Shown one piece after another: positions 1 through 40,152 of a stretch of DNA of 40,152 bases. The notes under the pieces are model-generated. The model saw only the letters and a program-made list of their open reading frames with translations, searched no databases and was not told where the DNA came from. Numbering within the stretch: position 1 is the first letter of the stretch; the number at the start of each line of letters is the position of its first letter. Source of the stretch: Verrucomicrobiaceae bacterium (GTDB lineage Bacteria > Verrucomicrobiota > Verrucomicrobiia > Verrucomicrobiales > V1-33); assembly GCA_027483175.1 (NCBI GenBank), contig JAIXVE010000124.1, positions 1-40,152 on the forward strand. Direction: 5' to 3'. A program made the position numbers and the translations under genes.

Positions 1-3000
1 GCGTTGAAGATTTCGCCGCTGCCGAGAGCGATGAATTCGCCGTCGGTGCTGACGCGGATGGGGGCGACGGTGCTGATGTCGCCGTGGTAGGGGGATTCGC
101 CGCCGCCGGTGATGGAGCCGGAGAGGCTGAGGTTGTCGAAGTGGAGATCGTTAGGAGAGGTGCCGTCGCGGAAGTGATACATGCGGCGGCGGACGGGGTC
201 CCATGCATTTTCTGCGCCGGTGTAGGTGAAGGAGGAAGGAGAAGAGACGGTGGCGCCGGAGGCTGAGAGGATGCGGACGGTGCCGTCTGCGGAGGCGAAG
301 AGGAATTCGCCGGCGGAGGCGAGGCCGCGGGGTGCCCATGTGAGGGAGGCGAAGGGGGCTTCGGCCGGGGAGGGCTGGGTGAAGTCGAGCTGGCGGATGG
401 AGCTGGAGCCGTAGGCGGTGAAGAGCCGGTGGGAGAGCGGGGAGTAGGCGGCGGTGTTAGGGGCTCCGTTGAGGGGGAGGGACGTGTTGTAGGCCTTGAG
501 GGAAGTGGACCAGCGGAAGACGGAGAGGTTGGCCTTGTTGAGGAGGAGGAGATCGCCGTTTTTGTCGGCGAAGGCGTCGTCGACGGAGAAGGCGAGACCG
601 TTAGGATTGATGGGCTGGTCGGGAAGCGGGGCGTTGAGGGAGGCGAGCGGGACGGATTGGATGGAGAGGCCGCGGGGGTTGGCTCCGTCGACGTGGAAGA
701 CGATGGCGTCGGAGCCGTGGACGGCGACGCGGGTGCCGTTGGCGGAGGAGAGCGTGAAGGAACCGGCTTCGGTGAGCGTGCTGGTGAGGGCGGAGAGACG
801 GTTGCCGCGGAGGACGATGGGGATGTCCGAGCCGCGGAAGGCCATATCTTTGAAGGCAGCGCCGAGGGATTTCAGGTAGATGAGACCGTCGGTCGAGTAT
901 ACGGCTCCGGAGTCGTCGGCGACGCGGCCGCCGCGTGGGAAGACGAAGGTGCGGCTGGCGTTGGGGTAGTCGCCGTGGTAGGGGCTGTTGATGCTGCGGA
1001 TGAGTTTGCCGTCCGGGCCGACGTCGAGGAACTGGATGTCGGCGGGGGAGACGTCGAGACTGCGGGAGAAGGCGCGGTTGAGGAACGGGTCGACGCTGAT
1101 GCCTGACGGGGAGTAGCCGGTGGAGAAGGAGGCGAGGACGGTGCCGGAGGATTTGTCGAGGGTGGAGTAGCCGCTGCCGAAGGTGACGAGGACATTGCCG
1201 ATGGCGAAGAGACCGGTGATGGGCGAGGGGCCGGTGAAGAAGATGGAGCGGTTAGAGCCGTCGAGATTCCAGCGGATGAGGTCACGGCTTTCAGCGGCGT
1301 AGATGCCGGAATCGTCGATCCAGAGGCTGGTGGCGGCGGCGGACATGGGGATGGGATCGAGCCATGCGCGGGTGGTGAGGTCGTAGCGTTCGAGGCGGTC
1401 GGGGCCGCTGAAGGCGAAGAGGTAGGTGGTGCCGAACTGGTGGGCGATGCCTGTGAATTCGCCGCCGAGTTTGAGGGTGGAGAAGGTGGTGACGGTGGAG
1501 GTGGAAGAGCCGGTGGCGTTGGTGGCGCGGACGCGGAGGGAGTAGGCGGTGCCTGAGGAGAGACCGTTGAGGACGAAGGTGCGGACATTGAAGCCGACAT
1601 TGCCTGCGGTGAGCCATGTGCCGGCTGGGACGGAGGAACGGTCGACGGAGAAGGAGTTTTCGTTGGTGGAGTTATCGGTCCATGTGAGACGGGCGGACGT
1701 GGTGGTGATTTCCGAGACAGTTAGGGCGGAGGGGGCGGAGGGGGCGGCGGCGGCGGTGAGCGTGCGGCCGGTGACCTGGGCGGAGAGGTCGGCGTCGAAG
1801 GTGCCATTGAAGGCCTGGACGCGGTAGAAGTATGAGGTGTTAGCTGAGAGATTGTTGTCGGTGTAGGAAGTGGCGTTGGGGGCGAGACTGATGGCGGTGG
1901 TGGCTCCGCCAGCGGAGAGCGAGCGGAGGACGCGGAAGCCGGTTTCGTTGGTGGCGTTATCGGACCATGAGAGGGTGATGCTGTTGTGGAAGATGCGGGT
2001 GACGGCGAGGTTGTAGGGTTCGCCGGCGGGTTCGTCCGGTGAGGAGAGCGTGCGGGTGGTGACGGCGGGGGAAGGGTCGGAGACGAGGGTGTCGTTGAGG
2101 GCGAGGACGCGGAATTCGTAGGTGGTGTTAGCGGTCAGACCGGTGATGGAGCCGGTGGTGGTGTTGGCGGCGGTGGTAGCGCCCGGGGACCATGGGGCAA
2201 GACCGGTGGCGGGGCGGAAGTCGATGCGGAAGCCGGTTTCGTTGTCGGAGAGGTCGGGCCATGTGAGGGAGACCGAGTCGACGGAGCGGTTGGAGACGGC
2301 GGGTGTGCCTGGGGCGAGCGGTTTGGTGGGGGAGGTGAAGACGGTGGTTAAGGAATCGTCGAGGAGAGAGATTCGTGGTGTGCCGTCGATGGAGGTGATG
2401 ACGGCGAGGCCTGATGGGGAATTGAAGATGCGGACGGGTGTGCCGGTGAACTGGCGGACGATGGGGCCGGTGGAGAAGTTGGCTCCGGTCCATGTCTGGA
2501 GCTGGGTGAGCCCGCTGATGAGGCGGATGGTGACGAGGGTGGTGGCGTCTTTCCAGACCCCGTCGGCGATGGTGTTAGGAAGTGTGGTGACGCGGTTGAG
2601 GTTGTCGGCATTGAAGACGACCCCGCTGCCGATGATGACGCGGTTGCCGTCGGGGCTGATGAGGATGGGGGCGTAGAAGCTGTAATCGCCGTGGTAGGGG
2701 GATTCGGTGGTGCCGGTGAGTTTGCCGTCGGCGGCGATGGATTCGTAGATGAGGTCGTTGGGGGAGATGCCGTCGCGGAAGTGGTAGAGGCGGCGGCGGA
2801 CGGGGTCCCAGCGTTTGTGGGCGCTGGTGTAGCTTCCGACGGTGTCATTTAGGACGGTGCCGGTGGCGGAGTGGATCATGATGCGGCCGCCGCGTTCGGT
2901 GAAGGTCATGTCGCCGGCGGTGGCGAGGCCAGAGGCTTCGGACGGGAGATTGACGAAGAGGGCTTCCTGAGGGGAAGGGGAGTTGAGGTCGAGCTTGCGC

Positions 3001-4163
3001 AGCTGGGAGGCGTTGCCCGAGTAGAGGGAGTAGACGGTGTGGTTAGGAGCGGAGTAGGAGACGACGGCGGGGGCACCGGGGAGGGAGAGAGTGGGGAGGT
3101 ATTTGCGTTCGGCGGGGGACCAGCGGAAGAGGGCCATCTGGGCCTTGCTGTAGAGGTGGATGATGCCGTTTTTGTCGATGAAGGCGTCGTCGGCGGTGAA
3201 GGGGAGCCCGTTGGGATCGATGGTCTCGCCTGGGTTAGGGGCGTTGAGCTGAGTGAGCGGGACGATCTGGACGGTGGGGGCACCGGTGGTGGGGCGGAAG
3301 AGGAAGGCGTCGGAGGAGGTGACGGTGAGTTCTGCGGCTCCGGAGGGGACGGTGATGCGGCCGGCTTCGGTGAGGGTGTTGCGGAAGGCGATGAGGTCTG
3401 TGCCGCGGAGGACGATGGGGACATCGCCGTTCCAGTCGACGTCGGTGATGGATCCGCCGAAGGAGCCTGCGAAGATTAGACTGTCGGCGGTGTAGACGGT
3501 GCCTGAGGAGTCGACGACTTTTCGTTCGTCGGGGAAGACGAAGGTTTGATCGGCGCTTGGGTAGTTGCCGTGGTAGGGGCTGCCGGCTGGGCCTGTGATG
3601 GCACCGGCGGCGGTGTAGCTGGCGGTGAAGATGTCTGAGGGGCTGATGCCAGAGGTGCGGCCGTAGAGGCGGTTGAGGCCTGGGGCGTGGGAGGCACCGT
3701 ACAAGGAGTTGGTCGGGCTTTCACTTGTGGTGATGACGGTGCCGGTGCCGCGGCTGATGGTGGTGATTCTGCCGCTGGAGCCGGAGGAGTGGACGGCGAT
3801 GAGGAGGGAGCCGTCGATGAAGAGGTGAGCGATGGCGGAGTTGGCGGAGCCGGAGGCGACTTCGCTGGCCCATGAGGTATTGTAGCGGTAGATGGAGGTG
3901 CCGTAGGCTACAACGTTGCCGAGGCCGTCACCGGTGAAAGCGGTCGCTCCGGAGCGAGGGAGGGTGATGGCGGTGAGCCATGTTCTGGTGGTGAGGTTGT
4001 AGCGCTGGATGGAGTTGCCGTAGAGGAAGCGGACCTCGTTGCCGACGCGCTGGGATTGGATCCATGGGGTCTGGGCTCCGGAGAGGGTGGGTATGAGGAG
4101 GAGAAGGAGGATGAGCCAGCGTCGGAGGAGGCTGAATGCGGATGGGTGGGCAGGTTGGCTCAT
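1..4163 (-). CDS. Giant secreted protein: two homologous ~550-aa halves separated by three FN3 domains (gene A; 3' end outside window)
   Basis: The frame is open from an ATG at 4163 to the left edge with no stop (1387 full codons), so the C-terminus is missing. Residues 1-30 form a signal peptide (LRRWLILLLLLIPTLSGA, then Q). Residues ~31-600 are a repetitive beta-rich half with short Trp/Tyr/Gly-Asp strands, probably propeller-like. Three fibronectin type III domains follow at ~610-705, 710-800 and 805-895, each with the SLTW/ARLTW, NETGF and YxFRV-type signatures. From ~900 the first half is repeated: DPVRRR(L/M)YHFRDG, SPYHGD, PNGL(P/A)F and DDAF(I/A)DKNG occur in both halves in the same order. 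Codons end almost always in C. The family is not named here; a secreted or surface adhesin-like role is only inference. The first ~75 codons have a close duplicate at 15478-15741. Confidence 0.85.
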   Translation of the reverse strand, partial: MSQPAHPSAFSLLRRWLILLLLLIPTLSGAQTPWIQSQRVGNEVRFLYGNSIQRYNLTTRTWLTAITLPRSGATAFTGDGLGNVVAYGTSIYRYNTSWASEVASGSANSAIAHLFIDGSLLIAVHSSGSSGRITTISRGTGTVITTSESPTNSLYGASHAPGLNRLYGRTSGISPSDIFTASYTAAGAITGPAGSPYHGNYPSADQTFVFPDERKVVDSSGTVYTADSLIFAGSFGGSITDVDWNGDVPIVLRGTDLIAFRNTLTEAGRITVPSGAAELTVTSSDAFLFRPTTGAPTVQIVPLTQLNAPNPGETIDPNGLPFTADDAFIDKNGIIHLYSKAQMALFRWSPAERKYLPTLSLPGAPAVVSYSAPNHTVYSLYSGNASQLRKLDLNSPSPQEALFVNLPSEASGLATAGDMTFTERGGRIMIHSATGTVLNDTVGSYTSAHKRWDPVRRRLYHFRDGISPNDLIYESIAADGKLTGTTESPYHGDYSFYAPILISPDGNRVIIGSGVVFNADNLNRVTTLPNTIADGVWKDATTLVTIRLISGLTQLQTWTGANFSTGPIVRQFTGTPVRIFNSPSGLAVITSIDGTPRISLLDDSLTTVFTSPTKPLAPGTPAVSNRSVDSVSLTWPDLSDNETGFRIDFRPATGLAPWSPGATTAANTTTGSITGLTANTTYEFRVLALNDTLVSDPSPAVTTRTLSSPDEPAGEPYNLAVTRIFHNSITLSWSDNATNETGFRVLRSLSAGGATTAISLAPNATSYTDNNLSANTSYFYRVQAFNGTFDADLSAQVTGRTLTAAAAPSAPSALTVSEITTTSARLTWTDNSTNENSFSVDRSSVPAGTWLTAGNVGFNVRTFVLNGLSSGTAYSLRVRATNATGSSTSTVTTFSTLKLGGEFTGIAHQFGTTYLFAFSGPDRLERYDLTTRAWLDPIPMSAAATSLWIDDSGIYAAESRDLIRWNLDGSNRSIFFTGPSPITGLFAIGNVLVTFGSGYSTLDKSSGTVLASFSTGYSPSGISVDPFLNRAFSRSLDVSPADIQFLDVGPDGKLIRSINSPYHGDYPNASRTFVFPRGGRVADDSGAVYSTDGLIYLKSLGAAFKDMAFRGSDIPIVLRGNRLSALTSTLTEAGSFTLSSANGTRVAVHGSDAIVFHVDGANPRGLSIQSVPLASLNAPLPDQPINPNGLAFSVDDAFADKNGDLLLLNKANLSVFRWSTSLKAYNTSLPLNGAPNTAAYSPLSHRLFTAYGSSSIRQLDFTQPSPAEAPFASLTWAPRGLASAGEFLFASADGTVRILSASGATVSSPSSFTYTGAENAWDPVRRRMYHFRDGTSPNDLHFDNLSLSGSITGGGESPYHGDISTVAPIRVSTDGEFIALGSGEIFN

Positions 4164-4207
4164 GAGATCAGGCGATTGAGCCGAGCCTCGCGCGGGGAGC
4201 GCTCGCT

Positions 4208-4219
4208 ACAATCGCGAAG
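4208..4219. repeat. 12-bp sequence shared by the leaders of gene A and fragment B
   Basis: ACAATCGCGAAG lies 45 bp upstream of the gene A start and recurs exactly at 15805-15816, 64 bp upstream of the start of the truncated copy. Its core TCGCGA is palindromic. It could be a conserved operator or simply a remnant of the duplicated leader; the sequence alone does not separate these. Confidence 0.4.
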
Positions 4220-4347
4220 GCTAGTCGATTGACGGGGCGGCGACGGCTGGGCGCAGGGGTGCGGCCGGCGGCGTGGGCCGGTGAGTCGCAGGGTCTGCGG
4301 AGGCAGCGATCAGGAGACGGCGAGTGGTCGGTGGTGCAGGGGAGGCA

Positions 4348-4506
4348 GTCGCTGGAGTTGTAGAGCGAGGCGTTGGCGGGGAGACCGGCGACTTGGATTT
4401 CGAAGCGGCCGGTGTGGGGTGGGCCGACGTTGCGGATGGTGACGCGTTGTTCCCGGAGACCGGTCTGGCGGTTGAGGATTTGGGGGCCTGAGTGGTGACG
4501 GAGGCA
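4348..4506 (-). pseudogene. Orphan C-terminal-type domain fragment, remnant of a secreted protein
   Basis: Read on the minus strand from 4500, an ATG-less frame encodes a domain beginning SGPQILNRQTGLREQRVTI and continuing through VAGLPANASLYNSSD near 4348. I recognise the NxQTGLxEQxVT ... GLPA ... YN pattern from the C-terminal region of large secreted verrucomicrobial proteins; this is recalled, not searched. A TGA at 4507-4509 closes the frame upstream and no start is available, so it is a remnant rather than a gene. Downstream of ~4348 the open frame continues to about 4174 without recognisable content. It lies directly downstream of the RHS gene in the same orientation, and its composition is native-like (the line at 4261 has 31 G against 15 C). 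The rest of 4164-4347 shows nothing else I can name. Confidence 0.5.
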
Positions 4507-4525
4507 TCATGGCCGCGACCGACTC

Positions 4526-4566
4526 AATCATATCGGCCATAGGTTTCCACTATGGCCGACATGATT
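4526..4566 (-). terminator. Long stem-loop 19 bp after the RHS stop codon
   Basis: Two 17-nt arms (AATCATATCGGCCATAG at 4526-4542 and its near-complement at 4550-4566) pair at 16 of 17 positions around a 7-nt loop. On the minus strand the hairpin starts shortly after the RHS stop (TAG at 4585-4587). There is no following T-tract, so intrinsic termination is uncertain; it could act as an mRNA 3'-end stabiliser or be a boundary scar of the island. Confidence 0.5.
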
Positions 4567-4584
4567 CGGGGCGTGGCCTCGAAA

Positions 4585-7500
4585 CTACTTGGCAACGCTC
4601 AGCCGCAGGAACTTCCTTGAGGGCAAAGCAACTGCGGATGTTTCGGAAACGGAAACCGAGCCGTCAGGTTCTTCGCTTACGGCAAATCCCGGAGCGGCGA
4701 TCCATGGTCCATTGCCCGTTTTTGTTGCAACGTTGGTCCACGGGAAGCCAAACAAACGGACAGCCGATTCGACTCGCAGTGTCAAATCGACGGCACTGAC
4801 GTTGCGCCTGAAGGTGAACGCCACCCGGTTGCCTGAAAGTGATGCTTTGGGAAGCGAAGCAATGGAGCCGCTATTTGGCGATGAATTCAGCGCGTACTCC
4901 ATCAGGTTTGTGATGCCGTCATTGTCAGGATCGGCAATCGGGCCACTGACTGAATCCAACTGAACATCTGACTCAGTAAACTGCTGCCGTCTCCAGATCT
5001 CATATGGAGTCATCGGCAGCACGATCAGACGGAAGACGGCGACACCGCCCCAGAGATTGTCATTGCTCTTTGCTTTGACCTGGAAGGTATGCGTTCCCGG
5101 GGTCACGTTATTCCAAGTGGCTGAGGCGGACGTGGTGTTGATGGTATCAGCTGGAGCAGCATCAAGGGCGTAGCTGTATCCGGCGATGCCGCTGTCACTT
5201 TCAGGAGCCCCCCAGGTGAATCTGTGATTCAGATTGTAGGTCGCCACGCCATCTGTGGCACGGTCGCTATCCAGCGCCTTAGGCGCTCCGGGTGCGACGG
5301 TGGATGTTTCAGCAGTGCCAACGGCGCGACCGATCGAATCATAATTGAACGTAATCGGGGCTGCTCCAGGTGGAGTCAGGCTTGCGAGTTGACCGAAACG
5401 GGTGCGAGTCATGGACGTGACCCGATCTGCAGCGCCGGGCACCTTCTCGATGACTTTCAGGATGTCGCCGGTCGCGGGGTCCCGCTCGTAGCTGGTCACG
5501 CGGCCCAGAATGTCCGTGGTGCTGTTCAGCCACCCTTTCGCTGGATCGTAGCCATAGAAAATCGAGCCTGAGGGTGTCTTGACTTCGATGACGCGGTCAA
5601 AGTCATCGAAAATATACTCGATTTCGCTGCTCAGTCGTGGGTCCGTTATCTTCCAGAGCCTTCCAAGCGAATCATACTTATAACCGATCATCACACCGGT
5701 GGCATCGGTCACGCTCGTCACGCGGTCCAGGGCGTCCCTGCCAAAGGTCGAGACAGTCTTGCCGAGCGGATTTGTGATGGTCCGCAAGGCTCCCGAAGCT
5801 GCGTAGCCGTAAACCGTGTCGACGTTGACACCGTTGAGTTTCGAACGAGCCCGCTGGACGCGCTTGTTTGCGTCGTAGATCACCTCGGAGACGGCACCGG
5901 AAGGATCAGTCAAGGTGCGAAGTTGTTTCGTCGCAGGGTCGTAGGTGGCGGTCACGTCCTGGGCTCCAACATTGCCGGGATCGACAATCCTGGTGGGTTG
6001 ACCCAGTTCGTTGCGTTCGATCTTGATCGTTGGCCTGCCTGCGATGGGCAGATTGATCGCATTGGGTGCCAACGAATCGGCGTCGTAGCCGAAAGATGTC
6101 GTGGCTCCAGTGGCGTCCTTGGCCATCAAGACACGGCCCGCACGGTCCATCTGTTTGGTAGTTGGCTGGAAGGCAGGATCGGCGATCAAAGGATCGCTTG
6201 TCGTCGTGGTCCGGACCGTTCCGGTGGCGTCCTGAGTGAATCTGCTGTTTGCTGTATTCCCACGAGCGTCCATGGCGACCCCCTGACGGCCCTTCAGATC
6301 GGGCTGCGTCTGGAAAGCGTCCAGCCCGTTGAAGCGAGTCTTCCGGTTGAGCTGGCAGTTGGCGTTGTAAGAATATTGGACATAAGCACCGCTGCGCACA
6401 TGGGTGGCGCGGTAGAGGCAGCCGTCAGGCGTGTAGGTGTAGTTGACCTGCTCTGACGCAGGTCCTACCACGCTCACCAACTTGGCGTTGGCATCATAGT
6501 TGAGCGTGAGCACCTGTGAGGCGGAATCGGTGATCGTCTTCAGCGCTCCTGTAGTGTCGTAGGCATAAGTTTGAGTCTTGGCATTCTTGTCCTTGGTGGT
6601 CAGGAGACGGCCTTGAAAATCAAAGGTCATTTCCGCCCCATCAGCGGTCGTCAGCTTGTAGTCACGCGTCGTGTCAGTCAACTGCGTGAGGGTGGCTCCG
6701 CTCTGCCGTTGCCCAGAAGTGAAGGTGGGAACTCCGTTGGAATCCAGACCTGAGAGACTGATCACGGTGTTGCCAATGTTGTCCACTCCATAGCTCAGTT
6801 GCAGGGACGAGTTGAAATCCAAGGCACCGCCGCTGCGGAGGTCCACCACCCGCACGCCACCGCTGCGGAGGCGGGTGTCCCTGTTGAGATCCCTATACAC
6901 AGGCTGCCCAGCATGGATCATGAAGCCATTATCGTCATACCAGGATGGACGTTGGAATTCGAGGACAAACGGCGTCACGCGCCAGCCTGGGCCGAGGTTG
7001 GATTTACCCAGCCATGAGCTTTGGTAGAAACGCACGAACTGCAGAGGCAGCGCACCTGGGCTGGCAAAGCTCAGGTCCACTTCGGCGAGGTCCATGGCAC
7101 CGTCCTGCGGTTCGGCGTTGACGCTGGTGGCCACCGCTTTCAGATTTCCCTCGACGGTGTTCGCGGTAAAGACCTGTTCTTTGAGGTCGCCGCCAGCATT
7201 GCCGGCCATATCCGGGCGGCTGCTTTGCACTACGTCGGCCACACTTTTCGCGCTGGCCGAGGGCACATAGGCATTGGGTTTGTTCACCTGCACGCCACCG
7301 TAGATGACCAGTCCCGCTTGGGTGTTGTAGGCAGTCGGGGTGCTCTTGGGCGAGTAGGCATACGGGGGCTGCCAGGAATTGAGCCACCACATGTCCACGG
7401 GCACATTGTTGTCGCGGAAGAAACGGGCCAGTGATACAGCCCGCATCACATCGCGCAGCTGGTCGAAGATCTTGACGTTGATGATGGCCGTGCCGGTCGG

Positions 7501-10500
7501 GTCGTTGTAGTCCACGCACGGGAAGGTCAGGTTCGCGAAAGCGTCGTAGTTTGCCGTCAGATGATCGGCAAAGGCCTTGGCCTCCGGTGGCTGGGGAAGG
7601 CCGACGAGGAAGGACTCCGTGTTGCAGGCCACGCTGGCGGAATCGAAGACGATGCTCGCCCGGGCAGTTACAGGATCGACGTGACGTTTCAAGGTCATTT
7701 CCTTAGGGGTAAACCACAGGCGGATGTTGCCGCCTGTGCCACCACTTGCGTTCTGGCGCTCGATCATGTTTTGGTAGCCTGCAATGGGCACCGTCCCGCT
7801 GTTGTAGCTGGCACCTGTAAGGTTGTCTTTGCCCACGCTCAGGCACTTCATCACCCTATCCGCTTCGAGCATAACCCAACCAACACTTGTACCTTCAATG
7901 CGTCCGCCAAACTTACGGTGTTGCTTGGCGGGATACACCTGCACCCTATTAACGATGTAGTTTCTGGAGGATGCGTTATTCATGGTGAACTGGGTGAACG
8001 AGTCGAGTCCATAGTCGGTCCAGCGGCGCGAACCTCCGCGTGTGAGAACGCCTCGTTGCCAAGGTGCTGTATCGAGCGTTACTCCGGTGGGCGGTGGGTT
8101 TACCCACGAGTTAAACACCATCCACATGCCAGTTAAGTGATCGAATCTAGGGCCCGGCTCACAATTGAATCGGGCTGTCCAAGTGAAATCCGTGCCGTTC
8201 CAGGTGGCATCTACGGTAACATCTACTGTTGTGTCTTCATTGGGCCAAATGGGATTGTAGCGTATGAAAAAACCACCCTTTTCTCCGATCTCGAACACAC
8301 CGTTGCCGTTGCCGAAGTCGGTCCACTGGGTGTAGGCGGAAGCGGGTGGGTCGAGTGTGACGAAGGGCGGAACGGCGGAGCCATAGACGGCCTGAAGCGC
8401 GGTGTACAGGTAGTCGAGATTGATGTCCTTCACCGCCGCCGAGCCTTCGGTGCCGAGAAAGACGAATTGGCCGGTGACGGGGTCATAGACGGCTCCGCGG
8501 AGGTCGCTGAGGTTTGATCCGACTAGGGTGGCGGCTTTGTCGAGGAGGACGCCACCGACAGGCGCTGAAGCGAGCATCGAGCCAGTGCTGAACAATGGAT
8601 TTCCGAAGTCGCTAATCATGCTGCCTGTCTTTTTCGGAGAAAAATAACTGGCTGTATTTAATGTTGCATCGATAAGCTTGTTTAAGTCAATTGATGCGTT
8701 TATCTCCCAGCTTGAGATCGGTGAAAAAGGCCGGGCATATTTGAGCTCAAGTTTCCCTTGAGCTTTATCGGATGAAAACATATTGCCTCCACTTGAAGAA
8801 AGAACTTTGCTGTCACCAATAGAAAATTCGGGCCCTAGTGTTGTTTTGCCAGATGCATATGTTAACGCCCCCGATGCTTTGCCGGTCCCTGCTACAGCGT
8901 AATCGCCGCCCCAATTTAGCTTGAATTCCGCGCCCCCTTCTGCGGAAAACTTTGCGGCTGCCTTCGATATACCGGTTTCCAACTCGATCTTCGGGCCGAA
9001 ACGACCCGCTACACCATTTGCGCCGATTGATATGTCCGCGATGCTCGCCTCAATCCCAACCCCAACCGAGCCTTTTGTTCCATACTGTTCCGCAACCTTG
9101 AGCCCCAGTATCAATTTTGCATTGAAGTCCCCAACATCTAGCCATTGATCTATTAGGGATGGTGAAGTGCCGTTGGGGTCGATTTTCGAAAGGGGGTTAG
9201 AATCCGCATATTGATATTGATTGAATGCGCCAACAACTCCAAGAGGATCTTTCGAGATAAATGATCCAGTTTCAGGGTCGTAGAATCTAGCGCGCATGAA
9301 ATAGAGATCGGTGCCATGTTGTATATTAACGGTAGCAAACTGGGCTCCGGCTTTAGCGGAAGCCTCTTGTCCGAATGAATCGAATCGGAAGGAGCTTCTT
9401 GAATCTCCATGAGAATTTGTTATAAACGGAGCGCTGCCAAGTCGATCCTCTAAAGGAATTCTGATTTCAGAATCCCTGCTGACGAGTTTGGAGCCGCCGA
9501 AAGTTGAAGTTGCAACAATGGCCCCGCTTTTGTCTCGTTCTTCTACAGCATCATAGAAGGCAAGTGAGGGGTTGTTGATAAAAGTGGTTTTTGTGCCATT
9601 CACGTCGCTTGATATGCGCTGATTGGAGCCGTCATACTCAAGTGTAACGGAGTTGATGCCATCATTGTAGCTCACCATCAAATTCCGCTCATCATAAGAG
9701 TAGTTGGTTGTCTTTTCAGGTGTGATCTTCTGGATGCGATTGCCGGCACTGTCATATCGGAATTCTGCGATCGTTGCCCCCGTTTGGTCGGTGACTTTCA
9801 GCAGGCGGTTTTCATTCCCGTAAGCGTAGCTCCGAACTTCCGTGACAACGTTATTGACCTTGGTGGTTTGCGTCAGGCGGTTGCCGTTCGGATCATAAGA
9901 GTAGATGACGGTCTTATCGTTGGCATCGATCACTCCGTCGTCGGCATAAATGACCTGGTTCAGCCGGTCGAACCGATCATACCCAAATCCTTCACGACGA
10001 ATGACGTTCCCTGGGAGTGTCGTGCGAAGTTCCGTGGCCTTGCCCGCGGCATCGAGGGTGTAGAAGAATTCCGCCATGAGCGCGGATCCCGTTGTTCTCT
10101 GATGGCGAATGGTCGTGAGCTGTCCCGCGCCATTGTAAAAATACACGGTCTCGATGCCATTCGGGCGGGTCAGCTTCGTGAGCTGGCCTGTTGCTGGATT
10201 GTAGGTGTAGGTAAATAGGAGACTGTGGGTGACGTTGTTGACCGTCTTCATGCGTCCGGCATCGTCATACGAGTACTCCACCCGCTCGCCACCGGGATAG
10301 ACTACTGCGGTGCGAAGCCCGGCAATATTGAATTCATAGGACAGCTTGAGGTCGTCGCCATCGCCCTTGGTCGCGTTCTTCGATTTGATGACGGCGGTGA
10401 GGCGGCTGAGTTCGTCCCACTCATAGAAAGTGGAGCCAGTGTAATCCGTCATGCTGGTGTTGCGCCCGAGTACATCATACGAAAAGTCGACCACCGCGCC

Positions 10501-13500
10501 ATTGCTGGAACTGCGGCGGGAGACAAGCCCCATCTGATTGTAAGTGATGGTGGTGACGATGCCGTTGCCATTCTTCGTGGTCTCCACGCGGTTCAACTGG
10601 TCATGCGTCTGTGTCTCCACATGGGTGAGGCTGGGCACGAGATTGACCGTAAACTGGTTGGTGGCCGTACCACCGCCTTGGAGGGGCGTGGTGACGGTTA
10701 CGAGATTGGATCCTGCTGTGAGTGTCCGCACCCCGGTGTAAACCTGCCCGTTATACTCGTATTCGAAGGCGTAGTCGGCGCTGGTCACCTCCTGGCTGGA
10801 ACGGAGTTTGAAAGCGCCGGTGGCATCAATCGTGACCCGGCCTGAGGTGTAGGATGAGCCCGCCACTGAGCCATCCGTGATGGTGGCATAAAGGTAGTAG
10901 CTGCCTCCGATGAGGGCGGCGTCTGGTCGCCAGGCGAAGAAGTTGGCCCCGCCGGAACTCAATCCGGTCGTGATGGGGATGAGTCCCGTGGCAGGATTTT
11001 GATCGGCGTCCAGATAGAGTGCAATGGTGGCCTCTCCGGCGGGATAGCTGTCCTGCCACGTGATGTTAAAGACGGATCCCGCGGAGAGATTGAGATCGCT
11101 GGCAGGCTGGAGAAGCGTGATGGTCGGCAGGGAACCCTGTCCAGTGAGGCTGATGCGGGCGATTGGCGTCACGGGATCGTTCGAGGCGATGTCGAGTGTG
11201 CCCGTGAGGGAAGCACTGGTGGTCGGGTCGAATGATAGGGACACGGTCCATGTTTCGGCCTGGGCGGGGGCCAAGGTACGAGCGGAAGCCGACGAAGCGC
11301 CGACATTGATCGTTCCTGCGGTGGAGGAGACGATGCTTGCGATTTGGAATGAGGCACTTCCGGTGAGGCTGATGCCATTTTGCGAGACGACCAATGGCTG
11401 CGTGCCCATGTTCCTGATAGTCACCGTCTGCTGCGCGCTGCGGTTGCCCGCGCCGTCATTCAGCGCGGCTCCAAAGGCGACCGCTAGGTCCCCGGATGGC
11501 GCAACCGAATCCGAGATGGAAAGGGCGGGCTGGGTCAATCCCGTGCCCGTGAGACTGACGGTCGTGGTGGGAGCCGAAGGGTCATTGCTGGCGATGCGGA
11601 GAGTGTCGGTCAGCGCTCCGCCTGTAGAGGGATCGAAGAGCAAGGTGACGGTCCAGCTTTCTGCGCTGCCACCGGTGATGGTCTTGGCGGCAGCGCTGAG
11701 ATCAATGGTTCCAGCGGTGCTGCTGGTGATGGTGCCGAGCTTGAAATGGGTGCCGATGACGAAAGTGAGGCCGTTTTGGGGAATGGACAGAGCGGCTTCA
11801 CCGGTGTTTGTGAGCGTCACGGTGGCGGAATTCGACTCCTTTCCGGTTCCGTCCGCGTGAACGTTTGAGAAAGCAATCGCACGATCGGTCGGCGACCCAT
11901 TGGAATCCGATACGGCGAGGCGCATGGGCTGCACACCCGTCCCAGTGAGTGATGCGGTGAAGGATGCTTCATCGGGATCGTTGGAGAGCACCTTCAAGCC
12001 ATCTTTCAGCAAGCCAGTAGTTGTGGGGTCGAACTTAACGACGACATCCCATGTTTCCGCTCCGCTTGCTGCCATGTTGCGTGTGCCGGAGGCGAGATTG
12101 ACGGCCCCCTGCGTAGAACTGGTGATGGAGACAATGCTGTAGTGGGTCCCCGTGAGCAAGGAAACGCCGTTCTGGTTCACCGTGAGCGGTCCGGTGCCAA
12201 CGTTTTTCAGGGTGATCGTGCGGTTCGCCGTAAATCCACCCGCACCATCCTGAACGATGCTGCCGAAATCGGTTTCCACCGCTTCGGCGGTGGCCAGAGC
12301 AACATCCGGCACCGGCGAGCCGGTTCCCGTGAGGGCGACGGCAAGCGCAGGGGTAGTCGGGTCGTTGCTGGTGATGGTCAGCGTGCCCGCGTGTGCGCCC
12401 GTGGCGGCTGGATCGTATTGGAGCGTGATGACCCAGCTTTCGGTGCCATTGGGCGCGATTACCCGCGGGAGGGAACTCACATCGATGAAGTTCTGCGTGC
12501 TGCTGGCGATTTCCACGAGGCTGAAGTGGGGACTGCCGGTGAGCGCCAAGTTGCTCGTGTTGAGGCTGGCTTTGCCTTTGTTGACGATGGTGACTTTTTG
12601 CACGCCGCGTGCATTTCCTGCGCCGTCATTCGCGACAGAATCGAACGCTACCGCATTGTCGTTATTCGGCGATGCCGAGTCCGTGACGTGCATAGAGGGC
12701 GTCGGAGGGGTTATCGAGATGGTCGTTGCATTCCGATCAAGGTTGGAACCCAAGTTTTTGTTGTTGGATTCATTGCTCTCTGCCACTTCATTGTCAGCGT
12801 CCACGACCATGCCAACGTAGAAAATCGTTCCCGTTCCAAAGGGGTTTACTGATGGGAGTACAACGGACTGGGTTGGAGTGGCGCTGTAGGTCTGGCCGGG
12901 TATCCCCGAGATAGTGCGTGTGAACACAACGTAGTCTCCGGAATCGCCAATTGTCAAATCCGGAGAAAGATAGAACTTCACATTGAATGGTCCGGAATTT
13001 CCGCCAGTGTTATTCACAACTGCATGAGAGACACGGATGATATCCCCCCAATTGGCACTGGACTCTAGCACGCGAAAATAGACGCTGCCGCCAAAGACTC
13101 GCGAATCAGCACCCGCGAGGTCGGGTGGTGGAATGGTCACCGTGAGAGATGCCAGATCCCTTCCTAATCCTTGATTTCTATTGTCTCCTTCATTGGTTTC
13201 ATTCACCTGGTTGGCGCTATCAACTACCATTCCGATGTGGAAAGCTCCAGGTCCGCCGAGACTGGCGATTACGTTTTGGGGAGGGAGACTTACGGGAATG
13301 GTGTAAGAAGGTTGTGCAATCGGACCCAATGCTGGAATGCCGCTCAGATTTCCGGTGAGTGCAAAGTCTGTCGCAGGATCAATGCTTGCGTCCTTAGACA
13401 AATAGAACCTGACGCTTGATGCTCCGGCCGGGGTGTTTGATGCGTTGAGAATCCCAAAGGTCACCGTCACCTGAGTGCCCGCGGCGACCGATGCGGAACT

Positions 13501-13605
13501 CAATGAGAATCCACCGTTGAGTCCAGTGAGGTTCTGAGCGCAACCTCGGGATGCAGACCACATGGAGATTGCAATGCACAACAGAATGATAGGATTGATG
13601 TGCAT
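4585..13605 (-). CDS. 3006-aa secreted CARDB / choice-of-anchor-D / RHS-repeat protein with internal RHS core
   Basis: Residues 1-24 are a signal peptide. Two CARDB-like domains (~25-300) with FYLS and GMVVD strands follow, then four choice-of-anchor-D repeats (~305-825; SxDP/SNDP and LTGTG motifs), a beta-sandwich (~830-920) and a first block of RHS/YD repeats (~1000-1370). The RHS-associated core is unusually central (~1375-1478), with LEDRLGSAPFITN, YFMRARFYDPETGSF and DPLG. After it comes an AT-rich Gly/Ala/Ser-rich module (~1479-1690), an unrecognised block (~1690-2170), a segment resembling the domain that opens RHS proteins (~2170-2210), and a second YD-repeat wall (~2330-2740) without its own core. 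The end has an FN3-like domain (~2766-2862) and a DxDNDGxxNLxEY segment. RHS cores normally close a shell and are followed only by a variable tip, so this order is odd. Codon use is unlike its neighbours. The start is 4 nt after the upstream stop, implying co-translation. Confidence 0.9.
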   Translation of the reverse strand: MHINPIILLCIAISMWSASRGCAQNLTGLNGGFSLSSASVAAGTQVTVTFGILNASNTPAGASSVRFYLSKDASIDPATDFALTGNLSGIPALGPIAQPSYTIPVSLPPQNVIASLGGPGAFHIGMVVDSANQVNETNEGDNRNQGLGRDLASLTVTIPPPDLAGADSRVFGGSVYFRVLESSANWGDIIRVSHAVVNNTGGNSGPFNVKFYLSPDLTIGDSGDYVVFTRTISGIPGQTYSATPTQSVVLPSVNPFGTGTIFYVGMVVDADNEVAESNESNNKNLGSNLDRNATTISITPPTPSMHVTDSASPNNDNAVAFDSVANDGAGNARGVQKVTIVNKGKASLNTSNLALTGSPHFSLVEIASSTQNFIDVSSLPRVIAPNGTESWVITLQYDPAATGAHAGTLTITSNDPTTPALAVALTGTGSPVPDVALATAEAVETDFGSIVQDGAGGFTANRTITLKNVGTGPLTVNQNGVSLLTGTHYSIVSITSSTQGAVNLASGTRNMAASGAETWDVVVKFDPTTTGLLKDGLKVLSNDPDEASFTASLTGTGVQPMRLAVSDSNGSPTDRAIAFSNVHADGTGKESNSATVTLTNTGEAALSIPQNGLTFVIGTHFKLGTITSSTAGTIDLSAAAKTITGGSAESWTVTLLFDPSTGGALTDTLRIASNDPSAPTTTVSLTGTGLTQPALSISDSVAPSGDLAVAFGAALNDGAGNRSAQQTVTIRNMGTQPLVVSQNGISLTGSASFQIASIVSSTAGTINVGASSASARTLAPAQAETWTVSLSFDPTTSASLTGTLDIASNDPVTPIARISLTGQGSLPTITLLQPASDLNLSAGSVFNITWQDSYPAGEATIALYLDADQNPATGLIPITTGLSSGGANFFAWRPDAALIGGSYYLYATITDGSVAGSSYTSGRVTIDATGAFKLRSSQEVTSADYAFEYEYNGQVYTGVRTLTAGSNLVTVTTPLQGGGTATNQFTVNLVPSLTHVETQTHDQLNRVETTKNGNGIVTTITYNQMGLVSRRSSSNGAVVDFSYDVLGRNTSMTDYTGSTFYEWDELSRLTAVIKSKNATKGDGDDLKLSYEFNIAGLRTAVVYPGGERVEYSYDDAGRMKTVNNVTHSLLFTYTYNPATGQLTKLTRPNGIETVYFYNGAGQLTTIRHQRTTGSALMAEFFYTLDAAGKATELRTTLPGNVIRREGFGYDRFDRLNQVIYADDGVIDANDKTVIYSYDPNGNRLTQTTKVNNVVTEVRSYAYGNENRLLKVTDQTGATIAEFRYDSAGNRIQKITPEKTTNYSYDERNLMVSYNDGINSVTLEYDGSNQRISSDVNGTKTTFINNPSLAFYDAVEERDKSGAIVATSTFGGSKLVSRDSEIRIPLEDRLGSAPFITNSHGDSRSSFRFDSFGQEASAKAGAQFATVNIQHGTDLYFMRARFYDPETGSFISKDPLGVVGAFNQYQYADSNPLSKIDPNGTSPSLIDQWLDVGDFNAKLILGLKVAEQYGTKGSVGVGIEASIADISIGANGVAGRFGPKIELETGISKAAAKFSAEGGAEFKLNWGGDYAVAGTGKASGALTYASGKTTLGPEFSIGDSKVLSSSGGNMFSSDKAQGKLELKYARPFSPISSWEINASIDLNKLIDATLNTASYFSPKKTGSMISDFGNPLFSTGSMLASAPVGGVLLDKAATLVGSNLSDLRGAVYDPVTGQFVFLGTEGSAAVKDINLDYLYTALQAVYGSAVPPFVTLDPPASAYTQWTDFGNGNGVFEIGEKGGFFIRYNPIWPNEDTTVDVTVDATWNGTDFTWTARFNCEPGPRFDHLTGMWMVFNSWVNPPPTGVTLDTAPWQRGVLTRGGSRRWTDYGLDSFTQFTMNNASSRNYIVNRVQVYPAKQHRKFGGRIEGTSVGWVMLEADRVMKCLSVGKDNLTGASYNSGTVPIAGYQNMIERQNASGGTGGNIRLWFTPKEMTLKRHVDPVTARASIVFDSASVACNTESFLVGLPQPPEAKAFADHLTANYDAFANLTFPCVDYNDPTGTAIINVKIFDQLRDVMRAVSLARFFRDNNVPVDMWWLNSWQPPYAYSPKSTPTAYNTQAGLVIYGGVQVNKPNAYVPSASAKSVADVVQSSRPDMAGNAGGDLKEQVFTANTVEGNLKAVATSVNAEPQDGAMDLAEVDLSFASPGALPLQFVRFYQSSWLGKSNLGPGWRVTPFVLEFQRPSWYDDNGFMIHAGQPVYRDLNRDTRLRSGGVRVVDLRSGGALDFNSSLQLSYGVDNIGNTVISLSGLDSNGVPTFTSGQRQSGATLTQLTDTTRDYKLTTADGAEMTFDFQGRLLTTKDKNAKTQTYAYDTTGALKTITDSASQVLTLNYDANAKLVSVVGPASEQVNYTYTPDGCLYRATHVRSGAYVQYSYNANCQLNRKTRFNGLDAFQTQPDLKGRQGVAMDARGNTANSRFTQDATGTVRTTTTSDPLIADPAFQPTTKQMDRAGRVLMAKDATGATTSFGYDADSLAPNAINLPIAGRPTIKIERNELGQPTRIVDPGNVGAQDVTATYDPATKQLRTLTDPSGAVSEVIYDANKRVQRARSKLNGVNVDTVYGYAASGALRTITNPLGKTVSTFGRDALDRVTSVTDATGVMIGYKYDSLGRLWKITDPRLSSEIEYIFDDFDRVIEVKTPSGSIFYGYDPAKGWLNSTTDILGRVTSYERDPATGDILKVIEKVPGAADRVTSMTRTRFGQLASLTPPGAAPITFNYDSIGRAVGTAETSTVAPGAPKALDSDRATDGVATYNLNHRFTWGAPESDSGIAGYSYALDAAPADTINTTSASATWNNVTPGTHTFQVKAKSNDNLWGGVAVFRLIVLPMTPYEIWRRQQFTESDVQLDSVSGPIADPDNDGITNLMEYALNSSPNSGSIASLPKASLSGNRVAFTFRRNVSAVDLTLRVESAVRLFGFPWTNVATKTGNGPWIAAPGFAVSEEPDGSVSVSETSAVALPSRKFLRLSVAK

Positions 13606-13609
13606 GGCG

Positions 13610-14221
13610 TTATGGTTGCGGTTTGGCGGAATTGTTGCCTTCGCGAATGGTCAGCTTCGACGCCGGGGGTGGAATGGCGCGGATTTGTTGCGGAGCCTGC
13701 GGGGGATCGAAACGCAGGGTTTGGGAGTGCCTGGTGCCATGCGAGGAAGTGTTTTTCCCGGTGGAGTTATCTGCTTCCACCCATGAGAACTCGCGCGCCT
13801 GCACCCAGTCCTCTCTAACGATAATCGTTGCAACCCCAGTCTTTCCGCCGCAGGAGCAGTTGATGAGCAGCTTGATTTCACCGGCAAAGGCAATGGCCTC
13901 GAAGTTATTCTCCTGAGGTGTTACTGAAAGGTCTGCCCATGCCGTTTTCGGGATGCTGATTTGTTTGCCACCAATACTGAGCTCAAGCCCGAGAGGCTTG
14001 GATGGTGTTTTCTCAATTGCGGTAAAGAGAGCGGTGACCTGATATGGACGATTATCAGGCAGCTTGCCGGACTTATTGATCTTGGCCTTCGCATCTGAAA
14101 CGGAATGCAAGGCGGCTTCTTTTTTTCCGCTTTTATCCAAGGGAGCTCCCCCTTCATCTCCAGACGCCATCAGGATTAAGGCCATGTAGGCGAAGAGACC
14201 ATGAGCGAGAGGCGGGTTCAC
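13610..14221 (-). CDS. 203-aa putative exported protein, co-operonic with the RHS gene
   Basis: I do not recognise this protein. The frame begins with GTG at 14221; an internal ATG 12 codons later gives a shorter start, and neither has a clear Shine-Dalgarno sequence. The first ~20 residues contain a short hydrophobic stretch (GLFAYMALILMA) that could be a weak signal or anchor. The middle (~45-140) alternates strands and includes NCSCGG, a possible disulfide or metal site. The tail is Pro/Ser/Asn rich. The stop lies 4 nt before the RHS ATG, so the two are almost certainly co-transcribed and the RHS start may rely on translational coupling. It shares the balanced G/C composition of the RHS gene. 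A role in export, folding or immunity for the RHS protein is possible by position only. Confidence 0.65.
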   Translation of the reverse strand: MNPPLAHGLFAYMALILMASGDEGGAPLDKSGKKEAALHSVSDAKAKINKSGKLPDNRPYQVTALFTAIEKTPSKPLGLELSIGGKQISIPKTAWADLSVTPQENNFEAIAFAGEIKLLINCSCGGKTGVATIIVREDWVQAREFSWVEADNSTGKNTSSHGTRHSQTLRFDPPQAPQQIRAIPPPASKLTIREGNNSAKPQP

Positions 14222-15477
14222 ATGGCCATGATGTTCGGATTAGGCCTAGCGTCAATCGAATTCGCCCGGCGATTTGAGGGGTATTTGTGGGGGGTGGCTG
14301 TGGGGGGTGTTGGTTTGACAACGAGATTGCCAATTGGTATGGCATTCTTTGCTGAATCTACGGTATTGTTGCTGCCTCTGGAGTAAGCTCCCGGGTAATG
14401 GGCTCTGGGCGGCATGAATCGCGGTTCAGACAAAGTGGCGGGTTGTGCGATGGATCATTCGCTTTGCGGTTGGGGCGGATTGTGGTGTTTCGGAACCAAA
14501 TCAGGGAACTGCGGGGATGTCGCGCTCAGCATGATGGTTTTCCTCATGAGTGGTACCGTGCGTTAGGAAATGGGCCGTATTGCGGGGTCGCTCGGGCCGG
14601 CATCTGGGCGGAGGGAATGGTTTCGGAGCAGGCAACCTAGCACTGAAATGGGTTATCCGGTGGTGGAAGCTGTAAAAATTGTGATCATCATAATCGAGGG
14701 AGGTTCCTAGGCTTCCTGGTGGGAAGGTGGCGCTTTCGTCGCTCTCTTCCGTGCCTGAGGCAACATGTGGCGATGGGACCTCAAACCTGACGGCTGTATC
14801 ATGGGCGGAGTGTGGTCTGGGCCACGGTCAGCGACTGCCGCAGGCTGCGGCATGCCGCTCGGAGAATGGATGTGGCGCGATCAAAAGCGTCGCGGCACGC
14901 CCGGACGCCTCGGTGGATGGCAGTGAGTTGTGCCTACTGGCCAGTGATTGCGGGAGGCGTTGCCTCGGGGATGGTGCGGTACTGCGAGGCGAAGCGGGCG
15001 GGAGTGATCGACGAGACGTCGGAAGTGCTGACGTGTGACTCCAAGAACTTTTGGAGGTGCAGGTGGCGCTGCGGGAGGGCTTCCGCTGGTACTGACCGGG
15101 GGTGAGGGGGCGGCGACAGGACGGGGCTGGAAGGCTCCGGCCAACCGAACAACAAGGGAGGCGCTGCTGGCAGATTGCCCGGGGTTTTTTGATGCAAGGG
15201 TCGTCGGCAGACGCCGGATCGCTGAGGCTGAACTGGAGGTTGTGGAAAGACCGGGGCACTATTTCTGTGGGTTCCTCTCCGGGATGGATGAAGCGGGATA
15301 TGGTGCCGAGGGAGGTGGGATCGGCGGTGACTTGATTAAGGCTGGCCGCAAAAGGATGATCGGGAAGTGGTCTAGAGGGCGAGGGAAGCGATGGGGAATT
15401 GTTGACGACGCTTCATCGGATGTGTCTGCGGTTTCCGGTCGGCAGGGCCGGAGATCCCGGGAAATTCCGAAGGATCG
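14222..15477. other. Gene-poor 1.25-kb region
   Basis: Several open frames of 60-180 codons exist on both strands, for example 14398-14640, 14727-15038 and 15035-15580 on the plus strand, but none gives a sequence I recognise and they overlap one another. Composition is intermediate between the skewed backbone and the balanced RHS unit (the line at 15241 has 22 G and 11 C). The part next to 14221 must hold the promoter of the two-gene RHS unit, but I see no convincing -35/-10 pair. No tRNA, integrase or transposase remnant was found. It may be decayed DNA between fragment B and the island. Confidence 0.5.
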
Positions 15478-15741
15478 TCATTCCGAGATTATTGGCCGGG
15501 TGAACGCGAAGCAGAAGGCGGTGGCTCCGGTGCGTGGGAGGGTGATGGCGGTGAGCCATGATCTGGTGGCGAGGTTGTAGCGCTGGATGGAGTTGGCGTA
15601 GAGGAAGCGGACCTCGTTGCCGACGCGCTGGGATTGGATCCATGGCGTCTGGGCTCCGGAGAGGGTGGGTAGGAGGAGGAGAAGGAGGAGGAGCCAGCGG
15701 CGGAGGAAGCTGGGTGTGAGCAGGTGGGCAGTTGGGCGCAT
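15478..15741 (-). pseudogene. Truncated duplicate of the gene A N-terminus (fragment B)
   Basis: An 87-codon frame starts at ATG 15741 and matches the start of gene A. From LRRW to GATAF I count 58 identical residues of 64, including the signal peptide and the strictly shared TPWIQSQRVGNEVRFLY. Identity stops abruptly after the Phe codon at 15514-15516; the last 11 residues are unrelated and end at a TGA. A product of this size would be a signal peptide plus a stub, so it is best read as a broken paralogue. The line at 15601 is nearly identical to the matching DNA of gene A near 4020-4080, so the duplication or a conversion event is fairly recent. Upstream lie a heptanucleotide repeat and the shared 12-mer. 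Confidence 0.8.
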
Positions 15742-15744
15742 GAC

Positions 15745-15768
15745 GGGAAAAGGGAAAAGGGAAAAGGG
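15745..15768. repeat. Heptanucleotide tandem repeat (GGGAAAA)3 GGG
   Basis: Three perfect GGGAAAA units plus GGG lie 3 bp upstream of the start codon of fragment B, where a ribosome-binding site would be. Gene A has no such tract in its leader. The unit length, seven, matches the unrelated heptamer tract at 22006-22090. Confidence 0.85.
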
Positions 15769-15804
15769 CGTTCGGGCTTCCGGTCGGTGATGGCGGGGGG
15801 CCTC

Positions 15805-15816
15805 ACAATCGCGAAG
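15805..15816. repeat. Second copy of the 12-bp leader sequence
   Basis: This is an exact copy of ACAATCGCGAAG at 4208-4219, in the same orientation relative to the downstream homologous coding start. Confidence 0.4.
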
Positions 15817-15958
15817 ACTGGGGGTGCGGGTGGGGGGTGATGCGCTTAGGGGGGCGAGGTGCGGCGTTTGCAGGTTTGGGGCGGGTGAGCCTCGGGCTTG
15901 ACAAGGAGGGGGTGGTGGGGGCCAGTAGGGTCGATTTTCCGGAACCTTGATTTTGATT

Positions 15959-18900
15959 ATGACCTCACGAATTGTCGCTTCTCTGCTGGCTGGAACGGTG
16001 CTGACGGCTGGTGCTGTCGAGCCGCTGAAGGTGCTGTATATTACCGGGGGGTGCTGTCATGATTATCCGGCGCAGGCGGATCTGATTCCGGCGGGGGTGG
16101 AGGAGCGGGCGAATGTGAAGTTCACGGTGTTTCTGGATCCGAATGTGTCGACGGCGTCGAAGATGAAGGTGTATGAGGATGCGAACTGGGCGGCGGCGTA
16201 CGATGTGATTGTGCACAACGAGTGTTATGCGGATGTGAAGGATCCGGAGTGGACGCAGCGGATTCTGAAGCCGCACAAGGAAGGGAAGCCCGGTGTGGTG
16301 ATTCACTGTGCGATGCATTGCTACCGGGACGGGACGGAGGAATGGTTCAAGTTCTGCGGGGTGACGTCGCATCGGCACGGGGCGCATTATCCGCATGAGG
16401 TGCGGAATGTGAACGCGGGGCATCCGGTGATGCAGGGATGGGGGCCGGCGTGGGCGAATCCGGCGGGGGAGCTTTACTGGATTGAGAAAGTGTGGCCGGA
16501 CACGACGGTGCTAGGGGAGTCGAAGAATCAGGAGAACGGGAAGGCGGAGCCGTGTGTGTGGACGAGCAATTACATGGGGAAGGCGCGGGTGTTCGGGACG
16601 ACGCTGGGGCACCATAACGAGACGGTGAGTGACGGGAAGTTTCTGGATCTGCTGGCGCGCGGGATTGTGTGGTCGGCGGGGAAGCGTCCGGAGGATTATG
16701 TGAAGCGTGCGGAGCCGAAGCGGGTGCCGGTGAATGTGGCGTTAGGGAAGAAGGCGAAGGCGTCGTCGGAGGAGGGCGGGAAGAACAATGTGGCGGGGAA
16801 TGCGGTGGATGGGAAGGCGGCGACGCGGTGGTGTGCGAACGGGGCGCAGGCTGGGGAGTGGGTGGAGGTTGATCTGGGTAAGGCGCAGACGGTGACGGGG
16901 GCGAGGATTGCGTGGGAGGGATCGCACGCGATTTACCGGTACAAGGTGGAGGGGTCGGCGGACGGGAAGGCGTGGGAGATGCTGTATGACGGGTCGAAGA
17001 ATGTTTTGAAGGGGACGAGCGAGGTGGCGTTCAAGCGGGACGGTGTCAGACATGTGAGGGTGACGTTTCTGGGGACTGATGCGGGCGGCTGGGGGAGCAT
17101 CTGGGAGCTGGTGGTGCACGGGACGGAGACGGAGGTGGTGAGTGCGGCGGCGGCGGCTGGAGCGGATGACGGGAAAGTGCTGTCGGATGTGAAGGTGCCA
17201 GCGGAGTTTGATGTGAGTGTGTTTGCGACGCCTCCGGCGGCGAATTATCCGGTGTATGTGGCGGCGGCTCCGGACGGGACGTTGTTTGTGTCGTGCGACA
17301 AGAACGGGTCGCTGGATCGGAAGCCGCTGCGGGGATCGATCATCCGGTTGAAGGATCTGGATGGGGACGGGCGTGCGGATCAGTCGAATCTGTATGTGTC
17401 GGATGTGGACAGCCCGCGGGGAGCGGTGTGGGATCACGACCGGTTGTATCTGGTGCATCCGCCGCATCTGAGTGCGTTCATTGACCACAACGGGGACGGT
17501 GTCAGTGACGAGCAGAAGATTCTGGTGAAGAACATTGCGTTCGGATTTGCGGACCGGCCGGCGGACCACACGACGAATGGGTTGACGCTAGGGATTGATG
17601 GCTGGCTGTATGTGGCGACGGGGGACTTCGGGTTTGTGGAGGCTGAGGGGACGGACGGGAAGAAGCTGCAGTTCCGTTATGGCGGGGTGGTGCGGGTGCG
17701 GCCTGACGGGACGGATCTGCAGGTGTACACGACGGGGACGCGGAACATTCTGGATGTGGCGATGAGTCCGCTGCTGGACGGGTTCTGCCGGGACAACACG
17801 AATGACGGTGGTGGCTGGGACATGCGGTTTCACCATTTCACGGGCATGGAGGACCATGGGTATCCAAGGCTGTATATGAATTTCGGGGATGAGCACATCA
17901 AGCCGCTGGCGGAGTATGGTGGTGGGTCGGGGTGCGGCGGGGCGTGGTTGAATGAGCCTGGTTATCCGGAGCGTTATGCGAATGTGCCGCTGACGTGCGA
18001 CTGGGGCCGGAGTTTCACGTACAGCCATCATGTGACGCCTAACGGGGCGACGTTCAAGGATGATGTGAGGGAATTCATCGGGATGACGCGGGTGACGGAT
18101 GTGGATCCTGACGCGATGAGCCGGTTGTATGCGGCGAGCTGGCGGGGGGCTTCGTTCAATTACGGAGGGGAAGACGTGGGGTACATTGTGGGTGTGAAGC
18201 CGAAGGGTTACACGCCGGAAGCGCTGCCGGACTTTGAGAAGGCGAGTGCCGGGGAGTTGGTGAAGCTGCTGGAGAGTCCGAGTGCGCGGCGGCGGTTGGA
18301 GGCGGTGCGGGCGCTGGGGCGTCGGGGGGTTCCGTCGGAGGCGACGGTGAAGTCGCTAGTGGGGCTGGCCGGGAATGGGGCGTCGCCTTTGGCTTCGCGG
18401 GTGGCGGCGGTGTTTGCGCTGAATGAATCGATGGCTGGGAAGAGCACGGAGGCGATTGCGGGGCTGGCGAAGATCGGGGACATTCAGGCCTGGGTGATCC
18501 GGGCGCTGGCGGACCGGCCGGTTTCTGCGGCGAGTGCGCCGCTGGCGGTTTTGAAGGCGGGTTGCGAGTCGGAGAATGTGAGGGTGCGGCTGGAGTCTGC
18601 GGTGGCGCTGGCGCGGACTGGGAAGGTGGAGGGAGCGGTGGCGATTCTGCCGTTGCTAGGGGATGCGGATCCGGTGATTGCGCACACGGCGTTCCGGGCG
18701 CTGGTGGAATTGAAGGCGGCGGATGCGTGTTTTTCCGTCGTGGATCGTGCGGACGCGAGTTATGAGCAGAGGAAGGGAGCGTTGTATGCGCTGATGAGGA
18801 TGCACGAGCCGGCGGTGGTGGACGGGTTGATTGCGCGGGTGGCGAAGGAAGGGGATTCGGCGCGGTTGCGGGGATTGCTGGCGGCGTTGTGCCGGCTGCA

Positions 18901-20191
18901 TTTCCACGAGGGCGAGTGGAAGGGGGATTCATGGGGCACGCGTCCGGACACGCGCGGGCCTTACTATCAGCCGGAGACGTGGGCGGAGTCGGGCAAGGTG
19001 CTGGCGGTGCTGCAAGAAGTGCTAGGGCGTTTGAAGGGAGAGGAAGCGGCTTGGCTGGCTGGGGAGATGACGCGCAACCGGATTGAGGATGATGCGGCGG
19101 CGCGGCAGATGGTGGTGCTGGCGGCGACGGATGGGAAGGTTCGGAGTGCATTGCTAGGGCAGCTGGTGAAGAAGGACGGGGTGCCGCAGGAAGCGGTGCC
19201 GGTGGTGGTGCAGGCGGCGACGGCGGCGGAGACGGCGGGTTCGGAGCGTGCGGACGCGGTGGCGATTCTGACGAAGACGGATCGGGCGGAGGCGTGGCGG
19301 GCGATGCCGGTGGCGCTGGGGAGGTTCGGGAATGACCGGGAGGCTGGCGATCGGGCGGTGCAGGCGTTTCTGGGGGCTCCGAAGCTGGAGAATTTCCACA
19401 CGTATTTCGAGGAACTGGCGGCGAAGGTGGATGGTGAGGGGAGTTTGTGGGCGGAAGCGGCGGTGCTGGCGCTGAGTGCTAGGAATTCGGGTGCGCCGGA
19501 AGCGCGCGAGCAGGGGATGAAGTCGCTGGAGGCTGGGTGGGCGGATGCGCGGCGGCGGGCGCAGATTCTGGAAGCGGTGGCGCGGATCAAGCACCGGCCG
19601 TTTGCGTCGAAGGTGCTGGCGGCGCTTAAGGATGAGGACAAGGCGGTGGCGGCGGCGGCGTTAGTGGCGGTGAAGGCGCTGAAGCTGGATCCGGCGGACG
19701 CGGATCTGCCGAAGATCGAGACGATGAAGGTGGAGGATGTGATTGCGGCGGTGGTGAAGACAAAGGGTGACGCGGTGGTGGGCGCGCAGATTTTTGCGCA
19801 GGCGACGTGCAACAATTGTCATACGGTGCGGAAGGATGTGGCGCAGAAGGGTCCGTATCTGGGGAACATTGCGGACACGTACAAGCGGCCTGAGCTAGCG
19901 GAAGCGATTCTGAACCCGAACAAGACGCTGGCTCAGGGGTTTGTGACGAATTTCTTTGTGCTGAAGAAGGGTGATCCCGTGATGGGGTTTGTGGTGCAGG
20001 AGAGTGCGACGGAGGTGACGATTCGCAATCAGACGGGGGCCGAGCAGAAGATTGCGGTGGGGGATATTCAGGAGCGGCAGAAGCTGCCGACGAGTCTGAT
20101 GCCGCCGGGGTTGATGAATCAGCTGACGGTGAAGGATTTTGCGAGTCTGCTGGATTATCTGGAGGTGCTGGCGAAGCAGCAGAAGAAGTGA
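15959..20191 (+). CDS. ThuA / discoidin / PVC-type membrane-bound dehydrogenase / HEAT / haem-binding protein (1410 aa)
   Basis: A signal peptide (~1-20) is followed by a ThuA-like domain (~20-225; VLYITGGCCHDYP, HCAMHCY, GHHNETV), an F5/8 type C (discoidin) domain (~258-391; DLGKAQTV, DGKAATRW) and a propeller of the Planctomycete/Verrucomicrobia 'putative membrane-bound dehydrogenase' type (~410-748; DLDGDGRAD, NGLTLGIDGWLYVATGD). HEAT-like alpha repeats (~755-1245) follow, then the C-terminal haem-binding domain with C1284-N-N-C1287-H1288 and a later PPGLMNQLT that could supply the axial Met. The architecture indicates a periplasmic or surface sugar or polysaccharide dehydrogenase passing electrons to an attached cytochrome c; the substrate is not deducible. 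ATG 15959 was chosen because it gives a clean signal peptide; a TTG at 15947 is in frame. Codons end almost uniformly in G. Confidence 0.9.
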   Translation: MTSRIVASLLAGTVLTAGAVEPLKVLYITGGCCHDYPAQADLIPAGVEERANVKFTVFLDPNVSTASKMKVYEDANWAAAYDVIVHNECYADVKDPEWTQRILKPHKEGKPGVVIHCAMHCYRDGTEEWFKFCGVTSHRHGAHYPHEVRNVNAGHPVMQGWGPAWANPAGELYWIEKVWPDTTVLGESKNQENGKAEPCVWTSNYMGKARVFGTTLGHHNETVSDGKFLDLLARGIVWSAGKRPEDYVKRAEPKRVPVNVALGKKAKASSEEGGKNNVAGNAVDGKAATRWCANGAQAGEWVEVDLGKAQTVTGARIAWEGSHAIYRYKVEGSADGKAWEMLYDGSKNVLKGTSEVAFKRDGVRHVRVTFLGTDAGGWGSIWELVVHGTETEVVSAAAAAGADDGKVLSDVKVPAEFDVSVFATPPAANYPVYVAAAPDGTLFVSCDKNGSLDRKPLRGSIIRLKDLDGDGRADQSNLYVSDVDSPRGAVWDHDRLYLVHPPHLSAFIDHNGDGVSDEQKILVKNIAFGFADRPADHTTNGLTLGIDGWLYVATGDFGFVEAEGTDGKKLQFRYGGVVRVRPDGTDLQVYTTGTRNILDVAMSPLLDGFCRDNTNDGGGWDMRFHHFTGMEDHGYPRLYMNFGDEHIKPLAEYGGGSGCGGAWLNEPGYPERYANVPLTCDWGRSFTYSHHVTPNGATFKDDVREFIGMTRVTDVDPDAMSRLYAASWRGASFNYGGEDVGYIVGVKPKGYTPEALPDFEKASAGELVKLLESPSARRRLEAVRALGRRGVPSEATVKSLVGLAGNGASPLASRVAAVFALNESMAGKSTEAIAGLAKIGDIQAWVIRALADRPVSAASAPLAVLKAGCESENVRVRLESAVALARTGKVEGAVAILPLLGDADPVIAHTAFRALVELKAADACFSVVDRADASYEQRKGALYALMRMHEPAVVDGLIARVAKEGDSARLRGLLAALCRLHFHEGEWKGDSWGTRPDTRGPYYQPETWAESGKVLAVLQEVLGRLKGEEAAWLAGEMTRNRIEDDAAARQMVVLAATDGKVRSALLGQLVKKDGVPQEAVPVVVQAATAAETAGSERADAVAILTKTDRAEAWRAMPVALGRFGNDREAGDRAVQAFLGAPKLENFHTYFEELAAKVDGEGSLWAEAAVLALSARNSGAPEAREQGMKSLEAGWADARRRAQILEAVARIKHRPFASKVLAALKDEDKAVAAAALVAVKALKLDPADADLPKIETMKVEDVIAAVVKTKGDAVVGAQIFAQATCNNCHTVRKDVAQKGPYLGNIADTYKRPELAEAILNPNKTLAQGFVTNFFVLKKGDPVMGFVVQESATEVTIRNQTGAEQKIAVGDIQERQKLPTSLMPPGLMNQLTVKDFASLLDYLEVLAKQQKK

Positions 20192-20217
20192 GGGGGAGGG
20201 GTGGGGCTGCGGGTTCA

Positions 20218-20256
20218 GATGCACGCGGTTGGGCGCGGCATCCACTCTGGTTTTTT
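20218..20256 (+). terminator. Intrinsic terminator candidate after the haem/dehydrogenase gene
   Basis: GATGC-A-CGCG pairs with CGCG-GCATC (20218-20242) around a 6-nt loop with one bulged A. A T6 run follows at 20251-20256, about 8 nt after the stem. It lies 27 bp after the stop of the plus-strand gene, between convergent genes. Confidence 0.5.
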
Positions 20257-20262
20257 GGAGGC

Positions 20263-21447
20263 TTAGAAGTCGCCGGAGAGGAGTTGGAGGTAGCGGGCTC
20301 CTTCGGTGGCTAGGGTGGCGGTGTTGCCGGAGCCTGAGAGGAGGTTGCGGGAGGCCCATGAGTGGGAGGTGGGTGAGGGGCGGACCCATGAGACGGCGGG
20401 GAACTGGACGGGTTGGGAGGAGGGGGCAATGGAGAGGGGGACGCCAGCGCCGTTGAGGGAGATTTCCCATGAGGCGGCGGGTGGGCCGGGTTGCCGGAGC
20501 CATGGGTAGCGGCGGACGATGTCGAGTTCTGCGCCGTCGCGGCACGGGACGAGGGCGCGCCAGAGGGGTTGGTCGTTTTTGAGGAAGTCGGCTGGTGTCA
20601 GGCCGGGGTCGCGCTGGGCGGCGATGAGGAAGGCGGCGGCGTCGATGCCGGTGAGGTTGCTGCCGTGGAAGTTGCCGTGGCCGTTGGGGCTGCGATTATG
20701 TTTAACGTAGTAGTCGTCGAAGTGTTCGCTGAGGAGGAGGGCGATTTCGAGGTGGAGGTGGGAGCGGCGGCGGTCGATGCCGGCTCCGGTGTGGCCCATG
20801 ACGCCGAGTTGGTCGCCGCGGCGGACGGTGGTGCCGACGGTGGCATCGATGTGGTGGAGGTGGGCGTAGAGGCTGTAGAAGGTGCCGGCTTTGGGGCCGC
20901 AAGGGTGGGCGACGACGAGGTAGTTGCCGTAGTTGCTGGTGAGGGGAGGTTTGAGGGCGTAGACAACGGTGCCGTCAGCGATGGCGCGGACTGGGTCGGT
21001 GGGTTCGCCTTTGGGGTCGCGGGCGACGGGCGCGATGTCGATGCCTTCGTGGAATTTGGTGAAGACCTCGCCGTGGGCGGTGGTGCGGGCGTTTCTAACG
21101 AAGCCGTAGGAGCCGCCTTCCCAGACCTGCGAGGTGGTGCGGTCCTTGGGGTTGTAGCGGTCGACGAACATGAAGAACGCGGCGGGGTCGTTCGAGATGA
21201 GGGCTTTGTTGTCGGTGGGGAATGAGAAGGTCGGGCCGGTGCGGACGGGTTTGGGAGGGGGCGGCGGAGGGGATGGAGGGGCAGGGGCCGGGTCGGGAGT
21301 GGGGGACGGTGTGGGGGCGGGGGTGAGGGAGAGGACTGGTTCGGGGGCGGGTGGCGGGGGTTCCTCGGAGCGGTGGCAGGCCGCGAGGCTGAGCGAGGCG
21401 GCTGCGAGGGTGAGGGCGCGGGGGGGCCGCTGGAGCGGGAGAAGCAT
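20263..21447 (-). CDS. M23-family peptidase lipoprotein (394 aa)
   Basis: The start at ATG 21447 gives a lipoprotein signal ending LSLAAC (Cys24). A Pro-rich linker (~28-65) of the kind that spans the envelope follows, then a LytM/M23 domain (~70-260) with the complete zinc set: H133 and D137 in FHEGID, and H230 and H232 in SHLHLE. A ~130-residue C-terminal extension with several Trp is not a named domain. The family cleaves peptidoglycan cross-bridges or peptide stems at the cell envelope; whether this one is active or regulatory is not shown, but the ligands are intact. The frame stays open upstream to 22425 only because of composition: that extension is Pro/Ser/Arg junk and would cross the preceding gene. 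It sits 23 nt after that gene, suggesting an operon. Confidence 0.85.
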   Translation of the reverse strand: MLLPLQRPPRALTLAAASLSLAACHRSEEPPPPAPEPVLSLTPAPTPSPTPDPAPAPPSPPPPPPKPVRTGPTFSFPTDNKALISNDPAAFFMFVDRYNPKDRTTSQVWEGGSYGFVRNARTTAHGEVFTKFHEGIDIAPVARDPKGEPTDPVRAIADGTVVYALKPPLTSNYGNYLVVAHPCGPKAGTFYSLYAHLHHIDATVGTTVRRGDQLGVMGHTGAGIDRRRSHLHLEIALLLSEHFDDYYVKHNRSPNGHGNFHGSNLTGIDAAAFLIAAQRDPGLTPADFLKNDQPLWRALVPCRDGAELDIVRRYPWLRQPGPPAASWEISLNGAGVPLSIAPSSQPVQFPAVSWVRPSPTSHSWASRNLLSGSGNTATLATEGARYLQLLSGDF

Positions 21448-21470
21448 GCTTGGGGGGAGCCGTGTCGGGG

Positions 21471-21950
21471 TTACTCGATGGGCGGCTCGGGCGGGTCGAG
21501 GCGGCGGAGTTTTTTGGACATGAGCTTGAGGTCGGCTTCGGTGAGGCCCTGCCAGATGACCATGTAGCCGTCGAAGTTGCGCGGGGCGGTGATGCGCTGG
21601 ACGTCGACGGGGCGGCCGTTGACGATGACGCGGGTGAGTTTGCCGCGGACCATGGAGACCATGACCTGGTGGGCCTGGAGGCCGGCTTCGGTGAGTTTGA
21701 GGGCGACGCCGATGGAGCCGTCGTCGGCGGCGAAGGAGTAGAAGGAGGAGAAGTGCCTGGTGACGAGGTCGGGGGAGACGTGGAATCGGTAGACCTCGCC
21801 GTCGATGACCTCCTGGCGCATCATTTTCGGGTTGTCGGTTTCGTCGGCTTCGGAGTGGAAGCCGATGTAGAGCGGGGTGGACCGGCCGCCGGCGTAGAGG
21901 GAGCCGGTGAGGAGGGCCATGAGGGAGACGAGGCGGAGGAGGGCGGGCAT
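21471..21950 (-). CDS. Small secreted protein upstream of the M23 peptidase (159 aa)
   Basis: I do not recognise the family. ATG 21950 places a clean signal peptide at the start (LLRLVSLMALLTGSLYAG); an in-frame ATG 12 codons upstream gives a Pro-rich lead that spoils it. The mature part (~20-159) is mixed alpha/beta with one notable stretch, RVIVNGRPVDVQRI, and a charged C-terminal tail (KKLRRLDPPEPPIE). It precedes the M23 lipoprotein gene by 23 nt in the same direction, so the pair is probably one transcript and the protein may act in the periplasm with the peptidase; this is inferred from position only. Confidence 0.75.
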   Translation of the reverse strand: MPALLRLVSLMALLTGSLYAGGRSTPLYIGFHSEADETDNPKMMRQEVIDGEVYRFHVSPDLVTRHFSSFYSFAADDGSIGVALKLTEAGLQAHQVMVSMVRGKLTRVIVNGRPVDVQRITAPRNFDGYMVIWQGLTEADLKLMSKKLRRLDPPEPPIE

Positions 21951-22005
21951 GGCGGGTATTGAACCCGGAGCTGGGGTGGAATGCAAGCTCCGGGTGAGGT
22001 GGGGG

Positions 22006-22090
22006 GATTTGAGATTTGAGATTTGAGATTGGGGATTGGGGATTGGGGATTGGGGATTGGGGATTGGGGATTGGGGATTGGGGATTGGGG
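22006..22090. repeat. Heptanucleotide tandem array: 3x GATTTGA then 9x ATTGGGG
   Basis: The tract keeps strict 7-bp register: three GATTTGA units (22006-22026) pass directly into nine ATTGGGG units (22028-22090, reverse complement CCCCAAT) with no point differences. It lies upstream of the 159-aa secreted gene and downstream of the M24 peptidase gene. Frames crossing it encode a meaningless Asn-Pro-Gln-Ser-Pro-Ile heptad. Such arrays expand and contract by slippage. Confidence 0.95.
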
Positions 22091-22160
22091 ATGGGCGCGT
22101 TGGGAGAAATGGGTCTCACGCGAGGGCGCGAAGAAGCGGATGGCTGGTTCGGGAGGATAT

Positions 22161-22320
22161 GTGGACAGGGCTCTTGAGGGGGGGAGTCCGAGAATAGGTA
22201 GACAGACCTCTTGGGGGGAGGCGGGGTGGCGGCGGGTTGATGGGGTGAGGAAGAGGGGGCGGAGAGGATAATGAGACAGAGCTCTTCGGCGTATGATGAG
22301 ACAGAGCTCCGCGGCGTATG
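22161..22320. repeat. Cluster of four related GACAG-CTCTT elements, two as a 25-bp tandem pair
   Basis: Related copies lie at 22161-22175 (GTGGACAGGGCTCTT), 22196-22212 (AGGTAGACAGACCTCTT), 22271-22295 and 22296-22320. The last two are adjacent 25-bp units beginning ATGAGACAGAGCTC and ending CGGCGTATG, identical at 23 of 25 positions. The rest of 22321-22464 has a short GC-rich segment (22377-22440) with small inverted repeats (GCCAG-CGGG-CTGGC; AAGGCCTT) and no gene. The whole 21951-22464 interval appears non-coding. Confidence 0.75.
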
Positions 22321-22464
22321 AGCGCGGGACGACGGCGGACCCGGGGCGTGTGGGGAGAGGTGCTTGGGTTGGGCCGGGCCAGCGGGCTGGCTCCGGGAAA
22401 GCGGCAGCAGGCTTCCGCAGTCCAAGGCCTTCGGCTAGCTGGTACGGAGAAGGGAGGGGTGGGG

Positions 22465-23706
22465 TTAGAAGCGGAGGAGGGCTTCGATTTCGGGGGCGGA
22501 GGAGGGCATGGGGGCGGTGAGGATTTCGGGGCCGTCGGGGGTGAGGGCGATGGTTTCTTCGAGGCGGAGGCCGAAGCCGGCGGCATGGAAGAGGATGCCT
22601 GGTTCGACGGCGAGGGCGGCGCCTTGGGAGAGGGGTTCGGAGTCGGGGACTGGGTCGTGGACTTCCATGCCGATGTGGTGGAAGATGCGATGGGGGCAGA
22701 TGCGGCGGATGGCTGGGGAGATGAGGGAGGGGTCGGGGACGTCGGTGGCTGGGAGGAGGCCGCAGCGGAGGAGTTCGTGCTGGAGGAAGAGGAGGGTTTC
22801 GTCGTGGCAGTCTTTGAGGAGTCGTCCTGGTTTGAGGGAGGCGATGGCGGCGTGGAGGGTGCGGTGGACGGCGTCGTGGGCGGTGAGTTGGAGGGGGGTG
22901 AAGGCGCCGGAGGCTGGGAAGGAGCGGGCGAGGTCGGCGTGCCAGCGGTCGTGTTCGGCGGTGGCGTCGAAGAGGATGAGGTCGCCGGGATCTGCGGGGC
23001 GGCGGTCGCCGTGCCAGTGGAGGGTGAGGGATTCGGGGCCTGAGGCGGTGAGGATGGGGCAGCCTGGGCCGCGGGAGCCGCGGTGGTGGATGGCGTGGAG
23101 GAATTCGGCTTTGAGGTCGCAGCCGCGGATGCCTGGTTTGATGGTGGCTGCGGCGCGGCGCATGGCGGAGGCGGCGGAGGTGGCGGCGGCGCGGATGGCG
23201 TCGAGGTCGGCGTCGGATTTGACGGCGCGGAGACGGCCGAGGAGCGGGGCGAGGCGGTCGATGCGGTGGGCTGGGAGGAGACGGGCGCAGAGGGAGGCGA
23301 GCCATGGGTCGTCGCTGTCCGGGGCGAAGGGGTTGCCGCCGGTGAAGACGAGGATTCTGCGGGCGCTGAAGGCGAGGGAGCGGAGGGCAGGTTCGAAGAG
23401 ACGGAAGGGGGAGATTTCGGGGATGGCGGCGGCGGCGGTCTGATCTGGGGAGATGGTGCCGTCCCAGAGGGAGGCGGAGGGTTCGGGGATGAAGAGCCGT
23501 TCGCGGAGCGGGCCGGCGTCGGGTTTTTCGAGGATGAGGCCGCAGGTGGGGTGGTCGAGGCCAGTGAGGTAGTGGAAGTCAGGCCATGGGTCGGCGGAGT
23601 CCGGGCCGGGGGAGCGGCGCTGGGGGCTGGTGGCGATGACGGCGAGGTCGCCCTTGTCCATGAGGGAGCCTAGCCGGTGCCGACGGGCAGCGAACGGAGA
23701 GGCCAT
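22465..23706 (-). CDS. M24 metallopeptidase, Xaa-Pro aminopeptidase (aminopeptidase P) type
   Basis: The 413-aa length fits the family. An N-terminal creatinase-like domain (~1-170; FHYLTGLDHPTC corresponds to the usual FxYLTG motif) precedes a pita-bread catalytic domain with all five metal ligands in order: D247 (FDATAEHDRW), D258 (HADLARSF), H344 (HHIGMEVHD), E368 (AVEPGIL) and E383 (RLEETIAL). It should remove N-terminal residues preceding proline in the cytoplasm. It has no signal peptide. The gene lies upstream of the repeat cluster and 41 nt after the oxidoreductase stop, in the same direction, so co-transcription is plausible although no functional link is evident. Confidence 0.9.
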   Translation of the reverse strand: MASPFAARRHRLGSLMDKGDLAVIATSPQRRSPGPDSADPWPDFHYLTGLDHPTCGLILEKPDAGPLRERLFIPEPSASLWDGTISPDQTAAAAIPEISPFRLFEPALRSLAFSARRILVFTGGNPFAPDSDDPWLASLCARLLPAHRIDRLAPLLGRLRAVKSDADLDAIRAAATSAASAMRRAAATIKPGIRGCDLKAEFLHAIHHRGSRGPGCPILTASGPESLTLHWHGDRRPADPGDLILFDATAEHDRWHADLARSFPASGAFTPLQLTAHDAVHRTLHAAIASLKPGRLLKDCHDETLLFLQHELLRCGLLPATDVPDPSLISPAIRRICPHRIFHHIGMEVHDPVPDSEPLSQGAALAVEPGILFHAAGFGLRLEETIALTPDGPEILTAPMPSSAPEIEALLRF

Positions 23707-23747
23707 GGAAGGGGTTGGCTATGGAGAGCCGGGAGGGGCTGGAGGGG

Positions 23748-25076
23748 TCAGGCGAGGCCTGGGATTTCGAAGCCCTTGCGGTAGGAGGAGCGGCCGATGA
23801 GGGCGTTGGCTTCCGGGTTGTTGGGGAAAGTGAGGTTGGCGGCGTCCCATGTGAGTTCCTTGTCAGGGAAGACACTGGCGAGGCAGCCCAGGAGGACCGA
23901 TTCGGTGAGCGGGCCGGCGTAGTCGAAGTTGGCGCTGGGCTTGCGTTTTCCGTCGAGGATGCAGTCGACGAAGTCGAGCCAGTGGTCGCGTGGTTCGAGT
24001 TTCGGGTAGGGGTGGCCCTTGAATTTGTCTAGCGGATAGAGGAGCGGGCGGGAGCCGTGGCCGAAGAGCATGATGCCGTCGGTGCCGACGAAGATGCTGC
24101 CCTGGTCGGGGATGCGGCCGCCGACGAGGCTGGCGAGTTCTGCGGGTGGGCGGGCGGAGCCGTCGTACCATGTGACATTGACGGTTTTGTCGGCGGTGAA
24201 GGCGGTGCCGGGGAACGTGTAGGCGACCTTGCCGTTGATGGCCCAGTTGTCCTTGTTAGGAGTGGGGCCGGAGTATTTGACGGAGAGTGGGGACGTGAGG
24301 TCGAGGGCGCGGTACCAGCCGCTGAACATGTGGCAGCCCATGTCGCCGAGGGTGCCGGTGCCGAAGTCGCGGCGCTTGCGCCAGTTGCCTGGATGGTAGT
24401 AGCCGTTGATGAAGGGGCGTTCGGTGGCGACGCCGAGCCAGAGGTTCCAGTCGAATTCCGGCGGGATGGGGTCGGCGTTGGTGGGAGCGGTGCCCATGTC
24501 GCCCCATTCTTTATTGCTGAAGCTGTGGACTTCCTTGATTTTGCCGATGGCTCCTTCGCGGATGAGGCCCTGGGCCCAGCGTTCGGAGAAGTCGCTGCTG
24601 ACCTGGATGCCCATCTGGGTCATGACGCCTTTGGCGCGGGCGAGGTTGGTGATGTGGCGGCACTCGCGGAGGTTCTGGGTGAGTGGTTTCTGGCCGTAGA
24701 CGTGCTTGCCGAGGGTGATGCAGGCGGAACCGATGATGCCGTGCATGTGGTCCGGGGTGGAGACGTTGGCGCTGTCGAAGTTATCGCCTTCTTTGGCGAG
24801 GAATTCGCGGAAGTCCTGGTAGAGCTTGGCGTTGGGCCATGCTTTGGTGATGCCGTCCCAGTTGCGTTTATCGACATCGACGACGGCGAAGACCTCGACG
24901 CTGGGGCTGCGGGAGATGCTTTCGAGGTCGGCGCGGGCCATGCCTGAGGCACCGAAGGAGACGTGGCGGATTTTACCGTTTGGGGAGGCGGCGCGGAGGT
25001 TGGGGATGAAGGCCGGGGCGGCGAGAGCGGCGGCGGTGGTGCGCAGGAAGGAGCGGCGAGAAGAGAGGTGATTCAT
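23748..25076 (-). CDS. Tat-exported Gfo/Idh/MocA family oxidoreductase
   Basis: The 442-aa protein starts with a twin-arginine signal (SSRRSFLRTT, R7-R8) and an Ala-rich hydrophobic core cut near ASP. The Rossmann part (~35-160) has VSFGASGMA in place of the usual GxGxxG, followed by VVDVD, the STPDHMH strand and GKHVYGQKP, where family members usually have EKP. The catalytic/C-terminal domain (~160-442) includes GTLGDMGCHM, matching the D-x-G-x-H signature. The family uses tightly bound NAD(P) to oxidise or epimerise sugars and cyclitols, and Tat export suits a cofactor loaded before secretion. Such paralogues are abundant in Planctomycetes and Verrucomicrobia; the substrate is unknown. The Glu-to-Gln change in the KP motif may alter chemistry. 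Confidence 0.9.
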   Translation of the reverse strand: MNHLSSRRSFLRTTAAALAAPAFIPNLRAASPNGKIRHVSFGASGMARADLESISRSPSVEVFAVVDVDKRNWDGITKAWPNAKLYQDFREFLAKEGDNFDSANVSTPDHMHGIIGSACITLGKHVYGQKPLTQNLRECRHITNLARAKGVMTQMGIQVSSDFSERWAQGLIREGAIGKIKEVHSFSNKEWGDMGTAPTNADPIPPEFDWNLWLGVATERPFINGYYHPGNWRKRRDFGTGTLGDMGCHMFSGWYRALDLTSPLSVKYSGPTPNKDNWAINGKVAYTFPGTAFTADKTVNVTWYDGSARPPAELASLVGGRIPDQGSIFVGTDGIMLFGHGSRPLLYPLDKFKGHPYPKLEPRDHWLDFVDCILDGKRKPSANFDYAGPLTESVLLGCLASVFPDKELTWDAANLTFPNNPEANALIGRSSYRKGFEIPGLA

Positions 25077-25191
25077 GAGAAAAATGGATTAGGAAAGGGA
25101 CTGGGGACAGCGAAACTGGATCGTGGGTAGGGCTGGTGGCGGGTGCGGGCAAGTAGATGCGGGCAACGCATTGCTGTATTGATTGGGAGGG

Positions 25192-25869
25192 TCAGCCGCG
25201 GCGGTGTTCGAGGATGGCGAGCATGAGGAAGGCGAGGATGAGGTTGAGGATTTCGAGGGGACTGGCGGGGCCGGATTGTTCGATGGCGAAGGTTCCCTGT
25301 CTGAGGGCGGGGCGTTTGATGAGACGGAGGGCGTGGGTGGCGGAGGGACTTGAGGCGAGGTAGCGGGGTTTGAAAAAGGGGATGGTGAGGAAGTTGAGGA
25401 TGGGGATCTGGCTGAGGGTGCGGTCGATGGTTTTGGCGAAGGGGTTTTCCTCGCGGATGGTGAAGGGCGGGGTGGAGTTGTCGGGGTTGAAGAGCGAGTA
25501 GCGGGCGCGCCAGAGCGAGCGTCGATGCTGGCGGCCGATGGTGCCGATGTGGGTGTTGGAAGCGTCGGTGAAGCGGTAGCGTGCGGACCAACCGGGGATG
25601 TGAGCGGGATGGATCTGGGCGAGGCGGGTGGTGGCGGAGGCGTCGGTGAAGAGGTCGACGTGTTCGCGCAGGCTGAAGAATTTCTGGCGGGCGTGGAGCA
25701 CGTGGCGGCCGTTGGCGTCGGTGATTTCGATGCGTGGGGCGAGGGCGAGACTGCGGAAGGAGAGGCGGAGGGGGAAGGTGATGCCGTCGAGGTGCTGGGC
25801 GAGGGCATCCCCGTTGATGGGCTGGGCCGAGGCTGGAGGGGCGTAGGGGTTGGGGGTGTCGGGTGCCAC
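25192..25869 (-). CDS. LURP-one-related (tubby-like) protein, copy 2, with C-terminal anchor (225 aa)
   Basis: The protein starts with a disordered NPYAPPASAQP-type lead and a central beta-rich domain (~35-175) with RHVLHARQKFF, a Trp/Arg-rich stretch WSARYRFTD, RARYSLF and FTIREENPFAK. These features resemble the bacterial LURP-one/scramblase-like tubby superfamily; this assignment is by eye. The end (~207-220) is hydrophobic (ILNLILAFLMLAIL), followed by the basic tail EHRRG, consistent with a tail anchor. It is the same length as its neighbour, with long identical blocks (IREENPFAK, QIPILNFLTI, LRLIKRPA), and lies 24 nt downstream of it: a tandem duplication in one transcript. Function is unknown; lipid or membrane association is suggested only by fold and anchor. 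Confidence 0.75.
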   Translation of the reverse strand: MAPDTPNPYAPPASAQPINGDALAQHLDGITFPLRLSFRSLALAPRIEITDANGRHVLHARQKFFSLREHVDLFTDASATTRLAQIHPAHIPGWSARYRFTDASNTHIGTIGRQHRRSLWRARYSLFNPDNSTPPFTIREENPFAKTIDRTLSQIPILNFLTIPFFKPRYLASSPSATHALRLIKRPALRQGTFAIEQSGPASPLEILNLILAFLMLAILEHRRG

Positions 25870-25893
25870 GGGACTAGTGGTGATGGTGGGCGG

Positions 25894-26571
25894 TCAGCCG
25901 CGGCGGCGTTCGAGGAGGACGAGCATGAGGAAGGAGAGGAGGAGGTTCATGATTTCGCGTGGGCTGGCTGGGCCGGTTTGTTCGATGTCGAATTTGCCCT
26001 GCCAGAAGGCTGGGCGTTTGATGAGTCGGAGGGCGTGGTCGCCTGAGGAGCGGGAGGCGAGGTAGCGTGGGTGGAAGAGGAGGATGGTGAGGAAGTTGAG
26101 GATGGGGATCTGGCCGAAGAGACCGTCCATGACTTTGGCGAAGGGGTTTTCTTCGCGGATGGTGAAGTCAGGGATGGAGTCGCCGGGGTTGAAGACATCG
26201 TAGTGGGCGCGCCAGAGAGAGCGCCAGCCTTTGCGGCCCATGGTGCCGATTTCGCCGTTCCATGCGTCGGTGAAGCGGTAGCGTGCGGACCAGTCGATGA
26301 TGCGGTCGGCTTTGATTTCTGCGAGGCGGGAGGAGCGGGAGGCGTCGGTGAAGAGTTCGACGTGTTCGCGGAGGCGGAAGAGCTTCTGGCGGGCGTGGAG
26401 GACGGAGCGGCCGTTGGCGTCGGTGACGTCGATGCGCGGGGCGAGGGTGAGGATGCGGAAGGTGACGCGGAGGGGGAAGGCGATGCCTTCGAGGTGGGTG
26501 GAGAGGGCGTCGGTGGGGATGGGTGGAGCGGAGACTGGGGAGGCGTAGGGATTGGAGGGGTCGGAGGACAT
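25894..26571 (-). CDS. LURP-one-related (tubby-like) protein, copy 1, with C-terminal anchor (225 aa)
   Basis: ATG 26571 was chosen because MSSDPSNPYASP aligns with MAPDTPNPYAPP of the downstream copy and both proteins are then exactly 225 aa; the frame extends further upstream only as Pro/Arg-rich noise. It has the same central domain as its paralogue (SVLHARQKLF, WSARYRFTDAW, SLWRAHYDVF, FTIREENPFAK) and the same hydrophobic end (IMNLLLSFLMLVLL, then ERRRG). It is the first gene of the pair. The two copies diverge most around residues 75-115. Assignment to the LURP-one/tubby-like superfamily is by motif resemblance; no enzymatic residues are evident. Confidence 0.75.
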   Translation of the reverse strand: MSSDPSNPYASPVSAPPIPTDALSTHLEGIAFPLRVTFRILTLAPRIDVTDANGRSVLHARQKLFRLREHVELFTDASRSSRLAEIKADRIIDWSARYRFTDAWNGEIGTMGRKGWRSLWRAHYDVFNPGDSIPDFTIREENPFAKVMDGLFGQIPILNFLTILLFHPRYLASRSSGDHALRLIKRPAFWQGKFDIEQTGPASPREIMNLLLSFLMLVLLERRRG

Positions 26572-26757
26572 GGTGCGGAGATGGTTCGGCAGGATTGAGG
26601 TGCTGACAAGACCTGGCGCACACATTTTTCCGGGTAGCTGGAGGGAATTCCGAGGTGATGGAGGGGGGAGGGGAGCGTGATGATCCCGGTTGCGCGGGTG
26701 GGGTGGAGGGGCAGTCTGGAGGGCCGGGCGGAGTGCCTGGGAAACCCTGACAAATCC

Positions 26758-28734
26758 ATGCAAAGCCACTGGTCCGACACTGAAGCTGCCTTGTTTTCCG
26801 AGAGTGATCTAGCGCTCCGCGTTTACACGTCGCGGTTGCTGGGGCGGGAGCCGCAACTGGTGCTGCACGGGGGTGGGAACACGTCGGTGAAGAGCACGGT
26901 GCGGGATTTTTTCGGGGCGGCGGTGGAAGTGCTTTATATCAAGGGGAGCGGGGGTGATCTGGCGACGATTGAGGCGAAGCATTTTCCGGCGGTGCGGATG
27001 GAGACGCTTTTGAAGCTGGGGGCGCTGGAGAGCCTGAGTGATCCGGACATGGTGGCGCAGCAGCGGGCGGCGCTGCTGGATCCGGCGGCACCGAATCCGT
27101 CGATTGAGGCGATTGTGCACGCGGTGCTGCCGCAGAAGTTTGTGGATCACACGCATGCGAATGCGGTGATTGCGCTGACGAATCAGCCGGATGGGGAGGC
27201 GCTGGTGAGGGCGACGTGGGGTGAGCGGGTGATTGTGATTCCGTATGTGATGCCTGGTTTTCTGCTGGCGAAGGCGGTGGCGGCGGCGACGGCTGGGGCG
27301 GATTGGGGGAAAGTGGAGGGTCTGGTGCTGATGCAGCATGGGATTTTCACGTTTGGGGCGACGGCGCGGGAGAGTTATGAGCGGATGATCCGGCTGGTGA
27401 GTGAGGCGGAGGTGGCGCTGGAGCGTCGCGGGGGCGGGGTGGGTGCGGTGGCGCGCGGGGCGGGGACGTTTGTGAGGGAGGATTTGCGCGAGTTGGCGGC
27501 GATTCGGCGGGAGGTGTCGAAATTGCGGGGTCGGGCGTGTCATGCGCTGTTTGAGGGAGGGGAGGAAGCGGCTGGGTTTGCGGGTCGGGTGGATGTGGAT
27601 GGATTGGCGACGCGGGGGACCCTGACGCCGGATCACAGTATCCGGACGAAGCGGATTCCTGCGGTGGTGAGTGGGGCGAGTGATGTGGCTGGGTATGCGG
27701 CGGCGTGCGGCGAGTATTTTGCGCGGCATGCGAGCGGGCAGACTGAGTTGGACGGGGCGCCGCGGTGGGCGGTGTGGCGTGGGAAGGGAGTGATTTCGTT
27801 CGGGGCGACGATGGGTGAGGCAGGGATTGTGAGGGACATTGTGGAGCACACGGTGCGGACGATTCAGCAGGCGGAGGCGGCTGGCGGGTGGTGTGCGCTG
27901 CCGGAGAAGGATTTGTTTGCGGTGGAGTACTGGGATCTGGAGCAGGCGAAGTTGAGGAATGCGCCGGCGGCGTTGCCGTTGCAGGGGAAGACGGCGATTG
28001 TGACGGGAGCGGCGGCGGGGATTGGTCGGGCGATTGCGGTGGCTTTGGCGGCGCAGGGGGCGGTGGTGACGGGGATGGATTTGAATCCGCAGACACCGGA
28101 GCGATTGAGTGGCGTGCCTGGGTTGAGCGGGAAGATCATCAACCTGACGGATTATGAGCGGGTGAAGGAGGCGGTGGAGGACGTGGTGCGTGCGACTGGC
28201 GGCCTGGATATTCTGGTGAGCAACGCGGGGATTTTCACGGCGGGGGCGAACTTCGAGGACATGGATGCTGGGAACTGGGCGAAGAGCCTTGAGGTGAATC
28301 TGACGAGTCACATGAGACTGCTGCAGAGTTGCGTGCCTTATTTGAAGCTAGGTGTGGAGCCGACGGCGATTTTTGTGGGGAGCCGGAACGTGAAGGCACC
28401 GGGTGCGGGTGCGGGGAGTTATTCGTGTGCGAAGGCTGCGGTGACGCAGTTGGTGCGTGTGGCGGCGCTGGAATTGGCACCGGCGGGGGTGCGGGTGAAC
28501 ATCATTCATCCGGACGCGGTGTTTGACACGGAGTTGTGGACGCCGGAGGCGCTGGCGCGGAGTGCGGAGCGTTACGGGGTGACGGTGGAGGAATACAAGA
28601 CGCGGAATCTGATGAAGACGGAGATCCGGAGTGCGGATGTGGCGGCGATGGTGTGTGCGATGGCTGGGCCGGTGTTCGGGAAGACGACTGGGGCGCAGAT
28701 TCCGGTGGATGGAGGCAACGACCGGGTGATCTGA
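26758..28734 (+). CDS. Bifunctional class II aldolase / short-chain dehydrogenase (658 aa)
   Basis: ATG 26758 begins the conserved protein; the frame is open 27 codons further upstream without family-like sequence. The N-terminal half (~1-400) is a class II aldolase/adducin domain with LVLHGGGNTSVK, zinc ligands H131 and H133 in VDHTHANAV and a third in LMQHGIF (H194). The C-terminal half (~405-658) is an SDR with the NAD motif TGAAAGIG (416-423), SNAG and catalytic Y555-x-x-x-K559. The pair matches the rhamnulose-1-phosphate aldolase/lactaldehyde dehydrogenase family (RhaEW/RhaD type): cleavage of a ketose 1-phosphate to dihydroxyacetone phosphate plus an aldehyde that the SDR domain oxidises or reduces. 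Rhamnose or fucose is the likely source sugar, but no other pathway gene is nearby, so the exact substrate is open. Confidence 0.9.
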   Translation: MQSHWSDTEAALFSESDLALRVYTSRLLGREPQLVLHGGGNTSVKSTVRDFFGAAVEVLYIKGSGGDLATIEAKHFPAVRMETLLKLGALESLSDPDMVAQQRAALLDPAAPNPSIEAIVHAVLPQKFVDHTHANAVIALTNQPDGEALVRATWGERVIVIPYVMPGFLLAKAVAAATAGADWGKVEGLVLMQHGIFTFGATARESYERMIRLVSEAEVALERRGGGVGAVARGAGTFVREDLRELAAIRREVSKLRGRACHALFEGGEEAAGFAGRVDVDGLATRGTLTPDHSIRTKRIPAVVSGASDVAGYAAACGEYFARHASGQTELDGAPRWAVWRGKGVISFGATMGEAGIVRDIVEHTVRTIQQAEAAGGWCALPEKDLFAVEYWDLEQAKLRNAPAALPLQGKTAIVTGAAAGIGRAIAVALAAQGAVVTGMDLNPQTPERLSGVPGLSGKIINLTDYERVKEAVEDVVRATGGLDILVSNAGIFTAGANFEDMDAGNWAKSLEVNLTSHMRLLQSCVPYLKLGVEPTAIFVGSRNVKAPGAGAGSYSCAKAAVTQLVRVAALELAPAGVRVNIIHPDAVFDTELWTPEALARSAERYGVTVEEYKTRNLMKTEIRSADVAAMVCAMAGPVFGKTTGAQIPVDGGNDRVI

Positions 28735-28753
28735 GGGTGAGGCGGAGACGGCT

Positions 28754-29725
28754 TTGACGACGATGAAGCCGCCGAGCACTGCCCTGACTGATTTTTCGGA
28801 CCGGTGGTCGCCGGTGCTGGTGAAGGAGCTGCGGCAGGGGCTGCGGTCGCCGATGTTTGTGCAGCCGTTTCTGCTGATCCACTTGTGTGTGCTGGTGGCG
28901 CTGATGGCGGAGATGACGGCGGCGGGTGAGAGCGGCGGGTCGCGGAGCGGATTGGGGATGGTGTTTAGGATTGGGGGGAGCCCGTTCTGGGTGGTGACGG
29001 CGCTGGTGACGGCGGTGGTGATGCCGTTGCGGAGTTTCGGGTCGCTGTTTGAGGAAGTGAGGGCGGGGCAGTCTGAGTTGCTGCTGCTGGGCGGGTTGTC
29101 GCGGTGGCAGGTGGTGGGAGGGAAGTGGTGTGTGCAGATGCTGTTCTGCGGACTGGTGCTGCTGTCGCTGACGCCTTATCTGATCGTGCGGTATTTTCTG
29201 GGAGGCTTCAATGTGTGGGAGAATGTGATGACGATGCTGAATGTGGTTGGGGCGGCGTCGGCGATGAGTGGCGGGGTGATTGGGGCGAGCGGGTATCGGT
29301 CGGTGACGATGCGGTTGGTGGCGGTGGCGGTGTGCGGGTTCTGGGTGCTGGGGGTGGGGATGTTTAATCAGACAATGATCAAGGAAGTGGCGACGGGAGG
29401 GGGGATGGTGCTGTATGGGGTGGTGTCGGGATTGAGTTTTTACGTGGTGTACACGGCGACGGGGCTGCAGTTAGGGAGGAGTCATCTGAAGCTGAGCCTG
29501 CTGCCGTATGAGATGAGTCCGCGGGGGAACATGATGGCGCTGCTGTGCTTTCTGCCGATGATGGTGATTGCGGGCGTGGTGGTGACGTGCGGGTTCGGGG
29601 CGCTGCCGGTGCTGGTGATTCTAGCGGTATCGATGTTCCGGCATGATGCGCCGTGGCGGCCGGGGAAAGGGCGGCGGCCGGAGACGGTGACGGGGTTTGA
29701 TACGGGATGGCGGCCGATGTATTGA
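28754..29725 (+). CDS. Multi-pass membrane protein, ABC-2 permease-like (323 aa)
   Basis: The start is taken as TTG 28754, which has GGAG six nucleotides upstream; an ATG at 28763 is the alternative but would be 15 nt from that site. After a cytoplasmic lead with VLVKELRQGLRSP, a phrase I recall from ABC-2-type permeases, there are about seven hydrophobic segments (roughly 35-55, 75-95, 125-150, 160-185, 190-210, 218-240, 268-295) and a basic tail. No ATP-binding partner is encoded nearby. It follows the aldolase gene by 19 nt and may share its transcript, though a functional link is not evident. Its 3' end overlaps the convergent nucleotidyltransferase frame by 347 bp. Confidence 0.75.
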   Translation: MTTMKPPSTALTDFSDRWSPVLVKELRQGLRSPMFVQPFLLIHLCVLVALMAEMTAAGESGGSRSGLGMVFRIGGSPFWVVTALVTAVVMPLRSFGSLFEEVRAGQSELLLLGGLSRWQVVGGKWCVQMLFCGLVLLSLTPYLIVRYFLGGFNVWENVMTMLNVVGAASAMSGGVIGASGYRSVTMRLVAVAVCGFWVLGVGMFNQTMIKEVATGGGMVLYGVVSGLSFYVVYTATGLQLGRSHLKLSLLPYEMSPRGNMMALLCFLPMMVIAGVVVTCGFGALPVLVILAVSMFRHDAPWRPGKGRRPETVTGFDTGWRPMY

Positions 29726-31085
29726 GGGCCTGGGAGATGTCAGGCGGGGGGGGCGGGTGGTTGGCTTTGACCCATGTGGTGGCTTCCTCGGGGGAGGTTA
29801 GGCGGCCTTCGAGCTGAGCGTCCTGGATTTCTGTGAGGATGACGGCCATTTGGGGGCCGCCGGGGTAGCCCATGGCGAGGAGGTCGCGGCCGGTGAGGAG
29901 CCTGGGGGGGAGGGAAGCGGAGGCGGGGGCTTCGGTGAGGGCCTTGTGCATGAATTCCCAGTTATCGAGGAGCCCGTTGCTGCCGAGGCAGTCGACGCGG
30001 TGGAGTTCGAGTTCGTCTGGGAAAGTGGGTTGGACGACCCAGCGTTTGACCTTGGCTGGGCGCATGTCGCGGGCGTGCATGAATTTCATGTGATTGGCGA
30101 CGGCGGTGGTGGTGGCGTCGATGACCTCGTTAGAGAAGCGGAGACGGCGGAGGATATCGGCGGACATTTCTGCGCCGAGTTTGTCATGGCCGTTGAAGCG
30201 GATGCGGCCTTCTGCGGGGTCGCAGGTCCATGTGGCGGGTTTGGCGATGTCGTGGAGGAGGACGGAGAGGACGAGTGGAGGCGAGACGACGTCGGGGAGG
30301 AGAGAGAGCATGAGTCGGGTGTGGATCCAGACATCGCCTTCCGGGTGGTATTCGGGTGGCTGGGAGCAGCCTTTGAGGGCTTCCATTTCGGGGAGGAAGA
30401 CCTTGAGGAGACCGGAGGAGTCGAGGAGATCGAAGCCGCGGACCCGGTTAGGGTGGAGCATGATTCTGAGGAATTCGTCGCGGATGCGTTCGATGCTGAT
30501 GGAGGCGAGGGAGTGTGCTTCGGAGCGGAGGGCGTCCCATGTGAGGGGATCGATGGAGTAGTCGAGGGAGGCGGCGAAGCGGACGGCGCGGAGGAGGCGG
30601 AGCCGGTCTTCGGAGAAGCGGAGGGAAGGGTTGCCGATGGCGCGGAGCGTGTGGTTTTTGAGGTCGTCGCGGCCGCCGACGAAGTCGATGAGGTGACCGG
30701 AGAGCGGGTCGAGGAACATGCCATTGACGGTGAAGTCGCGGCGTTGGGCGTCGGCTTCCGGGGAGGAGAAGACGACGTGGTCTGGGCGGCGGCCGTCGAG
30801 GTAGGTGCCGTCGGAGCGGAACGTGGCGATTTCGAAGAGGTGGCCGTGGAGGTGGACGACGACGACGCCGAAGTGAGCGCCGACGAGCTGGGCGCGGGGG
30901 AAGAGTTGGAGGACCTGGTCCGGGGTGGCGCTGGTGGCGATGTCGTAGTCGTGGGGCTGGCGGCCGAGGAGTTCGTCGCGGACGCAGCCGCCGGCGAAGT
31001 AGGCGGTGTGGCCTGCGTCGGAGAGCCGCCTGGCGAGGTCGGTGGCGGTGGTGCGGAGGCGCAGCGGGTCGGCTGTGGCGTTCAT
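29379..31085 (-). CDS. tRNA nucleotidyltransferase / poly(A) polymerase family protein with unusual C-terminal tail
   Basis: The class II nucleotidyltransferase head is complete: AGGCVRDELLG, the metal pair D46 and D48 (HDYDIA), RRDFTVNGM and SEDRLRLLRAVRF. An HD domain (~245-370) has LLHDIAKP, and a C-terminal helical region runs to about residue 450. The family adds CCA or poly(A) to RNA 3' ends; the motifs seen do not separate the two activities. The tail (~454-568) is Pro/Ser/Ala-rich low complexity and lies entirely antisense to the convergent membrane-protein gene, so the original stop was probably lost and the frame ran on until 29379. The gene follows lpxC-fabZ by 63 nt in the same direction. 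Confidence 0.9.
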   Translation of the reverse strand: MNATADPLRLRTTATDLARRLSDAGHTAYFAGGCVRDELLGRQPHDYDIATSATPDQVLQLFPRAQLVGAHFGVVVVHLHGHLFEIATFRSDGTYLDGRRPDHVVFSSPEADAQRRDFTVNGMFLDPLSGHLIDFVGGRDDLKNHTLRAIGNPSLRFSEDRLRLLRAVRFAASLDYSIDPLTWDALRSEAHSLASISIERIRDEFLRIMLHPNRVRGFDLLDSSGLLKVFLPEMEALKGCSQPPEYHPEGDVWIHTRLMLSLLPDVVSPPLVLSVLLHDIAKPATWTCDPAEGRIRFNGHDKLGAEMSADILRRLRFSNEVIDATTTAVANHMKFMHARDMRPAKVKRWVVQPTFPDELELHRVDCLGSNGLLDNWEFMHKALTEAPASASLPPRLLTGRDLLAMGYPGGPQMAVILTEIQDAQLEGRLTSPEEATTWVKANHPPPPPDISQALNTSAAIPYQTPSPSPAAALSPAATAHHAGTSIPLESPAPAAPRTRTSPPRPQSPSSAESTAAPSCSPADSSHTAAGSASDDSSLTAAPSPCTPRKNSIPTPPHTAPSPLPSPLP

Positions 31086-31148
31086 GGGGGAACGCTGGCA
31101 CAGGGTTGGAGACGGGCAAGGCGGCAGCTTGGTGCTGCGGGCGGGGGA

Positions 31149-32459
31149 TCAGCGTTCGAGGAGGCCGAACATGAGTTCGCCTTCGGAGGTGGTCTCGCCG
31201 TTGACGGTGCAGCGGCAGCGGGCGACGCCGATGTTGCGTTTCACCTTGAGGATTTCTGCTTCGATGAAGAGCATGTCGCCGGGGACGACGGGGCGGCGGA
31301 ATTTGACATCGTTGGCGCTCATGAAGTAGCCGATTTTGCCCTGATTTTCGGGTTTTCTGAGCATGAGGATGCTGGCGACCTGGGCCATGGCTTCGACCTG
31401 GAGGACGCCAGGCATGACTGGGTGGCCTGGGAAGTGGCCCTGGAAGAACGGTTCGTTGATGGTGACGGCTTTGACGCCGGTGCATTTGTTTTCGCCTTCG
31501 AAGCCGACGATGCGGTCGACCATGAGGAAGGGGTAGCGGTGGGGGAGGATGCGCATGACCTCGTTGACGTCGAGGACGGCTTCTCCGAGGGGGATGGTGA
31601 CCGAGCGCGGGACCATGCTGAGCATGCGAGCGTGTTCGGCCTTGAGGCGGCGGGCCATTTCTGTGTTAGGGCCGTGGCCGGGTTTGACGGCGATGACGTG
31701 GCCCATGATGCGGCGGCCGAAGAGCATGAGGTCGCCGATGATGTCGAGGATTTTGTGGCGGACGAATTCGTCAGGGAAGCGGAGCGGTTCCTTGGACATG
31801 ACGCTGTCGTCGCGGATGACGACGGCGTTTTCGAGACTGCCGCCCTTGATGAGGCCTTTTTCGAGGAGCCCTTTGACGTCCTCGTAGAAGACGAAGGTGC
31901 GTGCGGGGGCGATTTCCTTTTCGTAGATGGCGGGGGTGATCTCGGTGGAGAAGTACTGCGTGTAGCGGCCGTCCGGGCCGACCTGGGTGCAGGAGACGCG
32001 GAATTTGCGGTCTGGGACGATGGTGATGAGACTACCGCCGGGGGTTTCGACGTGGATGGGTTCGCGGATTTCGTAGACGGAGCGGAGGGCGTCCTGTTTC
32101 TGGATGCCTGCGGCTTTGATGCACTCGACGTAGGGGGCGGCGGAGCCGTCGCCGATGGGCGGCTCGTTGGCGTCCATTTCGATGAGGGCGTTGTCGACGC
32201 CCATGCCTGCGAGGGCGGAGATGACATGCTCGACGGTATGGACCTTGACGGAGCCTTCTGCGAGAGTGGTGGCGCGTTCGACCATCTGGACCTTTTCGAC
32301 GCAGGCGGTGATGAAGGGTTGGTCCTCGAGGTCCATGCGACGGAATTTGATTCCGTGGCCGGCCGGGGCGGGCTTCATGGTGAGGGTGACCTTGGCACCG
32401 GTGTGGAGGGAGGTGCCTGCGAGGGTGGCTGGTTTGGCCAGCGTTTGTTGGTGATCCAT
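31149..32459 (-). CDS. lpxC/fabZ: LpxC-FabZ fusion: UDP-3-O-acyl-GlcNAc deacetylase / 3-hydroxyacyl-ACP dehydratase
   Basis: ATG 32459 begins the LpxC part (MDHQQTLAKPATLAGTSLHTG); an upstream in-frame ATG adds 13 unlikely residues. The LpxC domain (~1-285) has the zinc ligands H78 (HTVEHVISAL), H235 and D239 (RHKILDIIGD) and the catalytic H262 (KPGHG). The FabZ domain (~290-436) has LPHRYPFLMVDRI with H307, GHFPGHPVMPG and the catalytic E356 (QVEAMAQ). LpxC performs the committed step of lipid A synthesis and FabZ dehydrates 3-hydroxyacyl-ACP for fatty acid synthesis; the fusion, known in Bacteroidetes, Chlorobi and relatives, ties two competing uses of one intermediate into one polypeptide. 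It implies an outer membrane with lipid A. Confidence 0.97.
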   Translation of the reverse strand: MDHQQTLAKPATLAGTSLHTGAKVTLTMKPAPAGHGIKFRRMDLEDQPFITACVEKVQMVERATTLAEGSVKVHTVEHVISALAGMGVDNALIEMDANEPPIGDGSAAPYVECIKAAGIQKQDALRSVYEIREPIHVETPGGSLITIVPDRKFRVSCTQVGPDGRYTQYFSTEITPAIYEKEIAPARTFVFYEDVKGLLEKGLIKGGSLENAVVIRDDSVMSKEPLRFPDEFVRHKILDIIGDLMLFGRRIMGHVIAVKPGHGPNTEMARRLKAEHARMLSMVPRSVTIPLGEAVLDVNEVMRILPHRYPFLMVDRIVGFEGENKCTGVKAVTINEPFFQGHFPGHPVMPGVLQVEAMAQVASILMLRKPENQGKIGYFMSANDVKFRRPVVPGDMLFIEAEILKVKRNIGVARCRCTVNGETTSEGELMFGLLER

Positions 32460-32531
32460 GATGGTGGTGCCGTGGCGGGAGGGGTGGATGGTAGGCACCG
32501 ATGGGGCGAGGTCAAGCCGCGGGTGGGGAGG

Positions 32532-35500
32532 TCAGTTCCATGCGGGGATGCGGACGGTGAAGGTGGAGCCGTGGTCCGGGGAGGATTTGACGAGGATGCT
32601 GCCGCGGTGGAGGTCGATGCAGCGTTTGGTGATGACGAGGCCGAGGCCGGTGCCGGGGAGGTCGCCGACATTGCTGCCGCGGTGGAAGGCTTCGAAGAGA
32701 CTGGGGAGGTCGGCGTCGGGGATGCCGATGCCTTGGTCGGTGATGGTGAAGACGGCCATGGGGCCTTCGCGGTGAGCGGCGATGAGGACGGGGGAGCCTG
32801 GTGGGGAGTATTTGACGGCGTTGTGGAGGAGATTGGTGAAGATGTGGCGGAGGAGGGCTTCGTCGGCGGCTGCGCCTGAGAGGTCGCTTTCAGGGGCCCA
32901 TTCGACTGGGCATTTGCGATTGGTGGCGGAGAGGGTTTCGTCGGTGACCTTGCGGACGAGGGCGTCGAGGTCGACGGGGGCTGGGCGGCAGGCGAGTTTA
33001 CCGGCGTCGGCGCGGCCGAGGACGAGGACTTGTTCCATGAGGCCGGCCATGTTGCGGGTGGCGCTGTGGATGTCGTCGAAGAGGCGGGATTTTTCGGCCT
33101 GGGGGAGACGGTCCTCGTAGTGGCGGAGGAGTTCGACGGCGGACATGGTGATGCCGAGGGGCGTGCGGAACTCGTGGCTGACGGTGGAGACGAAGCGGCT
33201 TTTGAGTTCACTGATTTCGCGTTCGGCGGCGAGTTCCTGTTCGCGCTGGGCGGCGACTTCGGTGGCTTCGATGAATTCGGAGGTGAGGCGTCCCTGGCGG
33301 CGGAGTGCGAGGGCTCCGAGGAGGGCGGCGAGGGCGACGGGTGCGAGACTGAGGAGGGCGGGGGACCACGAGGAGAGCAGTCGGGGAGCGGGGAGGGATT
33401 TGGCTGGGGGGAAAGGCCAGTCGAGGTGGAGGGCGGCGAGTTCCTTGCGGAGTTGTCCGAGGTCGAGGGAGAGCATGCGGCCTTCCATGCCGCCGATGAA
33501 GAGACGGTCTGAGGATTGGGGGGCGCGGATGCTGGCGATGAAGCCGAGGTCGGGGACCTGGAGCGTGGCGACGGGGTCGCCGTTGAAGGAGAGGAGATCG
33601 ATGGTGGTGTTGTCGCGGTTCCATGCGAGGACCTTGTCATCGGGGAGGAAGGCACCGGCGGAACCGCCGCTGAGGAGCGGTTGGCGTTCCTTGCGCCAGA
33701 GACGTTTCCATGAGCCGGTTTCCCAGAGTGTGGCGTCGTTGAAGCCGGTGGCGAGGAGGAGACGGCCGTCGCGGCTGAAGGTGACGTGGCAGTTAGGGGT
33801 GTCGAGCTTTGCTGCGCCTTTGCCGGTGGAGGCGTCCCAGATGGTGACGCGGGTGTCCATGGTGTAGCGGCCGCAGACGATCCAGCGGCCGTCCGGGCTG
33901 AGGATGATGGAGCCGGTGCCGCTGGGGGAGGCTGGGCCGGGGAGGGAGATGTGGGAGTTGCTGGCGTTCTCGATGAGGAGGGGTTTGTCGGGAGAGGCGG
34001 TGTTGAGAACGAGCATTCGCTTGTTAGTGCCGGGGATGACGGCGCGCTGGCCGTCGGCGTTCCAGCTGATGGAGTGCGGGGAGAAGTCTTTGGGGAGAGG
34101 GATGGGGGTGCCTGAGGCGAGGAAGGAGTCAGGGTTAGGGAGGCCGGAGGCTGGGAGGTTGAAGAGACGGAGGCCGGAGGGACCTGCTAGCCAGAGTTGC
34201 CGGGTGACTGGGTGGAAGCCGACGGAGTGCTTGGCGGGGAGGAGGAAGGGGAGGAGTTGACGGGATTCGAGGTCGATGAGTTCGAAGCTGTGGTTATCGG
34301 CGGTGTTATTGGGGCCGGCCCATTCCGGAGGGCTCCAGACGGCGAAGCGGCCGTCTGGGGAGATATCGGATTGCCAGACGGTGGAGCGGTTTTTGTAGGT
34401 GCCGAGGATATCGCGCTGGCCGGGGCTGGTGGCGATGCGCCAGACGCCGACTTTGCGGCCGGGGAGACCCCATGCGATGCGGTCGCCGGAGCGGGAGATG
34501 ACAAGACCGCGGCCGGCGGTGGTGCGGCAGAGGACGCGAGCGGTGGCGACGTCCCAGAGTCTGGTGATGCCGTCGCTGCCTGAGGTGACGAGGAGGCGGC
34601 CGTCGGCGCTGAAGGAGTGGGCCCATGTTTCGACGGCGATGTCGCCGAACTGGACGATGCGGCCGCTGGCGATTTCGAGTGAGTAGAGGGCGAAGTTGTC
34701 GCAGGCGAAGAGGAAGCGGTCGCCGCGGACGTCCCATGTGAGGGATTGGACGCGTGCGGCGGCTTTGTGGGAGAGGTGGAGGTTGCCGGTGGCGGTGTGG
34801 TAGATGTTGATGACGTCGCCGGAGTACCATGCGATGAGGTCGCCGCGCGGGCTGAGACGGGTGAAGTTAGTGAAGCCGCCGGTGTAGGTGAAGCCGTCGG
34901 GGAGTTTGGGCATGGGGCGGACGTGGCCGGTCTCTATGTCGTAGAGGAGGTGGGTGCCTTCGGTGCCGTGCATGGCGAGGCACATGATGCGGTCGTCGGC
35001 GGTGAAGGTGGGGGGCCACGAGTGCTGCCGGGTGATGGGGTCGAGGCCGATGACGCGGACGAGTTTACCGGATTCGGTTTCGTAGAGGGCGATGGCGCCG
35101 CCGTTGTAGCGGATGGCGGTGTATTTGCCGGAGGCGGAGAAGGTGAAGTCGCCGACGGAGATGGGAGTGCCGATGAGCTTGCGCTGGAGGGCGAGGGAGG
35201 CGGGGAGTGGGAAGTCGCGGACGTGGGAATTGTCGTCCATGCGGTAGAGGGAGACGTCGGTTTCGGCGTAGCGGACGAGGTAGTAGCGGAGGTCCGGGTC
35301 GAAGTTGAAGCCGTAGGAGCCGCGTTGGAGGTCCCATGAGCGGTCGGGGACGAGGTCTGGGCGGATGAGGGCGGCGAGGGCCTCGTTGCGGAGTTCGAGG
35401 GAGGGGCGGATGAGGGCGGCGGTGCGGACGGCCTGGAGGGCGGCGTCGCGGTGGCCCATTTTGGTGCTGAGGTTTTCGGCGCGGGCCTGGGCGAGGGAGG

Positions 35501-35717
35501 CTTTCCAGAGACGCTCGGTGTTTTCGGCTTCGGCCTGTTCGGCGCGGGCCTGGCTTTGGCGGGCTTTGGTGATGAAGAAGACGAGGACGGCACCGGTGAG
35601 GACGACCATGGCGAGGATGGCTCCGATGGTGCGGTTGGCGCGGAGGACGGAACGGCGGACAAACTCGCGGCGTTCGGCGAGACTGCCGAGGTCGGGCCGC
35701 GGGTCATTTTCAATCAT
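32532..35717 (-). CDS. Sensor histidine kinase with large WD40-like extracytoplasmic sensor (1061 aa)
   Basis: Membrane helix 1 (~30-52) is followed by a coiled coil rich in Ala/Glu/Arg (ARAEQAEAENTERLW) and an IRPSLELRNEALAAL segment, then a long WD40-like propeller (~115-780) with repeated WD and SPDGR phrases (SADGRLLVTSGSDG, LSPDGRWIVCG). A second helix (~790-812) follows, then a cytoplasmic coiled coil, HisKA with H848 (STVSHEFRTPL) and HATPase (N box NLLHNAVKYSP, DQGIGIP, GTGLGL). It has no receiver domain. The propeller between two helices should be periplasmic. The coiled-coil plus IRPSLELRNEA block resembles that of planctomycete/verrucomicrobial WD40-fused Ser/Thr kinases, suggesting a swapped output. 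The gene is divergent from the response regulator at 35873. Confidence 0.92.
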   Translation of the reverse strand: MIENDPRPDLGSLAERREFVRRSVLRANRTIGAILAMVVLTGAVLVFFITKARQSQARAEQAEAENTERLWKASLAQARAENLSTKMGHRDAALQAVRTAALIRPSLELRNEALAALIRPDLVPDRSWDLQRGSYGFNFDPDLRYYLVRYAETDVSLYRMDDNSHVRDFPLPASLALQRKLIGTPISVGDFTFSASGKYTAIRYNGGAIALYETESGKLVRVIGLDPITRQHSWPPTFTADDRIMCLAMHGTEGTHLLYDIETGHVRPMPKLPDGFTYTGGFTNFTRLSPRGDLIAWYSGDVINIYHTATGNLHLSHKAAARVQSLTWDVRGDRFLFACDNFALYSLEIASGRIVQFGDIAVETWAHSFSADGRLLVTSGSDGITRLWDVATARVLCRTTAGRGLVISRSGDRIAWGLPGRKVGVWRIATSPGQRDILGTYKNRSTVWQSDISPDGRFAVWSPPEWAGPNNTADNHSFELIDLESRQLLPFLLPAKHSVGFHPVTRQLWLAGPSGLRLFNLPASGLPNPDSFLASGTPIPLPKDFSPHSISWNADGQRAVIPGTNKRMLVLNTASPDKPLLIENASNSHISLPGPASPSGTGSIILSPDGRWIVCGRYTMDTRVTIWDASTGKGAAKLDTPNCHVTFSRDGRLLLATGFNDATLWETGSWKRLWRKERQPLLSGGSAGAFLPDDKVLAWNRDNTTIDLLSFNGDPVATLQVPDLGFIASIRAPQSSDRLFIGGMEGRMLSLDLGQLRKELAALHLDWPFPPAKSLPAPRLLSSWSPALLSLAPVALAALLGALALRRQGRLTSEFIEATEVAAQREQELAAEREISELKSRFVSTVSHEFRTPLGITMSAVELLRHYEDRLPQAEKSRLFDDIHSATRNMAGLMEQVLVLGRADAGKLACRPAPVDLDALVRKVTDETLSATNRKCPVEWAPESDLSGAAADEALLRHIFTNLLHNAVKYSPPGSPVLIAAHREGPMAVFTITDQGIGIPDADLPSLFEAFHRGSNVGDLPGTGLGLVITKRCIDLHRGSILVKSSPDHGSTFTVRIPAWN

Positions 35718-35872
35718 CGGGGGAGAGTGGCGAGAGAGGAGGGCGGGTGCAAGGTGAAGGGAAGGGGCGGTATCCGACTTTAGGCGGATCGGGGGAAAGC
35801 TGAGACGAGGTAGGTGTGGGTATCCGGCGAAAGTCTGATGGCGGGAGGGGGAAGTGGTGCGAAGGTGAGGAG
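35718..35872. promoter_or_regulatory. Divergent intergenic region between kinase and response regulator
   Basis: These 155 bp separate the divergent starts of the sensor kinase and the response regulator and must contain both promoters, unless the kinase is transcribed from further away. I see no clear operator palindrome. Just before the regulator start GAAGG and GAGGAG provide Shine-Dalgarno sequence (35861-35872). Confidence 0.45.
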
Positions 35873-36526
35873 GTGAAGAAGATTCTAATCATTGAAGATC
35901 AGGCGCCGATGAGGCGGAACATAGCTTTGATGCTTGAGATGGAGGGGTATGAGACGGTGACGGCGGAGAATGGGAGGGTGGGGTTGGAGATGGCGAGGAG
36001 GGAGGAGCCGGATCTGGTGTTGTGTGATGTGATGATGCCGGAGTTGGACGGGTACGGGGTGGTGCAGGCGTTGCGGGAGGACGTGCGGTTTGCGGCGACG
36101 CCATTTATTTTTCTGACGGCGAAGAGCGACCGGAGTGATGTGAGGGTGGGGATGAACTATGGGGCGGACGATTATCTGACGAAGCCGGTGGTGCGGGATG
36201 ATCTGCTGGCGGCGGTGACGGCGCGGCTGCAGCGGGCGGGGGCGGTGCACGAGTGCATTGAGGCCGCGGGGAGCGGGTTCAGTCCGGATTATTCGAGTGC
36301 GGTGCCGCTGCAGACGGCGCTGGGGATTACGGCGCGGGAGGCGGAAGTGCTGTTATGGGTAGCGCAGGGGAAGAGCAATGCGGAGGTGGGGGTGATTCTG
36401 GGGATGGCTGAGAAGACGGTGAAGCAGCACCTTGGGAGTATTTTTGCGAAGCTGGGTCTGGAGAATCGGAATGCGGCGACCTTGCAGGCGGTGGAGGTGC
36501 TGAGCGGGGTGCGGCGGGGGCGGTGA
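35873..36526 (+). CDS. NarL/LuxR-type response regulator (217 aa)
   Basis: GTG 35873 is chosen because it begins MKKILIIEDQ, the normal start of a receiver domain, and follows GAAGG-TGAGGAG; the frame extends to 35816 without family-like sequence. The receiver domain (~1-120) has the acidic pair E8-D9, phospho-acceptor D52 (LVLCDVMMP), FLTAKSD and LTKP. After a short linker comes a LuxR-type HTH (~150-212; GITAREAEVLLWVAQGKSN, then EKTVKQHLGSIFAKLG). It is probably phosphorylated by the divergent WD40-type kinase, since the pair shares an intergenic region. Target genes are unknown; autoregulation of the pair is likely but no site is visible. Confidence 0.93.
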   Translation: MKKILIIEDQAPMRRNIALMLEMEGYETVTAENGRVGLEMARREEPDLVLCDVMMPELDGYGVVQALREDVRFAATPFIFLTAKSDRSDVRVGMNYGADDYLTKPVVRDDLLAAVTARLQRAGAVHECIEAAGSGFSPDYSSAVPLQTALGITAREAEVLLWVAQGKSNAEVGVILGMAEKTVKQHLGSIFAKLGLENRNAATLQAVEVLSGVRRGR

Positions 36527-36538
36527 GAGGGGGGATGG

Positions 36539-36988
36539 TTAGTGATTGAGCCGCTGGAGGACCATGGTGCCGTGGTCCATGGAGGCGTGGTAGGTGGCTT
36601 TGAGGGAGTTGTTATGGATGGTGGCGGAGTGGGAGAACGTGCCGCCGAAGAGTGGGCCGAGGTCTTTTGAGCCGGAGAGGGAGATGGAGCCGTCGGGTTG
36701 GGGGGAGGCGAGGCAATCGACGGAGAATCCGGCGCAGAGGATGTGTTTCCACGAGGCGCGGTAGCGGAAGCGGAGCATGCCGGGCTGATTAGGGATGGTG
36801 GAGACGACGGCGCGGAGACCGCCGTGGTGGCCGTTGGTGGCGCTGAGCCATGTGCCGCGCCATGCGCCGGTGGCTGGGTCTGCGGGGTGGGAGGATTTGG
36901 CGGCGTGCCAGCCGCGGGGGAAGCCGGTGCAGGCCGGGGCAGCGAGGGAGGCGGCGGCGGCGAGGGCGGCGAGGCGGCGGAGGCTCAT
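36539..36988 (-). CDS. Small putative lipoprotein (149 aa)
   Basis: The start MSLRRLAALAAAASLAAPAC has an Ala-rich core and a lipobox-like end (APAC, Cys20), so lipoprotein processing is likely, although the -3 position is Ala rather than Leu. The mature part is a compact beta-rich domain with GAWRGTWLSATNGHHGGLR, RFRYRASWKH and SLSGSKDLGPLFGGTF. I recall similar GxWxGTW...NGHxGxLR proteins of unknown function in Verrucomicrobiota. It is convergent with the response regulator (12 nt between stops) and is transcribed separately from the peroxiredoxin, whose terminator lies just upstream. No catalytic residues are evident. Confidence 0.75.
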   Translation of the reverse strand: MSLRRLAALAAAASLAAPACTGFPRGWHAAKSSHPADPATGAWRGTWLSATNGHHGGLRAVVSTIPNQPGMLRFRYRASWKHILCAGFSVDCLASPQPDGSISLSGSKDLGPLFGGTFSHSATIHNNSLKATYHASMDHGTMVLQRLNH

Positions 36989-36997
36989 GGGAGTGTG

Positions 36998-37047
36998 GGA
37001 AAAAGGAAGCGGGCGGGACCGCCGGGGAAACCGGAGGTGCCGCCCGC
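36998..37047 (-). terminator. Intrinsic terminator after the peroxiredoxin gene
   Basis: GCGGGCGGGACC (37009-37020) and GGTGCCGCCCGC (37036-37047) pair at 11 of 12 positions, with an inner CCGG/CCGG pairing in the loop. On the minus strand the stem is followed by TTCCTTTTTCCC, a short T-tract (37000-37004). It begins 26 nt after the peroxiredoxin stop, in the position expected for a rho-independent terminator. Confidence 0.75.
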
Positions 37048-37073
37048 AGTTGCGGAGAGGGTCCGCGGAAGGG

Positions 37074-37568
37074 TCAGGAGAGCGAAGCGAGGACGGCCTT
37101 GATGGCGGCGAAGTCGGGGAGATCGCCTGGGTTTTCGAGGACCTCGGCGTATTGGATGACGCCGGATTTATCGACGACGAAGGCGGAGCGTTTGGGGACG
37201 CCGGCCTGGCCGAGGTTTTTGTCAGGGAGGAAGCTGTCGTAGGCGATGCCGTAGGCCGAGGTGGTGGCGTGGTCGTAGTCGCTGAGGAGGGTGAGGGTGA
37301 TGTGTTCTTTTTCGGCCCATGCCTTCTGAGCGAAGGGGTTGTCGCCGGAGATGGCGAGGACGCGGGCGTTGAGGGCGGTGAATTCGTTGAGGCCGCCGGA
37401 GATTTCGCAGAGTTCCTTGGTGCAGACGCCTGTGAAGGCCATGGGGACGAAGAGGAGGACGACGTTGGATTTGCCGGCGTTTTCGGAAAGCGTGACGTAT
37501 TCGGGGCCGTTGGCGCCGAGGGTGGTGAGTTTGAAGTCCGGGGCTGGAGAACCTTTGGAGAGAGCCAT
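37074..37568 (-). CDS. Thiol peroxidase, AhpC/TSA-family peroxiredoxin (164 aa)
   Basis: ATG 37568 begins MALSKGSPAPDF, the usual peroxiredoxin opening; the frame upstream is noise. The active site is PMAFTGVC with peroxidatic C49 and the conserved Thr, followed five residues later by C54 (CTKELC), an arrangement like the PrxQ/BCP and AhpE groups in which the second Cys can act as resolving residue. The conserved Arg is in KRSAFVVDK. It reduces hydrogen peroxide or organic hydroperoxides in the cytoplasm, recycled by thioredoxin or similar. It is transcribed divergently from rex (183 bp between starts), a pairing that makes sense for redox stress, but no Rex operator consensus is visible in the interval. 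Confidence 0.92.
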   Translation of the reverse strand: MALSKGSPAPDFKLTTLGANGPEYVTLSENAGKSNVVLLFVPMAFTGVCTKELCEISGGLNEFTALNARVLAISGDNPFAQKAWAEKEHITLTLLSDYDHATTSAYGIAYDSFLPDKNLGQAGVPKRSAFVVDKSGVIQYAEVLENPGDLPDFAAIKAVLASLS

Positions 37569-37751
37569 GGGGATGGGGGATTGGGTGGGGTTTTGGGTGA
37601 GTTGGTGGAAGCCTGAAAGAGGCGGTGGAGGGATAGAGTGGTGCGGAGGGGAGGTCAAAGGCAATACGGCGGGGAGGAGGGAGGTGGTGCGGTGATTCGG
37701 GGTTGCCCGGAAGTGAGGTGGGGCCATAGATGGGAGTCCTTACAGCCCGGC

Positions 37752-38366
37752 ATGACCGACAAGCCTGACATTCCCCGCAAGACCGTTTACCGGCTCTCGA
37801 TTTACCAGCGCTGTCTGAGACGGCTGAAGGAGAATCGGGTGGAGACGGTGTCGTCGGAGGCGTTGGCGAAGGCTGCGGGGGTGACGCCGTCGCAGTTGCG
37901 GAAGGATCTGGCGAGTTTCGGGAATTTCGGGACGCGGGGGTTGGGGTATAATGTGGAGGCGTTGTCGGGGACGATCGGGGAGACCTTGGGGACGACGCGA
38001 TTGCAGCCGGTGATTCTGGTCGGGGTGGGGAATCTTGGGTCGGCGCTGTTGAGGTACCATGGGTTCAACAAGGAAGGGTTTGAGATTGTGGGTGCGTTTG
38101 ATGGGGAGGTGGGGAAGACGCATCCGACGGTGAAGGTGTATCCGATGGGCGAGCTGGAGGGGTTTGTGAGTGCGAACGGGGTGAAGCTGGCGATACTGGC
38201 GGTGCCGGCGTCGGTGGCGCAGCAGGTGTGCAACGAGCTGGTGGCGGCTGGGGTGCAGGCGGTGTTGAATTTTGCGCCTGTGGTTCTGGAGGTGCCGGAG
38301 CAGGTGGTGGTGAACAACGTCGACCTTGCGGTGGAGTTGGAGAACCTGAGTTATTTCATCCGCTGA
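37752..38366 (+). CDS. rex: Redox-sensing transcriptional repressor Rex
   Basis: ATG 37752 gives a 204-aa protein of normal Rex length. An N-terminal winged helix (~1-78) has YRLSIYQRCLRRL, the recognition-helix phrase VTPSQLRKDLASFG and the conserved GTRGLGYNVE. The Rossmann domain (~85-185) carries VGVGNLGSAL and binds NADH, releasing the DNA when the NADH/NAD ratio rises. The C-terminal helix ends ELENLSYFIR, the usual swapped-dimer helix. It normally controls fermentation and respiration genes. It is divergent from the peroxiredoxin and convergent with the efflux-adaptor gene (6 nt between stops). The frame upstream of 37752 is open but non-homologous. Confidence 0.96.
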   Translation: MTDKPDIPRKTVYRLSIYQRCLRRLKENRVETVSSEALAKAAGVTPSQLRKDLASFGNFGTRGLGYNVEALSGTIGETLGTTRLQPVILVGVGNLGSALLRYHGFNKEGFEIVGAFDGEVGKTHPTVKVYPMGELEGFVSANGVKLAILAVPASVAQQVCNELVAAGVQAVLNFAPVVLEVPEQVVVNNVDLAVELENLSYFIR

Positions 38367-38372
38367 GCGGGT

Positions 38373-39689
38373 TCAGGATTTGCCCGAGTCTGGAGGGGCG
38401 GGGGCGTCCGGGCTTTTGGTCTGCAGGGGAGCGGGGCGGCCGGGGATGTTCAGAACCGGCATGGGTTCGATGCGAGGTTTGACGAGTGTGCCTTCGACGG
38501 CGAACTGGAGGGAGACGGTGCAGAGGAGTTCGCCGGGTTCGAGGCCGCTGCGGACGATGACGTGGTCGCGTTCGCCCCATGCGATTTCGACCTGGCGGCT
38601 GCGGAGTTTGGAGTCTTTGCCGATGACGAGGACGGTGTTGCCGTCGCGGATGGCAACGCGTGGGATGACGAAGACGTTTTTGAGGGTTTTGCCGGTGATG
38701 TCTGCGCTGACCCATGTGCCGACTTTGAGAGGGGGGACTTCGCCGGAGCGGCGTGCGTAGGGGTCCTGGACCTGGGCGGTGACGTAGAGTTGGCGGGAGC
38801 GGGAGTCGACGCCGCCGGCGGCGCGGACGATGCGGCCTTGCCATGTGCCGGAGCGGCCGCCGAAGTCGGAGCGGAGGGTGACTTCCGGGCCTGAGTCGTC
38901 GAGGGAGATTTTTTCGCCGCGGTAGCGTTCGGGGAGGTCGACGAAGGCGAGTTGTTCGCTGCTGAGGGGGAGGTCGATTTCGGCGCTGTCGACGGCGTAG
39001 ATTTTGGCGATTTCGCGGCCTGCGGAGACGAATTGGCCGACGTCTGCGGACTTGTCGAGGACGCGGCCGGCGTAGGGGGCGCGGATGGTGCAGCGTTCGA
39101 GGTCGCGGGCGGCGCGTTGTTCCGAGGCTTTGGCGGATTCGAGGCGAGCGGCGGCTTCGGCGAGTTGGGGTTTGCGGGAGACGAGCGGGCCTGGTTCGCC
39201 GGGGCGGCCGAGGGCTTTCCAGTCGTCGAGGGCCTGGGCGGCGCGTGCGGATTCCTCGGTGACGGCGGTTTCGGCCTGGGCGACGGCGCTTTTGGCGATG
39301 GTGACGGCGGCTTTGAAGTCTCGGTCGTCGAGTTGGACGAGGATATCGCCTTGTTCGAAGAAGCCGCCTTCGCGGAAGGAAGGGGCGATGTCGATGATGA
39401 CGCTGCCGACTTCAGCGACGAGGGAGCTTTCGGTGCGGGCCCTGACTTCGCCGCGGGTGGCAAGGGTGACGGTGTAGTCCTGCGGTTGGACGGTGGCGGC
39501 GGTGACTGGGACGGCGGGGGTGGGGCGGCGAGATTCCTCAGGTGGGGTGGCCTGATGAGCGAGGCGCCAGCCGATGGCTGAGAGGCCGCCGAGCAGGAGG
39601 AGGGGGATGAAGATTTTGCGGAGGAGCGACACGGAGCCGGGGAGCGGGCGGTTTTTTTCAGAGATGGGCCGAGGGTTTGGCGCGGGCAT
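38373..39689 (-). CDS. RND-type periplasmic adaptor (membrane fusion protein), 438 aa
   Basis: ATG 39689 puts a single N-terminal anchor near the start (LLRKIFIPLLLLGGLSAIGW, ~20-40). The order is standard: a lipoyl half-motif (EVRARTESSLVAEVGSVI), an alpha hairpin of Ala-rich coiled coil (~130-215; AKSAVAQAETAV, RLESAKASEQRAARDLERC), the second lipoyl half (TIRAPYAGRVLDKSADVGQFV), a beta-barrel and a membrane-proximal domain. It would link an inner-membrane pump to an outer-membrane channel. No pump or channel gene is adjacent: its downstream neighbour rex is convergent and its upstream neighbour is divergent, so its partners must be encoded elsewhere. Confidence 0.9.
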   Translation of the reverse strand: MPAPNPRPISEKNRPLPGSVSLLRKIFIPLLLLGGLSAIGWRLAHQATPPEESRRPTPAVPVTAATVQPQDYTVTLATRGEVRARTESSLVAEVGSVIIDIAPSFREGGFFEQGDILVQLDDRDFKAAVTIAKSAVAQAETAVTEESARAAQALDDWKALGRPGEPGPLVSRKPQLAEAAARLESAKASEQRAARDLERCTIRAPYAGRVLDKSADVGQFVSAGREIAKIYAVDSAEIDLPLSSEQLAFVDLPERYRGEKISLDDSGPEVTLRSDFGGRSGTWQGRIVRAAGGVDSRSRQLYVTAQVQDPYARRSGEVPPLKVGTWVSADITGKTLKNVFVIPRVAIRDGNTVLVIGKDSKLRSRQVEIAWGERDHVIVRSGLEPGELLCTVSLQFAVEGTLVKPRIEPMPVLNIPGRPAPLQTKSPDAPAPPDSGKS

Positions 39690-39805
39690 GCGCAGATACG
39701 CCCGTGAAGGCGTAGGGGCAACTCTCACTTGTGGTGAGGCCGGGCAATGTCTAAAAGCGGCGTTGGCAGACCGACGCTGAGCGCGGTACACCGCCAGATA
39801 TTTCA
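39690..39805. promoter_or_regulatory. Divergent intergenic region between adaptor and FHA gene
   Basis: These 116 bp hold the starts of two divergent genes. TTGGCA at 39763-39768, followed 18 bp later by TACACC, is a weak sigma70-like candidate for the FHA gene. The region is less G-skewed than the genes. No operator palindrome was recognised. Confidence 0.3.
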
Positions 39806-40152
39806 ATGCCTAAGATCATCATTCATCATCCGGACGGCACGCAGGTCAAATACGGCCTGAACGGCAAGGCGTTCACGATCGGGCGTGCGGAGAATAACGA
39901 CATTGTGCTGCGGGACGGTGCGAGTTCGAGTCATCACGCGGTGCTGAAGCTTGGGGAGAGCGGGGATTTTGCGGTGACGGATCTGGAGTCGACGAATCAC
40001 ACGCGGGTGAACGGGACGAAGGTGACGAGTCAGGTGCTGGTGAATGGGGATGTGATTCAGTTCGGGGACACGCAGGCGGTGTATGAGTCTGAGGTGGTGG
40101 TGGAGCGTGCGGGTGGGGAAGCGGTGACGCAGCCGTATGGGAATCCGCCGCC
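39806..40152 (+). CDS. FHA-domain protein (N-terminal part; continues beyond window)
   Basis: The frame starts at ATG 39806 and runs off the right edge after 115 codons. It opens MPKIIIHHPDGTQVKYGL and contains a complete forkhead-associated domain (~1-90): FTIGRAENNDIVL (the Gly-Arg and Asn-Asp signature), SSSHHAVL (Ser-x-x-His), then STNHTRVNG, where most members have STNGTxVNG, and VLVNGDVIQFGD. FHA domains bind phosphothreonine peptides and serve signalling or secretion assemblies. The region after ~100 is Gly/Pro rich, suggesting a linker to a further domain outside the window. Confidence 0.9.
   Translation, partial: MPKIIIHHPDGTQVKYGLNGKAFTIGRAENNDIVLRDGASSSHHAVLKLGESGDFAVTDLESTNHTRVNGTKVTSQVLVNGDVIQFGDTQAVYESEVVVERAGGEAVTQPYGNPP

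Follow-up and report, generated by a model that had tools for sequence, protein, structure and literature searches.

A stretch of DNA from a Verrucomicrobiaceae bacterium, 40,152 nucleotides long (the window), raises the question of what became of a giant gene whose two ends seem to lie on either side of an RHS gene. An earlier note, made from the letters of the sequence, had proposed that an RHS island replaced the middle of a second copy of the neighboring gene A and that the two copies had been tandem paralogues. We followed this proposal through the window, the other contigs of the same draft genome (G000) and related genomes, including that of a sister species (G003).

Gene A belongs to a family of giant tandem genes

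The 5' part of gene A occupies positions 1 to 4163 of the minus strand and encodes a giant Fn3/Ig/cadherin-like protein. The gene continues on contig C1, which shares an exact 119-bp overlap with the left end of the window, lengthens gene A by 3149 bp, and encodes cadherin-like repeats; its last codons lie on a contig that the assembly lacks. At least three further copies of the giant Fn3/Ig gene are present in the genome besides gene A, and their products are probably secreted. Two of them lie head to tail on contig C179, the first being complete (3104 amino acids from its ATG, with Fn3 and Ig domains). A search of GTDB contigs with the gene A N-terminus returned no relative.

The C179 pair demonstrates the tandem arrangement directly, and exact 119-bp overlaps at contig ends suggest the order of the remaining copies. 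By such overlaps C26 joins C1 and C179 joins C169, while C1 and C237 share their terminal 119-bp word and C237 and C179 their initial one. The simplest path suggested by these overlaps is A - X - C237 - X - C179-1 - C179-2 - C169, where X would be a repeated contig missing from the assembly that holds the C-terminus of gene A. Because X is missing, this C-terminus is not directly readable; repeat-collapsed arrays are of the kind that draft assemblies miss. We also observed that two family members, C237 (168-7832) and C418 of G003 (3-8066), are without the N-terminal propeller-like segment and keep the signal-peptide-like start; internal deletions are therefore seen in the family.

A truncated gene start lies beside the ThuA gene

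The earlier note had read fragment B as a duplicate of the gene A N-terminus, cut at about 15513, and the alignments bear this out. Fragment B (15514 to 15741, minus strand) represents codons 1 to 76 of another gene of the gene A type and has a signal-peptide-like start. At the DNA level, positions 15514-15743 are 90% identical over 230 nt to positions 3936-4165, the 5' end of gene A from its ATG, and the homology breaks off at 15513/15514. At the protein level, the N-terminal segment belongs to the gene-A family with 82% identity to gene A over 74 amino acids (E value, 1.8e-36). The alignment score of 346 compares with a maximum of 35 in 300 shuffles. Since the C179 copies are only 79 to 82% identical to B in DNA, B is closest to gene A. 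As a gene, B is dead.

An exact upstream word, CTTCGCGATTGT, precedes fragment B at 15805-15816 (minus strand) and gene A at 4208-4219 (minus strand, inside the spacer), some 45 to 64 bp before the respective ATG. The same word also precedes other copies of the family, its carriers being gene A, both C179 copies, C237, and C256, C273, and C418 of G003. When larger loci were compared, the exact word occurred only upstream of family copies. CTTCGCGATTGT is likely a promoter or regulatory element, possibly one shared across the family. With an upstream region of its own that carries CTTCGCGATTGT, fragment B has the look of a genuine gene start.

The 3' end of a family gene leads into gene A

On the other side of the island, the earlier note had placed a C-terminal-type fragment at 4348-4506. 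The fragment is real, and those coordinates were right to within a few bases: positions 4342 to 4504 (minus strand) correspond to part of the gene-A-family C-terminal domain. Read from 4504 to 4342, the segment is 87 to 88% identical in DNA to family C-terminal coding regions of G003 (87.8% to C273:203-366 and 87.2% to C418), compared with 73% (C179) and 72% (C169) for copies in its own genome. Chance similarity was rejected by shuffling, the alignment score being 225 against a shuffled maximum of 38. In the G003 copies the matching segment sits about 135 codons before the stop.

The remnant extends beyond the fragment first noticed. A long-gap alignment to C418 and C273 of G003 reveals an internal deletion of about 0.37 kb, after which the last codons, the native TGA stop, and the family intergenic spacer follow at 4164 to 4325 (minus strand). 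The spacer runs from this TGA up to the ATG of gene A at 4163 and resembles the spacer between tandem copies in G003; gene A thus lies directly downstream, as had been proposed. The C-terminal domain, native stop, and spacer all assign the 3' remnant to the gene-A family. Its frame is disrupted by small indels, and it is therefore the end of a pseudogene. The two remnants also share one orientation and stand in 5' to 3' order on the minus strand, in agreement with the earlier reading.

Whether the C-terminus of gene A itself contains a domain homologous to the 3' remnant was a check that the earlier note had proposed, and it could be made in the sister species, the C-terminus in this genome being missing from the assembly. 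In G003, contig C325 carries the gene A orthologue (95% identity across 3130 bp), and its last 119 bp recur exactly as the first 119 bp of C273. A family C-terminus is encoded in the opening 774 bp of C273, and within it lies the counterpart of the 4504-4342 segment, with 88% identity in DNA. Given this match, the absence of similarity that would speak against a common origin was not what we found.

A decayed insertion sequence ends at the break in B

A decayed insertion sequence of the ISKra4 type adjoins the break in B; its C-terminal part and right end occupy 15044 to 15513 (plus strand). The remnant matches a transposase on contig C105 (tblastn E value, 1.2e-8; 34% identity over 119 amino acids), scoring 38.9 bits where shuffled sequences reached at most 21.9. 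The C105 copy in turn matches the NCBIfam model transpos_ISKra4 (NF033572), below its full-length cut-off, and it is through this copy that the remnant is assigned to the ISKra4 family. Searches of the frames of the decayed stretch against Pfam and NCBIfam gave nothing significant, the broken frames yielding no direct NCBIfam match. The rest of the decayed stretch (14222 to 15043, plus strand) contains a second transposase segment at about 14830-14910 (tblastn, 27 amino acids, 44%).

A copy of the insertion sequence in another genome, G004, shows the element to be 1508 bp long and its inverted repeats to begin GGGTGCGACCGCC. As in other ISKra4-family elements, the remnant has a transposase C-terminal segment and a colinear right end, which aligns near-gaplessly with the C105 copy up to the junction. 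The right end projected from this gapless alignment lies at about 15529, within the first 16 bp of the B-like sequence; the break in B is therefore at the end of the insertion sequence, to within about 16 bp. Unlike intact members of the family, the element is broken by frameshifts, no left end or left inverted repeat was found between 13.5 and 15.3 kb, and no target-site duplication was seen.

These features bear on the possibility that B was never a full gene, being instead a short duplication or gene conversion of the 5' end of gene A, with the 3' fragment as the end of another lost gene. Such an origin would fit the shortness of the match between B and A, 90% identity over just 228 bp. We nevertheless consider it very improbable, since B has its own upstream region with CTTCGCGATTGT at a different distance, its homology stops at the remnant of a transposon, which is what a broken gene would show, and the 3' end of a family gene stands on the other side.

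The island carries an intact RHS gene of lower GC content

Between the two remnants, the island spans 4505-15513, or 11,009 bp, which contains an intact RHS open reading frame (ORF) and the broken transposase; the earlier estimate of about 11 kb of foreign and decayed DNA was thus accurate. The GC content is 56% in the RHS ORF, 54% in an ORF of 203 amino acids, and 59% in the decayed stretch, compared with 65% in gene A (54 to 59% for the island versus 63 to 66% in its neighbors). GC at third codon positions is 0.65 in the RHS ORF versus 0.86 in gene A.

The RHS ORF (4585 to 13605, minus strand) encodes 3006 amino acids and is open throughout, with no internal stop. It comprises CARDB, choice-of-anchor D, an RHS core, a middle domain, and a second RHS block. 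Its membership in the Rhs/YD-repeat proteins follows from TIGR01643 and TIGR03696 matches above cut-off, and like other variable accessory genes of this kind it has RHS repeats, Rhs_assc_core and DUF6531 matches, a lower GC content, and a distribution limited to this genome among those searched. It differs from them in carrying a second RHS block after the first core within one ORF of 3006 amino acids and in its CARDB and choice-of-anchor D front; no toxin tip was found among Pfam or NCBIfam domains, and no immunity gene was identified. We also observed that, of the two RHS blocks in the one frame, the first has a core domain ending near residue 1479, followed by a middle domain of about 690 amino acids; the second block, of DUF6531 type, starts at about residue 2169.

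With a 767-amino-acid part as query, eight relatives, G003 among them, yielded no close homologue of the RHS protein; this part gave only partial matches, of 27 to 33% in those relatives and of 25 to 33% when the rest of this genome is counted in. The one relative of the middle domain that turned up is in a Verrucomicrobia MAG (51%). The 203-amino-acid ORF (13610 to 14221, minus strand) lies four bases upstream of the RHS ORF, not downstream, and is probably its operon partner. It belongs to no known family, has no Pfam or NCBIfam match, and was absent from the 12 genus and family relatives searched. Just after the RHS stop, a strong hairpin at 4527 to 4568 (minus strand; positions 4500-4590 fold at -46.2 kcal/mol, z = -6.35) is a probable terminator. 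The RHS gene is likely the functional occupant of the locus today.

Joining of unrelated contigs by assembly error could in principle produce such junctions in a draft of 365 contigs in which the repeats of the gene-A family are collapsed. Contigs here end at exact 119-bp repeats, however, and no such repeat marks either junction of the island; moreover, G003 has both the right flank, with ThuA, and the gene A side. We therefore rejected misassembly as the main explanation and regard it as extremely improbable.

The sister genome and the history of the locus

The island is flanked, beyond B, by a divergent gene encoding ThuA, F5/8C, DUF7133, and cytochrome c (PVC-type heme protein) domains (15947 to 20191, plus strand), which is 99% identical in G003. 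A search of relatives for an intact tandem pair, also proposed in the earlier note, was answered in part. This genome itself has the C179 pair, and G003 has the same set of family genes without a close RHS homologue, but no intact orthologue of B was seen there. Instead, a family member that we call gene0 (C443, 6700-9539) adjoins ThuA in G003 and is divergent from it. Gene0 is without the N-terminal segment and without CTTCGCGATTGT, and no counterpart of it was found in G000. A close A/B-type N-terminus was sought in G003, with only 78 to 80% DNA matches; the start of its gene A is therefore missing from the assembly. The ancestor may have had both gene0 and B, or the two may be alternatives.

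That A and B were tandem paralogues is thus supported by the family and order of the fragments and by the existence of tandem copies; both fragments may come from one gene or, several similar copies being present, from two neighboring ones. A larger deletion could have taken the end of one array copy, any copies between (perhaps gene0), and the start of another, with the island in the scar. The array does have several other copies, similar enough that the ends could stem from two of them, and in G003 the gene next to ThuA is gene0, not a recognizable B. We judge this history unlikely, because the simplest reading needs one gene and because the N-terminus most resembles A, and the C-terminus most resembles the type found after A in G003. 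It would alter the history and not the nature of the scar.

Since contig overlaps suggest that the other copies form one array with gene A, B was most likely the copy upstream of it, and we consider it probable that a copy B directly upstream of gene A was reduced to its two ends, its middle being replaced by the IS/RHS island. In the ancestral locus, giant Fn3/Ig/cadherin-like genes would then have stood in tandem, pointing away from the ThuA gene. An ISKra4-type element may first have inserted near codon 77; IS-adjacent deletion, illegitimate recombination, or both could next have eliminated the body of the gene and introduced the RHS unit. B would thereby have lost nearly all its body from about codon 77, keeping its 5' end with the upstream element and its 3' end with stop and spacer, and the 3' remnant would have decayed further by its internal deletion. 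This order of events is suggested by the degree of decay, the insertion sequence being old and broken and the RHS gene intact.

DISCUSSION

One or more gene-A-family copies upstream of gene A have lost all but two ends. Both ends come from the same family, in the right order and orientation, and the spacer to gene A is the normal intergenic spacer of the family. The DNA that replaced the rest is lower in GC, was not found in the relatives searched, and contains a broken insertion sequence at the break in B and an intact RHS ORF.

Giant genes have reportedly been found in PVC bacteria, and our literature search found no directly relevant paper. The locus resembles tandem arrays of giant Fn3/Ig/cadherin-like genes in its head-to-tail genes for proteins of about 2.6 to 3.1 thousand residues, and differs in that one copy has been cut to its ends by an island. 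More broadly, the array might be a site of recurrent exchange, at which copies are swapped for very large surface or RHS genes via insertion sequences and homology between copies, with gene0 (G003) and the RHS gene (G000) as alternative occupants of the first position next to ThuA; we regard this as distinctly unlikely. The process is a well-known one, ordinary genome decay and gene replacement, with unusually clear remains. Because both ends were kept, the locus documents the loss of one of the tandem giant genes of surface type, whose place was taken by an RHS gene.
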